From Paludibacteraceae bacterium (GTDB taxonomy: Bacteria > Bacteroidota > Bacteroidia > Bacteroidales > Paludibacteraceae), in contig JAFYWK010000039.1 in assembly GCA_017558065.1 (NCBI GenBank), positions 1 to 63,009 on the forward strand: a stretch of 63,009 nucleotides of DNA, read 5' to 3'. The stretch's first letter is position 1; every line of letters begins with the position of its first letter. The position numbers and the translations under genes were made by a program. Shown piece after piece: positions 1 to 63,009 of the stretch. Under the pieces are notes generated by a model that was not told where the DNA came from, did not search any database, and was given only the letters and a program-made list of their open reading frames with translations.

Positions 1-139
1 AGCCATTGCCATCGCCAGAGCCATAGCCAGAGCCATCGCCGGAGCCATAGCCAGATCCAGAGACATCGCCAGAGCCATAGCCAGAGCCATCGCCGGAGCC
101 ATAGCTTATATTAAGGAATATCTTTATCTTTTCTTCCAT
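1..139 (-). CDS. Glycine-rich repeat protein, N-terminal part (gene continues at 63009)
   Basis: The ATG at 139-137 opens a frame beginning MEEKIKIFLNIS, followed by a Gly/Ser/Asp/Tyr hexapeptide tract (GSGDGSGYGSGD and variants) running to the window edge. The start lies inside the last codons of the upstream gene (stop at 124-126), a tight overlap typical of this operon. The same glycine frame reappears at 63009 and runs into a globular domain, so I read this as the 5' part of one gene interrupted by the window ends. The two ends join in frame if a 4-bp overlap (agcc) is collapsed. Function is unknown. I recall similar proteins with variable Gly tracts from Bacteroides mobile elements (DUF7666-like, tentative). 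Confidence 0.6.
   Translation of the reverse strand, partial: MEEKIKIFLNISYGSGDGSGYGSGDVSGSGYGSGDGSGYGSGDGNG
2..106. repeat. Hexamer tandem repeat GCC-AKA/GCC-ATC, left end
   Basis: Imperfect tandem hexamers of the type GCCAGA, GCCATA, GCCATC and GCCGGA. On the minus strand they encode alternating Gly with Ser, Tyr or Asp. The tract matches that at 62893-63009, showing that the two window ends belong to one repeat. The left copy is more degenerate than the right copy. Repeat collapse during assembly is likely, so the true length is uncertain. Confidence 0.85.
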
Positions 140-414
140 ACGGCAACATCTTCAATGGATTTAGCAGCCTTATCCGTACAAGGGATGATTTCGATTACAC
201 CCAAAATTGTAATGATAGGGACAACCAATGTAAATTTACAATCATTCGGTCTTACAGTCCCTTCAACTGCCAACTGAGATATGGATGCGGCACCATGCCA
301 ATACCATAATCTACGGCAATCTGTCAATGTCACTTCATTGCCTGATTTTTCTTTCAATGTACCGAAAAACACACCTGCACGGTCGGCACGGATAATCACT
401 TTCTTTCCAATCAT
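124..414 (-). CDS. Small hypothetical protein (DUF6948-like)
   Basis: 96 residues, no signal peptide or clear membrane segment. The N-terminus (MIGKKVIIRADRAGVFFGTL) and the centre (RRLWYWHGAASISQLAVEGT) match my memory of a small-protein family common in Bacteroides phages, labelled DUF6948. The family name is from memory and not verified. Function is unknown. It is followed by the glycine-rich gene, whose ATG lies within its last codons, so the two are probably co-translated. Confidence 0.75.
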   Translation of the reverse strand: MIGKKVIIRADRAGVFFGTLKEKSGNEVTLTDCRRLWYWHGAASISQLAVEGTVRPNDCKFTLVVPIITILGVIEIIPCTDKAAKSIEDVAVWKKR

Positions 415-451
415 AATATCTTCTATATTTTAAGTTAAACAATAATTTATC

Positions 452-907
452 CTATCTTTTGTTCCCAGCTACGCTGCTATCCATATACTTACGGAACTCG
501 AGTTCTGTCTTTGCAAGATTGATCATGGTATTCACTCCCTGAAAGATTTGTTTGGCCTGATTTACTTTGCCCGGATCTTCCCTTACATCGCGGATGCTCT
601 GCAAGATGGTATTGCGGAGTTCTTCCATAACGTTAGGCTGCATGGAACTCACCTTATCAAGCTTGTGCTGGGCGTAAGTTACTACTGTGCCGTTTGCCGG
701 ACTGAACTCATTGAGTTTCTTCCCCAATTCGGTTATTCGGCACTCGATGGTGGTTCCGCTGTTCAGATAGATTTCGACTTCGTCTGCATCTTCACCGACA
801 CCATCCGCAAAACCGAGGATTTCAACTACCTGGTTCCTATATACCCATGGCCGGCCCTTCATCAGTTTCAGTCTTTCTATTTCTTTTATTTCTGTCTTTC
901 TTCCCAT
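452..907 (-). CDS. Hypothetical phage protein
   Basis: 151 residues, starting MGRKTEIKEIERLK, soluble and charged. The N-terminal half looks like a small beta-rich domain, and the C-terminal half (about residues 90-145) is predicted helical with a Lys/Glu-rich pattern. The start codon lies 71 nt inside the end of the upstream HNH gene, so the two share sequence in different frames. I do not recognise a catalytic motif. Its place in the early minus-strand cluster suggests an accessory early function. Confidence 0.7.
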   Translation of the reverse strand: MGRKTEIKEIERLKLMKGRPWVYRNQVVEILGFADGVGEDADEVEIYLNSGTTIECRITELGKKLNEFSPANGTVVTYAQHKLDKVSSMQPNVMEELRNTILQSIRDVREDPGKVNQAKQIFQGVNTMINLAKTELEFRKYMDSSVAGNKR

Positions 908-1436
908 TTTCCTTGTTTTCTAATTTATTTATCTGCCTTTTCAGCTTGCCTTTAAGCAAAACCAGTTCCCGTATTTCCGGAGGAAGTGTGGTATGTAGAC
1001 AACCGCATCTAAAAAATTTGTCCTTTTTAGTCTCTATGCAAAGGTTTTCAATACAAATGTTATCCGGATTACCGTCTATAAAAGATACAACCAATCCTTT
1101 TGGAATAGGACCGTAATGTTGCTCCCACAATACACGGTGCTTATGCTTGAATACATTCGGCTCTGCCACCTTTACCAGCCAATACCCATCCTTGTCTTTC
1201 CGTTCATGTCCAAGCTCTACTTTGTTGGCCGGAACATGACCTTTCTTGAATGTTGTTTTTGAGCATTTGGAAAGCAACCATTCATTATCTTTCTTCAACC
1301 TAAGCGTTTTCGCCTTATACCTGACCGCTTCACTGGTGTGTCCTACTATCAGGGATATTTCGGCATTGGTATGGTTATGGTAAAGATTACAAAGAAGAAA
1401 GGTTTGTTCTTCCGTCCATGTTACGACACCAGCCAT
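837..1436 (-). CDS. HNH endonuclease
   Basis: 199 residues. An N-terminal helix-turn-helix-like part (residues 1-50, WTEEQTFLL, EISLIVGHTSEAVRYKAKTL) precedes an HNH_3-type nuclease core: HKHRVLWEQHYGPIPKG, then DGNPDN, with conserved His, Asp and Asn in the usual spacing. The C-terminal tail is Lys/Arg-rich and is encoded in the overlap with the next gene. Such proteins are free-standing homing-type or packaging-associated nucleases in phages. With the terminase far away, a homing or accessory role is more likely. Confidence 0.85.
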   Translation of the reverse strand: MAGVVTWTEEQTFLLCNLYHNHTNAEISLIVGHTSEAVRYKAKTLRLKKDNEWLLSKCSKTTFKKGHVPANKVELGHERKDKDGYWLVKVAEPNVFKHKHRVLWEQHYGPIPKGLVVSFIDGNPDNICIENLCIETKKDKFFRCGCLHTTLPPEIRELVLLKGKLKRQINKLENKENGKKDRNKRNRKTETDEGPAMGI

Positions 1437-1437
1437 A

Positions 1438-1902
1438 TTATAGATATTCTTCTACTTCTTCCATATTGAGACGGAAGCGTGTAACTTTATTGGCCAGGTT
1501 ATCACGGGTTATGATTCTTTCCCTGCATAATCGCGGAATGACGACGTTTGCCGAAGATGTGCTGGCACATATCTGTGAAGCTTCGCACAAACTTTCATTT
1601 GTTCCTACGAATCCGTCTTTTCCAGCACGCAAGACTGTATGGATAATGGCAGATTCCGCCAAAGAGAACCTGTTTATCATCTTCACGGAAAAAGTCATGT
1701 GGGTAACTTTAGGGAGGCGTGTAAACTCGCTAGGAAGCTCCTTCTCTTTAGGAAAACGTATAGTGGTGTACTTACGCCATGCACCGCCAGTATTTACAAG
1801 GCCTCGGTTACGGTTGATGTCCATAACGGTAACTTCGGCCGTACAGTTGGCGTTCATTACGATATCGCCTATTTTAAGGTTGTTGAATTGGTTTGATGTC
1901 AT
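1438..1902 (-). CDS. Hypothetical protein with possible C-terminal winged helix
   Basis: 154 residues starting MTSNQFNNLKIGDIVMNANC. The N-terminal third looks like a small SH3-like beta barrel (GDIVMNANCTAEVTVMDINR). The rest, ending RERIITRDNLANKVTRFRLN, resembles a helical or winged-helix segment that could bind DNA. It ends 2 nt before the HNH gene, so they are almost certainly one transcript. No specific family was recognised. Confidence 0.65.
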   Translation of the reverse strand: MTSNQFNNLKIGDIVMNANCTAEVTVMDINRNRGLVNTGGAWRKYTTIRFPKEKELPSEFTRLPKVTHMTFSVKMINRFSLAESAIIHTVLRAGKDGFVGTNESLCEASQICASTSSANVVIPRLCRERIITRDNLANKVTRFRLNMEEVEEYL

Positions 1903-1986
1903 AATTTCAGTATTTAATTAAAAATACCGCACCTATTTTCACAAACCGGTACGGAAGTGTGATAAAAAACACAAAAATCGAGAAAG

Positions 1987-2217
1987 TTAACTACATGAAT
2001 TTATTATAGAACTTTGTTTTTTTCTATGCGTTCTGATCTGAATATACTTGCCGGAAACAAGTGGATCCAGTGACCGAAGCTGCTCTTCTGTAAGAACACC
2101 TACAGGAGTGGTACGGTTCACGCTCATGTAAAGATCCACGCCCAGGTAACTGCACACTTTCTTTATAAGTCTGCGGTCTCTGGTAATCTAAGCTATGACA
2201 TGATACGTGTCACTCAT
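1987..2217 (-). pseudogene. Small gene interrupted by an in-frame amber codon
   Basis: The ATG at 2217-2215 overlaps the TGA of the upstream gene as ATGA, the pattern used throughout this operon. The frame reads MSDTYHVIA, then TAG (codon 10), then 66 protein-like codons (ITRDRRLIKKVCSYLGVDLY, then TEEQLRSLDPLVSGKYIQIR) to TAA at 1989-1987. A single CAG-to-TAG change would restore a 76-residue protein. Other genes in this window end in TAG (4373, 15459), so TAG is a normal stop here. This is therefore probably a recent nonsense mutation; internal re-initiation at the Met in DLYMSVNRTT is possible. Confidence 0.55.
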
Positions 2218-2549
2218 ATTCCCTTGGATTCAAGCATCAGACGGATGCCGCATGATGAGGCTACGTCCAGCTCCAGCTTGCAGCCCTTGGATAGTTCCCA
2301 ACCCGGCATCATGTAGATGGCGTCACATTCGAGAAGCATCTTGATGTCCGCCCGCATGTGTACCCGCCAATGTTCTTCGTCCGCTACTCCGTTGTCGAAC
2401 GGGTTTACGGCCTTGAAACCGAGTGACTCTAGCATGTGCTGCACTTTAAGAAACGCCAGCTTGCGCTCCTTTATGTCATATCCGGCTATAGGACCGGAGA
2501 TATATACCGCTTCCTTGTAGATAGGGTTCTGTTCTTGAAGTGTACTCAT
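2214..2549 (-). CDS. DUF4406-like nucleoside deoxyribosyltransferase-fold protein
   Basis: 111 residues if started at the ATG at 2549, which overlaps the stop of the small membrane ORF as ATGA; an earlier in-frame ATG would only add a shadow of that ORF. The motif YISGPIAGYD near the N-terminus, followed by LGFKAVNPFDNG, then CDAIYMMPGWELSKGCKLEL, is the pattern of DUF4406, related to nucleoside 2-deoxyribosyltransferases. It could act on nucleotides or their derivatives, but the substrate is unknown. Confidence 0.8.
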   Translation of the reverse strand: MSTLQEQNPIYKEAVYISGPIAGYDIKERKLAFLKVQHMLESLGFKAVNPFDNGVADEEHWRVHMRADIKMLLECDAIYMMPGWELSKGCKLELDVASSCGIRLMLESKGI

Positions 2550-2659
2550 AATGATAATGTTTGATAGATGGTTATAACTATGTTGTGAATGACGATGGCC
2601 GTAGCGGTGATAATTCCCCACGCCATTGCTTTACGGATTGTATCTGGATTGGGTTCCAT
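2546..2659 (-). CDS. 37-residue single-pass membrane protein
   Basis: Starts MEPNPDTIRKAM, then has one hydrophobic stretch (AWGIITATAIVIHNIVITIY) before the stop. The TGA overlaps the start of the DUF4406-like gene as ATGA, which argues for real translation. Topology would be a short N-terminal tail, one membrane span and almost no C-terminus. The role is unknown. Confidence 0.55.
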   Translation of the reverse strand: MEPNPDTIRKAMAWGIITATAIVIHNIVITIYQTLSL

Positions 2660-2678
2660 ACGTGTATTACATTACAGA

Positions 2679-3155
2679 TTATTTATTCTTTTGTGTATTA
2701 CAACAGCGATTGCGGAACTGCTGGCGGGCTTCTTTTATCTCTGCTTCCTTCTCTTCCTTGTGGATCAGCTCCAGGTTGTGAAGGATCATTGGGTTTACTG
2801 TTTCCAGAAAGTTGATAACCTCTGCCTTAAAATCATCGAATGATTTGCAGACGATATACTTAATACCGACGGCTTCTGCATATCGCTGGTAGCGTACCTG
2901 CTCCGGTGACTGCTTGCCTTTTTCCGACTTCATTTCAATAGCCAGCTGGGAATGTACACCACCGGGAATGTTAAGGATAAGGTCCGAAACACCGGCTGTA
3001 ATGCCTTCGGCCTTCATGATGGCAGCTTCCTTACCGTCACGTGATCCTCCGTTCGGTACGGCGAACAACAACATGGCCAAATGAGGGTACTGGTACTTGA
3101 ACCAGGAAACACACTGTATCTGGAGGCTACTTTCTTGATAATTCTTCTTTGCCAT
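2679..3155 (-). CDS. VRR-NUC domain nuclease
   Basis: 158 residues from the ATG at 3155 (MAKKNYQESSLQ). The core motifs of the PD-(D/E)XK-superfamily VRR-NUC domain are visible: FAVPNGGSRDGKEAA, GITAGVSDLIL and LAIEMKSEKGKQSPEQ, giving the D...ExK catalytic set and the trailing Gln. Such stand-alone proteins occur in many phages and are taken to be structure-specific nucleases in replication or recombination. A longer reading from 3221 would overlap the upstream gene and is less likely. Confidence 0.85.
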   Translation of the reverse strand: MAKKNYQESSLQIQCVSWFKYQYPHLAMLLFAVPNGGSRDGKEAAIMKAEGITAGVSDLILNIPGGVHSQLAIEMKSEKGKQSPEQVRYQRYAEAVGIKYIVCKSFDDFKAEVINFLETVNPMILHNLELIHKEEKEAEIKEARQQFRNRCCNTQKNK

Positions 3156-3166
3156 AGTTCTGATGA

Positions 3167-3451
3167 TTAAAGGATTGCACGTAGGGTTCTTGTTCTGTAG
3201 GATATAGCCGACTTGCTGCATCCGAGTTCTTCTGCCATTTCCTTGTAGGACTTACGTCCGAGATTCAGGTGAAGATACTCCAGGTATGCGGTGGTACGGG
3301 TGTACGCCGTCACTCCGATGTTCTGCGCCTTGGCGTAGATGGCGCGGAGGCTGCGGCCTGGCAGCATCTTCTGTAAATGCTTGACTTCCATGTAAGGGTA
3401 ATGCCTTTCGATGATGTCCATTTCGGCTTTTGTCCAAAAATTCTTTTCCAT
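3167..3451 (-). CDS. Small helix-turn-helix DNA-binding protein
   Basis: 94 residues. Two helical repeats each look like an HTH: FWTKAEMDIIERHYPYMEVK followed by LPGRSLRAIYAKAQNIGV, and SYKEMAEELGCSKSAISYRT near the C-terminus. The GCSKSAISYR segment looks like a recognition helix. Probably a small transcription regulator or HNH-accessory-type binding protein. It is followed closely by the VRR-NUC gene. Confidence 0.7.
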   Translation of the reverse strand: MEKNFWTKAEMDIIERHYPYMEVKHLQKMLPGRSLRAIYAKAQNIGVTAYTRTTAYLEYLHLNLGRKSYKEMAEELGCSKSAISYRTRTLRAIL

Positions 3452-3488
3452 AACATATAGGTTTTAGTTTGTTTTTCTTTGCTTTACG

Positions 3489-3740
3489 TCAGCTCTGGAG
3501 GATCATGGCGTGCCGGAGTACGTCTTCGGCATCGCACCGCCAGGAGGAGTTTTGTTGGTCGCCCGGCTTGCACTGGCGTATCTTGTTTTCCGCTACCAGC
3601 TTTTCCAGGCGACGACGGCCGCCTACCCACTTGGCCGCTTCGTTCTTGGTGAATGTCTTTACCCGGATGCGTGCCAGCTGGTACAGGTTGGTCAGGAGGA
3701 TACCTTCTGCTGTAGTGGTGTTGAGGCTGATTGCGTTCAT
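3489..3740 (-). CDS. Hypothetical early protein
   Basis: 83 residues starting MNAISLNTTTAEGILLTNLY. The middle (TKNEAAKWVGGRRRLEKLVA) resembles a helix-turn-helix of the excisionase or MerR-like type, and the C-terminal half could form a wing. I assign no function. Overlapping ORFs on both strands here have poor composition, and this is the frame with a protein-like pattern and operon spacing (12 nt to the upstream gene). Confidence 0.6.
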   Translation of the reverse strand: MNAISLNTTTAEGILLTNLYQLARIRVKTFTKNEAAKWVGGRRRLEKLVAENKIRQCKPGDQQNSSWRCDAEDVLRHAMILQS

Positions 3741-3752
3741 AGTCTTTCTGGT

Positions 3753-3959
3753 TTAATGGATTGCTTTTTCTACTGTGATTTCCTGGCCGCCGAGACGGAA
3801 GGCTTCCTCTCGGATCTTCTTGTGCAGCTCGTTTGTAGATTCGCCGTTGTAACGGAGGGCACGGCGTACTGTTTCGTCGCAAACGCCGAAGTGCTTGCAA
3901 AGCTGCTTCTGTACTCCATACTCGACTACAATTCTGTAAGTTCGGCTTGTTTTCGTCAT
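3753..3959 (-). CDS. Small HTH protein, first gene of the early minus operon
   Basis: 68 residues starting MTKTSRTYRIVVEYG. The segment KQLCKHFGVCDETVRRALRY is a clear helix-turn-helix, so a DNA-binding role is likely. It is the first gene behind the promoter at 4023-4054, next to the operator-like inverted repeat. A Cro-like or early regulator role is therefore plausible but not shown. Confidence 0.7.
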   Translation of the reverse strand: MTKTSRTYRIVVEYGVQKQLCKHFGVCDETVRRALRYNGESTNELHKKIREEAFRLGGQEITVEKAIH

Positions 3960-4022
3960 TTTAATTCTTTATTTTTGTGGATTAAACGATAATTGTGGAA
4001 ATGATTGTTTGGATTTCCACTG

Positions 4023-4054
4023 CAAATATAGTCTGTTTGTTTTAACATAACAAC
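4023..4054 (-). promoter_or_regulatory. Bacteroides-type promoter for the early minus operon
   Basis: On the minus strand: GTTG (near-match to the -33 TTTG), a 20-bp spacer, then TATATTTG, an exact match to the TAnnTTTG -7 element. It sits about 64 bp upstream of the ATG at 3959 and next to an inverted repeat, as expected for a repressor-controlled early promoter. Confidence 0.6.
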
Positions 4055-4059
4055 TATTT

Positions 4060-4087
4060 AAACTAATTGTTTTAATCTAATTAGTTT
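4060..4087. promoter_or_regulatory. Operator-like inverted repeat
   Basis: AAACTAATT (4060-4068) and AATTAGTTT (4079-4087) form a perfect 9-bp inverted repeat with a 10-bp spacer. It lies just upstream of the early minus promoter and in front of the small plus-strand gene at 4140. A position between divergent units near a repressor gene suggests a binding site for the repressor or the HTH protein at 3753-3959. Confidence 0.5.
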
Positions 4088-4139
4088 ATTTGGAGTAATT
4101 ATAAATAATTGAGTTGAACTTTTGTTGGAGGAAAGAGTT

Positions 4140-4373
4140 ATGAACGAAAATGAATTGTTTAATGCGTTTGTATCCGATGCTGCGATTTCGCACCCGCTAA
4201 GCCGGAGAAAGTTTATGAGGTATGCCGTTGAGGCTAGACTGAATGGAAACTTATTTGATGAAGACAGAAAAAGCTCTCTACGCTCTTCCGGTATGAACGA
4301 AAGAGAAATAGAGAGCCTAGAATATGTTTTTAATTGGGTAGATGATATGCTTTATGCTATCGACTGGAAATAG
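4140..4373 (+). CDS. Small acidic hypothetical protein of the lysogeny region
   Basis: 77 residues from the ATG at 4140, preceded by GGAGGAAAGAG at a usable distance; the upstream TTG at 4122 is a weaker choice. Begins MNENELFNAFVSDAAIS and ends in an acidic helix (EYVFNWVDDMLYAIDW). No family recognised. It converges on the gene at 4357-4716 and overlaps it by 17 nt at the 3' ends. Confidence 0.6.
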   Translation: MNENELFNAFVSDAAISHPLSRRKFMRYAVEARLNGNLFDEDRKSSLRSSGMNEREIESLEYVFNWVDDMLYAIDWK

Positions 4374-4716
4374 CATTTAACATTAACTCTCTGGCTGCCA
4401 ATGCTTCTTCCTTTGTATTGAAAATTAGCCCTAGTTCAGTTAGATCTTTGGCTAGTTCACGATTCATAAAGGTAGGGTAATCTGCCAACATTTCTGGGAG
4501 AAGGTCAAAATCTCGAAGAATGTAAAGCTGGGCATACTCTGGGTATTGAGCGGTTTTTATGTGTACAATCTTGTTCTTTTCCGTAATGAAACGATAAATT
4601 TTATTGGCTAGGGCCAATTTTTCTTCGTTAAAATCGGATTTTGATTCAGATACTTTTTCGATACACCACATGCGTAGCTTTGTATCTTCTGTAAGGCTAG
4701 AGAATAGATGTTCCAT
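4357..4716 (-). CDS. Hypothetical helical protein opposite the repressor
   Basis: 119 residues, MEHLFSSLTEDTKLRMWCIE, soluble and predicted mostly helical. It has its own near-perfect promoter at 4741-4771 and is divergently arranged with the repressor gene. This is the position of lytic-switch or anti-repressor genes in many temperate phages, but the sequence shows no DNA-binding motif, so the role is unknown. Confidence 0.65.
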   Translation of the reverse strand: MEHLFSSLTEDTKLRMWCIEKVSESKSDFNEEKLALANKIYRFITEKNKIVHIKTAQYPEYAQLYILRDFDLLPEMLADYPTFMNRELAKDLTELGLIFNTKEEALAARELMLNAISSR

Positions 4717-4740
4717 ATTATTATGTTATTGGTGATTGTG

Positions 4741-4771
4741 CAAAAGTAGTTTATTTAGACTATAATACAAA
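4741..4771 (-). promoter_or_regulatory. Consensus Bacteroides promoter TTTG-N19-TACTTTTG
   Basis: On the minus strand TTTG (4771-4768), exactly 19 bp, then TACTTTTG (4748-4741). This matches the published Bacteroidetes housekeeping consensus in both boxes and spacing. It drives the gene at 4357-4716 and lies within 40 bp of the repressor start, so the repressor could readily control it. Confidence 0.75.
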
Positions 4772-4776
4772 TTATT

Positions 4777-5229
4777 ATGGAAATAGTTTTAAGATTAAAG
4801 GAATTAATAGAAGAAAAAGGATATACGGTTAATTCTTTTGCTCACGAGATTGGAATAGCTCAAGTAACTTTAAATAATTATATAAGACTTAACCGTTTTC
4901 CTGCCTACGAAACTCTCCATGCTATATTGCATACATTCCCTGATATCTCTGCTGAATGGCTGATGCGTGGCGAAGGATCAATGTATATAACAGACGATCT
5001 TCCCATTCTTCGAGGTGATGAAACGGAAGATGAGGAAAATGTACATGTAGCACTGGCCAGATGCCGGGGTGAGTTGAAGCTTGCTCAGGAAGAAAATGTG
5101 AAGCTTCTGGGGCAACTGGAATTTATGGAAGAGTACAACTTGAAGGTAGCCGGTATGTATAATAAGGCCAAGGAAGAATTGGGTAAGCTTCAAGGCAAGA
5201 AAGTGAGTGGTAAAAAAGATATTATTTGA
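4777..5229 (+). CDS. CI-like phage repressor with HTH and coiled coil
   Basis: 150 residues. Residues 1-60 are an HTH_3 (Cro/CI) domain: LRLKELIEEKGYTVNSFAHE, then GIAQVTLNNYIR and the conserved DISAEWLMRGEGSMY tail typical of Bacteroidetes phage repressors. Residues about 85-145 form a heptad-rich coiled coil (LARCRGELKLAQEENVKLLG) that should dimerise the protein. There is no peptidase S24 domain, so it is unlikely to be induced by RecA-type self-cleavage. Its place next to the integrase and between divergent promoters supports a prophage repressor role. Confidence 0.85.
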   Translation: MEIVLRLKELIEEKGYTVNSFAHEIGIAQVTLNNYIRLNRFPAYETLHAILHTFPDISAEWLMRGEGSMYITDDLPILRGDETEDEENVHVALARCRGELKLAQEENVKLLGQLEFMEEYNLKVAGMYNKAKEELGKLQGKKVSGKKDII

Positions 5230-5246
5230 TTCCGAGGAGGTGAGGT

Positions 5247-5915
5247 ATGGATATTTATATAATGATAGCCCAAAATGTCTTATATGATTCTTATTGCGAA
5301 GAAGGACCGGTAGAAAGCAAAGAGTATTCATCCTTTTATAGCAATGACGTTTTGTTCGACAAGAAAATAAAGAATCTTTTAAAGCCTTACGGGCGCTTTG
5401 AAGAAGCTTCTTTTGATAAAGATTGGCGTTGGAACACTTTTACCATTAATGAATATGGCAGAGAATTTGTTGAGAATAAAAATATGTTGAAACATGAAGA
5501 AGAGCCACAAGAATGTAATTGGTATGAAGTATCCATTTCTTTTGTGTTTATGGGGTTGCTTTGTGGTTCTGTTGGAGCGCTAATTTACGGTTTGACCGAA
5601 ATTCTTGGAGGGTTTAGTTATACGGTCAATTTGAGGATATTTCAGGTAGTAACGGTTTCTATTATTATAGGGTTTCTATCTATTGTAAAATCTATTTATA
5701 ACAAAAAGCATAAAAATAGGAATAGATTTTTTTTATCATTATCAGCCTTGGTTTTAGTTTATATGATATTTTTTGAATCTGTAATGAATTATATGATAGA
5801 ATATACGTATGACTACTTTGAGTCTGGTAACGATGTAGAAGGGGTTCCTATGGGAATACAGTATGGATGTCTTGGTACTATTTCCTGGTTTTTATTTTTT
5901 AGAAAGAGGGAATAA
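5247..5915 (+). CDS. Multi-pass membrane protein of the lysogeny module
   Basis: 222 residues. A soluble N-terminal part of about 95 residues (ending EEEPQECNWYE) precedes roughly four hydrophobic spans: ISFVFMGLLCGSVGALIYGL, IFQVVTVSIIIGFLSIV, FFLSLSALVLVYMIFFESV and YGCLGTISWFLFF. It follows the repressor by 17 nt, so it is probably expressed from the prophage. Lysogenically expressed membrane proteins are often superinfection-exclusion factors; this is inference from position. The gene is AT-rich compared with its neighbours. Confidence 0.7.
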   Translation: MDIYIMIAQNVLYDSYCEEGPVESKEYSSFYSNDVLFDKKIKNLLKPYGRFEEASFDKDWRWNTFTINEYGREFVENKNMLKHEEEPQECNWYEVSISFVFMGLLCGSVGALIYGLTEILGGFSYTVNLRIFQVVTVSIIIGFLSIVKSIYNKKHKNRNRFFLSLSALVLVYMIFFESVMNYMIEYTYDYFESGNDVEGVPMGIQYGCLGTISWFLFFRKRE

Positions 5916-6471
5916 CATAAAGACATTAAAAATTATCATTTGATGTTACAAAGTGTAAGACTAAAATACTGCTTTTGGGCTTACTATTTGTTTTGTTTTA
6001 CCGAAGGCATTTTAGAAATATGTCAATTCTACTTGGCGTATGTAGTGAGGTATAGTGCTACCATTCCTAACGATACAAATATGTACTCAAATTTGGGTGC
6101 AAATGAAAAGTTTTATATATTTGTCGCAGATAGATTATTAACCGTGGTTTTAGACAGATTTAAGCATCCTTGTTCTAAAGGTTTGTCAAAGGGTTTGTCG
6201 GAACATTTTTGAAGAAGTAAAATAATTAATTGTGCCTTAAAGAGTTGAGGTAAATCCGTGAAGGTTAAGAACAGTGCATATTTGAATATTTTGTATTACC
6301 TTTGTCTTGTCATAGAATAATACGTTAAATGTACTGATAAACAACGGATTATACTTTGAACATAATAGGCCGTTATTTGTTTTACTTTAAAAAAAATAGA
6401 CCATGTACCCACGTTTGGGAACAAAGGTTTGTCGGAAAGGTTTGTCAAAAACCACATTAAAAAGTAAACGT
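5916..6471. promoter_or_regulatory. Non-coding attP/integrase control region with paired direct repeats
   Basis: About 550 bp with no convincing gene. It holds four copies of the core GGTTTGTC in two tandem pairs: 6177-6203 (followed by AAA, then GGAA) and 6423-6450 (followed by GGAA, then AAAA), about 246 bp apart. Pairs of short direct repeats flanking an AT-rich stretch upstream of int resemble arm-type binding sites of tyrosine recombinases around attP. The crossover core cannot be identified without the host junctions. Confidence 0.45.
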
Positions 6472-7677
6472 ATGGCAACATTAAATTACAAGATTCTGCC
6501 AGCCCGCCGAAAAGCTTCGGGAAAGTTGGGCATTTATTTAGCATTGACGCACAAGAAGACGGTACGTTATATATCGACTGAGTTTGAAATAGACGATGAT
6601 TCTCAATTTGAGAATGGACGTGTATGCTACCGGAAGGATGCTTCTATCATGAACAAGCGCATGGCGTATGTGCTTTCTGAGTATAAATCGAAACTGGATA
6701 ATATTAACATCAAGGCTTTCTCTACTTGCGCTTCCTTGAAGGATGAGCTTCTTAAAACCCAACAAGAGGAAGAAAGCATGACGCTTGAAGAGTTGCTTTC
6801 TAGGCGGATAGATAGAATCCGTAAAGAAGGAAGGGAAAACTATGCAATTATGTACGAAAGAAGCAAGAAAGTGATTATGTCTATTATTGGTAATCCTGTA
6901 ATAGAATACTTGACACGTACGGATATAAACCTTCTGGTAACTAAAATGAAGGAGCGCGGGTACACTTCCGGCGGAATACACATGAAAATGGCTCACTTGA
7001 AAGCTGCAATCAACGAGGCTGTAGAAAACAGATGGGTAAGATATGAGCACGATCCATTTGCCGGTTTTAAACTTCCAAAGATTGGCGTCCGATTGATGGA
7101 CGTAACTGTAGAAGAGTTTCAAAAGATTAGAGACATGGAACTGGAGAGTAAAAGAGCAAAGTTTGCCAGGGATATGTTTTTGCTTTCATTTTATCTTGGC
7201 GGCATTAATCTGGTGGACTTGATGCAAGTGAATTTGAAAGGTGAAGAATTGTGCTACATCAGAACAAAAACAAAAAACAAAAAGACTGGTGATAAGTTTA
7301 CCACTTTCCGTATTCCGGAAGAAGCGCGTCCGATTATAGACAAGCACGCTCCAGGCGGGAAACTGGAATGGCCCGGGAAAAGAAAATATGAGATCGTAAA
7401 TTCTTATATAAACGGATGCTTCACGAAATTAAAGGAGGAAGCGGGAATCAAAGGGACGTTCTCTTACTATTCAGCACGAAAGACATTTGCACAGTTTGCA
7501 TTTATGATCGGTATTAAGACCGAAGTGATAGAGTATTGTGTAGGACAGACTGTAAAAAGTAACCGTCCTATTTATAGTTATGTGCGAGTGATCCAGCGCC
7601 AGGCTGATACGGCTATGAGAAAAGTTATTGACTACACGGTAAATCCTGATGCGTTTGATCTGTACGATGTGATCTGA
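6472..7677 (+). CDS. int: Tyrosine recombinase (phage integrase)
   Basis: 401 residues from the ATG at 6472 (MATLNYKILPARRKASGKLG); an in-frame extension to 6403 would run through the repeat sites and is unlikely to be coding. N-terminal arm-binding part, SAM-like core-binding domain (about residues 100-190), then the catalytic domain. Box II reads YSARKTFAQFA with the catalytic Arg, and the nucleophile region IYSYVRV supplies Tyr. Two canonical residues differ: the Arg-I region reads GGINLVDL, and the usual LGH is VGQ. I recall such variants from Bacteroides integrases. It would insert and excise the prophage. Confidence 0.9.
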   Translation: MATLNYKILPARRKASGKLGIYLALTHKKTVRYISTEFEIDDDSQFENGRVCYRKDASIMNKRMAYVLSEYKSKLDNINIKAFSTCASLKDELLKTQQEEESMTLEELLSRRIDRIRKEGRENYAIMYERSKKVIMSIIGNPVIEYLTRTDINLLVTKMKERGYTSGGIHMKMAHLKAAINEAVENRWVRYEHDPFAGFKLPKIGVRLMDVTVEEFQKIRDMELESKRAKFARDMFLLSFYLGGINLVDLMQVNLKGEELCYIRTKTKNKKTGDKFTTFRIPEEARPIIDKHAPGGKLEWPGKRKYEIVNSYINGCFTKLKEEAGIKGTFSYYSARKTFAQFAFMIGIKTEVIEYCVGQTVKSNRPIYSYVRVIQRQADTAMRKVIDYTVNPDAFDLYDVI

Positions 7678-7684
7678 TAAAGAA

Positions 7685-7708
7685 AGGGTGAAACATTGAT
7701 TTCACCCT
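7685..7708. terminator. Bidirectional hairpin between int and the radical SAM gene
   Basis: AGGGTGAAA and TTTCACCCT form a strong stem with a 6-nt loop, 8 nt after the int stop and 2 nt before the stop of the convergent minus gene. It can end transcription from both sides. Confidence 0.8.
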
Positions 7709-7709
7709 A

Positions 7710-8654
7710 CTATAGGAAATATTCTTTGCACTTAAACCCTTTGCGAGGCTCAAAATCTTCAAATTCGCACGTCCGGAACAAATGTTTTCTGTCGGTCCAT
7801 CGCGCCATATCCTTCTGCCATTGCGGGATAATCTGACTTTTGTTCCCGATATCCCGAAATGGTTGGCAATGCGGTAAATACCTGCTGGATCCTTTTTTCT
7901 TCCAATGGTTCACGCGGCTAAACGATTCATCAAAGTCATCAAGCAGGATACAATAAAAGAAATATTCCCCTTTGTATCCGTGTTTGTCGATCATCGCGCA
8001 CGCTTTTTCACATTCTTCAATCTGCTTTGGTGTGTCGCATCCGAAACGTATTTGCTGTATCCACTTCAAACGTGAAAGCATCTTTGCAATTTCATCCGTC
8101 ACTAATCTCGCGTCAAGCCCCTGATTAAAATCGACCTTGATCTTCTTCATTCGGCCTTCATTCATCTTTATGATTTTCTCGATCTGTTCTATTCCATGGT
8201 CACTAGCAAGAATGTTATTATCCATTAATATTAATTCATTTCTGCCGTCTATTGCTATTTCTTCAACATCCATATAAGGCTTGATATCTCCTTCCTTTTT
8301 GGGAACTATACACCATTTGCACTTATTAGGGCATCCTCTTGTCAAGAATCCGTAAGCGGTTTTATGTCCAATACTAGGATATATAGAATAGTCTAGTTTT
8401 ATATGTTCTATTTCTTCGGGAAGAGTAGAAGAAATGTCGTATCCGGTACCACCTTTACAAATTTGAGTAGTATTAGTCATGTATTGCCCGTAATCAGGTG
8501 TAAAAGAAAAGATCTTTGACATATATACAATGTCGTATTTGTCAAAAGGATTATACCATTCAACTAAGTCCCCTTTGCCTTTATGATAAGAAGATATTTT
8601 CATAAGAGCTAAGTTCGGGTAATTGCTATCTACTGCCAAAAGACCTATATTCAT
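7710..8654 (-). CDS. Radical SAM enzyme
   Basis: 314 residues. The [4Fe-4S] motif is canonical CX3CX2C: TRGCPNKCKWCIVPKKEG at about residues 105-120. The N-terminus (MNIGLLAVDSNYPNLAL) resembles the Rossmann-like part of B12-binding-type radical SAM proteins, but I see no cobalamin DxHxxG motif. The C-terminal part is Lys/Arg/Cys-rich. I recall phage-borne homologues from Bacteroides prophages, with unknown substrate; nucleic-acid or peptide modification is possible. It is the last gene of the minus accessory operon and could be a lysogenic conversion gene. Confidence 0.85.
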   Translation of the reverse strand: MNIGLLAVDSNYPNLALMKISSYHKGKGDLVEWYNPFDKYDIVYMSKIFSFTPDYGQYMTNTTQICKGGTGYDISSTLPEEIEHIKLDYSIYPSIGHKTAYGFLTRGCPNKCKWCIVPKKEGDIKPYMDVEEIAIDGRNELILMDNNILASDHGIEQIEKIIKMNEGRMKKIKVDFNQGLDARLVTDEIAKMLSRLKWIQQIRFGCDTPKQIEECEKACAMIDKHGYKGEYFFYCILLDDFDESFSRVNHWKKKGSSRYLPHCQPFRDIGNKSQIIPQWQKDMARWTDRKHLFRTCEFEDFEPRKGFKCKEYFL

Positions 8655-8663
8655 AATATATTA

Positions 8664-8810
8664 TTATTTGTTTTTATCGTTAAAATCTACACTCGCGTCT
8701 AACAAGAATAGCAGGATAATCCACCATCCTGAATTTGTATGATAAATTGTATAACATACAGCAAGTGTAAGACACAGTATAATCATTACTAACGCTGTTG
8801 TTGGTTTCAT
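8664..8810 (-). CDS. 48-residue membrane protein
   Basis: The ATG at 8810 lies 3 nt after the stop of the upstream gene. Sequence: MKPTTALVMIILCLTLAVCY, a short loop, then a second hydrophobic stretch WWIILLFLLDASVDF and a charged tail. Two membrane spans are likely. Function unknown; spacing within the operon supports expression. Confidence 0.55.
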   Translation of the reverse strand: MKPTTALVMIILCLTLAVCYTIYHTNSGWWIILLFLLDASVDFNDKNK

Positions 8811-8812
8811 AA

Positions 8813-9103
8813 TTAATGATAATATCGTTTATAACCTTTTTCGTCTACAACTAAGATTTCTCCCCATTTGTATGATGTTTCTTTATACCATTCTTGCTGA
8901 TGACTGCTTCTATATTTAAAATGACGGTAATGCCATTTCATATAACGTTCAATAGCATGTATTGGAGTACTGGCCTTTATTTCTTTAAACTCCCATTCAT
9001 ACCGGTAAAAGAAGTCCCCAAACGCACCACAACTTGTAATAATGCGAAAAGTCTTAAAGGATTGTACTTGTTTCCTTAACTTCCTGATATGTCTTGCTTT
9101 CAT
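8813..9103 (-). CDS. Hypothetical basic aromatic-rich protein
   Basis: 96 residues, very rich in Tyr, His, Lys and Arg (MKARHIRKLRKQVQSFKTFR; later HAIERYMKWHYRHFKYR). Its start at 9103 overlaps the stop of the MazG-like gene as ATGA. No family beyond small Bacteroides phage hypotheticals. The basic charge would allow nucleic-acid binding, but this is speculative. Confidence 0.65.
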   Translation of the reverse strand: MKARHIRKLRKQVQSFKTFRIITSCGAFGDFFYRYEWEFKEIKASTPIHAIERYMKWHYRHFKYRSSHQQEWYKETSYKWGEILVVDEKGYKRYYH

Positions 9104-9390
9104 TTTCTATTCTGGTTAAATTCAAGTTTCTTTGTTATGATCGCTTCTACATCTACATTTCTACGGTGTAGTTCCGTAAGGCATGTGATAAGAATGTCTG
9201 CCAGTTCTTCCTGGGCTTCGGTGTATTCAGGTATGTGTTCGGATGGTTCTGTTTCACTTGCTCTATCAAACTCACTAAGCTCGTTTCTTATGCCCCACCA
9301 TGAAAGCAAGTGTGATACATCATATCCTACCTTACCTCTTTTCTTTGCGTTTTCAGCACAAAGTGCTGCTATATTGTTTAAGTTTATCAT
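9100..9390 (-). CDS. MazG-like nucleotide pyrophosphohydrolase
   Basis: 96 residues. All-helical pattern with the acidic helix EAQEELADILITCLTELHRR, in which EExxD is the metal-binding signature of MazG/all-alpha NTP pyrophosphatases, plus the earlier NELSEFDRA helix. It is shorter than classical MazG and corresponds to the single-domain phage type. Likely hydrolyses non-canonical or regulatory nucleotides. ATGA overlaps on both sides place it firmly in the operon. Confidence 0.7.
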   Translation of the reverse strand: MINLNNIAALCAENAKKRGKVGYDVSHLLSWWGIRNELSEFDRASETEPSEHIPEYTEAQEELADILITCLTELHRRNVDVEAIITKKLEFNQNRK

Positions 9391-9605
9391 TCTTCTTCCT
9401 CCTTAACTATTTCTAATCTTACTTTCTGTGGACTATTCTCAAAGGTTACTTCGGGAAGTAAATGACTGTTTAATTCATATTCTTCTGACCACTCACCGTT
9501 CGGCTTAATGCAACAGGTAAATCTTCCCGAAATTTTATTTTTACATGGCTCATAATTATATAGATATAAACCACCATCTTTATCTCTAGCTATCCAAAGT
9601 TTCAT
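9387..9605 (-). CDS. Small hypothetical protein
   Basis: 72 residues, MKLWIARDKDGGLYLYNYEP, beta-rich with an acidic tail ending EIVKEEEE. Two Cys in FTCCIKPNG. I recall close relatives from Bacteroides phages, always short and uncharacterised. The stop overlaps the MazG-like start as ATGA. Confidence 0.7.
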   Translation of the reverse strand: MKLWIARDKDGGLYLYNYEPCKNKISGRFTCCIKPNGEWSEEYELNSHLLPEVTFENSPQKVRLEIVKEEEE

Positions 9606-9617
9606 AAACAGTCCTCC

Positions 9618-9896
9618 TTATTTTTTACGGTGTGTTTTCTTGTTCTTATTCTTCTTCCTACGTTTGAGCACTTCCTTTGCGACTTGTTCCATTGGTTTTG
9701 CGTGGTTTTTCTTTTCTGTGATTAAACTCTGTTCTGGTGGTAGTACTATAGGTCGGTTATAAAACGGAATATCCTTCCATTCATTTTCAACCTTCATTTT
9801 TGAAGCTTCTATATCTATGAGGTATTCTTCTTTTAATATTTCTAATTCATGCTGTGGTAAAGCCCCGAGCATTGACATTATCTGCTTTCTGTTCAT
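9618..9896 (-). CDS. Hypothetical protein with basic tail
   Basis: 92 residues. The N-terminal half is helical (MNRKQIMSMLGALPQHELEI). The C-terminus is a run of Lys/Arg (KEVLKRRKKNKNKKTHRKK), suggesting nucleic-acid contact. Its start at 9896 overlaps the stop of the upstream gene as ATGA. Confidence 0.65.
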   Translation of the reverse strand: MNRKQIMSMLGALPQHELEILKEEYLIDIEASKMKVENEWKDIPFYNRPIVLPPEQSLITEKKNHAKPMEQVAKEVLKRRKKNKNKKTHRKK

Positions 9897-10093
9897 TCTG
9901 TTTCCTCCTTCATTTCATACCACTCACAATCATAAGACCACGCGATACTCCACCAATACAAATCCGGTTCCACTCCATCCTCGAAGACGAAACGACGACC
10001 GTCAAACATTATCCATTCGTCATGGAAATACTGGCAGGTTATTTTCTTATCAGGATTACTAAGCATCCATGCTCTTGCTTCTTTTAATGTCAT
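9893..10093 (-). CDS. Small acidic, Trp-rich hypothetical protein
   Basis: 66 residues from the ATG at 10093 (MTLKEARAWMLSNPDKKITC), preceded by a clear GGAGG, which decides this start over an upstream alternative at 10111. Ends DCEWYEMKEETE. The start overlaps the TGA of the upstream gene as ATGA. The fold is probably a small alpha/beta domain; function unknown. Confidence 0.65.
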   Translation of the reverse strand: MTLKEARAWMLSNPDKKITCQYFHDEWIMFDGRRFVFEDGVEPDLYWWSIAWSYDCEWYEMKEETE

Positions 10094-10503
10094 AGAGGTT
10101 CCTCCTTGCAATTTATATTCTTGAGAGCTTCAACTAGCTTTTCGGCTATTTTTACAGACACTTCTGCAAGAGTAGTTTCGTTTCTTACTGCATTAACTGG
10201 GCTAGCGCATATACCTTGCATAGCAGCAATAGCCGCTTGGATTCGTACTTGCTCCCAGTTGCTGGCTTCTTTTGAATGCTTTTTTAAGAATACGTCGTAA
10301 TAACCATCAAAGTAAGCCTTTGAGACACTTATAATGTCGTATCCTGCTTTCTTTGCGTCTTGCGCAAACAAGGTGTAAAAACCGTCTACGATACATATAT
10401 TCGCATCTTCTAAATTTCTTAAGACTATATCCTTTAATACACTAAGGTGATATTCGTATTTAACTAGATCTTTATCTGATAAGCATTCTTTGTAGTCGCT
10501 CAT
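10090..10503 (-). CDS. Hypothetical protein
   Basis: 137 residues from the ATG at 10503 (MSDYKECLSDKDLVKYEYHL); the longer reading from 10527 would enter a small hairpin. Mostly helical, with HSKEASNWEQVRIQAAIAAM in the middle and a helical C-terminus (KIAEKLVEALKNINCKEEPL). No signal or membrane segment. Family not recognised. Confidence 0.65.
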   Translation of the reverse strand: MSDYKECLSDKDLVKYEYHLSVLKDIVLRNLEDANICIVDGFYTLFAQDAKKAGYDIISVSKAYFDGYYDVFLKKHSKEASNWEQVRIQAAIAAMQGICASPVNAVRNETTLAEVSVKIAEKLVEALKNINCKEEPL

Positions 10504-10545
10504 AGTTATAGGTATTAAGGGCGACACGTGGCCGCCCTGGGTTAG

Positions 10546-10968
10546 TTAATCGCATGCACAGTTCGCTAATTCTCCACAAGGTTGAGAAGATAATATCAAC
10601 CTGATTCTTTCTTCCAGGATAGAATTATAAGAAGTCATTGAGCCTAATTGTCTTTCCATGCAAATGCGTTGTGCCGGTTCCAAAGAATTGAACTTTTCTG
10701 TGTACATGAAAGACTTTAATGATTTGATTCTTTCATTTAATTCTTCTAGTTCAATAAACAATCTGTTTACAAATGTTTCCGCGCATCGGTTTGATTCTTC
10801 AAACTGCTTTTTCGGGCACCAGGAATGATATCCGTCCGGATAAAGGACGTGATAACCTTGGCGCCATTCATGGTTGTCTTCGTTAGGACGTGCATAGCCC
10901 AACTCTACTGCTTGTAATTCGTCCATTGGCTCTGCCAGGACTTCTTTTCTTGAAATGTACTTTTCCAT
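10546..10968 (-). CDS. crAss001_48-related small phage protein
   Basis: 140 residues. The central motif GYHVLYPDGYHSWCPKKQFE and the C-terminal helical pair (VNRLFIELEELNERIKSLKS, then QLGSMTSYNSILEERIRLIL) match a small-protein family I recall from Bacteroides phages as crAss001_48-related. Naming is from memory. Function unknown; probably an early accessory protein. Confidence 0.7.
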   Translation of the reverse strand: MEKYISRKEVLAEPMDELQAVELGYARPNEDNHEWRQGYHVLYPDGYHSWCPKKQFEESNRCAETFVNRLFIELEELNERIKSLKSFMYTEKFNSLEPAQRICMERQLGSMTSYNSILEERIRLILSSQPCGELANCACD

Positions 10969-10970
10969 AA

Positions 10971-11174
10971 TTACTGTTTTAATGAGGATTTAAATTTATA
11001 TGCAACTTTTTGTACTGTTTTTTTATTTACTTTGTAATAAAGGGAAACGACTGCTATCATATTCAGTTTTCTGGATAACTTTATAGTCGATCCGTCGGAC
11101 CTGGTAAACTCCACCTTTAAGGTTTTAGCATTCCTCTTCCTTTTAATCCTGGTATATCTCTTTCCTAACAACAT
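10971..11174 (-). CDS. Small basic hypothetical protein
   Basis: 67 residues, starting MLLGKRYTRIKRKRNAKTLK, strongly positive (about a quarter Lys/Arg). Could bind nucleic acid; no recognised motif. It ends 2 nt before the crAss001_48-like gene starts. Confidence 0.55.
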   Translation of the reverse strand: MLLGKRYTRIKRKRNAKTLKVEFTRSDGSTIKLSRKLNMIAVVSLYYKVNKKTVQKVAYKFKSSLKQ

Positions 11175-11176
11175 TG

Positions 11177-11329
11177 TTACTTGAATAAAGGTTTGATCTT
11201 GACAAAATAGGCTTTATGATAGCCCATGTTTCTTACTTTCTTTTTTGCTTCGATAATAGAAGTGGCATTAATATCCAATGTGTATGGATAGATGTTAATG
11301 TCGAATACGTATGTCTTTATTCTGTTCAT
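11177..11329 (-). CDS. 50-residue hypothetical protein
   Basis: Sequence begins MNRIKTYVFDINIYPYTLDI and ends YHKAYFVKIKPLFK. The pattern of a strand, IEAKKKVRNMG helix and strand suggests a small alpha/beta fold, similar in style to minimal phage proteins of this type. It ends 2 nt before the next gene. Codon use and spacing support it being real. Confidence 0.6.
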   Translation of the reverse strand: MNRIKTYVFDINIYPYTLDINATSIIEAKKKVRNMGYHKAYFVKIKPLFK

Positions 11330-11344
11330 AGTATAGATACAAGT

Positions 11345-11443
11345 TTATGAGTAATAAATTTCCGGTGTATTGATGTCTTTTGCTATTATAGGCAATTCTT
11401 GAAGGTGTACAAAAAGTTGCCAGGGTACGATGAAGTTGTTCAT
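11345..11443 (-). CDS. 32-residue coupled microprotein
   Basis: The ATG at 11443 overlaps the TGA of the upstream gene as ATGA. The frame gives MNNFIVPWQLFVHLQELPII and then KDINTPEIYYS before TAA. It is too small to assign, but the coupling is the same as for its neighbours. Confidence 0.4.
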   Translation of the reverse strand: MNNFIVPWQLFVHLQELPIIAKDINTPEIYYS

Positions 11444-11781
11444 TGTTTGCTAAGTTTTAGGGTTCTATATGATTCCATTATTTTTTTTACTTCCTGTTCC
11501 AATTCTTCTGGATCAATTTTTTCTCTTGATGAAAATTCGGTCTTGATTTTATATCCGTTTATTACGGTACCTGTGACTCCAGATGCTTCTACCTGGATCA
11601 GCTCTTTGCCTGTTTCGGAATCGGTATGGATCCATATATAATATAGAAGTCTGGCTGAATGATTTTGTTCACGGTTTATATTTTTATACCACTTCCGAGT
11701 AGCGGCTATGGGAGTGGTGTCGCATGAATATCCCAAGAGTTTCAACCGGGCTTCCAGTTTTACAAGTTCTTCCCTTTTCAT
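11440..11781 (-). CDS. Hypothetical protein
   Basis: 113 residues from the ATG at 11781 (MKREELVKLEARLKLLGYSC). The central part is beta-rich (LLYYIWIHTDSETGKELIQV), flanked by helices, and the C-terminus is helical (EELEQEVKKIMESYRTLKL). Family not recognised. Its first 98 nt overlap, in another frame, the end of the zinc-finger gene. Confidence 0.6.
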   Translation of the reverse strand: MKREELVKLEARLKLLGYSCDTTPIAATRKWYKNINREQNHSARLLYYIWIHTDSETGKELIQVEASGVTGTVINGYKIKTEFSSREKIDPEELEQEVKKIMESYRTLKLSKQ

Positions 11782-12106
11782 GTTCAAATATTTTCTTTTT
11801 ATACATTAATCTTCTATCATAGGACGTACATAGCTTGCAGCGTGCCGTCCGGTATGTGTATGTTTCTCCGTTTCGATGGATCCTCCGGAGATAGAACATG
11901 GAAATGTTGAGTTCACGTCCGCAATGCGGGCAGATCTTCTTTCCTGGTTCTACATAGTTCAATGTCTTAGCCTTTCTCCGGACAAGCGTGCATCCAGCGC
12001 ATTCAGACAAACGGCCTTTATATCTCCGGCACTTGCTAAGAGAGTGAATCCCGCAAAGTGCCATGTTTCTGCAATCAAACCTTGGTTCCTGGTGGAAGGT
12101 ATTCAT
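11684..12106 (-). CDS. Small zinc-binding (Cys-rich) protein
   Basis: 140 residues with several CxxC or CxC-type pairs: FDCRNMALCGIH, SECAGC, KICPHCGREL and TARCKLC, compatible with two zinc ribbons. The ICPHCGRELNISMFY block with RTARCKLC resembles the zinc ribbon seen near HNH proteins, which would suggest DNA binding. The last ~33 residues are encoded in the overlap with the next gene and look less conserved, so the original stop may have been lost. Confidence 0.65.
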   Translation of the reverse strand: MNTFHQEPRFDCRNMALCGIHSLSKCRRYKGRLSECAGCTLVRRKAKTLNYVEPGKKICPHCGRELNISMFYLRRIHRNGETYTYRTARCKLCTSYDRRLMYKKKIFEHEKGRTCKTGSPVETLGIFMRHHSHSRYSEVV

Positions 12107-12309
12107 GGTTCTTTTTCATTATCTTTCTTTAACTCTTCCTGCATCAGACGTGCACCAAGGATGATGCTTTCCTTTATCATCGTATAGGCAGCCGTCTGGG
12201 CAGTCCCTACGGTTATATTGTTAGTGCACTGATAGGCGTACTGAGCTGCCTTCTTAACAACCGCTTCTTCTGCCCTGGCAATCATGTCTTCTAACCGACC
12301 TTTTCCCAT
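12103..12309 (-). CDS. Small helical hypothetical protein
   Basis: 68 residues from the ATG at 12309 (MGKGRLEDMIARAEEAVVKK), Ala-rich helices and an acidic-basic tail (EELKKDNEKEP). The start lies inside the end of the DUF3127 gene and the stop overlaps the zinc-protein start as ATGA. Unknown function. Confidence 0.55.
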   Translation of the reverse strand: MGKGRLEDMIARAEEAVVKKAAQYAYQCTNNITVGTAQTAAYTMIKESIILGARLMQEELKKDNEKEP

Positions 12310-12575
12310 TGTACCAAGCTTACATCGTTGAACCATTTGCCGTTGTATTGGCGGGCTACAATCCTCAAACCTACCTTTACAACGTCTCCGACACTGATTG
12401 GGTTCTGTATAGGGCCGTCAAAACTACTCATGGAGAACTTAACACTATGAACGTACTGTGAACCGCTGTCCAATTCGATAAGATATTCGCGGGTTTCAAA
12501 GTCTTTTCCTGATTTGGTCTGCCCGTAACGCTGGTCGAGAAGACTTACGATTTTTCCTGTTGCTTGAATATACAT
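12291..12575 (-). CDS. DUF3127 OB-fold protein, probable single-stranded-DNA binder
   Basis: 94 residues from the ATG at 12575 (MYIQATGKIVSLLDQRYGQT). The DUF3127 pattern is clear: GKDFETREYLIE, then YVHSVKFSMSSFDG, and a final VGDVVKVGLRIVARQYNGKW segment. The family is an SSB-like OB fold found in Bacteroidetes genomes and phages. Likely binds ssDNA during phage replication. Confidence 0.75.
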   Translation of the reverse strand: MYIQATGKIVSLLDQRYGQTKSGKDFETREYLIELDSGSQYVHSVKFSMSSFDGPIQNPISVGDVVKVGLRIVARQYNGKWFNDVSLVQWEKVG

Positions 12576-12594
12576 GATATGTCTTTTTATAAGT

Positions 12595-13107
12595 TTATAA
12601 TTCAGGTTCCTTGGTAATGACAATGACTGTCTTTGCTCTACGATCATAACGGACTTGCGGCAAGGGCAACATGGTGCGTGCGTACTCCTTCGATTCCGGA
12701 TCCTGTATGAAGTATTTGGAAAACTCTATGGATGCCTCTTCGCGGCTTGTTGAGATAATACCAACGACATGATCTGCATTCAGGCGGAAATAGAAGTATT
12801 CCATACCGCAATTCATCAGCGTAATCTTGAAATCGCTGTACGCCTTCGCCGAGAGCTGTCCTACCGGTACGGAATAGGCTGCCACTGATTGAGAGAGAGG
12901 CATACCGGTATTCACTTGCGAGAAGTGAATAACTTCCGAATCTTCGGGATAGAAAAGAAAACGGGTGGTATATGATCCAGTGCCTCCTGAACTAGCGGAA
13001 ACAATGGAGTTGTTGATATACTTGCCTACGCTTGATCCTTCTTCCTTAATTTTGTTGAGGATCTCCTGGACTTCGGGGGTAGGTCTGAACGTTATGATTT
13101 CTGCCAT
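12595..13107 (-). CDS. Hypothetical protein
   Basis: 170 residues. The N-terminus (MAEIITFRPTPEVQEILNKI, then SSVGKYINNSIV) looks like a ribbon-helix-helix DNA-binding segment. The rest is an alpha/beta domain (KITLMNCGMEYFYFRLNADH). First gene behind a 94-bp gap that holds the palindrome TGTATT-AC-AATACA. Possibly an early DNA-binding protein; unassigned. Confidence 0.6.
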   Translation of the reverse strand: MAEIITFRPTPEVQEILNKIKEEGSSVGKYINNSIVSASSGGTGSYTTRFLFYPEDSEVIHFSQVNTGMPLSQSVAAYSVPVGQLSAKAYSDFKITLMNCGMEYFYFRLNADHVVGIISTSREEASIEFSKYFIQDPESKEYARTMLPLPQVRYDRRAKTVIVITKEPEL

Positions 13108-13201
13108 ATTTCTGTATTACATTTATTACATGGCACGAAAGTATTCATGTATTGTAATACAAGCATAAAGAGGATATGAAAACATAGGGGAAAGTTGTAC
13201 G

Positions 13202-13705
13202 CTACTCTTCTTCCTCTTCTTCTGTAGGATCCGGCTTGCCATGGTAAGCGGCGTTGAGCTTTGCGATACGCTCTTCTGCATTGAGGTTGCGCGGTTCCTT
13301 GTCCTTGACTTCGACGGTAGCGAGCTTAGGCATGGAGTATGGCATGATACGGGAAATGGCCAGGATCTTGTCTCCCGGCTCGTCTATCTGCTCAATAAGT
13401 GTTCCCAGGTCTTCCAGGAACGGTTGCAACTGGCTTAGGATGGTTTCACGGCAATACTTCATCTGATTGCGCTTGCGGGAAGCATTTGCCATGGGCTTGT
13501 GGCCTTTCTTGAATCGGCCCGTAACAGGATCATGCGTTTCTGGAGTTGCCGTTTCGGCTACGGGTGTAAGGAGGCTTTCGGGTGCGTGCATGTACGCCCC
13601 GTTGTCAAGCTTCACGGATATCATATTGTCCGCTCCCTGGGCAACTACCTTGCCGAAGAGATTCGAGCCCTTGATCTTAACTGCATCCCCTTTGTTAAAC
13701 TCCAT
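13202..13705 (-). CDS. SH3-like/DUF5681-like protein, possible small terminase
   Basis: 167 residues from the ATG at 13705 (MEFNKGDAVKIKGSNLFGKV). An SH3-like N-terminal barrel is followed by DPVTGRFKKGHKPMAN, similar to the DUF5681 motif often met near small terminase subunits, then a helical part (CRETILSQLQPFLEDLGTLI) and a poly-Glu tail. A copy of the late element 13781-13768 points at this gene, 62 nt upstream, which suggests late expression. A packaging role is inference; the gene at 44850 is the rival TerS candidate. Confidence 0.55.
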   Translation of the reverse strand: MEFNKGDAVKIKGSNLFGKVVAQGADNMISVKLDNGAYMHAPESLLTPVAETATPETHDPVTGRFKKGHKPMANASRKRNQMKYCRETILSQLQPFLEDLGTLIEQIDEPGDKILAISRIMPYSMPKLATVEVKDKEPRNLNAEERIAKLNAAYHGKPDPTEEEEEE

Positions 13706-13767
13706 AATAAATGATTGGCATGTTATGGTTGGCAGGCGAAAGTAAAGGATTACGTTTGCTGTGCAAT

Positions 13768-13781
13768 CATAACTTGCCAAA
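13768..13781 (-). promoter_or_regulatory. Late element copy A (TTTGGCAAGTTATG)
   Basis: Minus-strand TTTGGCAAGTTATG in the divergent intergenic space between 13705 (-) and 13815 (+), 62 nt from the minus start codon. It is one of six copies of TTTSGCAAGWTATG at the heads of late units. Only one copy is here, so it may serve both directions or only the minus gene. Confidence 0.65.
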
Positions 13782-13814
13782 ACTATGTCTAATCTTTAAC
13801 GTTTATCTATATAC

Positions 13815-14276
13815 ATGGGGTTATTAAGTGCTATATTCGGAGGCGGCGGTGCCTATAAGAAAAGCATCCGGGATCTTGAAGGAGCCAGAGACAAGGAACT
13901 GGCTTACTGGAACCGTCTGGCTTACAGTGATCCATTGCAGAGCAGTGAGAACCAGGCGGCGCTCCGCCAGGCTCGCGAGCTTCTGAAATCGAACACGCAG
14001 CGTGCAGTGGCCAGTGCGGCCGTTACCGGTGCGACTGATGAAAGCGTGGCCTTACAGAAGGCAGCTGCCAACGAGGCACTGGAAGATATTACGGCCGACA
14101 TTGCGGCGGGAAGTACGCAGTTCAAGAACAATGCCATGCAGAACTACCTGGCAGCAAACAGGAACTATACGGATGCCATCAACAATGTGCGCATCAAGAA
14201 AGCGGAAAGCGAGGCGCAAGCCATGCAAGGTCTAATCAATGCCGGTACCAGTCTGGGTACTGCTTTCATAAAGTGA
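13815..14276 (+). CDS. Probable internal virion/ejection protein
   Basis: 153 residues. Starts MGLLSAIFGGGGAYKKSIRD, a small hydrophobic Gly-rich N-terminus, then a long Ala-rich amphipathic helix (SNTQRAVASAAVTGATDESV; AANEALEDITADIAAGSTQF). This pattern is typical of podovirus internal-core or ejection proteins that enter membranes. It is followed 4 nt later by another coiled-coil protein and then the giant polyvalent gene, as in ejection modules. Confidence 0.65.
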   Translation: MGLLSAIFGGGGAYKKSIRDLEGARDKELAYWNRLAYSDPLQSSENQAALRQARELLKSNTQRAVASAAVTGATDESVALQKAAANEALEDITADIAAGSTQFKNNAMQNYLAANRNYTDAINNVRIKKAESEAQAMQGLINAGTSLGTAFIK

Positions 14277-14280
14277 CGGT

Positions 14281-15459
14281 ATGGGAATATTCGGAAGATT
14301 CAGGAACTATAAGGACAAGAAGAAGGCCGAACAGGAAACCTTGCAGCAACCCGTTACGGAGGCTCCAGCAGAAGAGCTTTCCATTACAGACATGACAGCG
14401 CCTTCCCCACAGGACAAAGCGGACAAGTCTCCGCAAGCTCCTATACAGACCGGCGAACTGACAGCAGCTGCCCAAGCTCCTGATTTAAGCATAAAGCAGG
14501 ATAACACTCCGGCATGGGTTAATGCAGGCAGTTATGAAGAACTGGTCAAGACCAATCCGAACGTAAGCCGCGGACAATATGCCTACGAGCTCAGCAAATA
14601 CAGACGAAGCCAGGGCCAGCCGGATTTGAGTTATGCCGAGTGGAGTAACATCATCAAAGGACAGGATCCGTACGAAACGGAAGCTGACCGACAGAAACGT
14701 GAACGCCGCATGAAGACTGCAAAGATTCTTACGGGTGTAGGCAGTGTGCTGGGTAATCTGGTGAACTATGTGCGTGCAAAAAACGGGCACGTGGCTATGA
14801 ACCTGGACGACGGAACCAAAGGGTATAACCGTCTGGAGCGAATCCGTATGGGGCATGAACAGCTGGCCAGAAGCAACGCGAAGGATTATCTGGCTGCAAT
14901 AGCACAAGACCGGGCAGAACGAGCCAAGCAGGAAGCGGCAGCAGCAGCAGCCAAGCAGGCTGAACGCAACTACCAGATGAAAGTGAATGAACTGGAATGG
15001 AAGATGAACAATGCCAAGACGGAAGCCGAACGCAAGAAAGCAGCAGACGAATTGGCGGCGCAGAAATTTGCTTGGCAGAAGCAGAAGGATGAAGCCACGC
15101 TAAAGGAAACCCAGCGTCATAACAAGGCAAGCGAAGCTACCGCACGCGCCAGAGTGGAAAGAACCGGAACCGGGAATAAGAAGTATCTGGAACTGAAAAC
15201 CGGTACAGGCACCAAGCGGTATACTCCGGATGAATACGGTAGTAACTGGATTCATAAGGCCTACCAGGATATGCTGAAAGAACCGGGAGGAAAAGACTTT
15301 GCTGTAACCAAATACGGCGGATTTATGGGTGGATCTTCCGTGCCGTCCGACCAGGAAATGTATGAAGCCATTACCAAGTACAATGATTCTCTATGGAAGG
15401 TTCAGTACAAGAGCAGCAGATATGGCGGAAATAAGGAAGAAAAACCGCCTTTGGAATAG
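14281..15459 (+). CDS. Coiled-coil internal virion protein
   Basis: 392 residues starting MGIFGRFRNYKDKKKAEQET. A Pro/Ala-rich disordered stretch (residues about 20-75) precedes a helical core and a long Ala/Glu/Lys coiled coil (about 215-300, e.g. AKQEAAAAAAKQAERNYQMK). A short hydrophobic patch (ILTGVGSVLGNLVNYV) could be membrane-active. Co-transcribed with the previous gene. Probably packaged with, and ejected before, the DNA; this is inferred from composition and place. Confidence 0.6.
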   Translation: MGIFGRFRNYKDKKKAEQETLQQPVTEAPAEELSITDMTAPSPQDKADKSPQAPIQTGELTAAAQAPDLSIKQDNTPAWVNAGSYEELVKTNPNVSRGQYAYELSKYRRSQGQPDLSYAEWSNIIKGQDPYETEADRQKRERRMKTAKILTGVGSVLGNLVNYVRAKNGHVAMNLDDGTKGYNRLERIRMGHEQLARSNAKDYLAAIAQDRAERAKQEAAAAAAKQAERNYQMKVNELEWKMNNAKTEAERKKAADELAAQKFAWQKQKDEATLKETQRHNKASEATARARVERTGTGNKKYLELKTGTGTKRYTPDEYGSNWIHKAYQDMLKEPGGKDFAVTKYGGFMGGSSVPSDQEMYEAITKYNDSLWKVQYKSSRYGGNKEEKPPLE

Positions 15460-15547
15460 GAAACTCAGTTTTAACATAATATGATACATGGGCAAGCGAG
15501 CTCATGGTGTGTGATTTAAGGTTAATTAAAATTCATTATTTCGTAGG

Positions 15548-15580
15548 AAGCCCTTGCACGTGACGTGTAGGGGCTTTTAT
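15548..15580 (+). terminator. Rho-independent terminator before the polyvalent gene
   Basis: AAGCCC-(TTG)-CACG, loop TGA, CGTG-(TA)-GGGGCTT followed by TTATT. It ends the two-gene unit 13815-15459, so the polyvalent gene needs its own promoter, which fits the late element at 15585. Confidence 0.75.
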
Positions 15581-15584
15581 TCTG

Positions 15585-15598
15585 TTTGGCAAGATATG
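15585..15598 (+). promoter_or_regulatory. Late element copy B (TTTGGCAAGATATG)
   Basis: Directly behind the terminator and 59 nt upstream of the polyvalent start codon, pointing at it. Exact consensus copy. TAATTTTG, a match to the host -7 box, lies further downstream at about 15621-15628, so two promoters are possible. Confidence 0.7.
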
Positions 15599-15657
15599 AA
15601 CCATTTAAAAACATGTGCGTTTAATTTTGGGGGAATTACTTCAAACTTCATTTAATT

Positions 15658-18600
15658 ATGCCAATCAAGAAATACATGCTCAATGTGGACGGAAAGGACC
15701 ACCAGGTGTCTGAGAAGAACATCGAAAAGTATGGGATAGAATCTTATGCAAAGAACTATCCCGGTGCTACTATCCGTATGCGCGATGATAAGGATAGCGA
15801 CTACGACATTCCTATCAACGAATACCAGCGTGCTGTAGACAGCGGCTTGAAACCTTTCGTAACCTCTTATTATAAGGATGAAGAAGAGGAAATCACGGAA
15901 CGTTCTACATTCCAGCCGGACAGTGTGGTGTATATGAATCAAACCTCGCAACCGGCAAAACTGGATATTACGCAAGGAAAAGGCTCTCAAAGTGTACCCG
16001 AAACAATAAAAACGGGTACAGATTCAACAACCAATGTACCCGAAATGAATGAAATGGGTACACAAGTAGCAGTAAAGAGTGCCGACTCTACGCAAACACA
16101 GCCTGTAAAGAGCCAGAATGTGCCAGTTGCAGATAATTCCATGCTGGATGCTTGGGAACAACAGATTAATCGTGAAAAATTTGTTCCTGCTTCAAAGACC
16201 GTTAGTAAAAAGGACGATACTCTGGGTAAGGACATCCAAAAGACATCAGATATTCCTGCTGCGGAATGGAAAAAGCCTGCTACATATCAAGATTACATGA
16301 ATGAACTGGTCTCTGAATGGGAAGGAACACCGCATGCCTATCCTGAAACAAGATCTGAACAGATGCAGAGAGAAGCTTCTGCTAACGCAAGCGCAGCCGA
16401 CAAGATATGGAACGGCGAACTGAAAGGTGTTGTGGATGGACTGATAGAACAAGGACGTGAAGAAGGCCGTGCCCAAATACGTGAATATCAGAAAACCGTT
16501 TATGGCAATGGCGGTATTTTTTCCGGTGCAGCTGGTATGGGCGACCAATCACACAAGGAGTATGCCAAGGCCACCGATGCCAAGAAAGTAATAGATGGTG
16601 TACAACAGTACCTGGCAGAAAAGAACGGAACACAAACCGGCGGTGAAGAAGGCGTTACAAATCCATTGCAAGAGCAGCTTATGCAGAAAGTGTATGACTA
16701 TCTTGTGCAGAAGAATACTCCAAAGAGCACCGCGGAATACATTATGCGTAACGTGTTCTCAGGATCTATCCTAGGCCAGCTTATGAGCATGGGAGACGGA
16801 AAGAGTTATGAACAACGCCAAATTGAATCAGGAGGATTGCAACATTACCAACCAAGTGCAGGCGAAGAAATTGGCGCAATGGCAGCTTCTGTAGCTACTG
16901 ATCTTCCGGTAATGGCTGTTACCGGTGCAGTTGGCGGTGTAGCAGGAAACGCCCTATTAAATGGAGCAACCAAACGACTTATGGCAAGCGGATTGAGCGA
17001 AGCCGCTGCAAGAGCTATTGCTACCCGTGCGGCACAACAGACCGGTATGAAATGGGCTCTACGTACTGCCAGCGAAGCCGTAAACTTCGGTACTCTGGAA
17101 GGATTGGGAAGCATGGTAGGACAAGCATACCAGACTGGAGATGTAGACTTGGGCAAAGCAGCTACTGCCATGGCTAAGGGCGCTGCCACTGGTGCCGTTA
17201 TGGGCGTTTTCGGTGTGTCGAATGACAAGTTCCGCGGAATGATGGAAGGCGGTTTGGGTGAAACAGCCGGACGCGCTTTGGGATATACGACAAGTTTGGG
17301 AGGCCGTACGGCGATCCTTACTGGAAGCAGTGTGTTCGGACAATATCTGGAAGATCCTAACTTTGATATCAATAACGTGGACTGGACCAAGGAAATAGCC
17401 CATGCAGGCTTGATGAATCTCGGCTTTGACATTCTTGGAGCCGTTAAAAGATATCAAGCATACAGAAAAACCGGTGTCCGCATGCGTGATGTTGAAAAGC
17501 TTAACTTGACAAAAGAAGACATTGAACAGCTGAACCAAGCTGGCATTAACGGAAAGGACGCACAAGAAATAGCTGAAAGCATCCTGCAGGTGAAAGACGC
17601 CAAAGAATTGAAGCGTGATGCACCGGAAGGAAAAGGTCTTGTTCCCTCTGACTTTGGTTTTGCGTCGCAAGAACTTGGAGTTAGCAAGGAAGGAAGTGTG
17701 TTAGGCCAGCTATTAAGCAATGAAAATATAGATCTTGCTACCAAAGCGAAGGTGGCGTACCTTATGACAGGCATGCAGTTCCGCCTGGCACCGAACACCA
17801 ACGTTTCTGATGTGCAGGAACAGGCCGACGGAAGCTTTACGGTAGAAAAGTTCAATCCAAGCGGACAAACAAATGAAACACGCCGTTTCAAAACTCGCCA
17901 GGAAGCTGAAAAGTACCGCCATGACATGCAGAATGAGGTTATGCCGAACCAGGTAAATGTACTGGAAGGCATGATGGACAATGCCGGCAAGATGAATACG
18001 GCTACCCGTATCTTTGACATGGTAGCGAAGATGTACAACACCGGAAAGGAACAGATAGCAGAAGCCTATGCCAAGGGCAAGAGAGGTGAAGAACTAACCG
18101 GTCGTGAAGCTCAGGCGTTCAAGACCATTGATGATCTTCTTAACAGCATCCAGAGTTCGGAAGACTATCAGTTTAGTACCAGACAGTTAAAAAACCGTAT
18201 GGATGAAGCGTACGGACAGAAGACTGGCTGGATGGACAATGTATTGAAAAAGAAATACAACAGTCTGAATGAAACAGAACGACGCGCCTATGATGAATAT
18301 ATTTCCAACATGAAGTCTATTCTTCAAGGAAACCAGCGTGAGCACTTGCAGATAGGCGGAGAAGCTGAATCTACTGTTTCTGAATCAGGCATCACACCAT
18401 TGCTTGAAAATCAGACACAAGAAACAGCAATGCAAATGGAACCTGTAAACGCTCCTGCATTGCCTGGCAGCACTATTTCTGCTCCGGCGGTTCCTGTTTC
18501 TTCTGAATCCGCTCCATCTACTACAAGAACGGCAGCCAGAGAAACCGGTGCGGCTCTTTACACAGAACATGATCCGGCAAAGATGCGCCAGGCAGTAGTA

Positions 18601-21600
18601 CGCCAGCAGGTAGCCAGAGAACGTCTGAGAAACTCCGGCATGCTGGATGAAGCCATTGATGCAATCGGTGAAGCTGATGATGCCAACCGTGAAGCGTTGT
18701 TGTCCAATCTCGACAATGAACAACGTAGACTTGCAGAAGACTATTTGCAGCAGAACGATGTAGTGGACGGCATGAATGAGGCCCTAACTATGGCGCATCT
18801 ACCGGAAGCGGAAGCGGCTGAAACGCTTGCCCAAAATATGGTATCTCCTCATGGTAAAATAGTAGTGGTAGCCCTTGGTAAGAATGAGGATCCTACGCAC
18901 AAATATGGTGTGGTGGTAAACGGTATAGACGCGACAGGCAACCTGGTTTCTCCGGAAGGACAGATAATCGTTGTTCCTCTTGAGGCTTCTGAAATTGCCA
19001 ATATAGATTTCTCTACCTTTGACGACACCAAGGCTATATCTATGCGCATGGAGGATGCTTGGGGCTATGTTTTCCAGTTTGAATCTGAATATGTCATGGA
19101 TTCAATGCTAAGTGCAGCCCAGGAAGACGAAAACATTCTGGAAGGACAAACTCCTATTGTCCCTGGACAAACTGTATTACTGGCCGACACTGAAGGTAAT
19201 ACCGTAAGTGCACAAGTCGTAGGCGGATCCCGTAAAAATGGATGGATGGTGATGGAAGAAGGTACTAACGAACCGACCGCCATTACAGAAGAAGAATTGC
19301 GCGAAATGATGCTCAATGCCGAAAGAATCCCTATCATGCAGGAATATGAAGCGGCAGACAAGGCTTATGAGCGTGAACAGCGCGAAATCCATCGCCAGGA
19401 AGAACGTGCAGCACAGAAGGCTAAAGAAGCCGAAGAGGCAGCACGTATAGCCGAGGAAATGAAGAAGCCCATTAACCGCCTGGCCAAATATCCGGAAGGG
19501 CACAAGAACGCCGGAAAACCGGACTATGAGAACAGCCAGCCGGAAGATGTTCGTGCATACCTGGTAGAATCACTTGGCCTGGATGGTGCTGTAAAGAGCA
19601 TGCGCAACATGCGTACATCCCTTGAAAAACAAGTGGCTGAACAGAGTGCCAAGATTGAAACCATACGTACTGAAATGGAAGAAAGCGACTTCTTCCCAGA
19701 TGAGGCTATCGCTGCTCGTGAACTGCTGGCAGAAGAAGAAATGAACCTGACGGAAGCGCAGCGTAAACTGGACTTCTGGAAAGTCATGGAAAGAATTACT
19801 GCCGGTCCTACCCAAGAAGAGGCGCAGGCAGCCGTAACACGTAGTGAAGCGCAGCAGAAAGCAGCAAAAACAAAGCGTGAAGTGTATAAGCCTAGCGACG
19901 ATTACCGAAAGATGCAAAAGGAGTTTTCCGATAGCGAAACCGCTCTTTCTGTACTGAACGACCTGGAACCGCATACACCGGAAGAGCTTGCAGCGCAGCT
20001 GATTAGCGGTGGTGTACGCTTGATGAAAGCGGATGAACAGGTGGGTGATACTACCTTGAAAGGTGTAATGAGCATGACCGGATACGGCCAGGCAGACTTG
20101 CAACGATTGAACTTTGTATTCGCTACCCGTGCCAATAGCGGCGTAAGCGTGAGCGAGTTCGGAGAAATGCTTGAACAGGCAGCAAAGGATGCAGGAATCC
20201 GTTTCAGCGGCAAGACGCAGGAAGAAGGCGCAAACGCCTTGCTCAGCTTACTCGGCGAAGTGGAGACAATAGGCGACATCAACCGCTATGTAGAGCGTAA
20301 CCGTATGCGTGAGGCAAAAAAACTTTACGATGAAGAAGCGAACCATTTCGAGGATATGCACGAAATGGTAGTTTGGGATGAGTACGGAATGAGTTACGCA
20401 GACTACCGAAAACTACAGGATGCGATTACAAGTATAGTGGAAATCCGTGCAGGATTTACGCAAGATTTTTGGGAAAGTGAAACATATAATGAATTTATTT
20501 CTAATTTTGCAGCAAACATAGCAGACAATGGACAAGAAGGAAATGACAATGCAGGCAGCCCAGGTGGTATCGCAGAAGTTGGGGACAATGTCGCCGACGG
20601 AACTGGAAACCTTGTTGAAGGAAATCAAGAGACAGCCGAAAGTGTACGACCGGTTGCTGAAATTTCAACTGGTAGAGAACAGGGTGCGCAAGCTCCACAA
20701 GGAACAGCCGAAAACAGACCAGCAGATGGTAACGGGAATGATGTTCCAGTATCTACTGGACAAGGAACTGGCAGCGATGAAGGCCGCACAAGCGTAAGCG
20801 CTGAACAGATTGAGCAGGCCAAGCAGCTTGCGAATGAAGCGATTGAGGAAGTCAAGAAGGAGATTCAAGGAAGACCGGTAACTGTTGTAGGTCGCTTGGA
20901 AGACCTTTCTTTGTATAAAGAGCGTGTAGGTGAAGAAATCTTTTCCAAGATAGAAGGAGGCTATAATGAACCTGGTTCGCTTGCATCTTATGTGTATGAA
21001 GTGGATGAAATATTTGTATGGGCTAACAAGGCAGCTAAAAATGGAGCCGGTAAACAGGCTATGAAGGCTGCTGTTTACCATGAGAATATTCATTCCCTGA
21101 TTCGTGGAGACCGCTATACAGAAGAAGAGTTCAAGTCATTTGCAAACCAGATCCGCGAGGCATTCCCTGACATTGATGATTATGTAGAGAGAGCTTACGC
21201 ATCGTTCCCACAGAGCATTAAAAACGAAGAGGTAGTAACCCGCTATGTGGAAGACTTGGTAGATAGCAGACTGGAAGGCTTGATGTTGGACGGTGAAGGG
21301 CGCATCGAAGGAGATACGGATGCTATTGGCGAAGAATTGAATCATGTTATCAATTTATTAAAGGACAGGAAGTATGAACGACAAGGAAGAAATGGTAGAG
21401 GACAGACATTATCTGTTGCAGACCGATCAGAAAACGGGCAAACAGCACATCGTTTGCAAGAGGACATATCATCCGAAAAGCAAGAATCCGTACACTCCAT
21501 GGAAGAACAAGGAACTGTGGGAACAAGCGAAGGCGTTGGGGTGGCCGGACGAAAAGAGCTTTACGGAAGTGTGCCGGGAAATGGATCGGCTGGAGAAGGA

Positions 21601-24600
21601 AGCGAAGGACAAAAGCTGGTACCAGCAACAGGAAGAGAGGGCAAAGAAGGAAATGCAGATACCTACGTTGTAGAGAAGCGTCACCATGCAAAGCTGGACC
21701 AGGACGTTTGGGCGGTAAAGTTTACCGAACGTTTCGACCGTGACAAGTTCCTGGAACTGAAAAAAGAGGTAAAGAAATTCAGAGGCTATTACTCTTCTTA
21801 TGGAAAGGGTGGTTTCATTTTTGAAGATGAAGCGCATGCTCGCAAGTTTGCGGAAAGTGTTGTGGGCGTTGAGGCACCAGTAGCATCGGCAATCGAACAG
21901 GCCCGTGCGGAAGTAAATACCAATCCTAGCGAAGCACAGAAGGAAGCGGGTAACTACAAAATGGGGCATTTGAAGCTGGACGGCTACGATATTACCATCG
22001 AAAACCCGAAAGGCAGCGTGCGTAGCGGTAAGGATGCCAACGGTAAGGAATGGCGTACTACCATGAACAATGACTACGGCTATATCCGTGGTACAAAGGC
22101 CGTGGATGGCGACCATATAGACGTGTTCTTGTCCGACAAGCCGGAAGAAGGCCGTGTATTTGTGGTAGATCAGACCAACCAGGACGGCAGCTTTGATGAA
22201 AGCAAGGTGATGTATGGCTTCAATTCTCTTGAAGAGGCCCGCGAAGCTTATCTTTCCAACTATGATGCCGGATGGGAAAGCCGTATCATGGCGATTACGG
22301 AAGTATCGAAGGAAGAGTTTAAGAAGTGGATTGATTCTTCTACCCGAAAGACAAAGGCGTTTAGCGAGTATAAGAGTGTGAAATCAGCAGAAGGAAATGA
22401 ATTAAAACCAACATACGATGAACAAGGTAGAGAAACTATTGAAAGCCAAGCAGGACGTTCTCGCGGCGAAGCAGAGCGTTTGGCAAGCGAAGCGGAATCT
22501 GGAAGCCTGGAAGCAGCGTCTGCAGCAGGAAGAGGAAGCGGAACAAGCGGAAATAGACCAGCTGAGAGCGCAGGTGGAAGCAGAAAACCGGAAAGCGTAA
22601 ACGGATACCGTATTGGTGAAAAGGTCCTTTATAAGGGCAAGGAAGTTACTATCTACGAATTTGAGAACGACGGCACGCCTGTACTTGATACAGGTATGGC
22701 TCCGGTGATCTATGAAGTGGGTTACTGGGATAATATTGAGAAGCTACCGACTACCGTTGAACAAATCAACCGAATTGCGGAAGCAGCCAAGCCGAGCAAG
22801 AAGTTGGAACGTGCGGAAAGATCCCGTAAGAAAAACCAGGCGAAGCGCGAAAAGCAAAAAGAGCAAATGGTAGATTTGTTCAGCCAAGTGGATGCCATGG
22901 AAGAAAAGCTGGTGCGCCAGGAACAGGAAATAGACGCACAGCTGGCGCTTCTTTCTGAATATAAGGCAGGCCCGAAGGCGCAAGTACGTGAAGACATGCA
23001 CACGGGAGCTGCCAAGACGCTTGAAAAGGCTGGCCGTAAGTTTGCAAAGGCTCTTGCATCCCGACTAGGCGGTCACGTAGACGGCAAGGATATCAGTAAC
23101 GGACTGACAAACATAGCTCCTATCGGTGGAGATATGGTATTCCGTGTATGGCTGGATGATGCTGATACGCAAGGCGTGATGATGCTTATCAACTTTGACG
23201 CAGCTCCGGATACCCAGGATTTCGACAAGCTGGTGCCGAAGTATGGCTTCTGGAGAATGATCAGCGATAAGGACCGCTCCGGTGTGCGAAACAGCAACCA
23301 TAACTTCTACATCGAGAACATGAACGAGCTGGAAAGCGGTTCTCTCATGTCAAGGATTGCAGATGACATGCTTTCCGCTTTGAACCGTGAAGCGGTGAAA
23401 GCCAGCAATGTTACGACCGAAAAACGACCGAAAACGACTGCTGAACGACCGGAAACAACTGAAGTATTAACCAATAAAAAGGAAGAAGATGGACGAAATC
23501 AAGGAACGGATTCAGGAATGGGAACAGAAGCACGGCAAGAAGCTGAGCGAACTGAACCAGGAAGAGACGATCGAGGCGTGCATGGAAATAATGTGCCTGA
23601 CACGCAGGGAAGCGGAAGAGTATCTGAGCGCGATGGCGAGCAGCAGCCTTCTGTAAACGAACCGTCGCCGGTAGCAGCCAGCGTGAAACGTAACACTCAC
23701 AACTGGAGCTATGGCGAAACACATCTGGAACTTCCTACTGGCGAGATAGGCAAGCTGAAAGGCAACATTGAAGCTATCCGCACATTGAAGGAACTGGAAG
23801 CCAGCGGACAGCCCGCCACACCGGAACAAAAACAAGCCTTGTTGAAGTTCGTAGGTTGGGGCGGCCTGGCTGAGGCTTTGAACTCGGCAGAATATGCCGA
23901 CTGGCAAAGAAAGGTAAAGGAAGCCAAACGATGGGGATGGAGCGAAACTGGAGCAGCTACATCTTGGAGCAAGAAGTGGGGCAAGCACTATGAAGATTTG
24001 CGTCCTCTTATGACTGACGAGGAATGGGCAGCCGCACAGGCTTCTACCTTGAACAGCCACTATACACCGGAAACTGTAATCCGTGGCTTGTGGGAAGCCT
24101 TGGAATATATGGGATTCAAGGGAGGAAGCATACAGGAGCCGGCTATGGGTGTAGGCCATATTCTCGGTTTCATGCCGAAAGCAATCAGCGAACGAAGCAT
24201 GTTGAGCGGTTTTGAGCTTGACAGCATCCCTGGACGTATAGCCAAGCAGCTCTATCCGGATGCGGACATTACTGTAGCCGGTTATGAAACCCAGTTCAGA
24301 CCAGGCTCGAAGGATGCTATCGTTACCAATGTGCCGTTTGGACAGACTGCTCCGGTAGATCCGGCACTGGACAAGGCATTGCGCAAGAAGCTTGGATCTT
24401 CTTACAATCTTCACAATTACTTTATCATCAAGGGCCTCTTGGAACTCCGCCCAGGCGGTGTAGGTGCCTTTATCACTTCGGCAGCCACTATGGACGGCCG
24501 AAATACCAAAGCACGTGAATACATTTCCAGCTTGGGAGTAGATCTTGTAGGAGCCATCCGTTTGCCGAACAGTACCTTCAAGGCTAACGCAGGTACCGAA

Positions 24601-27600
24601 GTGACAGCCGACATACTGTTCTTCCGCAAGCGATTGCCGGGTGAATCTGGCAACGGCATTGCTTTTACCAGTTTGACACAGGTAGGTACCGGAAAGAACA
24701 AGGTACAGGACAAGAAGGGTAACGACATGTTGGTAGACGTTCCTTTGCTTGTTAATGAATACTTTGCCGAACGTCCGGAAATGATGCTTGGTGAAGTAAT
24801 GACGGCTCACGACGCCGGTAGTGGTGGTCTTTATGGTGGAGATAACTTGACATTGGTAGCCCGTCCTGGTACTGAACTGGCAGCCGAACTGGCGGACGCT
24901 ATCGGACGTTTGCCTGAAAATGTATTTGAAAAGGGTACTGTATCAGGAAAACCGACTGTGCCTGGTGAAGCCACTACACAGAAGGACGGCACTTTGAGCG
25001 TAAAGGACGAAAAGGTGTATGTAGCCAGCAAAGGTGAATTGAGCGAAATCGCTTCTGGTACCTTCAAACATAACGGCAAGACACGCAGCTATGCGGATGC
25101 TACCAAGGACTACCAGGCATTGAAGGAAACGTTGAAGGAGTTGATACAGGCTGAACAGAGCCAAGCGGAAGATCCGGTAGAACTCCGTAAACAGCTTAAT
25201 GCACAGTACGACCAGTTTGTAGAGAAGTATGGCCGCCTGAACGAAAACAAGAACTTGAACGTAGTCATGGAAGAGGATCCGGAAAGATTCCTCCCGCAAG
25301 CACTTGAAAAGGTGGTAACCGTAACCAATCCGACTACCGGCCGACGCACCAAGGTAGTGAGCAAGGGTGACGGCATCCTGGCAAAGCGTGTGAGCCAGCC
25401 TATGACCGAACCGACCACCGCAGAGAATCTGGGCGATGCTATCGGTATAAGCCAGGCATACCGCGGACGTATGGACGTGGGTTACATAGCCGACATGCTC
25501 GGTATTACTACCGACGAAGCACGCGAGCGCATCCTGGCAGAACGTGAAGCGTACGAGGATCCTGTAACCGGTAATCTAGTGGACCGTGACGCGTATTTGA
25601 GCGGAAATATCCGTGAAAAGCTTGAAACAGCCCGTGCAGCTGCTGAAAATGACAGCCGATATGAACAGAACGTAACGGATCTGGAAAAGTCAATGCCAGA
25701 AAGCATCCCGTTTGTGGATATCTTCTACAAGATGGGTACACCATGGATTCCGGAAGATGTATATGAGGACTTTGGCCGTGAAGTGTGCGGTATAGAAAAC
25801 ATGCAGATAAGCTATGCACCTGTTATCGACCAGTTTGTTGTCAATAAAGGCTATATATCCGACTTCACCAAAGCGGGAAACTTTGCGACTACACGCCGTA
25901 ATGCGATGCAGCTTTTTGAAGATGCCATCAATCTCCGCAAGCCTGTTATTATGAAAACCGTTACGGACAGTCACGGTAAGGAAATTCAGGTTCGTGACGA
26001 ACAGGCTACGCAAGAAGCCATCCAGGCCGTTATGGATATGAACGATGCCTTTATCCAGTATATCCAGGAAGCCAAACCGCTTCATGCCAGACTGACCAGC
26101 ATCTATAATGACAGATATAACAATTACCGTTTGCGTGAATACCGCGAACCGGCTTTCAAGGGTGCAGACGGTAAGGTGCATTATCCTAACGCCAATCCGG
26201 CACTCACACTCCGAAAGCACCAGGTAAAGGCCGTGCAGCGCAGCTTGCAAGGCTCTACCTTATTGGCTCACCAGGTAGGTACAGGAAAGACCTTCACCAT
26301 GATCACTACCGCGATGGAAATGCGCCGTCTGGGATTGGCGAAGAAACCGATGATTGTAGTACAGAACGCAACCTTGCAGGACTTTGCATCTGACTTTATG
26401 AAGCTCTATCCTAGTGCAAAGATCCTGGTACCGAATGAAACCGAACGTAGTGCAAGCCAGCGCAAACGCTTGTTCAACTTGATTGCTACGGGTGATTTTG
26501 ACGCAATCATCGTACCGCAAAGCTTCCTGGCGTTTATTCCTGACGATGAAGGACGCAAGAAGGCGCTGATCATGGCACGCGTAGATGAAATCATGGCTGC
26601 TGCTGATGCTCTGCAGTACACTGACAAGCAACTTGCCAACAAGTTGAAAAGAGAAGCCGAAGCCCTGGAATTGTCTTTGAGCGGTGAAGAGAAATCATCA
26701 AAGAAGGGCGGCAAGCGCGTAAAGGACCAGGCCAAGAAGCAAGAATCTGCCCTTGTACGTGAAACGCAGAAGCTTGACCGACGTACGGACGACGTGCTTA
26801 CCTTTGAGCAAATGGGCGTGGATGCCCTCTTCATTGATGAAGCGCACAACTACAAGAAGATAGGCTTCACTACCAAGATGCAGAACGTGAAGGGTGTAGA
26901 TACCGGTTATAGTGAACGTGCTAACAGCCTGTACTTGAAAGTATCTTACGTACAGGAAAAGAATGGTGGCCGTAACGTGATTCTGGCAACGGGAACACCG
27001 ATTACCAACACCATGGCGGAAGTGTGGACCATGATGCGTTTTGTCGCTCCGGAGATCCTTCAAGATTATGGTATCCGTACTTTCGATGAATTTGCGGCTA
27101 CTTTCGGACAAGTGGAGCCGAGCTTGGAACAGAACAGCACAGGTGGATTCAAGATAGCCGACCGTTTCAAGAGCTATGTTAATGTGCCGGAATTGGTAAA
27201 AGCTTTCCGTAGCCATGCCGATGTGGTTCTGACTACTGATGTGGAAGAGTTCAAGGAAAGCAAGAATATTCCGAAGTTGAAAGACGGACGAATGACTAAC
27301 CATGTAATCCAGAAGAGCGACAAGCTTCAGGACGTGATGGATGTGCTTATTGCCGCACTGAAAGAGGACGAAAAGAAGAGCGGAAAGGAGAAAACACCTG
27401 GTCTACCTCTGGTAGTATTCAGCAAGGCAAAGCAGGCAGCCATCGACTTGCGACTGATCAATCCTGAATACACCGATGATCCGGACAGCAAGACAAACCG
27501 GGTAGTAAGTGAAGTAATGCGCATCTATAAGGAAAGCACCCCGGACAAGGGTATCCAGATGATTTTCTGTGACAGTTACCAGAGCCCGGGAAGTGCTCCG

Positions 27601-30600
27601 GCCATTGACTTGTTTGATTACGATCCTAGCGTGCCGCAGTTCAATCTGTACCGCGACATCAAGAACAAGCTGATTGAAGCAGGCATCCCGAAAGAAGAAA
27701 TTGTTATCGTAAGCGAAATTACCAATGCGGACCGCAAGAAGGCCGTGTTCGAGAAAGCGCGTGCGGGTGCCGTACGTGTATTGATTGGCAGTACCGAAAA
27801 GATGGGTGTAGGTGTAAACGTTCAGGAACGTATGATAGCGCTTCACCACATGGATGCTCCTATCCGACCGATGGACTTCGAGCAAAGAAACGGACGCATC
27901 TTGCGCCAGGGTAACATGTTTGCAGCCATGGACAAGCCAGTAGAGGTATTGACTTACGGCGTAGAAGGTACTCTTGACGCTACCGCTTACGAACGATTGC
28001 GCATCAAGCAGGACTTCATCAACCAGATGATGAAGGGTGACGTAAGCGGTCGTGTGATGGAAGAAAGCGACGACGAAGATCCAAGCGGAAAGACATTCAG
28101 CCAAATGGCAGCCGAACTGAGCGGAGACAAGACTTTGCAGCTGCTCTTTATCGCCGAAAACAAGGTGAAGAAGCTGGAAGGATTGCGCCGTAGCCATGAA
28201 ATGAAGCGAGAACAGGCCCGTGTTGAGGCTGCCATGCTGAAAACGGACGTTGTCCGATTGAAGAACAAATTGAAGGATGCTGAAAAGGTGGGCGAACAGG
28301 TTGCAAAGCGCTTCCCGGAAGGTGTAACGAAACTTACCATCAACGGCCGACCGGTAACTGAAAAGCTCAGCAAGGTGCTTGCAGAAACACTGGAAGACTA
28401 CGAAGGACGTTACGCCTTGAACCGTAGTGTAGTGTTCCCTGTTATTGAGCTGAACGACAAGGCAGCCAAGATGGTATTTGGGCATACTTTGGGACAGTTA
28501 CAGTATTCTCTCTTTATGGACAAATTCCAGCTGGTAGATGAAAAGCCTATCAATACCTATGCAGGTGTATGGTTGAGCTTGAACAGCGCTCTGGCCAATA
28601 GCGGCAAGCGTGCGGAAGAGATCCGCCAGGCTATAGCCACTAGCGAAGCCCGTATCAAGGGTGCTGAAAGCATACAGGAAAAGGAGTTTGACAAAATGGA
28701 CGAACTCAAGGAAAGACGCCAGGAAGTGAAGGATCTGAAAGCGGAATTGGCTAAGAAAGCTGAAAATGCGTCTACTCCTACCGGCGATGTGAAATTGGCA
28801 AAGAAGAACTTGAAGAGCAGTGAAAAACCTGTATCTTTGCCGGAAGAAATGGCGGGAGACAGCGAAGAAAGCCTGGACCGTATGGAACAAGCCATGAAGC
28901 CGTTTGAAGAAGTGGCGGTCAATGCTCCTGAAATGGTAATCGCACAAAGCGGTAGCGACATTCTAGCCGCGATGCCTCGTGTAGAGCCTTTGCAGTTTGC
29001 CAAGGTTGTTACAGAAGCAAACCGTCCGGAAGTGCAGGCAATGTATGTGCCATGGACAAAGCAGATTATCATGCTCCCGAAACATGGTACCGTAAAGGAA
29101 ATGCGCGACAAGCGCTGGCATGAAAGCTTCCACTTTGCACTCGACATGGTGTTGCCACAAGGTGATGCAGGCCGACTGATGCTGGAACGTGCGGCCGGAG
29201 AAGTGAACAAACTGGCTCCGACACTCTCAAAATGGGTGGAAGACACTTACGGAAACCGCAATACATCCGAAGAAAAGCTGGTGCACATGCTTGAAGAGGT
29301 ATTGTCCTATATGGAAGATGCCGGAAAGGTAAAGAGCATCCGCGGCGGTCTGGACTTCGGTTCGCAGTATCCTGTATTGAATGAGATCTCTAATAAAGTT
29401 ATTAACTACTTAACCAATAATGGCCATGGCAAAGAAACTGACAATTACTCCGGATATGATGAAGGAAGTGAACCAACGTATCGAGGAGAAGATCAAGAAG
29501 GGCGAAATGAAGAAGACTTCGCAGGTGTACGCGGAATCTCGACCGAAGGAAGAGAAGAAATAAAGTTGTTCTTAAAGAATGGTACTCCTGTTTCTATTCT
29601 TTCTGGCAATGAGTTTGAGAAGAAGGAAGGACAAACGTTTGTTGATCAGGTATCTTCGTTCTTTGAATCTCAAGGCGGGAAAGCTAACAGTGCTTTTGGA
29701 GAAGTTTTGCTAGACCGAAAAGGCGTAAAGAACAGCAAAAATCATGGTATGAGCCGTATTAAAGCCGTTGCATTTGCAGCAGTAAAAGACGTGCTTGAAA
29801 ACGGTATGGTTGCGCTTCCTATGGATTATTATGGAACTGGGGGTAAAAAACAGCCTACCGGAATTATCGTTGCTCCTGTAGAGATTGACAATAAACGTTA
29901 TTATTGTGCGGTTGAAGTCATTCAGAATACAGAAAACAATCGTCTATACGTGCATGAAGCGTTTGCAGAAGAAAAAATCCCTGATTCTGTTGCAGCTAGC
30001 CAAGTCCATAGCGAAGAATCCGCGTCACTTCAGAATCAGGGAGAGATTGCAAAGGTACTGCAAAATATCTTATCTGACAAAAATTCTGATGAAATAAAGC
30101 TAGGCCTTCGCGGAAAGCCAAGAAGAAAGGCGGGTGAAAGCTTGATTGCCTACAACCGACGCTTGAAGGAATGGCAGCAGGAAGTGGAAGAAGCAAAGAA
30201 ACGCCGTGACGTTGAAAACATGGACGTGGAAAATCCTCTTGATAGCGAGCTGAACGACCTGGCTATGGAAATGATGAATCATCCTACCCCTATCCGCAAG
30301 CCGGGTGAAAGTGATGCAGACTTCAATGCACGCCAACAGGAATGGAGCGAGTGGTACACTAACCGCATGCCGGAAATTAACCGACGTATGTCTGAAATCA
30401 AGGTACAGCTTGAAAATGAAAAGGCAGCCGCACGAAGCAAGGAGATGAAACGTACGGAAGAACCTCTCTATACAGGTGAAGTGCCGCCGCAGAAGGACGA
30501 TGAAGGACAGTTGAGCGACGAAGAAATGCGCGAAGTGCGTGAAATCTTCCAGGAAAAGCTTGCAGACATGAAGATTTCAGTAGATAAGGATCAGATCAAG

Positions 30601-33297
30601 CGAGACATTAAGCAGGAAATTATCGAGCGACGCAGATACATCGAAACTTCCAATCTGGAAGATACGTTCTTTGTGGATAAGGTAAAGAAGGTAGCCGGAA
30701 GCAAGGAAGTATTGAAGGCTATTCCTGACTATATAGAAGGTACCTACACCGGAGAAGTATCGACCGAGCTTGTAGAGGCTTCCAAGCTGGTTAGTGACTG
30801 GTTTGAAGAGGTGTATAACCTCATGGCTATGGAAGGCGTACTGTATGACGCTCCGCAGATTCAGAACTATGTAACGCACATCTGGGACTGGAAGCGTACG
30901 CCGAAAGAAGCTCAGGAACGCTATGCAAACTGGGTGAATACTATGCGCCTACGCTCGCCGTTCACCAAACACCGCGTGATACCAAGCTATAAGGAAGGTA
31001 TTGCCATGGGCATGGTACCGAAGTATGACGATATAACCGGCATCTTGCTGGAATACGGCCACTACGCTACCGAAACCATCGCTAATAAGCGTATGATCGA
31101 GTTTTTGCGTAACTTCAAGGTGATGGTTCCTGGCGGAAAAGATAACCTTCCTATGGAAATGGACATTATTGTACCGGACAAGGTGAAAGATCCTATGTAC
31201 AGCCGTATGAACCACACAGCATTGGACGGTTATAAGGTCTTGACACAGATCAAACCGATGATTACTCCGGTATTCGGGGATCAACGCATCATTGATCCTA
31301 GCCACTTGACACCTCTTGCAAATAAATTGATAGACGGTATCTGGGCTACTAGCGGACTGATGAAGAAGATTGCGCTTTCGTTCTCCTTCTTTCACCATGG
31401 CGCCTTGACTGAAACGGCTATCGCTATGCTTGGTCCTGCCAGAGCCGGCAAGGTTATTGCAAAAAACTTGATTTGGGATGTAATAACCAAGGGTAATATT
31501 CCAGCCTTGAACGACAAGGAAGCGGCTCGAGATGCAGTAAAGCACTTGGTATCTCTTGGAGCTAGTAACGACTATGTGACAGCCGACGTAAACAATCTTA
31601 CTACCAGCTTGCACCGATTCTTGAAGGATAAGAATGTGCATGTAGTTAAGGAGGCCGCTTATGTGCTTGACTTCCTGAACAAGGGCAGCGACAAGTTCTT
31701 GTGGGACACTATTCATGACGGGTTCAAGATAGCTAGCTTCGCCAAGATGGCCAAGGAAATCCGCGCCAAAGCAGAGCGTGAAGGCTGGAGCCAAGACGAA
31801 CTGGAAAAGAGCCTGGACGAAGCCGGACACTTGGTAAATGATACTTTCGGCGGCTTGCACTTTGATATTCTTGGATTCTCGCCAAAAAGTGTGCGCATGA
31901 TGCGTGCCTTGCTTCTTTCTCCTGACTGGACATTGGCCACTATTCGCCAGGCGTTGTCTCCGCTTGGATTCGGCAAACTGTATGGCAATGAAGGTTTCTG
32001 GAAGACAATAACAGGAGGTGAAAATCCTGTAAAGATGCGAAAAAAATACGGACGTGCCTTCTGGGTGACAGCAGGTATCTTCTTCTATGCACTGATGAAC
32101 GGACTGAACGCTTACTTCCGCGCAAAGGATGAAGATGAAGAAAAGAAAAAAGCCGATGAAATGCGTAAGGTGGATCCGTCTTATAAGAGCCCGTATGAAT
32201 TGGCGTACCCGGACGGCATGAAGTGGTACGACTACACCATGCTAGGTAATACGCTTGGACACCAGACACATCTGTTTACCGAACGCTACGAAGACGGTAC
32301 CGAAACGTATGCACGCTGGGGTAAACAGTTCCGCGAATTGCCAGAATTGTTCTTTGGCCGTGACGGGTTCAGCTTCCCTGGTCCGATGATTGACAAGATG
32401 AGCGGTAAGGCAAATCCGTTGCTTGCTACGACTTTTGAATTTATCTCCGGCCACAGCCTAAGCGGATGGGAAAATGCACAGATGAAGGACAAGAAAGGCT
32501 GGGAACGCGATGTAGCACGCTTGCACATGCTTGCCATGAAGTTTGTTCCTTATTCCATGCCTACACAAGAAGACAAGGAATGGTATTGGCTGGATTTAAT
32601 TATGCCTAGCTCCAAGGGTTTCTCTTCCGGTAAGGCTATCGGATATTTTGAAAAGGGCATCAAGAGCGGTGATATGGACTATATTGCAGCGGTGTATAAC
32701 GCTTGCGTGATGAATGGTGTGAATCCGGAACAGTCATTCAATGTAGCCAAGGCACGCATAGAAGCCGAAACAAAGCGTGAAACGCTGGAAGATGTGGAAA
32801 CTGTACAGGATGCCATGAGAATGTTTGATGAGGCTACGGACGTGAAGGAACGCAAACGATTGTTGCGCTATATAGAGCAGCAGACCGGCGCCCAGGACTA
32901 CCAGGCTATCAGCCAGGAAGAAATGGTACAGCAGGCAAAGGACGTTATCAATGGCAACGACGTGAAAGTGGAAGCCAGCGATTACTATCTGGAGCATGCT
33001 ACCGGTGAAGACGTGATGGAGGACTACCGCATGAAGAAAACCCAGGCAGGCTTGAAGAAGTATCACCAGGATTATACAGAGCTGATGATGGAAAATCCGT
33101 CTGCCGGCCAGCGTATGCTGAAAGAAAAGCGTAAGTTCATAGAAGGATATGTAATGACGTCCAAGTACCGCAACGCCATCAACAAGGTAAAGAAGGCGAT
33201 GAAGGACGGTCGTATCGAGGCTAACAAGGGAATGGAAGAAATCCGCAAGATCAGACGGGAGTATTTCGAGAACTTGGATAAACTGGAAGTGAAGTAA
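15658..33297 (+). CDS. Giant polyvalent protein: zincins, pyrophosphatase-like, DNA methylase, SNF2 helicase, membrane C-terminus
   Basis: 5,879 residues with no stop over 17.6 kb. Visible parts in order: Gly/Ala-rich hydrophobic tract (about 404-523), charged coiled coil (1226-1272), zincin motif HENIH (1808-1812), pyrophosphatase-like domain with VDGDHIDVFLSD (within 2099-2238), SH3-like segment (about 2315-2358), N6-adenine methylase with EPAMGVGH (2827) and NVPFG (2891), SNF2-type helicase with Walker A GTGKT (3541-3545), DEAH (3727-3730) and EQRNGRILRQGN (about 4075), second zincin HESFH (4488-4492), an LPD3-like domain (about 4678-4775) and an LPD38-like helical region with hydrophobic stretches (about 5215-5488). 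This is the architecture of phage polyvalent proteins, thought to enter the cell with the DNA and protect it or reprogramme the host. The rest of the role is inferred. Confidence 0.9.
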   Translation: MPIKKYMLNVDGKDHQVSEKNIEKYGIESYAKNYPGATIRMRDDKDSDYDIPINEYQRAVDSGLKPFVTSYYKDEEEEITERSTFQPDSVVYMNQTSQPAKLDITQGKGSQSVPETIKTGTDSTTNVPEMNEMGTQVAVKSADSTQTQPVKSQNVPVADNSMLDAWEQQINREKFVPASKTVSKKDDTLGKDIQKTSDIPAAEWKKPATYQDYMNELVSEWEGTPHAYPETRSEQMQREASANASAADKIWNGELKGVVDGLIEQGREEGRAQIREYQKTVYGNGGIFSGAAGMGDQSHKEYAKATDAKKVIDGVQQYLAEKNGTQTGGEEGVTNPLQEQLMQKVYDYLVQKNTPKSTAEYIMRNVFSGSILGQLMSMGDGKSYEQRQIESGGLQHYQPSAGEEIGAMAASVATDLPVMAVTGAVGGVAGNALLNGATKRLMASGLSEAAARAIATRAAQQTGMKWALRTASEAVNFGTLEGLGSMVGQAYQTGDVDLGKAATAMAKGAATGAVMGVFGVSNDKFRGMMEGGLGETAGRALGYTTSLGGRTAILTGSSVFGQYLEDPNFDINNVDWTKEIAHAGLMNLGFDILGAVKRYQAYRKTGVRMRDVEKLNLTKEDIEQLNQAGINGKDAQEIAESILQVKDAKELKRDAPEGKGLVPSDFGFASQELGVSKEGSVLGQLLSNENIDLATKAKVAYLMTGMQFRLAPNTNVSDVQEQADGSFTVEKFNPSGQTNETRRFKTRQEAEKYRHDMQNEVMPNQVNVLEGMMDNAGKMNTATRIFDMVAKMYNTGKEQIAEAYAKGKRGEELTGREAQAFKTIDDLLNSIQSSEDYQFSTRQLKNRMDEAYGQKTGWMDNVLKKKYNSLNETERRAYDEYISNMKSILQGNQREHLQIGGEAESTVSESGITPLLENQTQETAMQMEPVNAPALPGSTISAPAVPVSSESAPSTTRTAARETGAALYTEHDPAKMRQAVVRQQVARERLRNSGMLDEAIDAIGEADDANREALLSNLDNEQRRLAEDYLQQNDVVDGMNEALTMAHLPEAEAAETLAQNMVSPHGKIVVVALGKNEDPTHKYGVVVNGIDATGNLVSPEGQIIVVPLEASEIANIDFSTFDDTKAISMRMEDAWGYVFQFESEYVMDSMLSAAQEDENILEGQTPIVPGQTVLLADTEGNTVSAQVVGGSRKNGWMVMEEGTNEPTAITEEELREMMLNAERIPIMQEYEAADKAYEREQREIHRQEERAAQKAKEAEEAARIAEEMKKPINRLAKYPEGHKNAGKPDYENSQPEDVRAYLVESLGLDGAVKSMRNMRTSLEKQVAEQSAKIETIRTEMEESDFFPDEAIAARELLAEEEMNLTEAQRKLDFWKVMERITAGPTQEEAQAAVTRSEAQQKAAKTKREVYKPSDDYRKMQKEFSDSETALSVLNDLEPHTPEELAAQLISGGVRLMKADEQVGDTTLKGVMSMTGYGQADLQRLNFVFATRANSGVSVSEFGEMLEQAAKDAGIRFSGKTQEEGANALLSLLGEVETIGDINRYVERNRMREAKKLYDEEANHFEDMHEMVVWDEYGMSYADYRKLQDAITSIVEIRAGFTQDFWESETYNEFISNFAANIADNGQEGNDNAGSPGGIAEVGDNVADGTGNLVEGNQETAESVRPVAEISTGREQGAQAPQGTAENRPADGNGNDVPVSTGQGTGSDEGRTSVSAEQIEQAKQLANEAIEEVKKEIQGRPVTVVGRLEDLSLYKERVGEEIFSKIEGGYNEPGSLASYVYEVDEIFVWANKAAKNGAGKQAMKAAVYHENIHSLIRGDRYTEEEFKSFANQIREAFPDIDDYVERAYASFPQSIKNEEVVTRYVEDLVDSRLEGLMLDGEGRIEGDTDAIGEELNHVINLLKDRKYERQGRNGRGQTLSVADRSENGQTAHRLQEDISSEKQESVHSMEEQGTVGTSEGVGVAGRKELYGSVPGNGSAGEGSEGQKLVPATGREGKEGNADTYVVEKRHHAKLDQDVWAVKFTERFDRDKFLELKKEVKKFRGYYSSYGKGGFIFEDEAHARKFAESVVGVEAPVASAIEQARAEVNTNPSEAQKEAGNYKMGHLKLDGYDITIENPKGSVRSGKDANGKEWRTTMNNDYGYIRGTKAVDGDHIDVFLSDKPEEGRVFVVDQTNQDGSFDESKVMYGFNSLEEAREAYLSNYDAGWESRIMAITEVSKEEFKKWIDSSTRKTKAFSEYKSVKSAEGNELKPTYDEQGRETIESQAGRSRGEAERLASEAESGSLEAASAAGRGSGTSGNRPAESAGGSRKPESVNGYRIGEKVLYKGKEVTIYEFENDGTPVLDTGMAPVIYEVGYWDNIEKLPTTVEQINRIAEAAKPSKKLERAERSRKKNQAKREKQKEQMVDLFSQVDAMEEKLVRQEQEIDAQLALLSEYKAGPKAQVREDMHTGAAKTLEKAGRKFAKALASRLGGHVDGKDISNGLTNIAPIGGDMVFRVWLDDADTQGVMMLINFDAAPDTQDFDKLVPKYGFWRMISDKDRSGVRNSNHNFYIENMNELESGSLMSRIADDMLSALNREAVKASNVTTEKRPKTTAERPETTEVLTNKKEEDGRNQGTDSGMGTEARQEAERTEPGRDDRGVHGNNVPDTQGSGRVSERDGEQQPSVNEPSPVAASVKRNTHNWSYGETHLELPTGEIGKLKGNIEAIRTLKELEASGQPATPEQKQALLKFVGWGGLAEALNSAEYADWQRKVKEAKRWGWSETGAATSWSKKWGKHYEDLRPLMTDEEWAAAQASTLNSHYTPETVIRGLWEALEYMGFKGGSIQEPAMGVGHILGFMPKAISERSMLSGFELDSIPGRIAKQLYPDADITVAGYETQFRPGSKDAIVTNVPFGQTAPVDPALDKALRKKLGSSYNLHNYFIIKGLLELRPGGVGAFITSAATMDGRNTKAREYISSLGVDLVGAIRLPNSTFKANAGTEVTADILFFRKRLPGESGNGIAFTSLTQVGTGKNKVQDKKGNDMLVDVPLLVNEYFAERPEMMLGEVMTAHDAGSGGLYGGDNLTLVARPGTELAAELADAIGRLPENVFEKGTVSGKPTVPGEATTQKDGTLSVKDEKVYVASKGELSEIASGTFKHNGKTRSYADATKDYQALKETLKELIQAEQSQAEDPVELRKQLNAQYDQFVEKYGRLNENKNLNVVMEEDPERFLPQALEKVVTVTNPTTGRRTKVVSKGDGILAKRVSQPMTEPTTAENLGDAIGISQAYRGRMDVGYIADMLGITTDEARERILAEREAYEDPVTGNLVDRDAYLSGNIREKLETARAAAENDSRYEQNVTDLEKSMPESIPFVDIFYKMGTPWIPEDVYEDFGREVCGIENMQISYAPVIDQFVVNKGYISDFTKAGNFATTRRNAMQLFEDAINLRKPVIMKTVTDSHGKEIQVRDEQATQEAIQAVMDMNDAFIQYIQEAKPLHARLTSIYNDRYNNYRLREYREPAFKGADGKVHYPNANPALTLRKHQVKAVQRSLQGSTLLAHQVGTGKTFTMITTAMEMRRLGLAKKPMIVVQNATLQDFASDFMKLYPSAKILVPNETERSASQRKRLFNLIATGDFDAIIVPQSFLAFIPDDEGRKKALIMARVDEIMAAADALQYTDKQLANKLKREAEALELSLSGEEKSSKKGGKRVKDQAKKQESALVRETQKLDRRTDDVLTFEQMGVDALFIDEAHNYKKIGFTTKMQNVKGVDTGYSERANSLYLKVSYVQEKNGGRNVILATGTPITNTMAEVWTMMRFVAPEILQDYGIRTFDEFAATFGQVEPSLEQNSTGGFKIADRFKSYVNVPELVKAFRSHADVVLTTDVEEFKESKNIPKLKDGRMTNHVIQKSDKLQDVMDVLIAALKEDEKKSGKEKTPGLPLVVFSKAKQAAIDLRLINPEYTDDPDSKTNRVVSEVMRIYKESTPDKGIQMIFCDSYQSPGSAPAIDLFDYDPSVPQFNLYRDIKNKLIEAGIPKEEIVIVSEITNADRKKAVFEKARAGAVRVLIGSTEKMGVGVNVQERMIALHHMDAPIRPMDFEQRNGRILRQGNMFAAMDKPVEVLTYGVEGTLDATAYERLRIKQDFINQMMKGDVSGRVMEESDDEDPSGKTFSQMAAELSGDKTLQLLFIAENKVKKLEGLRRSHEMKREQARVEAAMLKTDVVRLKNKLKDAEKVGEQVAKRFPEGVTKLTINGRPVTEKLSKVLAETLEDYEGRYALNRSVVFPVIELNDKAAKMVFGHTLGQLQYSLFMDKFQLVDEKPINTYAGVWLSLNSALANSGKRAEEIRQAIATSEARIKGAESIQEKEFDKMDELKERRQEVKDLKAELAKKAENASTPTGDVKLAKKNLKSSEKPVSLPEEMAGDSEESLDRMEQAMKPFEEVAVNAPEMVIAQSGSDILAAMPRVEPLQFAKVVTEANRPEVQAMYVPWTKQIIMLPKHGTVKEMRDKRWHESFHFALDMVLPQGDAGRLMLERAAGEVNKLAPTLSKWVEDTYGNRNTSEEKLVHMLEEVLSYMEDAGKVKSIRGGLDFGSQYPVLNEISNKVINYLTNNGHGKETDNYSGYDEGSEPTYRGEDQEGRNEEDFAGVRGISTEGREEIKLFLKNGTPVSILSGNEFEKKEGQTFVDQVSSFFESQGGKANSAFGEVLLDRKGVKNSKNHGMSRIKAVAFAAVKDVLENGMVALPMDYYGTGGKKQPTGIIVAPVEIDNKRYYCAVEVIQNTENNRLYVHEAFAEEKIPDSVAASQVHSEESASLQNQGEIAKVLQNILSDKNSDEIKLGLRGKPRRKAGESLIAYNRRLKEWQQEVEEAKKRRDVENMDVENPLDSELNDLAMEMMNHPTPIRKPGESDADFNARQQEWSEWYTNRMPEINRRMSEIKVQLENEKAAARSKEMKRTEEPLYTGEVPPQKDDEGQLSDEEMREVREIFQEKLADMKISVDKDQIKRDIKQEIIERRRYIETSNLEDTFFVDKVKKVAGSKEVLKAIPDYIEGTYTGEVSTELVEASKLVSDWFEEVYNLMAMEGVLYDAPQIQNYVTHIWDWKRTPKEAQERYANWVNTMRLRSPFTKHRVIPSYKEGIAMGMVPKYDDITGILLEYGHYATETIANKRMIEFLRNFKVMVPGGKDNLPMEMDIIVPDKVKDPMYSRMNHTALDGYKVLTQIKPMITPVFGDQRIIDPSHLTPLANKLIDGIWATSGLMKKIALSFSFFHHGALTETAIAMLGPARAGKVIAKNLIWDVITKGNIPALNDKEAARDAVKHLVSLGASNDYVTADVNNLTTSLHRFLKDKNVHVVKEAAYVLDFLNKGSDKFLWDTIHDGFKIASFAKMAKEIRAKAEREGWSQDELEKSLDEAGHLVNDTFGGLHFDILGFSPKSVRMMRALLLSPDWTLATIRQALSPLGFGKLYGNEGFWKTITGGENPVKMRKKYGRAFWVTAGIFFYALMNGLNAYFRAKDEDEEKKKADEMRKVDPSYKSPYELAYPDGMKWYDYTMLGNTLGHQTHLFTERYEDGTETYARWGKQFRELPELFFGRDGFSFPGPMIDKMSGKANPLLATTFEFISGHSLSGWENAQMKDKKGWERDVARLHMLAMKFVPYSMPTQEDKEWYWLDLIMPSSKGFSSGKAIGYFEKGIKSGDMDYIAAVYNACVMNGVNPEQSFNVAKARIEAETKRETLEDVETVQDAMRMFDEATDVKERKRLLRYIEQQTGAQDYQAISQEEMVQQAKDVINGNDVKVEASDYYLEHATGEDVMEDYRMKKTQAGLKKYHQDYTELMMENPSAGQRMLKEKRKFIEGYVMTSKYRNAINKVKKAMKDGRIEANKGMEEIRKIRREYFENLDKLEVK
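20528..20797 (+). CDS. Nested ORF 1 inside the polyvalent gene (+1 frame)
   Basis: 89 residues, MDKKEMTMQAAQVVSQKLGT, then helical segments such as TELETLLKEIKRQPKVYDRL and QQMVTGMMFQYLLDKELAAM. Balanced composition, a methionine-rich helical protein, unlike a random shadow. In the giant frame the same DNA encodes a G/N/E/T-rich linker. An AT-rich patch with TAATTTTG (20502-20509) precedes it, but no -33 box at proper spacing. Function unknown. Confidence 0.5.
   Translation: MDKKEMTMQAAQVVSQKLGTMSPTELETLLKEIKRQPKVYDRLLKFQLVENRVRKLHKEQPKTDQQMVTGMMFQYLLDKELAAMKAAQA
21374..21673 (+). CDS. Nested ORF 2 inside the polyvalent gene (+1 frame)
   Basis: 99 residues, MNDKEEMVEDRHYLLQTDQK, followed by VCKRTYHPKSKNPYTPWKNK and a charged helical C-terminus (REMDRLEKEAKDKSWYQQQE). 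Looks like a real small protein with aromatic and charged residues in sensible spacing. An AGGACAGGAAGT stretch just before the ATG could act as ribosome binding site. It starts right where the first zincin region of the giant protein ends and ends where the next folded domain starts. Confidence 0.55.
   Translation: MNDKEEMVEDRHYLLQTDQKTGKQHIVCKRTYHPKSKNPYTPWKNKELWEQAKALGWPDEKSFTEVCREMDRLEKEAKDKSWYQQQEERAKKEMQIPTL
22418..22600 (+). CDS. Nested ORF 3 inside the polyvalent gene (+1 frame)
   Basis: 60 residues: MNKVEKLLKAKQDVLAAKQS, WQAKRNLEAWKQRLQQEEEA and AEIDQLRAQVEAENRKA, a continuous amphipathic coiled coil. The giant frame here is a linker between the pyrophosphatase-like domain and the SH3-like segment. 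Upstream is the AT-rich GAATTAAAACCAACATACG. The coiled coil could oligomerise or cap another protein; unknown. Confidence 0.45.
   Translation: MNKVEKLLKAKQDVLAAKQSVWQAKRNLEAWKQRLQQEEEAEQAEIDQLRAQVEAENRKA
23489..23656 (+). CDS. Nested ORF 4 inside the polyvalent gene (+1 frame)
   Basis: 55 residues, MDEIKERIQEWEQKHGKKLS, then EETIEACMEIMCLTRREAEE and YLSAMASSSLL. The LTRREAEEYLSAM segment resembles a small helix-turn-helix or UBA-like helical pair. AAAAAGGAAGAAG lies immediately before the ATG. The giant frame over it is a linker before the methylase domain. Confidence 0.5.
   Translation: MDEIKERIQEWEQKHGKKLSELNQEETIEACMEIMCLTRREAEEYLSAMASSSLL
29420..29563 (+). CDS. Nested ORF 5 inside the polyvalent gene (+1 frame)
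   Basis: 47 residues, MAMAKKLTITPDMMKEVNQR then a Lys/Glu-rich helix (IEEKIKKGEMKKTSQVYAES). Preceded by an AT-rich stretch (TTATTAACTACTTAACCAAT). It lies between the second zincin and the LPD3-like domain of the giant protein. As with the other four, its phase is +1 to the giant frame. Confidence 0.45.
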   Translation: MAMAKKLTITPDMMKEVNQRIEEKIKKGEMKKTSQVYAESRPKEEKK

Positions 33298-33302
33298 TGA
33301 TG

Positions 33303-33336
33303 AAGGGTAGCTGTTGAGGCTACCCTTTGTTTTTAT
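33303..33336 (+). terminator. Strong terminator after the polyvalent gene
   Basis: AAGGGTAGC / GCTACCCTT stem with a 7-nt loop, then TGTTTTTATT, starting 5 nt after the stop codon. Confidence 0.9.
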
Positions 33337-33452
33337 TGACTGGCTATCGTGAACAATCAAGCTTCTTGGCTGTTATTTATAACGGATTGAGTGTTCTATA
33401 ATCGAAGTGTTTCTAATATTAATCTTAAATGTGCTTGTGAAAGCCAAACAGT

Positions 33453-33480
33453 AAAGGGAGATTTTCAGTCTCCCTTTTTT
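33453..33480 (+). terminator. Second plus-strand terminator
   Basis: AAAGGGAGA, 7-nt loop, TCTCCCTTTTTT. A backup to the terminator 120 bp upstream; nothing coding on the plus strand lies between them. Confidence 0.8.
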
Positions 33481-33485
33481 CGGTT

Positions 33486-33516
33486 ATAAAAAGCCCCCGG
33501 TTTAACACCGAGGGCT
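33486..33516 (-). terminator. Minus-strand terminator behind the start-less ORF
   Basis: On the minus strand AGCCCTCGGT, short loop, ACCGGGGGCT, then TTTTTATAACC. Oriented to stop transcription coming from 33676, which is the only hint that the ORF there is or was transcribed. Confidence 0.65.
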
Positions 33517-33538
33517 ACGGGAAGCGGAAAGACAGCAA

Positions 33539-33676
33539 TTATAGATTTATAGCTAGTAATTCTTCACCTAACCGGTGAAGTGCTGTTTCTATTTTTAAGG
33601 ATTGCTCCGGTTTGGGATTTCTGACTGTTCGTGAACAAATCTTATAACCGTGTGTTAAATATATAAACTTAAAATA
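33539..33676 (-). pseudogene. 45-codon ORF without a standard start codon
   Basis: The minus strand has an open frame of 45 codons (KFIYLTHGYKICSRTV; PKPEQSLKIETALHRLGEEL) ending at TAA 33541-33539 and bounded upstream by a stop. The content is plainly protein-like and resembles a short Bacteroides phage protein I recall, but the frame has no ATG, GTG or TTG near its beginning. Either the start was lost (remnant) or an unusual start such as ATT/ATA is used. Its own minus-strand terminator follows. Confidence 0.4.
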
Positions 33677-33678
33677 TT

Positions 33679-34032
33679 ATGAATAATGATATAATGGAAG
33701 AATACAATCTTGAAAGAACACCCTGGGAAAAGGCGTGTAAGTGGTTGTTCCGTACAATTTACCGATTCTATCGTCCGAAGTTAGGATGCAGAAGAATCAG
33801 AGTGAACCAACCGTTTAAATACTATATAAATGGGGAATTATCGTTCGGGACTTATATGTATTCGCAAGGAAATACAAAAAGCCTTTTCAACATCGGCCTA
33901 TTTGAACAGACATCGAAAGGAGGATGGGTTAGATACGGGAGGGACAACTTCTTCTGTATGGGTTCAGGAGTGCATTGGGATATTGAATACCTTGATGAAC
34001 TAGAACAGAAGGCAAAAGTAAGGGAGGCTTGA
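33679..34032 (+). CDS. Hypothetical protein
   Basis: 117 residues, MNNDIMEEYNLERTPWEKAC, then a basic aromatic stretch (WLFRTIYRFYRPKLGCRRIR) and a beta-rich end with an acidic tail. No family recognised. It is a single plus-strand gene between two terminators, with an AT-rich leader (33640-33678) that could hold a promoter. Base use is more AT-rich than the structural genes, so it may be a moron. Confidence 0.6.
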   Translation: MNNDIMEEYNLERTPWEKACKWLFRTIYRFYRPKLGCRRIRVNQPFKYYINGELSFGTYMYSQGNTKSLFNIGLFEQTSKGGWVRYGRDNFFCMGSGVHWDIEYLDELEQKAKVREA

Positions 34033-34050
34033 TACCTCCCTTTTCTTTTA
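34020..34050. terminator. Bidirectional terminator
   Basis: AAGGGAGG-(CTTGATA)-CCTCCCTT followed by TTCTTTTA. The stop codon of the 33679 gene lies in the loop, and the convergent minus gene ends at 34048. Confidence 0.85.
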
Positions 34051-34551
34051 TAGCGACTTAACATAAGCCTTCCAAGCCTTTGACGTTCCGCCAAGCTGCT
34101 TGTAGAGCTTCTTGCGATTCTTGAAGGTGTATTTCGGAAGGTTACTTCCGTCATAATCGTTGCAATAGGTGCAATCGTCCTCGTTGGCATAGGCTTCACT
34201 CTCATATTTTGATGTAACGTAGTTAGCCGACATTGGAGCCAAGAAGCCGCATTTCAGCCACTCCCACAAGTAGGACAAGTAATACCTTACCCAACTGTCA
34301 TTGCACGTGAGAGCCTGCATCAAATGGATCCTTTCGTGATTCTTGGAAATGGCAAACTTCGTAGTAAGCATTTCCTTCTGAATCTTTCCCTCATTGTCTG
34401 CCCGGCACACCATACGACCGCACCACATTAGCCACTTATAACCCTTGAACGGGAAGTGTTTCATCACAACTACTTCCAAATCCTTGCCTAGTATACTGCT
34501 TGGATTGGATTGGAAGAGCATATTGATTAGTGTCCAGAGTTCTTTAAACAT
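34048..34551 (-). CDS. Zincin-like metallopeptidase-type protein
   Basis: 167 residues. Contains HERIH (residues 72-76), an HExxH zinc-binding motif, in KFAISKNHERIHLMQAL, with a possible third ligand Glu in KYESEAYANE downstream. The Cys pair in DDCTYCND may add structure. Last gene of the tail-fibre unit. It could be a virion or lysis-accessory peptidase, or an inactive relative; activity is not shown by sequence alone. Confidence 0.65.
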   Translation of the reverse strand: MFKELWTLINMLFQSNPSSILGKDLEVVVMKHFPFKGYKWLMWCGRMVCRADNEGKIQKEMLTTKFAISKNHERIHLMQALTCNDSWVRYYLSYLWEWLKCGFLAPMSANYVTSKYESEAYANEDDCTYCNDYDGSNLPKYTFKNRKKLYKQLGGTSKAWKAYVKSL

Positions 34552-34628
34552 GATATTATTGGTTTGGCAGGGATTACTCCCTACCTGGTTAAACTTTCCT
34601 ACTTATGGGGGTACCATTCCGTGCAAGT

Positions 34629-37600
34629 TTACACTCCACGATTATAATAGTAATTACACACTTCTGCTGTCGTTCCTACAACCAACAAACCTTCATCCAT
34701 CTTTGATTTTACATAAGCAAGAATGTCTGTCAATACGGATTCTCTCAAAGTATATGATGTTTCATCGTACAAATTATACGAATGACAATACAAGTGAACG
34801 TGTCCTTGAACAGATATAGCATAGTCAATCGCTTGTTTTGCTTTGTTTACAACATCTTCATCAGTCAGCCCGTTAGAATTGTCGTGTAATTGCTCTATAC
34901 CCCATCTTAGAATTTTATATTTGTTTGTATCTTTAGTATTAACATAGTCATTAGGTTCGTGAATAGATGGTGCGCCATTGCCCAACGTGTGAGCATAACC
35001 TACATAATTAGGTATCAAAGGAAAATAATCATCTACCATTTCCCCTTGCGATGTTACCCAACCAATCGGATACAATCCTTTGCTTACAAATGCCCTAACA
35101 TAACCTTTAACAATGTTATGAAATTCTTCTTCTGTAGGATGTGGGCTTATATTTGTTCCTATCCCGTCAGAAGGTACAGTGTGAACACTAACTTCATGCC
35201 CGTTATTTTGCAGCCATTGCATCAGTTCAACATAGCCCGATTTAGTAAAATCAGAGCTTAAAGGGAAAAATGTAGCTTTACAACCAATAGCATCAAGTTT
35301 TTCGCAAAATTCCTTCACCCCACCATTAACAACATAAGCATTACAATCCATTTGGAAAGAGACACAAGCTATTTTCGGTGATATAAATCCATGTTTTATC
35401 AGATATTGCGAATAATTGTCATACGGTTCTTTATTTTTAATATTATCAATTTGTCTTTGAAGAACTTCTTCTGAACCTTTTCTTACAATATCAATGTTTT
35501 CGTTTTCCGAAACAAGAGTTACATTATATACTACTCTTATATAATTTATACCCTTTGGAATTGTCACATCCAATCTTTGATACCCGTCATTGTTTATTAC
35601 GGAACTGTCTAACACTATTGAACTTTGCTCCTTCTCTGAATACATTGAAAGCCCAATAGTAGATTTACTACCCGACATACCAATAGAATAAACTTCATTA
35701 GGCTTTACTTCTATAAAGTCGGAATAGTAATAGTTTCCCGAATTTAAAACTGATAAACTCCCATCAACTTTTACAAATCCAATATTCCAATTAAAATTAT
35801 TTAGGATAGTCTCAAACAAATTGTTTTCAATTCGCTCAATTCTTGTTTCTAATTTGACAACCTCTCCACCTCTTATTATAGAATAGTCTCCTTCATAGCC
35901 CTGTTCATTATAGGTAATACGAATATACTTAACTCCCTTACCTATTGTTTTAGCCAATCTTTGGTATCCATTATTATTCATTATAGATGTTTCCAAAATG
36001 ATTGATTGTTGTGTATTGTCTGCATATTCAGAATATCCCAAAGTGCTTGTGCTTCCCGATATACCGAAAGTAAATGAATCCAATTCAGACACCTCTATAA
36101 AATCAGTGGTTTTATATGGCGCACCTGATACAAATTCACCTGTTTTTGACACATATCCATTAACTGAATTAACTTTATAAGTCGATGAAACAAGTCTTTC
36201 CAATGTTTTTTTACTTTCAGATATTGACGGATTGTCGTAACATGAATCTGCAAAAATAAAATCAGGTTCATCTGATAGCTTATTTAGAATAAAAGCATCA
36301 GTTAAGTTTGCTATCAAAGATGTATCTACAAGTGCAGAAACGATTTTTCCCTCTTTTTCTATGGTAATATTTACAATCTTTGTTTTTGTCGGATTGATGT
36401 TTGACATATCTTCTGTTAGTTCAAATTCAACATCCCAAGTTGATGTGTCCTTTGAATACTTGCTAATACGGAATGAAAACTTTCCATTATAACCATTCCA
36501 CAGAACATATATAGTTCTTTTTTCATTTTTATCGCAATTATAGAATTTTACATCACGAATTGAAGAGTATATCTGTCTCCTTGTATAAGAATTAACTATA
36601 ACATCATCCAACGACACATTGTCTTTGTTTTGGGCAAAAATACTATTAGATACTCCTTTTAAGGATTTTACAATATCCGTTCCTTCTTTTAATTCTATAA
36701 TCCCAATATTAGATAGTTCTTCATTTACAGTAAAAGACACTCTTATGTAATTTACTCCCGATGGTATATTTATATTATAGACATTCAATCTATCTTTACC
36801 TTTATAGCTAAAGGAAGGCAAGTAAGAATCTTGTGAAGTTGTAGCATATCCTGACACACATAACATTTTTGCACTGCCATTACTACTAATTAAATATGAT
36901 TTTCCTTCACTTACGGATATGAAATCAGAAGTTTTATAGGAACCTTTTGAAGCATTGAATGTTCCATCGGTTGAAACAAAACCATCAACAACACCTCTTA
37001 ACGTAATATTTTTTCCAATACCTAAATACTCTGAAATTGTTCCCAGCCCGCTATCTTTCGAGCCCACTTCGGAGGCCAATTTGGAAAGTTCTTCCGTTAC
37101 TGCCTTCTGCGACATAACTTCCGTTTCAGAATTGCCAGTTTCTTGAACCACTCCAGCAGAAAGGGAAGTAAATGAACCATTATCTACCCATGTGTTTGCG
37201 TTACGCACGTAGTAACGGTAGATTGGGTTGGTGTGTGCGGTATCTTCTGCTGCATAAGTAGGACCTACACCATAGACGTCACCTTGTACGGCACCGGAAG
37301 GAAGTGAAGCGTAATTTGCTACATATCCTTTGATGTGTACGTTATCTGCAAACTTGCCGCTGAGATCGGTCCATGTCTTATTGTCACGGCTGATCTGAAT
37401 CTTGTTGCCGCTCCAACGGAACCATGCGGCAATGTTTTCGCTGCAAGGTTCCCAAGTTACGTTGTCATAGGAGAAATGCAGCTTGTTGTCGATAGTCTTC
37501 AACCATGGAGTGAGACCGGCATCGCCTTTAGGACCTACTGCCTTAATTTCGGTGTCTACTCCGTTGATGATCCATGTACCCTTTGCAGATACGGAGATAT

Positions 37601-37952
37601 CACCCGACAAGGAGAGTTCGTCAATACGGCTCCAGTTCACGTCCAAGCCCCAATGGTCGTTGTCCTTCTGTACGGCTGAATTGGCTCTTTCCGTGATGGT
37701 GTTGCTCTCCATGTCCATGTAGGTAATGGTTAGACCGGCACGTCTCATTTCCATAGGGATGATAAGTCGTGTATCCTTCGGTGTTCCCTGGTACTGCACG
37801 TACACAGAATTAAACTGCGCCAAGATCGCTTCAAGTGAAGCTCCGGTCTTACCATCAAATACTGCTTGTATCACTGTTGGAGGATAGATGAGCTTTCTAT
37901 TCTTCCCATCTTCCTCCTTCATTAATTGCTGAACGTCTGCGTATTGTTCCAT
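34629..37952 (-). CDS. Tail fibre/receptor-binding protein with C-terminal polysaccharide deacetylase domain
   Basis: 1,107 residues. The N-terminal ~290 residues look like a conserved attachment part (MEQYADVQQLMKEEDGKNRK, then TEVMSQKAVTEELSKLASEV). The middle holds three diverged copies of a beta-sandwich module recognisable by YKTSDF/YKTTDF/YYYSDF, GYQRL and YIR[VI]. The last ~245 residues (34632 to about 35375) are NodB-like: VSFQMDCN, ATFFPL and NGHEVSVHT. This would deacetylate surface polysaccharide during adsorption. DNA for the middle and end is much more AT-rich than the N-terminal part, with the change near 37060, as expected for a swapped receptor-binding end. Confidence 0.8.
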   Translation of the reverse strand: MEQYADVQQLMKEEDGKNRKLIYPPTVIQAVFDGKTGASLEAILAQFNSVYVQYQGTPKDTRLIIPMEMRRAGLTITYMDMESNTITERANSAVQKDNDHWGLDVNWSRIDELSLSGDISVSAKGTWIINGVDTEIKAVGPKGDAGLTPWLKTIDNKLHFSYDNVTWEPCSENIAAWFRWSGNKIQISRDNKTWTDLSGKFADNVHIKGYVANYASLPSGAVQGDVYGVGPTYAAEDTAHTNPIYRYYVRNANTWVDNGSFTSLSAGVVQETGNSETEVMSQKAVTEELSKLASEVGSKDSGLGTISEYLGIGKNITLRGVVDGFVSTDGTFNASKGSYKTSDFISVSEGKSYLISSNGSAKMLCVSGYATTSQDSYLPSFSYKGKDRLNVYNINIPSGVNYIRVSFTVNEELSNIGIIELKEGTDIVKSLKGVSNSIFAQNKDNVSLDDVIVNSYTRRQIYSSIRDVKFYNCDKNEKRTIYVLWNGYNGKFSFRISKYSKDTSTWDVEFELTEDMSNINPTKTKIVNITIEKEGKIVSALVDTSLIANLTDAFILNKLSDEPDFIFADSCYDNPSISESKKTLERLVSSTYKVNSVNGYVSKTGEFVSGAPYKTTDFIEVSELDSFTFGISGSTSTLGYSEYADNTQQSIILETSIMNNNGYQRLAKTIGKGVKYIRITYNEQGYEGDYSIIRGGEVVKLETRIERIENNLFETILNNFNWNIGFVKVDGSLSVLNSGNYYYSDFIEVKPNEVYSIGMSGSKSTIGLSMYSEKEQSSIVLDSSVINNDGYQRLDVTIPKGINYIRVVYNVTLVSENENIDIVRKGSEEVLQRQIDNIKNKEPYDNYSQYLIKHGFISPKIACVSFQMDCNAYVVNGGVKEFCEKLDAIGCKATFFPLSSDFTKSGYVELMQWLQNNGHEVSVHTVPSDGIGTNISPHPTEEEFHNIVKGYVRAFVSKGLYPIGWVTSQGEMVDDYFPLIPNYVGYAHTLGNGAPSIHEPNDYVNTKDTNKYKILRWGIEQLHDNSNGLTDEDVVNKAKQAIDYAISVQGHVHLYCHSYNLYDETSYTLRESVLTDILAYVKSKMDEGLLVVGTTAEVCNYYYNRGV

Positions 37953-37969
37953 ATATTATATTTTATTGT

Positions 37970-39700
37970 TTATACTTCTGCTCCGGTTGCGTCTACCCAT
38001 TTTGAGCCGGTCCACCAAATAGGTTTATTATTGTTAACATCAAAATAACAAAATCCTGCGCTTATTTTATAATATTCTGCTGTCGGTCTATCTTGATATC
38101 TTCCAACTCTTGGTACACCAGGCAAACAACCATCAATTTCCCTCCATTGCCAATCAGGAGTTCTCCAAATCGGTACCTTTAAATCAGTTCGATAAATTAA
38201 CGTACCTACTTCTGCGTCTTTTACAATACTCATATCTGTATTAGAAGCGCCAGTTGGAAGAAATAATTCAATACCATTTTCCTTTCTAAAAGAAACATAT
38301 TTACTTCCTTTTAGTTTTATTTTTAAAACATTTGACTCATTAAATAAGTCAAAATCACTAGTAGCAAAATGTTCCAAATGTGTATTTCCTGCTATATGAC
38401 TATAATTATTATTGTTAATCCACTTATAGGACATAATAAAATTTGAATTGTTTATAGCTGTACTATAAACAACTAATTTACCATTTTGAGCTCTATTACC
38501 ATATATTAAACAACTATTAGGATTACCAATAATATCACTTTTTTGTTCTGGAGATAATTGTTCTTCTGAAGTTCCAGAAGGAGCACCCCATCCTACTATA
38601 TTATTAGATATTTGACTGCAAGTAACACTTTTAATAAAAATATCTGCTTTTTTTGTATTATGTTTTGTTGTTAACCCATTACTAACTATATTTAAAATAG
38701 AATTATTTGGATATTCCTGTTTGTAAATACCATAATATCTATACATTTCAATATTACATCCTTTAACAAACGAAGATACAAGACAATCATTAAAGCAAAA
38801 TCCTATATTTGTATCAACAAACTGACAATCTTCAAAAGTTAAGTTATATGAAGATTTTGAATTAATTCTAACTCCATAACCAACAGTATTTGATTCTATG
38901 TTATAAAATTTACTATCGGAGATTATTCCATTAAAATCAAATCCTATATCTACTTTATTAGATACTATTCTATGAAAAATATTATTAAACACAGAATTAT
39001 TATTAGGTTCAACATTGGATGTTCCGTCAATAAATACACCTATTGAACTAGGACTTGTAAAAGTTTCGGGATGTTCTGAATCTTCAAGCGTAGGTACAGA
39101 CAAATTACTTCCAGTGATAAATATCTTTTCAAATATTGAGCCCACACATTGATTTATCCTAAGACCTATCTTAGATTTACTATTTAATTGGATTTTTAAA
39201 TTACATATTTTTGTTCTAATAAATTGATGCCAACTTGTAATATTATCTGGAGGGGCTACGTTCATACATATACCATCACCGATATGGAGTAAAGAAGCAG
39301 ATAATGTTCCTTGAATATTACAATTCTTACTTACATTGATATTAGTAACTGCATATTTGCCAGTAAGATATATTATTGTATCCTTATCTGAAAATGTTGA
39401 TATACATAAATTAATAGATTTAGCATCATCTATAATACCATCTCCTTTTGCATCAAACCATTCAGGGTATGCTTCTGCAATATTCCAACTACCAATTAGT
39501 TCTACATCTAATCCGAAGATTTTAGTCAAAGTTGCTTTAATAGCGGTATTATTCCCTACAATACTACCATTACTAAAACTGCCTCCTTGAAAGTCGAGCG
39601 TACAACCTTCCGGGATGGTAAGGGTTTCGCCGCCGAGGTCAATGTCCTTTGTAATCTTGTAGATTACGTTTGCTCTGTTGAATTTATCTTGAATTGCCAT
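37970..39700 (-). CDS. Beta-helix tail spike (pectate-lyase-like fold)
   Basis: 576 residues. The N-terminus reads IPEGCTLDFQGGSF, then PEWFDAKGDGIIDDAKSINL, the signature at the entry of right-handed beta-helix spikes, followed by Asn/Ile/Ser-rich coils. The C-terminal ~60 residues (RPTAEYYKISAGFCYFDVNN, then IWWTGSKWVDATG) form a module I recall at the ends of Bacteroides phage spikes. Likely binds or cleaves capsular polysaccharide. The central body is AT-rich, the ends are not, so the body may have been exchanged. Confidence 0.8.
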   Translation of the reverse strand: MAIQDKFNRANVIYKITKDIDLGGETLTIPEGCTLDFQGGSFSNGSIVGNNTAIKATLTKIFGLDVELIGSWNIAEAYPEWFDAKGDGIIDDAKSINLCISTFSDKDTIIYLTGKYAVTNINVSKNCNIQGTLSASLLHIGDGICMNVAPPDNITSWHQFIRTKICNLKIQLNSKSKIGLRINQCVGSIFEKIFITGSNLSVPTLEDSEHPETFTSPSSIGVFIDGTSNVEPNNNSVFNNIFHRIVSNKVDIGFDFNGIISDSKFYNIESNTVGYGVRINSKSSYNLTFEDCQFVDTNIGFCFNDCLVSSFVKGCNIEMYRYYGIYKQEYPNNSILNIVSNGLTTKHNTKKADIFIKSVTCSQISNNIVGWGAPSGTSEEQLSPEQKSDIIGNPNSCLIYGNRAQNGKLVVYSTAINNSNFIMSYKWINNNNYSHIAGNTHLEHFATSDFDLFNESNVLKIKLKGSKYVSFRKENGIELFLPTGASNTDMSIVKDAEVGTLIYRTDLKVPIWRTPDWQWREIDGCLPGVPRVGRYQDRPTAEYYKISAGFCYFDVNNNKPIWWTGSKWVDATGAEV

Positions 39701-39701
39701 A

Positions 39702-41132
39702 TTAAATAAAGATTACTTTGGTTAAACATGTGCCGTCTTCGATTCGCTGGAATGTGCCTTGCAGTGTACATCCTTCCAGTAACGGCTGACCTTCTACAAG
39801 GATTGTTCCGGTTGAAACCAGCGTTCCGTCCGTAATGGAGCCGCCATCGAACTTCAATACGCATCCTTCGGGGACGGTAATGGTATCTCCATTCAGCAGG
39901 TAGTCATACTGGATGATGTAGATGGTGTTAGGCCACTGCATCATGCTTTGTGCAAGAACGTTCAAACCGCCAACAAGGTTCTTTCTAAGGTATTGTCTTC
40001 CCAATCCACTGTATGCTCCGGCATTGTACTGCTTGTTTGACAACTTCAATACTCCGTGGATAGTGGCGAGATCTTCACCGTCCGGGAGATTGGTAATGGT
40101 TGTCCCGGCTGCTGCCAACATGTTACGAACTTCCTCACTAAGCATTTCAGGTGTGATGTAGCCTTCCATGATAAGTGGAGGATTCGCAATAAACATTTCA
40201 TTGAAAACGCTTTGGATAAACTTGGCTACTGCATGACGTGTAACGTAGGTATCAGGGATTCGGTTCCCGTGTTCGTCGGCTATAGCCATGTCTGCTGTAA
40301 GTTTCGGCTGTTCAAACTTATCACGGAAAAGTTCTTCGGCTGTAAGCTGGTCTTCACCGCCACCGAAGTTGATCTTCTGCCAGTTGCCTACATTGCCCCA
40401 TGTACCGCCCTTAAAGTACCATGTTTCTGCCAGGCGCGTCATGCTATTGATGAATGTAACACGCATACCTGGGAAACGGTATTCTTCCGGCACTAATGCA
40501 ACGGCTTCGGAGAAGGAAAACTCATTTGTTTCGTCCACGGTGATGAATGGCGCTTCCTTGGTTGCTTTGTTTGCCATGAAGGAGTGCTCCTTATAGCCAG
40601 GCATATTCACCTTGCTGCATGCTGCATAGTGCTGCCCTGGTACATAATCCGCAAACTCGGAGTAATACTTGGAAGTTACGCCCCAATCCTGTGAGAAAAC
40701 ACGGGTGCTGTGAACGTGGTTACGGCTTACATTGTACTCGGTGAGCAAATGAAAATCGTATATAGAGACCTTGTCCGCTGTAAGATCATACGTGCCAAGC
40801 ACGGGAGAAACATCATTCCAGCCTGCGGTATATCCTTGAGGAACGAAACCTTCCACATAATAGAAATATGGACGTGCCGCCTTCAAACTACCGACCAGCG
40901 CCCAGGAAGGCTGATTCTGGTGAGTAAGCAAGGAAGAATCGGCCACATGGCCTAGGTAATTTACATCGGAAAGTTTTTCCATTTCCGGAACTTCGGCGCG
41001 GTCTGCCTTAAACGGTATCATGCCCAGAAGGACATTTATCTGCTCTGCTGTATAATTGATGTCCCCAAAAGTGAGCGGATGCTGCGGAGGACGGCCGCAA
41101 GGCGGCATGTTATGGTTAGGATGGTATGACAT
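39702..41132 (-). CDS. Tail fibre base/adaptor protein
   Basis: 476 residues, starting MSYHPNHNMPPCGRPPQHPL. Beta-rich with segments such as SFSEAVALVPEEYRFPGMRV and AETWYFKGGTWGNVGNWQKI, common in virion proteins that link fibres to the tail. The C-terminal ~60 residues carry VPEGCVLKFDGGSITDG, the same motif as the N-terminus of the following spike. Ends 2 nt before the spike start, so expression is coupled. Role inferred from order and repeats. Confidence 0.6.
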   Translation of the reverse strand: MSYHPNHNMPPCGRPPQHPLTFGDINYTAEQINVLLGMIPFKADRAEVPEMEKLSDVNYLGHVADSSLLTHQNQPSWALVGSLKAARPYFYYVEGFVPQGYTAGWNDVSPVLGTYDLTADKVSIYDFHLLTEYNVSRNHVHSTRVFSQDWGVTSKYYSEFADYVPGQHYAACSKVNMPGYKEHSFMANKATKEAPFITVDETNEFSFSEAVALVPEEYRFPGMRVTFINSMTRLAETWYFKGGTWGNVGNWQKINFGGGEDQLTAEELFRDKFEQPKLTADMAIADEHGNRIPDTYVTRHAVAKFIQSVFNEMFIANPPLIMEGYITPEMLSEEVRNMLAAAGTTITNLPDGEDLATIHGVLKLSNKQYNAGAYSGLGRQYLRKNLVGGLNVLAQSMMQWPNTIYIIQYDYLLNGDTITVPEGCVLKFDGGSITDGTLVSTGTILVEGQPLLEGCTLQGTFQRIEDGTCLTKVIFI

Positions 41133-41137
41133 TGCTA

Positions 41138-41773
41138 TTATACGGTTTTATTGTTAATGGTCTGGATAAAACTGCCTGCGGTATCGAACGCCGCCTTGGC
41201 AGCGTCGTACTCATTGATGGACTGCATGTATAGCGCTGCTGCCGTGTATGCCAGCGCTTCACGATATACACTAGGAACAGTAATGGTATCGTCTGCACCA
41301 ATCTCCGGAACTGCAATATAGCGGAGATTACAATCACCGGCCTTCTTGACGGCATGGGCTATGACAAGCTGATCTCCGTCTGTAGTAATGAAGGCTGCCG
41401 GCGAAGACGGTCCTGAACCGATGCCAGGAACAGACGAATATTGCTGGAGGAACGGCGTGCCTGATGCCGGAAGAAACTCATAAACCGGCCTTACCCATCC
41501 CTCCATATTGACACTGACTGGACGCAGGAAGTCTTCCGGTATGCGGATCACTGCATAATACAGTCCATCCGGACGTGCTGAAAAGGTGACATGTCCTTCT
41601 CCTTGAAGGATAGTAGGCGTTCCCTGGTATGAAGACATGGCAGCCAGCTGGACCATAGCGGAACGTATGAAGTCCTTGATGGCTTCGTCTGTCTCTGCGG
41701 TAAACGGATCTTTCGGAACGGCGGCTTCGTTCACTATATGACGGATCAATGGGATAAGGTCCTGTACATTCAT
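41138..41773 (-). CDS. Probable head-tail adaptor protein
   Basis: 211 residues. A helical N-terminus (MNVQDLIPLIRHIVNEAAVP; DEAIKDFIRSAMVQLAAMSS), a beta middle (YYAVIRIPEDFLRPVSVNME) and a C-terminal helical pair (YREALAYTAAALYMQSINEY) are the plan of phage adaptor/stopper proteins that sit below the portal. Its place between capsid-side and tail-side genes agrees. Not proven by a specific motif. Confidence 0.55.
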   Translation of the reverse strand: MNVQDLIPLIRHIVNEAAVPKDPFTAETDEAIKDFIRSAMVQLAAMSSYQGTPTILQGEGHVTFSARPDGLYYAVIRIPEDFLRPVSVNMEGWVRPVYEFLPASGTPFLQQYSSVPGIGSGPSSPAAFITTDGDQLVIAHAVKKAGDCNLRYIAVPEIGADDTITVPSVYREALAYTAAALYMQSINEYDAAKAAFDTAGSFIQTINNKTV

Positions 41774-41783
41774 AATCTACTGG

Positions 41784-42311
41784 TTATAACGGGTAATTCG
41801 GGAAAGTGACATTGTATTCCTTGCACAAGGCTGCTACGGCATCCTTGCTGGCTACATCTGAGCGCTGCACCCCATAGTTGGTAATGAAGAACTCCTTGGC
41901 TTCCATAAAGGAAGAAACTTCGTCCGCGACAAATAGCTGCGGATTCTGCTGCCCTTCCGACTGTTCAGTAGCAAAGTTTTCCTTTACAACTGATTCCTCT
42001 TTCTGTTGAGGCTTGGCAGGCATGGCGCTGGCCATAGACTTGCCCAGGATGCTGTATTTCTTGGGTTCCGGAGGCATGGTAGGCTGGAAAGGTTTAACTT
42101 CCTTGGCCGGCTGGATCTCTACCACCTCTTCGCTCACTCTTCCTTCGCGGAACCAGCGGTGCTTGCGGATCTTTTCCGCCAAACCTGGATCTGTCGTGAT
42201 ATAGTAGGACAAACCACGGTATGCCGGAGAGAAATTCACATACATCTGACGACCTCCATGCATGACAGCAAATGATAGGGCTGAATGTGATCTGAATTTA
42301 TACTGTTTCAT
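41784..42311 (-). CDS. Hypothetical capsid-proximal protein
   Basis: 175 residues from the ATG at 42311 (MKQYKFRSHSALSFAVMHGG). N-terminal beta domain, a Pro/Lys/Glu-rich linker (about residues 65-120, EIQPAKEVKPFQPTMPPEPK), and a C-terminal helical domain (FITNYGVQRSDVASKDAVAA) that resembles the small helical segment found in some capsid-associated proteins. Directly downstream of the capsid gene, so a decoration or completion role is possible. Confidence 0.5.
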   Translation of the reverse strand: MKQYKFRSHSALSFAVMHGGRQMYVNFSPAYRGLSYYITTDPGLAEKIRKHRWFREGRVSEEVVEIQPAKEVKPFQPTMPPEPKKYSILGKSMASAMPAKPQQKEESVVKENFATEQSEGQQNPQLFVADEVSSFMEAKEFFITNYGVQRSDVASKDAVAALCKEYNVTFPNYPL

Positions 42312-42397
42312 CTTGATACATGAAATAGGCACGGACAACCACGGACTAACCGCGCTATCCGTGCCTGGGTTATACTGAAATTATGACGACAATCCCT

Positions 42398-43876
42398 TTA
42401 CGCTGCCTTTTCTGCTACATACTCAGGCATTGCAATACGTGCATGTGCATCCGGGAAACCGAGTGTCCAGCACGACATTTCCTCCATAGTCACGGCATTT
42501 GAGTTGGAAATGAAGAGTTCCTTCAAATTATACTCCTGGCGTGCCCAGTTCTGGAATACCCACTTGTCGAGATATTCAGGATCGAGCGAGAAGCCGCGGC
42601 CGTTGAAGCCCCATGCATTGAACAAGTCATGACGGTAGAACAACAACTTGGTACCCATAGATTCAAACGATTGGAAATCGAGCTTCCAGTTGTTATAGTT
42701 CTTTTCGCTTTCAAAGATCTTGATGCGGTTGTTTGTCTTGATCTTACAGAGAGCCGCATAAATGGTATTGTCTACAAACACGAGCTTGGTACGTGAACCG
42801 TTGCCTGCACCTTCGATGATACGGCCGACAAGATCCACCAATTCATCTTCTGTAATGACATACTTCTGTACATAGTTGCCGTCTTCGCCGACAATAGGAT
42901 TACCCGCTGCATCCAATTCCTTTTCCCAGTGGCCGAGTTCCAAGTCCTTGCCTGCACGGTACCAGATACCTTCGCAAGTGTAGATGTTACCCTGTGCATT
43001 GAACTGATGCTTGGACTTCACGCCGAACAAGCCGGAAGCTTCCATACCGATACGCATGTCTTCCATAGCCATACGTTCCATGCGGGTAAATGACCAGTCC
43101 ACTTCCTTCTTTGAGAAACGGTCGTAGATAGTCTGTTCCACCTGCATGATGAAGCGCTGGCAGTACTGTTCTGTAGGAGAAGGCAACTGGTAGTAGGAAC
43201 CTGTAGAGACGTCCTTTTCTGCCGCTGCACGGCCCATACGCAACAATACTGTGCCTTGTGTAAGGTCAGGAATAAGGTAAGGATTGCCGTTTGTCGAAGT
43301 CTTGCCGTTTACAGCATACAACAACGGAAGGTTTGTTTCGCTATTGATGGCGTGTACACGAAGCATCAACGGGTGTTCCGGATCTTCCGCATTATTCTTA
43401 TAGCCAGGCATGAACGAACCGTCCGGATTGAGCACAAGCAGAGTATCCATGGAACCGATAATCGTATTGTCTTCAAGTTCAACGGCCTTCGGAGTTTCAG
43501 AAGTCATGGCAGAAACCGGATTCTTTACCACTGCACGCAACGGACGCTGGCCGACGCTGTAGTACTTGACAATAATGGACGAACTCTTGTTAAAAGATGC
43601 TGAACGAAGGATCTGGTCGATAGGTGTACCGGTGAACTTCATTTCAACGATGGTCTTGTCGATCTGCTTCTGATACCATTCGGCATCCTGGATCTTCTCA
43701 TTTGCGGTGACACTGGAAGCACCTTCCGCAACGGTGCCCTTGCCTTCACCCAAATTGTTTACGGCACTACCGTTTGCAACATCTGCTGCACAGGCAAAAC
43801 CGCCGCTTGATGCGCCCACGAGAAACATCATGAGCACAGACACAAAAAACTGAAATGCTGATTGAAATTTTTTCAT
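42398..43876 (-). CDS. Major capsid protein with signal-peptide-like N-terminus
   Basis: 492 residues. From about residue 70 the sequence has the style of an HK97-fold capsid protein: TPIDQILRSASFNKSSSIIV, QRFIMQVEQTIYDRFSKKEV, LVFVDNTIYAALCKIKT, with an upstream scaffold gene. The first 31 residues are unusual: MKKFQ, then a hydrophobic run (FQFFVSVLMMFLVGASSGGF) ending in ACA/AD, a perfect Ala-x-Ala-type signal peptidase site, followed by a Gly/Ser/Ala linker. The segment may be a targeting or maturation leader. The assignment to capsid rests on order, length and pattern. Confidence 0.75.
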   Translation of the reverse strand: MKKFQSAFQFFVSVLMMFLVGASSGGFACAADVANGSAVNNLGEGKGTVAEGASSVTANEKIQDAEWYQKQIDKTIVEMKFTGTPIDQILRSASFNKSSSIIVKYYSVGQRPLRAVVKNPVSAMTSETPKAVELEDNTIIGSMDTLLVLNPDGSFMPGYKNNAEDPEHPLMLRVHAINSETNLPLLYAVNGKTSTNGNPYLIPDLTQGTVLLRMGRAAAEKDVSTGSYYQLPSPTEQYCQRFIMQVEQTIYDRFSKKEVDWSFTRMERMAMEDMRIGMEASGLFGVKSKHQFNAQGNIYTCEGIWYRAGKDLELGHWEKELDAAGNPIVGEDGNYVQKYVITEDELVDLVGRIIEGAGNGSRTKLVFVDNTIYAALCKIKTNNRIKIFESEKNYNNWKLDFQSFESMGTKLLFYRHDLFNAWGFNGRGFSLDPEYLDKWVFQNWARQEYNLKELFISNSNAVTMEEMSCWTLGFPDAHARIAMPEYVAEKAA

Positions 43877-43934
43877 ACGTTCTTGTTTTGTTGGTAAAAT
43901 GATTAATAAATAGATATATGGTTAAAAAGACTGA

Positions 43935-44738
43935 TTAGAATCTTCTCTTCATGCCTGAATATTTTTCGGCCGTAGGATTCAGGCTTTCCTTCGGACTGGT
44001 GTCTCCTCCACCGCCGCCACCTGTATAGGTAGGAGCTTTTGCCGCGTTCCGGTGAGGCTGCGCACGTTCGTTACGCATGGACGTACGTCCTTCGTTACGT
44101 GCCGCTTCTGCATCCGCTTCAAGGTTGAAGGCATGGATAAGGCGTTCCCAGTCTTCCGCGTCAAGCTCGTGACGGATAATGCGATGGATAAACCCTTCCT
44201 TGGAATCACCGTCACCGTAAAGCCATTCGAGCATAGAGGAAACATTCGCTTCGTCTACATTAGACTTCTGGACAGCCTGGGTGAGCGCTGCATCCGACTT
44301 GGCAAGATTGTCGTCCGCTGTCTTGCGACGTGCTTCTGCGTCTGCAACTTCCTTGATCTTGGCAGCTTCTTTTTCCTTTACTCTGGCCAACGCTTCTTCC
44401 TTGGTCATTTCGCCTTCATAAAACGCTCGGAGTTCGTCCTCGTACTTATCGAACATGTAGCCAGCCAACGAGAAATCGGCGCCATCATCGCCAATGCCCG
44501 AAGCCATACCTGTAAGGATGCCGGCCGCACGAGGATCTGACGACATGAGATCGTTGAAGCGCTTGCGTTCTTCCTCTCCTCGGTCGAAAGCCTGGAAGGA
44601 TTCGTCCAGATAGGATCCTACCGCCGCTTCATCATCCAGGTCAAGCTCCGCGTTACGGCCTGAAACGACCTCTCGCCAGCCTCGCTTGGGCGCTTCCTGC
44701 GCCTGCTGCGTGGTTTCTTTCTTTTCTTCCGGTTTCAT
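43935..44738 (-). CDS. Capsid scaffolding protein
   Basis: 267 residues, highly charged: MKPEEKKETTQQAQEAPKRG, a central helix-rich coiled coil (KEEALARVKEKEAAKIKEVA; ARRKTADDNLAKSDAALTQA) and a C-terminal Gly/Arg/Lys tail (after TYTGGGGGGDTSPKE, ends EKYSGMKRRF). This is the usual make-up of scaffolds, whose basic end binds the capsid protein. It precedes the capsid gene in the same unit and starts 59 nt after late element copy C. Confidence 0.7.
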   Translation of the reverse strand: MKPEEKKETTQQAQEAPKRGWREVVSGRNAELDLDDEAAVGSYLDESFQAFDRGEEERKRFNDLMSSDPRAAGILTGMASGIGDDGADFSLAGYMFDKYEDELRAFYEGEMTKEEALARVKEKEAAKIKEVADAEARRKTADDNLAKSDAALTQAVQKSNVDEANVSSMLEWLYGDGDSKEGFIHRIIRHELDAEDWERLIHAFNLEADAEAARNEGRTSMRNERAQPHRNAAKAPTYTGGGGGGDTSPKESLNPTAEKYSGMKRRF

Positions 44739-44797
44739 AAATTACTGATTAAAATATGTTATAGTACAAAATTGCACGATAATCTGTATCTCACTTC

Positions 44798-44811
44798 CAT
44801 AACTTGCGAAA
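44798..44811 (-). promoter_or_regulatory. Late element copy C (TTTCGCAAGTTATG)
   Basis: Minus-strand TTTCGCAAGTTATG pointing to the scaffold-capsid unit, 59 nt from its start codon, and 39 bp upstream of the start of the plus-strand packaging unit in the opposite sense. Confidence 0.65.
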
Positions 44812-44849
44812 CGTTTCCGCCTTTTTTGCACGCAAAATCATCCGCGTGT

Positions 44850-45245
44850 ATGAAGCATAAAGGAAGTAAGGGAGAAAACAGCCTGTACCGTGAACGGAAG
44901 ATCAAGGAACTTTTCACGAAGCTGAAAAGAACCGGCATGTACGCTACCATAGGCGAGATATGCCGGGAGATTTCCACCATGAAGATGGACCGGTACTACA
45001 TAAGCGAAGAGAGAGCTTGTGAGATATACTATCGGTACAGACGTAGCGGGAAGATAGAAAGCTGCTCCAAGTACGCATATACATTGAGGCTTGACCTGGT
45101 ACACCTTTGCGAACGCATAAGGAAGGAAAAGAACCTGGAATGTATGAGGCATGTGGTAAGGGAAGCGCTGGAATACCCTGCGCGGAGTATAGGAATAAGC
45201 CCAAGCCGCATACAGAGAATCCTAGAGGAAGGAGGAATGTTGTAG
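44850..45245 (+). CDS. DNA-binding protein, candidate small terminase subunit
   Basis: 131 residues from the ATG at 44850 (MKHKGSKGENSLYRERKIKE). Basic and helical, with two HTH-like stretches: MYATIGEICREISTMKMDRY and the C-terminal ARSIGISPSRIQRILEEGGM. It heads the packaging unit, one nucleotide before the rhomboid-like gene and before the large terminase, the usual place for TerS. No family-level proof; a regulator is the alternative. Confidence 0.55.
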   Translation: MKHKGSKGENSLYRERKIKELFTKLKRTGMYATIGEICREISTMKMDRYYISEERACEIYYRYRRSGKIESCSKYAYTLRLDLVHLCERIRKEKNLECMRHVVREALEYPARSIGISPSRIQRILEEGGML

Positions 45246-45246
45246 C

Positions 45247-45705
45247 ATGAATAGCAAGACAAGCATGAGACTTGTGGCCATGTATGTGTTACTGGCACCT
45301 CTAGTGCACCTGGGAGAACACCTGGCCGTTTCCGGAACGTCTCCCTGGTGGACGCACCTGACATACATGTTCGGGCATGCGGGATGGGTGCACTACCTGC
45401 TGAACGGAATAGGCTGGACCATGATGAGGCCTATCCTGACGCCGGCACGTACGCTAACGGCTATAACCATAGCTGCATTGCTACCGCCTGGCGCCATACC
45501 CGTACTGGGATGGAGCGTGGTACTCTACTATTATCTGGGACTTTGCCTTGCCGGCATGAAGACGGGAGACCGCATAAGGCTGCTGCTTGTAGTGGCGCTA
45601 GGATTCTTTGTTCCCTGGATAGCTGCCTGGCATCATGCAGCCATGCTTGCTGCAGGATGGATGATTAGAAAGATAGAAAGGAAATGGGAAAACACGATGT
45701 ACTGA
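45247..45705 (+). CDS. Rhomboid-like intramembrane serine protease candidate
   Basis: 152 residues, about six hydrophobic segments. GHAGWVHYLLN gives H44-x4-H49-x3-N53, the same spacing as H145/H150/N154 of E. coli GlpG. GWSVVLYYYLG aligns with GlpG GLSGVVYALMG and keeps the catalytic Ser (S90). WHHAAMLAAGW in the last span supplies the His (H129 or H130). The second Gly of GxSG is Val here. A minimal, possibly active rhomboid. Its start is 1 nt after the TerS candidate and its end overlaps the large terminase by 22 nt, so it is co-expressed with packaging. The substrate is unknown. Confidence 0.65.
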   Translation: MNSKTSMRLVAMYVLLAPLVHLGEHLAVSGTSPWWTHLTYMFGHAGWVHYLLNGIGWTMMRPILTPARTLTAITIAALLPPGAIPVLGWSVVLYYYLGLCLAGMKTGDRIRLLLVVALGFFVPWIAAWHHAAMLAAGWMIRKIERKWENTMY

Positions 45706-47879
45706 ACGGATATGATGAAGAGAAACGGCTGCTGGGGCTTTTTGGGGCAACGGTAGTAACGACCGCTCAGCGGATGGTGGAACAGAACGAGAAAAGAACC
45801 GGGGAACTGTTCTGTGACTATGATCCGCTGACAGGGGAAGGAGCGCCAGGAAAAAGAAGGGAAATCGTGATAGACGACCTCTTCATGGGATGCGAAGCCC
45901 GGTTGTGGCTGCCGATAGACATGTTCAGTGTAGGAATGATATACTGGCTGGAAAAGCTGGGAAGCATAGAGGAACTTTGCTACTACCTATACGGAGGGTA
46001 TGACGATGAACTGAGAGAAGCGGTAGTGACGTCCTTCCTGAGAACATGGGCGAAGTATGACTTCTACTTCTTTGCGTATGCCTATGCCCGCATCAAGAAT
46101 AAGGAAGGTGGGGACGACATACCTTTCAAGCTACGCCCGCCACAGATAAAACTCACTTCCCGTTTCGAGAACCAGCGCCTGGCAGGGAAGCCTATACGTG
46201 TGATCCTGCTGAAAGCCCGACAATGGGGTGGATCTACCTGTACACAGATATACATGGCATGGATTCAGATCATGTGGGTGAAGGCATGGAACAGCATCAT
46301 AGTAGGGCACCAGGGCGATTCTGCCGCCGAAGTGAAGGACATGTACGTAAAGCTGGTAACACAGCTGCCGGATTTCCTGTTCTATGAAGAAGGACAGGAA
46401 TATGACGACGGGCAACCGAAGATAAAGGGTGGTGGTACGACCAACATAAGCATGATCCCGCCGCGAAACTGCAAGATCAAGCTGGCTACGGCCATGAACC
46501 CGGAAGGTGCCCGCGGTGGGGACAGCGCCATGGCACACTGTACGGAAGTGGCGTTCTGGCCACAGACCGAAAAAATGGATCCACAGAAGCAGGTGAAGTC
46601 CAGCTGTTCCGGTATTCTGTACAAGCCTTACACGATGATAGTCTACGAAAGTACGGCCAACGGCATGAACTTCTACAAGGATGAATGGGACCGTGCTAAC
46701 AGTGTGGATGAATACGGGCAACCGGTATCGGCTTTCGAGCCGCTGTTTGTGGCCTGGTGGGAAATCGAGCAATACACGGAAAAACCGAAAAGCATGCTGG
46801 AATGGGCTTGCACGCTCATTTCCCGCCGGGACGACAAGAAGAACCATTGGGACTACTTCTTCTGGTTATGGACAATCGGAGCAACGCTCCAGGGTGTCTA
46901 CTGGTACCAGCTCAAAATGAAGGAATATGCCGATCTGCAGGACATGCAGCAGGAATACCCGAGTAATCCCGTTGAGGCCTTCAAGTTCGGTGGACAGAAC
47001 GAGTTCGACCTGTACAAGGTGGAGCAGATGCGCAAGTTCTGCAAGAAACCGGAGTTTCAGGGAGAGATATACGGAGACGCTCCGAAGGGAGATCTGGCCA
47101 TGCACAATCTCCGTCTTACACCTGACATAGCCGGAGCCTTGAAGATATGGGAATTTCCGGATACAAAAAGCCGGTTAAAGAACCAGTATTTTGTAAGCGT
47201 GGACATCGGTGGAAAATACAAGACCAGCGACTATAGCGTGATAACGGTGCTTGACCGGGCGGACATGATGGGCGAAGACGGTGTACTGAACGAAGATGCA
47301 GGCCCACGAGTAGTAGCGGAATGGTACGGGCATACGGACCCTGACCTGCTGGCGATAAAGTGTGCACAGATAAGCGCATACTACAACAATGCGCTGCTGA
47401 TCGTGGAGAACAATACGGCCTACAGTAAGTTGAACAATGTAGACACGGATAATGTGAGCGAACTATTTTTCCCTATTTTATTGCCACTGTATGACAATCT
47501 GTACTGCCATAACCGCAGCGAACTGAACAAGGGACAGAACACGGCCGAAGTGAAATGGGGATTCAATACGAACAGTGCGACCAAGGTTTCCATTATCAAG
47601 TATATGGGCCAGTGCATCCGCGATGTTCTGTATATAGAAAGGGAAAGGGAGTGCCTGAACGAATGTTTCGTGTACATGAAATATCCGAACGGCAAATACG
47701 GAGCTCAGGCAGGCAAGCATGACGACCGCGTAATGAGCCGCGCCATAGGTCTGTACGTAAGCCGGTTTGAATGGGACCGATATCCGGTACGAATGGCTCC
47801 TACTCCGGAAGAACGTATGAAACAGCTACAGAACATGCGTGCAAAGACAAACGGAATGGAACGTATCATCAATAACTAA
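45684..47879 (+). CDS. terL: Terminase large subunit (DNA packaging ATPase/nuclease)
   Basis: 731 residues. ATPase part: adenine/Walker A region LKARQWGGSTCTQI (variant P-loop with the Arg/Lys before QWGGST), Walker B region CTEVAFW and coupling segment VYESTANG. Nuclease part (RNase H-like): VSVDIGGKYKTSDYSVITVL, IVENNTAY and KHDDRVMSRAIGL provide the acidic residues. It moves DNA into proheads and cuts concatemers. The start overlaps the rhomboid-like gene. Length is slightly above the usual 550-650 because of an N-terminal extension. Confidence 0.95.
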   Translation: MGKHDVLNGYDEEKRLLGLFGATVVTTAQRMVEQNEKRTGELFCDYDPLTGEGAPGKRREIVIDDLFMGCEARLWLPIDMFSVGMIYWLEKLGSIEELCYYLYGGYDDELREAVVTSFLRTWAKYDFYFFAYAYARIKNKEGGDDIPFKLRPPQIKLTSRFENQRLAGKPIRVILLKARQWGGSTCTQIYMAWIQIMWVKAWNSIIVGHQGDSAAEVKDMYVKLVTQLPDFLFYEEGQEYDDGQPKIKGGGTTNISMIPPRNCKIKLATAMNPEGARGGDSAMAHCTEVAFWPQTEKMDPQKQVKSSCSGILYKPYTMIVYESTANGMNFYKDEWDRANSVDEYGQPVSAFEPLFVAWWEIEQYTEKPKSMLEWACTLISRRDDKKNHWDYFFWLWTIGATLQGVYWYQLKMKEYADLQDMQQEYPSNPVEAFKFGGQNEFDLYKVEQMRKFCKKPEFQGEIYGDAPKGDLAMHNLRLTPDIAGALKIWEFPDTKSRLKNQYFVSVDIGGKYKTSDYSVITVLDRADMMGEDGVLNEDAGPRVVAEWYGHTDPDLLAIKCAQISAYYNNALLIVENNTAYSKLNNVDTDNVSELFFPILLPLYDNLYCHNRSELNKGQNTAEVKWGFNTNSATKVSIIKYMGQCIRDVLYIERERECLNECFVYMKYPNGKYGAQAGKHDDRVMSRAIGLYVSRFEWDRYPVRMAPTPEERMKQLQNMRAKTNGMERIINN

Positions 47880-47891
47880 TATATTGTGAGT

Positions 47892-48287
47892 ATGAAAGAT
47901 TTTATGAAAACAATCCTGAACGGTGTAATGAACGCCGTAATGAATCCAGTAAAAAGCAGAAAAATGATGAAGGCCACCGTCATGTGGCAGAAAGCTAAGG
48001 AAGAGGCGGAAGAGAAACGAAAAATGGACGGACACCGCTACTTCGTAATCTACGACGCGGGACAGAAGAAGCTGATCTGCATAACCTATGACATTTACCG
48101 AGAACGCGGGGACAGCTATAAATACTTGCGTTTACGAGGCCGCTTCAAGAAACCTCTCAAACGTGAGGAACTGAAAGCGTTATGCTTCTATTACACTACT
48201 TCCAAATGGACGCCAAAGGCTATCAGTCAGGAAGAGGAACGCGAAAAACTGGTGGAATGGCAAAAATACTATTTGAAAGTAGGATAG
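47892..48287 (+). CDS. Small basic hypothetical protein after terL
   Basis: 131 residues from the ATG at 47892 (MKDFMKTILNGVMNAVMNPV); a GTG at 47886 is also in frame. Amphipathic N-terminal helix, then Lys/Glu-rich helix and a beta domain (HRYFVIYDAGQKKLICITYD). Last gene of the packaging unit. Function unknown. Confidence 0.6.
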   Translation: MKDFMKTILNGVMNAVMNPVKSRKMMKATVMWQKAKEEAEEKRKMDGHRYFVIYDAGQKKLICITYDIYRERGDSYKYLRLRGRFKKPLKREELKALCFYYTTSKWTPKAISQEEEREKLVEWQKYYLKVG

Positions 48288-48325
48288 CGTGCAAAATTGC
48301 AGCATGTTTTGAATATAGCAATGTA

Positions 48326-48353
48326 TTTGAAAGGCTACAAACCTGTATTTTTG
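48326..48353 (+). promoter_or_regulatory. Promoter-like boxes upstream of a gene-free, terminator-ended stretch
   Basis: TTTG (48326-48329) and TATTTTTG (48346-48353, exact TAnnTTTG) with a 16-bp spacer, shorter than the ideal 19. The next ~105 bp contain no gene and end at a strong terminator. Confidence 0.4.
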
Positions 48354-48357
48354 CAGT

Positions 48358-48460
48358 GAAAAAAAATCTTTTTACCTTAAACTTATTGCATATGGGTATT
48401 AGTTGTTTTAACTAATGAAGAAAGGGATCCGTTGTGAAACGAATCCCTTTCTTTTATTTC
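48358..48460 (+). ncRNA. Candidate small RNA between packaging and lysis units
   Basis: If the promoter boxes at 48326-48353 are used, a transcript of about 100 nt would contain a stem ATTAGTT-GTTTT-AACTAAT and then the strong terminator hairpin. No ORF of note is inside. Evidence is only promoter, stem and terminator; it may simply be a terminator region. Confidence 0.3.
48418..48460. terminator. Bidirectional terminator between packaging and structural units
   Basis: AAGAAAGGGATCCGTT, loop GTGA, AACGAATCCCTTTCTT, then TTATTT. A long, nearly perfect stem between the convergent genes ending at 48287 and 48464, with A-rich and T-rich flanks for both directions. Confidence 0.9.
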
Positions 48461-48463
48461 CCC

Positions 48464-48916
48464 TTATCGGTTTATGCACATGTAACGCCAGATCTTGCCT
48501 TCTCCAACCCAGTCCTTGTCTGCAAACCAGAAAGCGTGTGCAGCCTTGAGTATATGATCGTCCGGAAGGACTCCATGAAGGTCATTGGCAAAGGCATTGT
48601 AAGCAACATACTTGTCCCACACGGTAGTACCTGCCGGATGAGGCTGTGACTTGGTAGCTTCTTCGATCTGGGCCGGGGTCCAGTAGGCACCGAGAGGTTT
48701 CATCTGCTCCACGTCCCAACGGGCAAACTGTTCGTCATAGTGATTGCCGTACATGATACCATGCTGCTTGCGGATGAATTTCCAATACTTGTCGGGGTGT
48801 TCGCGCTTCATATCGCAAAGCATGTCGTCGAGATCGTCCACGCTTTCCCACATTGCTTTTTCCGAGGCCAAACCTTTTTTCTTGGCTTCCTCGATCATTT
48901 CCTTGTATCTAATCAT
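48464..48916 (-). CDS. Hypothetical virion-associated protein (DUF7841-like)
   Basis: 150 residues, MIRYKEMIEEAKKKGLASEK, then YWKFIRKQHGIMYGNHYDEQ and HAFWFADKDWVGEGKIWRYM. I recall a family of this pattern next to portal and lysis genes in Bacteroides phages (DUF7841, from memory). Helical, no signal. Start overlaps the previous stop as ATGA. Confidence 0.7.
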   Translation of the reverse strand: MIRYKEMIEEAKKKGLASEKAMWESVDDLDDMLCDMKREHPDKYWKFIRKQHGIMYGNHYDEQFARWDVEQMKPLGAYWTPAQIEEATKSQPHPAGTTVWDKYVAYNAFANDLHGVLPDDHILKAAHAFWFADKDWVGEGKIWRYMCINR

Positions 48917-49338
48917 ACCAGATAATCTTTAAGTTTGATAATGTCTTTTTCTGTAAAGCTGAAACCGCTCTTGCTTCCAAACAAGAGGTATGAAGCCATA
49001 TTGTCCGGCAATGAAAGAACTGCCTTCCCTCCTGAAATGTCAATGTCGCATCCCCATACCGAAGTATGGTAGTCAAATTCACGGAACAAGGCCGCTGCTT
49101 CTTCGATAATCAAGTCGGCGTTGATGTTTCCATCCTTGTCCAGACCAACCAGTACTACTGCATCCAGCCATTTGTTGATGCGCTCATCCTGGAAATCCAG
49201 CCAGTTTTCAAGAATACGCTTGATGTTCCTACGGCGGACCGGACTTTCAAACAAGCCGTCCACCATGTCATTAGCCCACATCTGGACGGCTGACTTCACT
49301 TTCCCTTTAAAAGCCGCTATATCACTTTTGACATTCAT
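48913..49338 (-). CDS. Hypothetical virion-associated protein
   Basis: 141 residues, MNVKSDIAAFKGKVKSAVQM, helical N-terminal half, alpha/beta C-terminal half (VWGCDIDISGGKAVLSLPDN). ATGA overlaps with both neighbours bind it to this cluster. I do not recognise a family. Confidence 0.65.
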   Translation of the reverse strand: MNVKSDIAAFKGKVKSAVQMWANDMVDGLFESPVRRRNIKRILENWLDFQDERINKWLDAVVLVGLDKDGNINADLIIEEAAALFREFDYHTSVWGCDIDISGGKAVLSLPDNMASYLLFGSKSGFSFTEKDIIKLKDYLV

Positions 49339-49859
49339 TTGCTGCCTCCTTTCTTACGCTTCATGGCCAGGAAGTCCGTATAGGTCATGTCGCTATAATG
49401 CTGGGTGTATTCGTTGAACAACTCCAGATTGTCCTCCTTCTGCTTGCCGATCTTCTTCTTGAGAAGCTTGATTGTAGCCAGATGCTCTTCAATGGCTTCC
49501 TTCCCATCTTTACATCCTTCCACATAAGGTAAGACAATCTTCATCTGTTCGCGCTGCACAATGGACATGACGCGCTCAATGGATGCCTTGAACTCTTCGG
49601 AACTGGATACGGATTCGTATTCGCTATCGCTGAGCTCCTGCATGAACTTGTCTACTTCGTCCCAAACCGGTGTGCGGCTAGTGTTTCCCTTGGAGTTAAT
49701 CACTTGCTGGTTTCGCATCATAAGCGCATGCTTGCGCTGCTCCAGTTCTTCCTGCATACGCTGTACCTCTTCCAACTGAGGATCAGAAGCCTGGCTGTCA
49801 TAACGGCCCGGATTGAACAACGGATCGTTACCATTAAAATAGAAATTGTTTCCTGCCAT
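49335..49859 (-). CDS. Helical hypothetical protein
   Basis: 174 residues, starts MAGNNFYFNGNDPLFNPGRY, then a coiled coil rich in Glu/Gln (EEVQRMQEELEQRKHALMMR) and a helical C-terminus ending with a basic tail (AMKRKKGGSK). Its composition is that of a chaperone or tail assembly factor, but this cannot be shown from sequence. Confidence 0.65.
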   Translation of the reverse strand: MAGNNFYFNGNDPLFNPGRYDSQASDPQLEEVQRMQEELEQRKHALMMRNQQVINSKGNTSRTPVWDEVDKFMQELSDSEYESVSSSEEFKASIERVMSIVQREQMKIVLPYVEGCKDGKEAIEEHLATIKLLKKKIGKQKEDNLELFNEYTQHYSDMTYTDFLAMKRKKGGSK

Positions 49860-49941
49860 GATGATTGGTTTTAATTGACAGGTGGAGCTCAGAGCCCCAC
49901 CTTACACTCATTTCTTAGAACGCTTTACAGCCAGCTTTTGT

Positions 49942-50688
49942 TTATCCTGCTGCGGCTGCTGTTCCGTAATTTGAGTTACAGCCGCAAGAGCTGGGAAAAC
50001 CAGTCACGGTAGGCGTGCTAGGCAATGTTACCACACCACGGATGCAGCGGCAAGTAGCCTTGTCTGTGTAGTTGAGGCCGGCAGTGTATGCCTTTTCAAT
50101 TTCAGCCTTGATCAAGGCGTTCTGGTAAGGACGGATAGCGTCGTCTACAGCAACCTTCTTTTCAAGGTCACACAATCGGTGCGCCAAGGCATCAAAGCCG
50201 TCACGCTGGTTCTTGTACAGACCGAAAGCGGCATTGTTGAGCTTGTCGATAGTCACGTCGTACAAGTCACGGGTAGCCTTGTAGTTACCGAAGTCGCCGT
50301 CTACCTGGCTCTTGTACAAGCCGAACTTTTCGGCAATGTCAATTTCACGCGCTTCCTTGGCCTGTGTCATGGTGTTTACCTTCAAACCCCAAAGTTCATT
50401 GGTAAGGTTGAGAATGCCTTCACAGTCATGTGCGTACACATCAAAAGTAGAAGGCGAACCACTACCGCCGCCATTGGTGTTGATGTTCACATTCTCAGGC
50501 ATACCGCCACCATGATAATTACCGCCACGGCTGCCGTTCAACCAGCCGCCACGCAACAATTCACTACCAAGAGCCAAACCGCCAGTGATGACACCGGCCA
50601 AGCCCATACCAAAACCATTGCGAGACTTACGCTTTGCTTCGTCTGCATGACGTTCCACTCTGTCAAGATCTCTTTCCATTGAATCCAT
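49942..50688 (-). CDS. Gly/Asn-rich hypothetical virion protein
   Basis: 248 residues. Charged N-terminus (MDSMERDLDRVERHADEAKR), a Gly-rich possibly membrane-active stretch (GFGMGLAGVITGGLALGSEL), a Gly/Asn linker, and a long helical region (about 95-210). The C-terminal Cys-containing end (ATCRCIRG; SSCGCNSNYGTAAAAG) is unusual. Similar plan to small internal or spacer virion proteins; function unknown. Confidence 0.65.
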   Translation of the reverse strand: MDSMERDLDRVERHADEAKRKSRNGFGMGLAGVITGGLALGSELLRGGWLNGSRGGNYHGGGMPENVNINTNGGGSGSPSTFDVYAHDCEGILNLTNELWGLKVNTMTQAKEAREIDIAEKFGLYKSQVDGDFGNYKATRDLYDVTIDKLNNAAFGLYKNQRDGFDALAHRLCDLEKKVAVDDAIRPYQNALIKAEIEKAYTAGLNYTDKATCRCIRGVVTLPSTPTVTGFPSSCGCNSNYGTAAAAG

Positions 50689-50753
50689 ACTAAAAGATTT
50701 AGAATTGCGGTCATTATTAACCGTGCGACAAAGTTGGACAGAAACGTGTTGCT

Positions 50754-51047
50754 CTAAAAACAGTTCGTTGCAAGTGCGTTGCTAATCTGTTTCACGCTTG
50801 CAAGATAAGACCATTTAGTTTTGCGGTACTTGTGGCTGTTCTTCAGCTTGTTCACACACTGACGTGTAAGGCCGGTAAGAGAAGATATTTCCAAGTCTGA
50901 AACGCCCTTTGAGGAAAGGGCATATATAAGGATAGCCCGTGCATCTACGGATTCTTCCTTGTTTGAACCGAACACATCGGTTACTCCAGTAATCTCACTC
51001 ACCATTCTGAGTACCTGGCTATAAAAAGACTTTATTTCGTTGTTCAT
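50754..51047 (-). CDS. DnaA-C-like helix-turn-helix protein
   Basis: 97 residues from the ATG at 51047. The segment DARAILIYALSSKGVSDLEI, then SSLTGLTRQCVNKLKNS is a typical helix-turn-helix resembling the DNA-binding domain IV of DnaA as found alone in phages. It would bind a specific DNA site. It starts 12 nt downstream of a long inverted repeat. Its role could be late regulation or origin binding. Confidence 0.65.
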   Translation of the reverse strand: MNNEIKSFYSQVLRMVSEITGVTDVFGSNKEESVDARAILIYALSSKGVSDLEISSLTGLTRQCVNKLKNSHKYRKTKWSYLASVKQISNALATNCF

Positions 51048-51058
51048 AAACAAATAAC

Positions 51059-51102
51059 GCTAGACAGTTGTTAAGCTCTATGGAGCCGTGCAACTGCCTA
51101 GC
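51059..51102. promoter_or_regulatory. Long inverted repeat upstream of the HTH gene
   Basis: GCTAGACAGTTG (51059-51070) and CAACTGCCTAGC (51091-51102) pair over 12 bp with one G-U/mismatch, and an inner GCTC-TATG-GAGC stem sits in the loop. Without a T-run it is not a normal terminator. It could be an operator for the neighbouring HTH protein or an RNA structure in its leader. Confidence 0.5.
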
Positions 51103-51201
51103 GGGGTATCTTCTTATGACGGGTGGAGATATGGTTGTGCGGTTTCCTTACCGCTGACATTCATTACAAAACAAAAGCATCTGCTTCCAAACGGACTTTT
51201 C

Positions 51202-51636
51202 CTACTCTTTTCTGGTTCTCATGATAATCCACCGCATAAGACGACACAGTACGTATATAACTATAATGGCTACAGCATAGCCGCCTACATCTATCTTGGT
51301 CTGTTCCCACCATGTGCGCTTCTTTTCTACCGGAATGGGAACTGGTATGGAATCCCGTCTTACGGTAAGCATGGTATCTCTCTGAAAGACGTATTTATAA
51401 ACAACATGAAACTTGTCCTTGAATACGGTATCACCTTTTTGGCGTATAAATACAGAATCCTGCACAAATATACTGTCCTTGCAGATTTTCTCAAAGAAAA
51501 CGCTGTCATATCTTACGGATTCTACCGGGACATACTGGGTAGAACAACTGCACATGGACCAAATAAGAAGCATTGCAGCAGCCATTGCGATTCTGCCGAT
51601 CCAATCCAAAAACCTGTTTTTATTTATTCTGTTCAT
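51202..51636 (-). CDS. Spanin (lysis lipoprotein with C-terminal membrane anchor)
   Basis: 144 residues. N-terminal hydrophobic segment and lipobox-like Cys (AMLLIWSMCSCSTQYVP), a periplasmic part rich in beta-forming Val/Phe/Asp (DSVFIRQKGDTVFKDKFHVV), and a C-terminal span (VGGYAVAIIVIYVLCRLM) with basic tail. Outer-membrane lipid at one end and inner-membrane span at the other is the design of a unimolecular spanin, which fuses the membranes at the last lysis step. It overlaps the end of the amidase gene by 17 nt, completing the lysis cassette. Confidence 0.75.
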   Translation of the reverse strand: MNRINKNRFLDWIGRIAMAAAMLLIWSMCSCSTQYVPVESVRYDSVFFEKICKDSIFVQDSVFIRQKGDTVFKDKFHVVYKYVFQRDTMLTVRRDSIPVPIPVEKKRTWWEQTKIDVGGYAVAIIVIYVLCRLMRWIIMRTRKE

Positions 51637-52225
51637 AAAGCAAGTATTTTTTTATTCCTCTAATATGCATGTTTGCTATCGCCGCTTTACCTTTCAATGA
51701 TAAAAGATATTTGCACTCTGACTTGTTGTCCATGAAAAGGTTTTCCGTAAGTACAGCCGGACAAAGGCTTTTAGTAAGCATGTAGAAACGGGCTTCCTTG
51801 TCAGGATCGCCGTCTGACAAATCTACACGAAACTTGGTCGTTTTAGGAAGGTAAATCTGCGCTTCTTCATGGATGCAAGTAGCCAGCTTGTCCGCTTTGG
51901 TTTTTCCTGGAGAAGTATAGCACTCCCACCCGTTAGCCTGCGTCCACTCTGAACCGTCACCAGCTGCATTACAATGTACAGAAACGAGTATGACGTTTGA
52001 ACGTCCTAATTCCTTGCATATATCATTTACTCTACAGATGCGCTCTGAAAGCGGAACGTCCACTTCTTCCCTTACTATTATCTCTGTATCTATACCTTCA
52101 CGGCGTAACCCGTGGTAAACCAAATTAACTATCTCGCGGGCATAGGCATATTCCAGAAGCGTACCGTCCGGGCTACGCTTACCAGGAGTGTTTATTCCGT
52201 GTCCAGGATCCAATAATACTTTCAT
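51620..52225 (-). CDS. N-acetylmuramoyl-L-alanine amidase (endolysin)
   Basis: 201 residues, Amidase_3 family. The N-terminus MKVLLDPGHGINTPGKRSPD holds the first zinc His, LLEYAYAREIV the Glu, and NVILVSVHCNAAGDGS the second His; AVLTENLFMDN carries the catalytic Glu region. No signal peptide, so it needs the holin encoded just upstream. It overlaps the holin gene stop as ATGA. Confidence 0.9.
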   Translation of the reverse strand: MKVLLDPGHGINTPGKRSPDGTLLEYAYAREIVNLVYHGLRREGIDTEIIVREEVDVPLSERICRVNDICKELGRSNVILVSVHCNAAGDGSEWTQANGWECYTSPGKTKADKLATCIHEEAQIYLPKTTKFRVDLSDGDPDKEARFYMLTKSLCPAVLTENLFMDNKSECKYLLSLKGKAAIANMHIRGIKKYLLYEQNK

Positions 52226-52680
52226 AGCTTTTCTTTTTTAATGATTTCTTCAATATCTTCTTTTTCTACATCAAAGCGCTTGCCAAACACTACCGAAACA
52301 AACTTTACCAGGTTAAAATCATAGCCTTTCGGCTTCAATATGTTTGACATGATGGAAGAAAACTCGATTAAGCATACAGCCAGACATGCCCATTTGTCTA
52401 TAATTCCTCCGCCGTGAGCAGCCACGTCAATGGCTGCAACCATAATCACAAACATGAAATAACTGACCATCTTCCCCATAGTTCGACGGCATGCCGTACT
52501 AAATCGCACTTCCTCCTTCATCATCAAGCTTTTGCGGATACCTACAACCAGATCGCACACTATTACGGCTGCCGCAACAATAAGCCAAGGAATCATGTGC
52601 CCCACGCTTTCCTGGAGAAATGCAGCCAGAATAGTAGAGACGCCGCCTTCCGATGCATTTGTAATAACTGACTTTTCCAT
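52222..52680 (-). CDS. Holin
   Basis: 152 residues. Hydrophobic spans at MIPWLIVAAAVIVCDLVVGI, VSYFMFVIMVAAIDVAAHG and WACLAVCLIEFSSIMSNIL, followed by a charged cytoplasmic tail (EKEDIEEIIKKEKL). Pattern of the phage_holin_4-type family common in Bacteroides phages. Directly before the amidase and after the portal gene. Confidence 0.8.
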   Translation of the reverse strand: MEKSVITNASEGGVSTILAAFLQESVGHMIPWLIVAAAVIVCDLVVGIRKSLMMKEEVRFSTACRRTMGKMVSYFMFVIMVAAIDVAAHGGGIIDKWACLAVCLIEFSSIMSNILKPKGYDFNLVKFVSVVFGKRFDVEKEDIEEIIKKEKL

Positions 52681-52692
52681 TTCGCTACAATA

Positions 52693-54612
52693 CTACACGA
52701 TTTGAGGGTTTTGAGCCATGGTGGCCTGCTGTTGCTGAATCTGTTGCGCCTGCGCTTCGTACTTGTCAAGAGCCGCAATGATCTTGGCTGAATTTGGGAA
52801 TGATCCGCTTTCCAATGCCACACGCATAGGAATCTGGCCTTTATACGCCATATCCATGAGCAGCTGGTTTGACAATGCGCGATAAACAGGACTGTCCATG
52901 TCTTCCGAAATGGAAACGTCCAGATCCACATCATGCATGGTCTCCAGATTGACCGGAACAGGCTCTCCAGCAATGGAAATCATCTTCTGGCCGCGGTAGA
53001 AATGCTTCATTACCTTCACTACCTTATACGCCACTTCGTTCAGGAAGCTGTTGTAAGTACGGATAAGATCGAGAATGGACGATGAGGCTTGCGATACCTG
53101 GCTCTGGTACAACACACCGCTTTGTCCTGCCTGCTTGCCCTGCAAGGCTGCCTGCACGCCTGACACGTCTTCCATAAGAGTACGTGAAAGCTGGATAATA
53201 TAATCGAACCCGCCAGGGATGCTACCTGCCTGCTTGGTATCAGGCTGGCGACCGCCTTTCTTGGACGTGTACAGAATGACGCCGTTTGAACGGACGTACT
53301 GGTCTGCAATGTCGTTGATATCCATCTGGTCCGTCAATGATTCTTCGTCGATCAACAACACGCCCTTTGCGGCGTTCTTGATGTAGAAATCAAGCGCAAT
53401 CATATAATAGTTGAAATAATCCTGGCTGGGCTTGACCTCACTGATAAACGGATGAAACTCTCCGTCTATATACGGATATGGCTTGAACACAAACGGGTGG
53501 AATGATTCCGAACCGTTCCAGTACGGGCTTTCCCCTTCTTCCAACACATGTCCGTCCGGAGATAGGTAACGGAAATACCAGAAGCCCTCGATACGGCGTT
53601 CGTACTTGATAAGGTTCTGCTCGCTATATGTCTCCGGATCTATGAAATGCATGGGCTGGCCTGAATCGTCCAACATAGGCGTGCCGTCCGGCCAACGCTT
53701 GACGTTCAGTTCAAGACGCTGTGCATTGATATCCTTGATAGCCTGCAGCTGGTCATACGGCATGAAATACGGTTCCGGAGACATGGGATCATCGCAATAC
53801 CAGGCGCGTCGGCGCTCACGTGTCCACAATTCAATGACACGGCATTTGCCATATTCGGAAGGAAGGAAGAAATCCGTATCTTCAATATTGAACGTACGTT
53901 TGTCACGCGCAAACTCAGAACTGAGGTAATCCTTGTCACGGCTATATGTGTATATCTCCTTCAACCGTTCATCGTCCTTATCCGAGTGGGAGAACTTTTC
54001 CAAAATATCCTGAAAATCGTATGTATGAAGCATACCACAGAAGCGGATATCGTCCAGGAAGAAATCCAAGGAATCCGGGAAAAATACGAAGCTAGGGTTT
54101 ACATAGTCTGTCCAGACGTCCAACTTACCACGTTTATACCCCCAAGACACCTTGCAGACCGGAAGACCTGAAATGAGAAACTCTTCAAACGTACGGGCAT
54201 CCAATTCGTCTCGGCGGTTGAGCTTCATGTTTTGTTTGAGTAGCACGGACCAGACTTCCGCCGCCTGTTTTTCGTTAGGATCCGGTGCGCTGCACACCGG
54301 TGCAGTGTCGTTGAGGCGGAACTGGCCCTGAACCACTCTCTTGATCTTACCAAGGATGTTTGTCTGCAAAGCCGGTATTCCCTTCTCCGTGAGATACGCT
54401 TCTTTTGTCATCTGGCGGCCATTCACGACAATACTCTTATTGTACTGGCGTCCATAGGCATAGTCCTTGCACTCGGCACGCATTTCCCGGAAGGTCTTCA
54501 GGCGGGCGTATGCATGGTAAGCAGTCATCAACCACTCCACAGCCCGGCGTTCACCGTCAAAGTAACGGCGGTCAAACAGCAGGGAATCTGTTATGTTTTC
54601 TGTATTCGGCAT
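52693..54612 (-). CDS. Portal protein
   Basis: 639 residues. Typical portal features: helical N-terminus, the wing region (EFLISGLPVCKVSWGYKRGK; WTDYVNPSFVFFPDSLDFFL), a conserved block (FIKNAAKGVLLIDEESLTDQ; MEDVSGVQAALQGKQAGQSG) and a Gln-rich C-terminus (YEAQAQQIQQQQATMAQ). Length is near podovirus-type portals. It forms the DNA gate of the head. It heads the portal-lysis unit behind late element copy D. Confidence 0.85.
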   Translation of the reverse strand: MPNTENITDSLLFDRRYFDGERRAVEWLMTAYHAYARLKTFREMRAECKDYAYGRQYNKSIVVNGRQMTKEAYLTEKGIPALQTNILGKIKRVVQGQFRLNDTAPVCSAPDPNEKQAAEVWSVLLKQNMKLNRRDELDARTFEEFLISGLPVCKVSWGYKRGKLDVWTDYVNPSFVFFPDSLDFFLDDIRFCGMLHTYDFQDILEKFSHSDKDDERLKEIYTYSRDKDYLSSEFARDKRTFNIEDTDFFLPSEYGKCRVIELWTRERRRAWYCDDPMSPEPYFMPYDQLQAIKDINAQRLELNVKRWPDGTPMLDDSGQPMHFIDPETYSEQNLIKYERRIEGFWYFRYLSPDGHVLEEGESPYWNGSESFHPFVFKPYPYIDGEFHPFISEVKPSQDYFNYYMIALDFYIKNAAKGVLLIDEESLTDQMDINDIADQYVRSNGVILYTSKKGGRQPDTKQAGSIPGGFDYIIQLSRTLMEDVSGVQAALQGKQAGQSGVLYQSQVSQASSSILDLIRTYNSFLNEVAYKVVKVMKHFYRGQKMISIAGEPVPVNLETMHDVDLDVSISEDMDSPVYRALSNQLLMDMAYKGQIPMRVALESGSFPNSAKIIAALDKYEAQAQQIQQQQATMAQNPQIV

Positions 54613-54660
54613 AGAAGATTGTTTTTAAGCAAAGAAAATTCATTGAACGGGCGGGAAGGA

Positions 54661-54690
54661 CATATCTTGCGAAACGATTGGCAAGATATG
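54661..54690. promoter_or_regulatory. Late element copies D1/D2, inverted pair
   Basis: Minus-strand TTTCGCAAGATATG (54674-54661), 48 nt from the portal start, and plus-strand TTGGCAAGATATG (54678-54690; 13 of 14 positions), 45 nt from the ATG at 54736. One copy for each of two divergent late units: CATATCTTGC...GCAAGATATG. Confidence 0.75.
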
Positions 54691-54711
54691 GTAGGACAAA
54701 AGATGTGTTTC

Positions 54712-54735
54712 ACCATTTTTGAAAATAAAAATGGT
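54712..54735 (+). promoter_or_regulatory. Hairpin immediately before the start codon of the 54736 gene
   Basis: ACCATTTTT, 6 nt GAAAAT, AAAAATGGT: a perfect 9-bp inverted repeat ending at the base before the ATG. In RNA it could mask the start region and delay translation; on DNA it could be a binding site. Confidence 0.45.
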
Positions 54736-55395
54736 ATGGAAATAATTATAGCCAAGAACAATGTGTACCAGTATGCTATGGCGCTTACAGCAAGAGCCGC
54801 CACTGCATCCGAAGCTTTTACACAAACCACCATCACCGAGGACAATTTCCCGATGCTGGACGTGTATCTGAGTGAAGCGGTTCCGCTGGTGGAAGGGGAG
54901 TTGAGGAAAAAGCTTACTAAAAGCAATAACGTCGACATGGTCATGGATGAAAGCTCTATCATTATCCGAATCAAGGAGCAGAGGAACGCGGACATTTCCG
55001 TATACAATCTCATTGAGAGCGGGATCAGGCTTTTTACAGCCTACTACATTGCTTCCAGATGGCTGCAAACCTCACCGGCATCCAGTCTGGCAGAAGTGTA
55101 CAGAGCAACAGCTGTGGCTCACATGAAGACTGCCACGGATGCACTCGTTCAAAAAGATAAGACGATAGTTCCGGACACCGAATACGGGACAAGAATTACA
55201 GACATTACCGATATGAGTAAAGGTACCGCACAGGGAGACACCGAATATTCAAAAAGAAAAAAAGACAACGTAATGGCAAGACCTGGAATGAGAATAGCCG
55301 AAGGAGAAATCATTACTGTACGTAGTAAAGACAACTGTCTTCAACAGAATCCGGCCATAACAAGAACCAGCGAACATTTAATATCCAAACAATAA
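54736..55395 (+). CDS. Virion-associated hypothetical protein
   Basis: 219 residues from the ATG at 54736 (MEIIIAKNNVYQYAMALTAR); earlier in-frame codons overlap the portal gene and are not needed. Soluble, helical first half (LVEGELRKKLTKSNNVDMVM) with central SVYNLIESGIRLFTAYYIAS, and a polar tail. Two-gene plus unit between portal and tail hub suggests a structural or connector protein. Not recognised. Confidence 0.6.
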   Translation: MEIIIAKNNVYQYAMALTARAATASEAFTQTTITEDNFPMLDVYLSEAVPLVEGELRKKLTKSNNVDMVMDESSIIIRIKEQRNADISVYNLIESGIRLFTAYYIASRWLQTSPASSLAEVYRATAVAHMKTATDALVQKDKTIVPDTEYGTRITDITDMSKGTAQGDTEYSKRKKDNVMARPGMRIAEGEIITVRSKDNCLQQNPAITRTSEHLISKQ

Positions 55396-55404
55396 TTGAA
55401 CAAT

Positions 55405-56151
55405 ATGAGTGAACAACCTGTACTTATCAGTTTGCTGAAAAAGCAGATCGTAAATGATGTTGCTACGGAATGTAACATCATAGGACGAACTTTGCAGAGA
55501 AATCCGGAAACGGAAGAACAAGGTAGCGAAATCATGACACCCGACGACGAACTGACCAAGCCTATTGTAGCCAGAGCCATGACCGAAGGATTCGGTGAAG
55601 TGAAACGCGTGTGCCAGCGATACTTGCTAATGGGCCGCGATACTGACGACAATCGCCTGGAGCGAATTAATGAAATGAGCAAATACACTGAAATTGTAAG
55701 TGACAAGTTAGGCGGATATGATCTAGTAGCCAATACGCCGTATATCATATCCGTTAAGGCTGAAAAACCTGTAACTCTGGTATCGGCTACAGGAAAGAAG
55801 ATAAAGGAAGTAAGCGGCAACAGCCAGGTGGAATATACTCCTTCTTCTAGCGGACGTATCAGACTGGAAACAGACGCCGAAAATGTAGAACTTACCTATT
55901 TCTTCGGAAAGTTTGGTACGCTGGATCTGGAACTTACCATGCCGGCAAACTTCAATCTAGGAATGACGGAAACGGCCAAGAACAACGCGCATAGAATGAT
56001 TGTGGATCATATTATGTTCAGCTTGCTTATTAACCAATGGCCGGAGAAGGCTGCTTTCTACAAGGAACGCTTCAATTCCGATATGGAAGCCCTGAGAAAT
56101 GCCATGCAAGCGCGGACAAGATTTATAAGACATGCACATGACTGGAGTTGA
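55405..56151 (+). CDS. Virion-associated protein with beta-sandwich centre
   Basis: 248 residues from the ATG at 55405 (MSEQPVLISLLKKQIVNDVA). Helical N-terminus, a beta domain (about 110-180: YIISVKAEKPVTLVSATGKK; SSSGRIRLETDAENVELTYF), and a helical C-terminus (HIMFSLLINQWPEKAAFYKE). This helix-beta-helix plan is common in short adaptor or tail-terminator proteins. Role is inferred from location only. Confidence 0.55.
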   Translation: MSEQPVLISLLKKQIVNDVATECNIIGRTLQRNPETEEQGSEIMTPDDELTKPIVARAMTEGFGEVKRVCQRYLLMGRDTDDNRLERINEMSKYTEIVSDKLGGYDLVANTPYIISVKAEKPVTLVSATGKKIKEVSGNSQVEYTPSSSGRIRLETDAENVELTYFFGKFGTLDLELTMPANFNLGMTETAKNNAHRMIVDHIMFSLLINQWPEKAAFYKERFNSDMEALRNAMQARTRFIRHAHDWS

Positions 56152-56156
56152 TGATA

Positions 56157-56198
56157 AAGAAATAGGAAACGTTACGATGCGTTTCCTATTTCTTATAT
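56157..56198. terminator. Bidirectional terminator
   Basis: AAGAAATAGGAAACG, loop of about 8, CGTTTCCTATTTCTT. A perfect 15-bp stem with A and T runs for both directions, between two convergent late units. Confidence 0.9.
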
Positions 56199-58723
56199 TA
56201 GCTGAACCTGATTTCGTTACGATGTATAACGTGAAAGCGTATTCCAGACAGGTATTGACTGGCATTAATCTTTATTTTAAAAGATATACGCCAATATTTG
56301 TAAGGAGTACCACGGCGGCTACGGATGTGGGAAATCTTGTGCGTGCTTATACGTATCCAATTTACTGTATCGCGTGAAACGTAAAGAGACAACTCCTTAA
56401 CCTCCCCCAAGAGACCCTGTACAATAAGTTGGTGTATAGACTTGAGTTGTAAAGTACCAAATTTAAGAGGCCGTGTAACCAAATAAGCTTCATGTTCATC
56501 CAACAAACTTGTATCGTACGGTTTATCTAAACGCACCAACGATGTCCCTCTTTGTATGTAGGCGTACGGATAAACATTAAGAACAGCGGACACTTCACCC
56601 CATGCTGCCATAGTCCACATACCTTCAGCGCTACGGACAAACGCATACGGGCTACCTTCGGTAAAAAGAATAATCCTCTGTCCTACGTAGTCATAGGACA
56701 CAGTGTATGACTTCAATCCTTGCATAAAGTCTGGTATACCGTCTTCACCTGACGGTCCATCCAGCGCATCGGACAAACTCTCAATGGTATTCCCGTTTGC
56801 CGACATCAATCCTCTATGCGAAATATAGAGGATAGTATAGTCTGTAGGAACGATAGCTGATGGATTGATACATACATCGCGCTGCATCGGTTTGTTAGTG
56901 GAATATGTACCTTCGCTGCTTACACTGGCCGCATAATTTCCTTCCTCTGTGAAAATCATCAAGTCGAACGCACCAAACTGTCCTTGTGACAATGGAGTAA
57001 CAATAGAAGACAGCCCTACAATAGGTGCGTTGCCTACAGTATATATACCTGATAGAGGGTATGAAAATGGATTCCCGGCAGAAGATACCATAAATTTGTT
57101 AGATTCTTTTATTATAGTTTCAGAAAGCGGTTTCATGTCCGACAAATCTGTTGCAGGTACAGGTAGCTGCCATATAGCAAGATAGTACGCTCCGTTAAGG
57201 TAAGGATGAGGACTTAAAGGAAGGTCAAGTACTGGATGACCGTCAGAACTGTATACGACCATCCTTGTAGCCGATTGGTCCGGATAGTAATAGAATCTGG
57301 ATAAAGGCTTTATCCAATTTTCGCTAGACTGGCTACGAACCACCAACGATTGGCCGTCAGAATGCTTCAGGTGCACATCAATGGTGTATGCCTGATTTTC
57401 TCCCGATAGGTATGGCCACATATTTTCTGGTAAAAATCCAGAGAACGGCATTCTAGAAAGACCGAACAAGTGCATTCGGGTATTGTAAACAAAAGATCCT
57501 TTGGCTATAATAGTATCATGTGTGCGATAATCGTGCGTTTCGGACAATGATTCTGCAAAAGGAAGGTTTTCTTTCGGTATATCCAGTTCCATCTGCTGAG
57601 GCTCGTTAGACACAGATTCAAGATAGGCATCCAAAGTCCATGACTTGACCAAGTAAAATTGCGACGATGCCAAGAGCTCTTCCTGAAAATTTTCCTTTTG
57701 TGGTAAAAGGAAATAACCACCACCACTCTTGTAAGGGAAATTATGCTCATCGTACACATTTGCCGAACCATATTGTCCCCATGAAGGTGGCATAGAATCA
57801 GGAGACGAAAATTCTTTGATTTCCTTTTCAACATCTATTGGATTAGTAGGTATTGACATAAATACATCTACACCTGCAATAATATCCTTCCACTGTTCAA
57901 GACCTTCGGTACTATTGATGCGTAGGCGTATATATGTCCCAATGGCATGTGCGGCAGGCTTCCCTTTAACAGTAATGGTGATAGTACCATTATCATTCAC
58001 TTCTTCGACTACAGCATCAGACAAGAATGCACGGGGTCCCCTAGTATCTGGAATGAGTAATACCGGGCTTGTAAACATGGAATGAGTTCCATCAACCAGA
58101 CGATAGGCAGCTCGAATGAAAAAAGGATAGAAAATAAGTTTCTTATATTGCTCAAGCAACGTGTTAATTACACCAAAGGCAGTGTCGTAAGAGGTTGAAG
58201 TGTCGAGTATAGTATATCCTCCTGTCCACCTGCTTACTTTAAAACTCTTTTCTTCTGTAGTATAATGAATTACTTCGTTTCCGTAAAGACCGAAAGACAT
58301 GTTAATTTCTGGCGGTTTTTGTCCAATAAACTTGTATTCATCATCCTTGTAAAGATAATAATACGGACCTTGGGAAGTTTGCACGACAATCACATTTCCC
58401 AAAGATCGGACACTGTCAGGTTGTAATCGAATCACAGAAAAAGATTCAGGAACCATTTCATTTTGTTCTGGACATGCATACAAAAGTCCGTCGGAACCTA
58501 GAAATATAAAGTTATCGTAAGAATTAGTGCTATGACGATGAAGTAAGGTAAGTTGGACATCTACGGGTGGAATAATAGTATATTCTGTTCCTTGCAACAA
58601 GGATGGTCGAAGTGCTCCGTTGTGCATTTCCAAACCTATACATGTCTGCAACTGCCCATCAGGGCATGTATCTGCCGGTGTGTTCAGGTTTATTCCCTGA
58701 AACGATAAATTGGTTTCCTGCAT
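56198..58723 (-). CDS. Tail hub/stabilisation protein (P22 gp10-like)
   Basis: 841 residues, MQETNLSFQGINLNTPADTC. Opening with NxxP-type contact followed by GLEMHNGALRPSLLQGTEYT and repeated beta-propeller-like blades (YDNFIFLGSDGLLYAC; GNVIVVQTSQGPYYYLYKDD; DYTILYISHRGLMSANGN) matches the P22 gp10-type head-closure hub found in podovirus-like phages of Bacteroides. The C-terminal ~100 residues (RPLKFGTLQLKSIHQLIVQG; LYVSRDTVNWIRIS) are a typical closing domain. It marks a short tail. Confidence 0.75.
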   Translation of the reverse strand: MQETNLSFQGINLNTPADTCPDGQLQTCIGLEMHNGALRPSLLQGTEYTIIPPVDVQLTLLHRHSTNSYDNFIFLGSDGLLYACPEQNEMVPESFSVIRLQPDSVRSLGNVIVVQTSQGPYYYLYKDDEYKFIGQKPPEINMSFGLYGNEVIHYTTEEKSFKVSRWTGGYTILDTSTSYDTAFGVINTLLEQYKKLIFYPFFIRAAYRLVDGTHSMFTSPVLLIPDTRGPRAFLSDAVVEEVNDNGTITITVKGKPAAHAIGTYIRLRINSTEGLEQWKDIIAGVDVFMSIPTNPIDVEKEIKEFSSPDSMPPSWGQYGSANVYDEHNFPYKSGGGYFLLPQKENFQEELLASSQFYLVKSWTLDAYLESVSNEPQQMELDIPKENLPFAESLSETHDYRTHDTIIAKGSFVYNTRMHLFGLSRMPFSGFLPENMWPYLSGENQAYTIDVHLKHSDGQSLVVRSQSSENWIKPLSRFYYYPDQSATRMVVYSSDGHPVLDLPLSPHPYLNGAYYLAIWQLPVPATDLSDMKPLSETIIKESNKFMVSSAGNPFSYPLSGIYTVGNAPIVGLSSIVTPLSQGQFGAFDLMIFTEEGNYAASVSSEGTYSTNKPMQRDVCINPSAIVPTDYTILYISHRGLMSANGNTIESLSDALDGPSGEDGIPDFMQGLKSYTVSYDYVGQRIILFTEGSPYAFVRSAEGMWTMAAWGEVSAVLNVYPYAYIQRGTSLVRLDKPYDTSLLDEHEAYLVTRPLKFGTLQLKSIHQLIVQGLLGEVKELSLYVSRDTVNWIRISTHKISHIRSRRGTPYKYWRISFKIKINASQYLSGIRFHVIHRNEIRFS

Positions 58724-58748
58724 ATTTTTTTTCGGTTAAGATAAGATG

Positions 58749-59192
58749 TTACGTTTCCTTGCTGCACATATCTTGCCAAATGGAACACATGTCACGTACA
58801 GGCAATGTGCTTAGCCATATACGGAAATGCCCGCGACGTCCGATACGGCTGCGGCGAACTATACGCAAGCGGATATGATCCTGCCCATCCGGTACTGCCA
58901 TGGAAGTGAAGACGGTATCGAAGAAGTTGAGGCCCTCAGTTCCTTCCCTTGATGGGACAAGACGGCGCTTGGGCGTCTCACCGTTCCGAACAGGAAGGAA
59001 AGTAAGTCGGTACCAGGCGCGGTTCATAGGCCAGTCTATGGACTGACAATAGTAGAGCTTATCCGTAGGAAGTCCTGCAGAAACACGGAAATACACTCTC
59101 CCGTGCGCTCTGTAGACGATGGCATGATGCTGCTTCACCGGAATACGGACACGACGGGAAAGTGATTTCAACTGTTCGTAGCTGGCTACCAT
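58749..59192 (-). CDS. Hypothetical protein
   Basis: 147 residues from the ATG at 59192 (MVASYEQLKSLSRRVRIPVK). Basic and beta-rich (AIVYRAHGRVYFRVSAGLPT; WYRLTFLPVRNGETPKRRL). The start overlaps the previous stop by 7 nt. Late element copy E lies in its last codons, so its C-terminus overlaps a control region. Unknown function; could be a virion accessory protein. Confidence 0.6.
   Translation of the reverse strand: MVASYEQLKSLSRRVRIPVKQHHAIVYRAHGRVYFRVSAGLPTDKLYYCQSIDWPMNRAWYRLTFLPVRNGETPKRRLVPSREGTEGLNFFDTVFTSMAVPDGQDHIRLRIVRRSRIGRRGHFRIWLSTLPVRDMCSIWQDMCSKET
58767..58780 (-). promoter_or_regulatory. Late element copy E (TTTGGCAAGATATG)
   Basis: Minus-strand TTTGGCAAGATATG, exact consensus, 43 nt before the start codon of the tail hub gene. 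It lies inside the end of the upstream coding sequence, which argues it is kept for regulation. It would separate late hub expression from the early genes upstream. Confidence 0.7.
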
Positions 59193-59686
59193 AATGCGTT
59201 GAGCGGGATAAGCTTGTATGCAGGTATTTTTCCCATCACGTCGTCCATGATTTCCCATTCCTCCAGCATGAAGGTGTAGCCCTGGGCAAGCGGATCAATG
59301 CCGCACTGGCGTAGGATCTCGCACGGTTCAGGAACTCTGTCAAGCTTGGCCTTAAAAGCAAACCTTCTGTGCTTACCCAAAAAACGGTGCTGCACATGGC
59401 AGACGGAAGTACGGTTGATCCACTCTGGCGGAACGGGTTGAAGCATCATAGTCTTTTCTTCTCCGATAGGATGGAATACCATGAACGTCATGGACTTTAG
59501 TTTCTCGGCAATGAAATCTGCCTTGAAGATTATGTCGCGGCGCCAGCGTGTATTGCGTATGCGGCAAATGCTGCTATATCCGGTAGCTTGCGGCTTGATG
59601 GCTTTCTTGCGAAGCTCGGCTCTGGTCTTGTCGAGGTCTTCGATGCGGTTAGGATGAATGAGTATGTTCTTTCTTTTCTTTGTCAT
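59186..59686 (-). CDS. Hypothetical protein
   Basis: 166 residues, MTKKRKNILIHPNRIEDLDK, basic N-terminus, then an alpha/beta body (FMVFHPIGEEKTMMLQPVPP) with a Cys/His-containing stretch (VCHVQHRFLGKHRRFAFKAK). Not recognised. Lies between the DUF2786 gene and the gene at 58749. Confidence 0.6.
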   Translation of the reverse strand: MTKKRKNILIHPNRIEDLDKTRAELRKKAIKPQATGYSSICRIRNTRWRRDIIFKADFIAEKLKSMTFMVFHPIGEEKTMMLQPVPPEWINRTSVCHVQHRFLGKHRRFAFKAKLDRVPEPCEILRQCGIDPLAQGYTFMLEEWEIMDDVMGKIPAYKLIPLNALW

Positions 59687-59698
59687 AATGGTTATTCG

Positions 59699-60469
59699 TT
59701 ATTTTTGTTCAAGTCTTAAATCTTCGCTTACAGAATTGGCATATATGCCCTTGTGGATCTGTACTTCCCTTCCGGAAGAATATCCTTCCCTTGCTATCCG
59801 ACTGTCTATCTCTGCTTTTGAAGCTCTTGCTGTTCCGATACTCTGTCCGGCCAGAAAGGCGTCTATGTCGGCATCGGAAGACTTTACCAGTGCTTTGATG
59901 TCCGTTGAGGCTGCCACTTCTCCCTGTTTCGCAACAAATTGATCCCGCAATCCGTAAACGGCACCTGCCAGAAATGATCTCATGAACATGGGTTCGGTTT
60001 TAGGAGTGACACCCAAACGCATAATACTATCCTTCCTGTATAAAGGGTATTTCTTCTTTCCGATTGCTGTTAGGGTATGTTCCAGAAAAGATAGTAAGTA
60101 CATGACTATCTCCACGTTCTTCTTTCTTCCTACGATACGCAATGAATCTTTTGCATAACGTCCAGTACGGAAATTGAATTTGCTGATATTCAACGGACGG
60201 CAAAAGTTGTAGGTACAGCATACTTGTGCCATGATTTCAAACCATGGTCCAGGTACAGACCTTTTGAAAGGCACGTCTTCGCTCACTACAGGATTGTCCA
60301 GCTTCTCTTCGTCCGGAATATCATTGAGCGTAAGGTTATATTCCAGCAACAACCGGCTAATGCCGGCTGCTGCCGCATGTGCTTCTCCTTCGTTCCCCAA
60401 AGCTTCGGCCGACTGCTGCAAATTCATCAGCTTACGTAACTTCTCCAGGATCCTGTCTATCTTACTCAT
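59699..60469 (-). CDS. DUF2786 domain protein
   Basis: 256 residues. The N-terminal DUF2786 pattern is clear: ILEKLRKLMNLQQSAEALGN followed by EGEAHAAAAGISRLLLEYNL. The middle resembles DUF7168 (GPWFEIMAQVCCTYNFCRPL; LRIVGRKKNVEIVMYLLSFL). The family occurs widely in phages and appears in early DNA-metabolism regions; activity is unknown. Confidence 0.8.
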   Translation of the reverse strand: MSKIDRILEKLRKLMNLQQSAEALGNEGEAHAAAAGISRLLLEYNLTLNDIPDEEKLDNPVVSEDVPFKRSVPGPWFEIMAQVCCTYNFCRPLNISKFNFRTGRYAKDSLRIVGRKKNVEIVMYLLSFLEHTLTAIGKKKYPLYRKDSIMRLGVTPKTEPMFMRSFLAGAVYGLRDQFVAKQGEVAASTDIKALVKSSDADIDAFLAGQSIGTARASKAEIDSRIAREGYSSGREVQIHKGIYANSVSEDLRLEQK

Positions 60470-60651
60470 GGTTCCGGTGTTTCAAAATCAAGCAAATAGT
60501 ATTCGGTCCATTCCTTGTATCCGTCTTCGTACTGTACCAGCGCCTTGTCCCGGCCTGTGCTAATTCTAAGTACAACGCCTTCCGCCTTACGGATTCTGTT
60601 TATGACCTTGCAGCCTGGCTTACAATGGTCTGTAAAAAATCTTAGTGTCAT
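60466..60651 (-). CDS. Small SH3/Tudor-like protein
   Basis: 61 residues: MTLRFFTDHCKPGCKVINRI, then VVLRISTGRDKALVQYEDGY and KEWTEYYLLDFETPEP. The VQYEDGYKEW turn is typical of small SH3/Tudor-like folds. ATGA overlap with the DUF2786 gene. Function unknown. Confidence 0.6.
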   Translation of the reverse strand: MTLRFFTDHCKPGCKVINRIRKAEGVVLRISTGRDKALVQYEDGYKEWTEYYLLDFETPEP

Positions 60652-60669
60652 AATTCATTGATTCTAAAG

Positions 60670-61329
60670 TTAAATACTAGGGCTCTGTAACTGTGCGGCC
60701 GCTTCTGTATCTCCCTGTTCGGCACGTCTTTTAAGCTCCTGATACCAGGAAAAGGACGTATACCCTTCCGGTGGGGTAAAGCGACGGTCCTCGATCTCCT
60801 GCTGCACCCTTGCACGCTCTACGCGGTCTATCTCATGGACGCGCTCCTTCAAGAACTCCTTGAAAAAGGCGTTCCCAATACGCTTGGCATCAAAGGATGC
60901 ATACGAATTGTCGTACTTCCCTGACTTGTAGCGTGCAAAGAACAGCATGAGCTCGGATAGCTTGTACTGGCGTACTTCCGCCGCAAAAGCGGATGAAAAC
61001 AGACGAATCCCGTCGGCCAAACCCTTTTCACGGCTACTGGATGCTGCAAAAAGAACGGTAATCTGCGTGCAGACCCAATCTTCGGCGCACCCTTCGCCAT
61101 AGAGGCGGTCGTATGCAGCCAGTGTAGGGCATGAAGCTGCATAAGCCTTGTCCGGATTTGAAAGCGTGTAGCCCCAATGAGTGGGATTGAACTGCCTTTC
61201 AACATCAGAAGGGTCTGTCCACTTTTGCACCCACAGCTTCTCCTCGTGACTTACGGGAGCCTGCAAGGAGGTGCACGGCGTATTCTGTGGCATCCTGTTT
61301 GCTTGTACGATCTGTCCGATTGTTTTCAT
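60670..61329 (-). CDS. Hypothetical replication-associated protein (DUF6633-like)
   Basis: 219 residues, MKTIGQIVQANRMPQNTPCT. A helical body with CAEDWVCTQITVLFAASSSR and the block KLSELMLFFARYKSGKYDNS resembles a Bacteroides phage family I recall as DUF6633 (unverified). C-terminus charged. It starts 125 nt inside the upstream replication gene. Partner to the replication initiator by position only. Confidence 0.65.
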   Translation of the reverse strand: MKTIGQIVQANRMPQNTPCTSLQAPVSHEEKLWVQKWTDPSDVERQFNPTHWGYTLSNPDKAYAASCPTLAAYDRLYGEGCAEDWVCTQITVLFAASSSREKGLADGIRLFSSAFAAEVRQYKLSELMLFFARYKSGKYDNSYASFDAKRIGNAFFKEFLKERVHEIDRVERARVQQEIEDRRFTPPEGYTSFSWYQELKRRAEQGDTEAAAQLQSPSI

Positions 61330-62008
61330 TCTTCTTTTGCTTTTCGTGATAAGTATTCAGCCAGTTTGAGAAATGTTCCTTGGTGGAACGTATATCCCTT
61401 GGAGGGGTTCCACGGCATTTCAGCTCGCCGAAGAAGATATCCACGTATTCACGAAGACTGCTTGCGTTGAGGCTGATCCCCAGGCGTGCTTTCTCGCGAA
61501 TAAGGTCTTCCGCCCATATCTCGGAACCTACAAGTTCGTCATAACAGTCCTGGAGTGTGGGAACCGGTTCGTATCCTACCGGAACGGGATCTTCATGGCC
61601 GCGATTTTCTTTTTCTACTTTTTCTTTTAATAAAATAACATCACTATCATATTCATATACATTATCAGTTATGTTTGTTATTTCTGTTTCGTGTGTTATA
61701 TCTGATAACTGATGATAACATGTGTTATCGTTGTTATCTTCCCTTTTCCACCTCGATGCCATACCTTTACGGCCTGCCTCGCGCTTCTTGCTGACGGCTT
61801 CGTCATACCGCAGATTATCGGCATCTATATCCCGGCGAATGAAGGAGAAAGCCATCTTAGCCAACGGTTTCAGCTCGGGTAGTGTCCCCGACGCTACATA
61901 CTCTATAATAGCGTCGTACACTTCAAGTCTGACCTCCGGTGGGTAAGCCATGAGCACTTCCTGCCAGGCAATGCGGAAGACGAATGTTTCCTTGCGCTTC
62001 TTTGCCAT
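61205..62008 (-). CDS. Replication initiator-like protein (DUF6291/DUF7833 type)
   Basis: 267 residues. The N-terminal domain (VFRIAWQEVLMAYPPEVRLE; LYDEAVSKKREAGRKGM pattern) matches DUF6291 in Bacteroidetes phages. A variable AT-encoded linker (about residues 90-130) precedes a C-terminal helical domain ending in FSNWLNTYHEKQKK, like DUF7833 of phage replication proteins. The linker DNA is an iteron-like cluster, as in phage lambda O. It likely binds the origin and recruits host helicase. Confidence 0.75.
   Translation of the reverse strand: MAKKRKETFVFRIAWQEVLMAYPPEVRLEVYDAIIEYVASGTLPELKPLAKMAFSFIRRDIDADNLRYDEAVSKKREAGRKGMASRWKREDNNDNTCYHQLSDITHETEITNITDNVYEYDSDVILLKEKVEKENRGHEDPVPVGYEPVPTLQDCYDELVGSEIWAEDLIREKARLGISLNASSLREYVDIFFGELKCRGTPPRDIRSTKEHFSNWLNTYHEKQKKNENNRTDRTSKQDATEYAVHLLAGSRKSRGEAVGAKVDRPF
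61630..61740. other. Candidate replication origin (GTTAT/ATAAC iterons in the initiator gene)
   Basis: About eight copies of GTTAT or its complement ATAAC lie within 110 bp, including GATAACTGATGATAAC and GTTATCGTTGTTATC, in an AT-rich stretch of the initiator-like gene. They sit in the part that encodes its linker. Spacing is irregular, so a composition effect cannot be excluded. Confidence 0.4.
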
Positions 62009-62018
62009 AACGGTAGTT

Positions 62019-62432
62019 TTATAGACTGATATTGTCTGAATACTGTGCGTCCGAGTGCACCAGTTCGTAATAGCCGGTATTGGTACCGCCTATAAAGTCA
62101 CAACGGCACGGAAGGCCGAGCTGCTGGCAGCAGCAACGGGAACAGGCATCGTTTTCACGTTCTGCATAAGCATATTCCGGTCCCTTCTCTTCCAGTACAT
62201 GCTGGTAGTGAAGCTTAGTGCACTGTTTCCATACGTCCTTATCGAGCACCTTATAACGGAAGATGACTTCCTCTTCCCATGGTTGTGCTACCAATATCCT
62301 ACCGTAATAGCGATACAATCTTCCATGGCGGACTTTCCCCTCCGGAACGGCTCTAAGATTCGGAATGAACTTGTCTTCCGACTTGAAAAAGCGTATCAAG
62401 CGGATGATAAGTAAAAGCAATTTCTTTTTCAT
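62019..62432 (-). CDS. Cys-rich hypothetical protein
   Basis: 137 residues from the ATG at 62432 (MKKKLLLLIIRLIRFFKSED); an ATG at 62444 is an alternative. Short hydrophobic N-terminus with basic flanks, then a domain with a Cys cluster: NDACSRCCCQQLGLPCRCDF, which could bind metal or form disulphides. The N-terminus could be a membrane anchor. Not recognised; lies upstream of the replication genes. Confidence 0.6.
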   Translation of the reverse strand: MKKKLLLLIIRLIRFFKSEDKFIPNLRAVPEGKVRHGRLYRYYGRILVAQPWEEEVIFRYKVLDKDVWKQCTKLHYQHVLEEKGPEYAYAERENDACSRCCCQQLGLPCRCDFIGGTNTGYYELVHSDAQYSDNISL

Positions 62433-62436
62433 AGTC

Positions 62437-63009
62437 TTAATCATTTTCGAGTTTCCTGATGATTTCACCACCATAGGAATCTTTTGTAAGGTTTATAAAT
62501 TCATATACAGTAAACATGTCGCTTTCAAGATCTATATCACGCTGCTTACAGAAATTCAACCGGCCCTGTCTACAGATCCCTGTAAGTATATGGTGCCAAT
62601 AAAAAAGATCCTTTGCCGGATATGATACAGAAAAGTCTGTAAACACCTTCCTGAACGCTTCAAGTCTTTCTTCTTCGGTAGAATCGTCGTACAATTTTTC
62701 TTGGAGCGACTGAAACGCTTCATGCAACGTCTTACCATGAGCAAACATGTTTTTCTCTTTTACAACGAATGTTTCTTCTAACGTGAAATCGTTGTTAAGG
62801 ATAAATCCTTTTGCTACATTATTTCTTATGGATTTAATGATAGTCGGAATTTCGTCTATCGTATAGACTTTATCTCCGTTGAACATCTTTACGCCATCGC
62901 CATAGCCATCGCCATAGCCATCGCCATAGCCATCGCCATAGCCATCGCCATAGCCATCGCCATAGCCATCGCCATAGCCATCGCCATAGCCAGAGCCATA
63001 GCCAGAGCC
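62437..63009 (-). CDS. Glycine-rich repeat protein, C-terminal part (gene continues at 1)
   Basis: The frame from the window end reads (GDGYG)n in hexapeptide steps, then VKMFNGDKVYTIDEIPTIIK, and continues as a folded ~149-residue domain (AHGKTLHEAFQSLQEKL; DLFYWHHILTGICRQGRLNF) to the stop at 62437. The internal ATG at 62886 is not needed as a start, because the repeat joins in frame with MEEKIKIFLNIS at 139. The domain seems related to a hypothetical family of Bacteroides phages and conjugative elements (DUF7666-like, from memory). The Gly/Asp tract may bind calcium or be a flexible spacer. Confidence 0.65.
   Translation of the reverse strand, partial: GSGYGSGYGDGYGDGYGDGYGDGYGDGYGDGYGDGYGDGVKMFNGDKVYTIDEIPTIIKSIRNNVAKGFILNNDFTLEETFVVKEKNMFAHGKTLHEAFQSLQEKLYDDSTEEERLEAFRKVFTDFSVSYPAKDLFYWHHILTGICRQGRLNFCKQRDIDLESDMFTVYEFINLTKDSYGGEIIRKLEND
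62893..63009. repeat. 12-bp tandem repeat (GCCATCGCCATA)x8 and variants
   Basis: Eight exact copies of GCCATCGCCATA at 62893-62988, then GCCAGAGCCATAGCCAGAGCC to the end. On the minus strand each unit encodes Tyr-Gly-Asp-Gly. Copy-number change would alter protein length without breaking the frame. The right part is nearly perfect, so it is probably a recent expansion. Confidence 0.9.

Follow-up and report, generated by a model that had tools for sequence, protein, structure and literature searches.

Out-of-frame phage genes lying wholly or largely within another gene are exemplified by Rz/Rz1 and phiX174, which are single nested partners in small genes. Among viruses more generally, a whole small ORF may lie one base out of phase within a larger gene on the same strand, with the nested frame under selection, as described in a review of such internal +1 overlaps (PMC8227390). 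The same review gives a model for the polymerase/S overlap of Hepatitis B virus, in which two domain genes joined and thereby came to overlap the short gene that had lain between them. Phages and conjugative elements are also known to encode polyvalent proteins, which gather conflict-type domains in one very long polypeptide (Iyer et al., 2017; PMC5512222), and neither 'overlapping' nor 'out-of-frame' occurs in the text of that paper (0 occurrences each). A survey of literature listings, covering papers and preprints in PMC and few subscription journals, turned up no description of genes lying out of frame within polyvalent genes. Here, we analyzed a stretch of 63,009 nucleotides from a Paludibacteraceae bacterium (contig JAFYWK010000039.1), referred to as the window, together with its relatives. 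Judging from the sequences, the giant gene of Bacteroidales phages very probably contains within its linkers, in +1 phase, conserved small genes that ordinary gene finding has overlooked.

The giant gene and its five nested ORFs

The giant gene is surrounded by phage genes. Its product matched InPase, SNF2-related, ResIII and LPD3 above the Pfam cut-off and Eco57I methylase and Helicase_C below it, and its homologue in phage BKO1-TP3 is annotated as DarB-like antirestriction. InPase and LPD3 are families that it shares with the polyvalent proteins of PMC5512222. Uniting several different conflict-related domains in a single phage polypeptide, the giant appears to be a polyvalent protein, and its family membership suggests that it would be present in the virion and injected.

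Table 1. Positions of the giant gene, its domains and the nested ORFs in the window
Feature	Position	Strand	Length	Remarks
Giant gene, predicted polyvalent	15658..33297	+	5,879 aa	Frame 0, one uninterrupted open frame
Candidate nested +1 gene A	20528..20797	+	89 aa	
Candidate nested +1 gene B	21374..21673	+	99 aa	Weakest of the five
InPase domain (PF18823) of giant	21931..22332	+		Between B and C; Pfam E 4.8e-56
Candidate nested +1 gene C	22418..22600	+	60 aa	Lysine/glutamine-rich, putatively helical
Candidate nested +1 gene D	23489..23656	+	55 aa	Immediately 5' of methylase segment
Methylase/helicase region of giant	24304..27912	+		3' of D; SNF2-rel_dom, ResIII, Eco57I, Helicase_C matches
Candidate nested +1 gene E	29420..29563	+	47 aa	

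A preliminary description had reported five small ORFs in one +1 phase of the giant, and this was borne out exactly: each starts with ATG at the reported position, and the five are precisely the +1 ORFs in the window's giant frame that begin with ATG, reach 30 aa and have a positive codon score. Their codon log-odds in +1 ranged from 0.20 to 0.475 per codon (0.31 for A, 0.20 for B, 0.31 for C and 0.475 for E), compared with -0.29 to 0.03 for six other off-frame ORFs, and exceeded the giant-frame score in four of the five, A being slightly lower (0.31 vs 0.37). B, which reached 0.02 under a larger model, and D fell short of the threshold of 0.1 that the large scan applied. All five ORFs had A at -3. 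Folding of the start regions (-30..+30) was between -0.7 and -4.1 kcal/mol (C -0.7, E -2.3 and A -4.1), a range that 2.2% of 500 randomly drawn 60-nt segments from the giant also reached. A also had AAA at -14..-12, and B had a good start signal. The AT-rich patch proposed at the starts was present in four ORFs (A+T of 0.71-0.76 at -20..-4) but weak in A (0.53). The proposed position in linkers between folded domains agreed with InPase lying between B and C and the methylase/helicase region 3' of D, a partial test, and the lower giant-frame identity in nests (0.45 vs 0.69 outside, all pairs) also fits. Of the helical translations proposed, D alone was modelled, with three helices (pLDDT 86.7).

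In length alone, the five ORFs were only mildly unusual. Under synonymous shuffling, the longest +1 ORF had P = 0.13, and seven +1 ORFs of at least 55 aa were present where shuffles averaged 3.35 (P = 0.027); random synonymous recodings left C, D and E open in 57-78% of cases, but A and B in only about 3%. In 28 giants, ATG ORFs 35 aa or longer numbered 613 in +1 vs 42 in +2. Because +1 ORFs so far outnumber +2 ORFs, the common phase of the five says little; it is largely an effect of codon structure rather than the sign it had been taken for, and length and common phase together are weak evidence. In the large scan, 490 antisense ORFs were found in one frame, which were set aside because codon complementarity produces them.

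Conservation, selection and start signals

All five +1 frames were intact in the nearest relative (L002). The counterparts there shared 54% identity with A, 34% with B, 85% with C and 81% with E; those of B and E were found in this relative only, and clear orthologs of A and E were limited to it. Nested +1 relatives of D occurred in 9 of the first 27 loci (34-91% identity), the alignment of the D family comprised 24 rows, and C-like short proteins at a like position in other giants were recognized by eye. Changes at giant position 3 were depressed in A (0.26 vs 0.46 outside the nest), C (0.15), D (0.036) and E (0.106), and the codon-position test indicated protein-level selection in the nested frame for these four. 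B showed near-even changes (.464/.464/.443 by codon position), without support for +1 selection. Overall, D has the strongest evidence, followed by C and E, then A, with B the weakest.

The comparison was extended to 142 non-redundant homologous giants, in which 185 nested +1 ORFs with coding character were found, against 5-8 after synonymous shuffles, in which the giant keeps both its protein sequence and its codon usage. At least one nested ORF was present in 111 giants (7 in shuffles); the other 31, some of them truncated, had none above threshold. Only one ORF of the nested type was found in 136 other genes of the same loci (189 kb). Phage BKO1-TP3, a named isolate and the one annotated isolate checked, has two nests by frame scan, at L182 10635-10799 and 13182-13445, both unannotated. 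Three nested families were searched independently of the giant, and all 48 matches in viral contigs were nested in +1, as were 316 of 320 family matches in fetched loci (self-hits counted). Families, grouped at E<1e-7 since E<1e-3 chained 78 proteins together, hold to fixed slots: three lie immediately 5' of the methylase segment, and others at a fixed distance before the pyrophosphatase. For a 36-member family, the median distance from its end to the mapped InPase segment is 180 aa, and its placement directly before InPase was accordingly dropped. In more distant relatives, a slot may hold a different nested family or be empty. Three genes from a Vibrio plasmid that had given a weak DNA match, too few to represent other phyla, lacked any nested ORF of 40 aa or longer scoring above 0.

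Substitution patterns in the two frames were also informative. In giant-based alignments, 27 of 32 disjoint pairs showed a shift of changes within nests from position 3 of the giant codon to position 1, and none showed it outside. Over all pairs, the shift was seen in 344 of 554 within nests and in 0 of 554 outside. Over the nests, the giant frame was little better conserved than the untranslated third frame (0.72 vs 0.70) in giant alignments, and no better than it in nested alignments. Nevertheless, the giant frame was open over 37 of 37 nests, which were ORFs picked inside open giants, vs 0.44 expected under random synonymous recoding, and the third frame over none. Synonymous codon usage was typical in the nested frame (.037) and less typical in the giant frame over it (-.048). 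The view that the small ORFs are conserved overprinted genes gained support, both kinds of evidence called for in the preliminary description having been obtained: a conserved +1 frame with fewer third-position changes in the giant frame, and a homologue of one ORF, D, that stands alone.

Nested starts were richer in A+T than other +1 ATGs (.708 vs.504), less folded (-3.8 vs -11.2 kcal/mol) and had A peaks at -14..-12 and -3, resembling 164 ordinary gene starts of the same loci. The peaks agree with those of Flavobacterium johnsoniae, for which adenines have been reported at -14 to -11, at -6 and at -3 (PMC6847099). The signal criterion was satisfied by 95 of 186 nested starts and by 7 of 201 giant-frame ATGs 3' of nests. 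The nested genes possess a host-type translation start signal, and the scarcity of such ATGs suggests that the domains downstream lack starts of their own.

Interpretation and origin of the probable nested genes

We consider that the giant's linkers are dual-coding, each nested ORF being an independent small +1 gene that has a start and a stop of its own (probability of about 0.87). The sequence data show two intact frames, protein-level selection in +1, a start signal and a giant frame kept open. Initiation would take place internally, at an A-rich, unstructured, Bacteroidota-type site within the giant's mRNA, and yield the small protein; ribosomes in the giant frame would translate the same bases as linker, mainly constrained to stay open, and one common transcript would presumably serve both. 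It is highly improbable that the +1 ORFs are untranslated and simply result from codon bias and linkers of low complexity: C, D and E are indeed near chance in length and phase, and open +1 frames are frequent in these giants, but shuffling yields 5-8 ORFs instead of 185, substitution in nests is position-specific, and other +1 ATGs lack the start signal. Improbable, too, is a giant frame that is accidentally open over nests and not read through, with small ORFs and domains as separate genes. The giant frame barely surpasses the third frame there, L028 shifts frame at about 7883-7899, and L006 and L019 contain in-frame stops, whereas openness over all 37 nests and the missing signal at giant-frame ATGs after nests speak against it. 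The single phase relative to the giant might suggest programmed-frameshift products, but a separate ATG, a start signal, an unstructured start region and a stop ending each segment leave this idea a very low probability.

The origin of the genes is less clear. The preliminary description proposed separate genes fused by loss of stops, with which the codon usage and the forms of D fit; no unfused relative with small genes between domain genes was found in fetched loci or in genome searches, for which two alignments of nested families were used at order level and two at family level. Two of these searches, one with a six-row alignment of a slot-A family (198 genomes) and one with the 105-aa family (393 genomes), gave no match, a result that carries no weight by itself because there was no positive control. 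A homologue of D stands alone in G564, where the -1 frame is closed, and is fused in frame in G630; this is the only stand-alone homologue without an overlapping frame, and none was found for A, B, C or E. Both forms of D are compatible with fusion and do not prove it. Other free-standing candidates were downgraded: L110 4295-4486 adjoins a repeated portion of the giant, and in L035/L036 the -1 frame of D is still open. Emergence de novo, by overprinting of existing linkers, is a credible alternative, though at less than even odds. It would suit the missing unfused operon, the almost exclusively nested matches (316 of 320 in fetched loci, self-hits counted; 48 of 48 in viral contigs for three families), and the tendency of the internal +1 frame to be the newer member among viral overlaps (PMC8227390). 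Against it stand the typical nested and atypical giant-frame codon usage, although old de novo genes may also show typical usage according to that review, the stand-alone and in-frame forms of D, and the filler-like giant-frame linkers. Codon usage and the forms of D thus agree with small genes first and linker later, without establishing the direction of evolution.

With regard to function, Pfam and PHROGs searches with the five ORFs and 10 family representatives gave weak matches, none above a Pfam cut-off; PDB-sequence profile searches gave best E values of 0.39 and 0.084, and the nested proteins have no significant match in these three resources. Foldseek returned nothing at E<=0.001 for two models against PDB and one against BFVD, and tblastn with D and one slot-A family against 50,697 phage records, BKO1-TP3 included, gave none at E<=0.1. 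The small proteins would most likely work with the injected polyvalent protein, helping the giant, or the domain that follows the nest, to fold, assemble or act; action beside it against host defences is the next most likely role. Counter-defence independent of the giant seems rather unlikely. Polyvalent genes serve host conflict (PMC5512222), and the stand-alone D homologue, in a bacterial locus, adjoins genes for a type I restriction subunit and SEFIR/TIR proteins; D has no PADLOC match, however, and in viral contigs three families are confined to the giant, an indication that they are tied to it. Tentatively, linker slots may hold exchangeable, slot-faithful +1 small genes that serve the giant or counter-defence. 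If these are older than the linkers over them, the giant would have been built by operon fusion with intervening genes kept.

Comparison with known systems

The 'disordered linkers' of giant phage proteins may thus be able to carry genes, and a conserved set of small phage proteins, new ones from within genes thought to act against host defence, would have been overlooked because it is encoded inside another gene. Recurrent slots and a named isolate offer a tractable system for asking whether operons can fuse into giants yet retain intervening genes. The giant resembles the polyvalent proteins of PMC5512222 in its conflict-type domains, and differs in that its linkers carry extra genes. The nests share with the viral internal +1 overlaps of PMC8227390 a whole small ORF one base out and under selection; here, many families occupy fixed linker slots of one giant gene, recur across an order of hosts and are contained in a filler-like frame. 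The history proposed is that of Hepatitis B virus polymerase/S in the same source, an unrelated virus with one overlap, whereas each giant holds several small genes and the ancestor is not in hand. Unlike the nested genes of Rz/Rz1 and phiX174, those described here would form a repertoire across the linkers of a giant gene.

Nested ORFs of the window and chance expectation

The window carries phage genes, with matches to integrase, terminase, portal and internal virion proteins; the integrase was adjoined by a radical SAM protein gene (7710-8654; phrog_9298, E 1.7e-120). Pfam matches of the polyvalent gene (the giant, a name also used for its homologues) were InPase (PF18823), SNF2-related, ResIII and LPD3 above the cut-off and methylase (Eco57I) and Helicase_C below it, and in Bacteroides phage BKO1-TP3 its homologue carries the annotation DarB-like antirestriction. 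All five small ORFs (A-E) of the preliminary description were recovered where it had placed them, in one phase.

Giant gene of the window and the small ORFs nested within it
Feature	Position	Frame
Giant ORF (5,879 aa)	15658-33297	single ORF
Nested ORF A	start 20528	+1 to giant
Nested ORF B	start 21374	+1 to giant
Nested ORF C	start 22418	+1 to giant
Nested ORF D	start 23489	+1 to giant
Nested ORF E	start 29420	+1 to giant

The shared phase, which had been read as a sign of real genes, was to be expected, since +1 ATG ORFs of at least 35 aa far outnumbered +2 ones across 28 giants (613 vs 42). After synonymous-codon shuffling of the window's giant, 3.35 +1 ORFs of at least 55 aa remained versus 7 observed (P 0.027), and the longest was unremarkable (P 0.13); random synonymous recodings kept C, D and E open in 57-78%. 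ORF length and phase are by themselves insufficient for a claim of nested genes. Codon log-odds scores were 0.20 to 0.475 for the five, versus -0.29 to 0.03 for six other off-frame ORFs of the same gene, and all five starts had A at -3 and unusually unstructured RNA.

Occurrence, selection and start signal in related giants

Relatives were first collected as 27 viral loci from the protein segment around InPase; alignment of this segment then provided the best 80 of 109 loci on genome contigs and the best 80 of 152 viral ones, partly the same. Duplicate contigs were removed, 163 of 163 loci and the window were located, and clustering at 95% nucleotide identity gave 142 giants totalling 1,925 kb, many of them truncated where their locus ends. 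Titles of the giant-carrying contigs among the best 80 of 109 were almost all Bacteroidales. Two giants of this type (L090, L108) lie on contigs whose titles name Bacillota and Staphylococcus MAGs; these contigs are probably misassigned. Natural splits or sequence errors were seen as a frame change (L028, 7883-7899) and as in-frame stops after which the giant frame resumed (L006, 13189; L019, 9007).

The 142 giants contained 185 ORFs of at least 40 aa with a codon score above 0.1 in +1 versus 2 in +2, and five synonymous shuffles gave 7, 5, 8, 8 and 5 in +1; B (0.021) and D (0.084) of the window lie under this threshold and outside the 185. At least one nest was present in 111 of 142 giants versus 7 in the first shuffle, and the 136 non-giant genes compared from these loci (189 kb) yielded a single such ORF. 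Nested genes are much more widespread than was originally noticed. Of the 90 giants represented by 4,500 aa or more, 12 had no nest, 29 one, 38 two, 10 three and 1 five. Two related +1 proteins in tandem in L175 (9255, 9444) look like a duplication.

Stops in the +1 frames of close relatives had been named as one part of a refuting outcome; in the nearest relative, L002, all five nests were intact in +1 and the giant frame was open, with identities to the window of 54, 34, 85, 91 and 81% for A to E. Changes at giant codon positions 1/2/3 between these two were.179/.132/.460 outside nests,.182/.055/.036 in D,.234/.149/.106 in E,.20/.083/.15 in C and.39/.286/.26 in A. The near-equal values for B (.464/.464/.443) give it no support, and the expected pattern, a conserved +1 frame with depressed position-3 change, held for the other four ORFs and across pairs. 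In giant-protein alignments of 554 pairs, position-1 changes exceeded position-3 changes in nests in 344 and outside nests in 0, and position-3 changes were lower inside nests in 406. Since these pairs are not independent, a subset of 32 disjoint ones (nest divergence up to 0.35) was taken: position 1 exceeded position 3 in 27, with 3 ties and 2 reversals, and in 0 outside nests. Nested identity exceeded that of the overlying giant frame in 27 of the 32 (mean identities.80,.72 and.70 for the nested, giant and third frames). Nested-protein alignments, which are biased toward the nested frame, agreed in 904 of 922 pairs. For 37 of 60 nested ORFs from the 28-giant set (one giant per near-duplicate group), the giant frame was open over all 37 versus 0.44 expected if the synonymous codons of the nested protein were drawn at random, the ORFs having been picked inside open giants; the third frame was open over none. 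Over nests, the giant frame behaves like a linker whose chief requirement is openness.

A+T at -20 to -4 was.708 at the 185 nested starts versus.504 at other +1 ATGs, with A peaks at -14 to -12 (.65/.72/.74) and at -3 (.62), and mean folding energy was -3.8 versus -11.2 kcal/mol (400 sampled). SD-like words were less frequent at nested starts (9/185 vs 2,957/25,874). Ordinary gene starts of the same loci (n=164) had A+T of.708, the identical A peak and -6.2 kcal/mol; in Flavobacterium johnsoniae, adenines at -14 to -11, -6 and -3 are described as positive determinants (PMC6847099). This signal was found at 95 of 186 nested starts versus 7 of 201 ATGs of the giant frame in the 60 codons that follow nests, so the downstream domains seem to depend on read-through. 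Counts against shuffles, the codon-position shift and the start signal bear out the proposal of nested genes, and we hold with high confidence, on these sequence comparisons, that the nested ORFs represent real genes.

Families, linker positions and possible roles

Grouping at E<1e-7 gave 27 families covering 153 of 186 nested proteins (B was put in by hand). Slots, or fixed linker positions, were assigned by mapping the giant segment after each nest. The D family lay directly 5' of the methylase segment (window 23602-23755) in 23 of 24 mapped cases (median distance 3 aa), as did two further families (15 of 16; 4 of 4). A 36-member family lay ~165-180 aa before InPase (30 of 31 mapped), as did two smaller ones (5 of 5; 2 of 3), and another ~200 aa before window 22600 (5 of 7); mapping of a 105-aa family (14 members) yielded no position. 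Nested families mostly stay in their own slot, and a single slot can house several unrelated ones. Three nested families, used as queries against viral contigs independently of the giant, had 24, 11 and 13 matches, some on contigs already in the set, all +1 within large open frames.

The D model had three helices (pLDDT 86.7) and that of the 105-aa family a mixed fold (pLDDT 91.0); neither matched a known structure in Foldseek searches (PDB, one model also BFVD; E up to 0.001). In genome G564, a stand-alone D homologue comes last after several defence-type genes (SEFIR/TIR, a PDC-S68 helicase, a type I restriction subunit and a YgjP-like metallopeptidase), which is a lead only. Partnership with the giant or with the domain after the nest is a tentative first choice, independent counter-defence is somewhat less likely, and other roles take up the rest.

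Origin of the nested genes

According to the preliminary description, small genes between domain genes were overprinted when the latter fused. Family matches among ORFs of the fetched loci were nested in 316 of 320 cases, self-matches counted; the four free ones were a self-match in a short frame (L066), one in L110, and D in L035 and L036. The L110 gene lies upstream of the giant, adjoining a repeat of part of it (region 4295-4932). D matches were found in 5 of 200 family-level genomes (including the window's own and one weak) and in 3 of 393 order-level genomes (including the window's own). The stand-alone homologue that had been sought as support was found for D in G564 (L237, C1; minus strand, 9926-10114 in reverse-complement coordinates), with its -1 frame closed, whereas the free D of L035 and L036 keeps an open -1 frame (101 aa). 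A Kinase-PolyVal ORF (PF18762) follows the latter (L035, region 287-1330), with its own +1 ORF (555-788) over its 5' end. In genome G630, a 351-aa ORF (L236, 8868-9923) without Pfam match has a D-like part in frame near its C-terminus (profile match 98.2%), and its N-terminal part possibly resembles, at 66%, the 36-member family.

Mean log2 relative synonymous usage was.037 in nested ORFs, which had been picked partly by codon score,.051 in the giant elsewhere, -.048 in the giant over nests and -.13 in the third frame. Typical usage in nests and low usage in the giant over them favours small genes older than the linkers running over them, and argues against de novo overprinting of linkers as their source, although de novo genes of long standing may have typical usage as well. 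An unfused operon, with small genes between domain genes, was not found in the fetched loci or in order- and family-level genome searches with two nested-family alignments each, which fits de novo overprinting. The fusion history is plausible, given synonymous usage and the stand-alone D, but unproven. We place origin by fusion or insertion at about 60%, with de novo overprinting a lesser but serious alternative, which is also favoured by the comparison with viral overlaps, where, according to PMC8227390, the internal +1 gene is more often the newer member.
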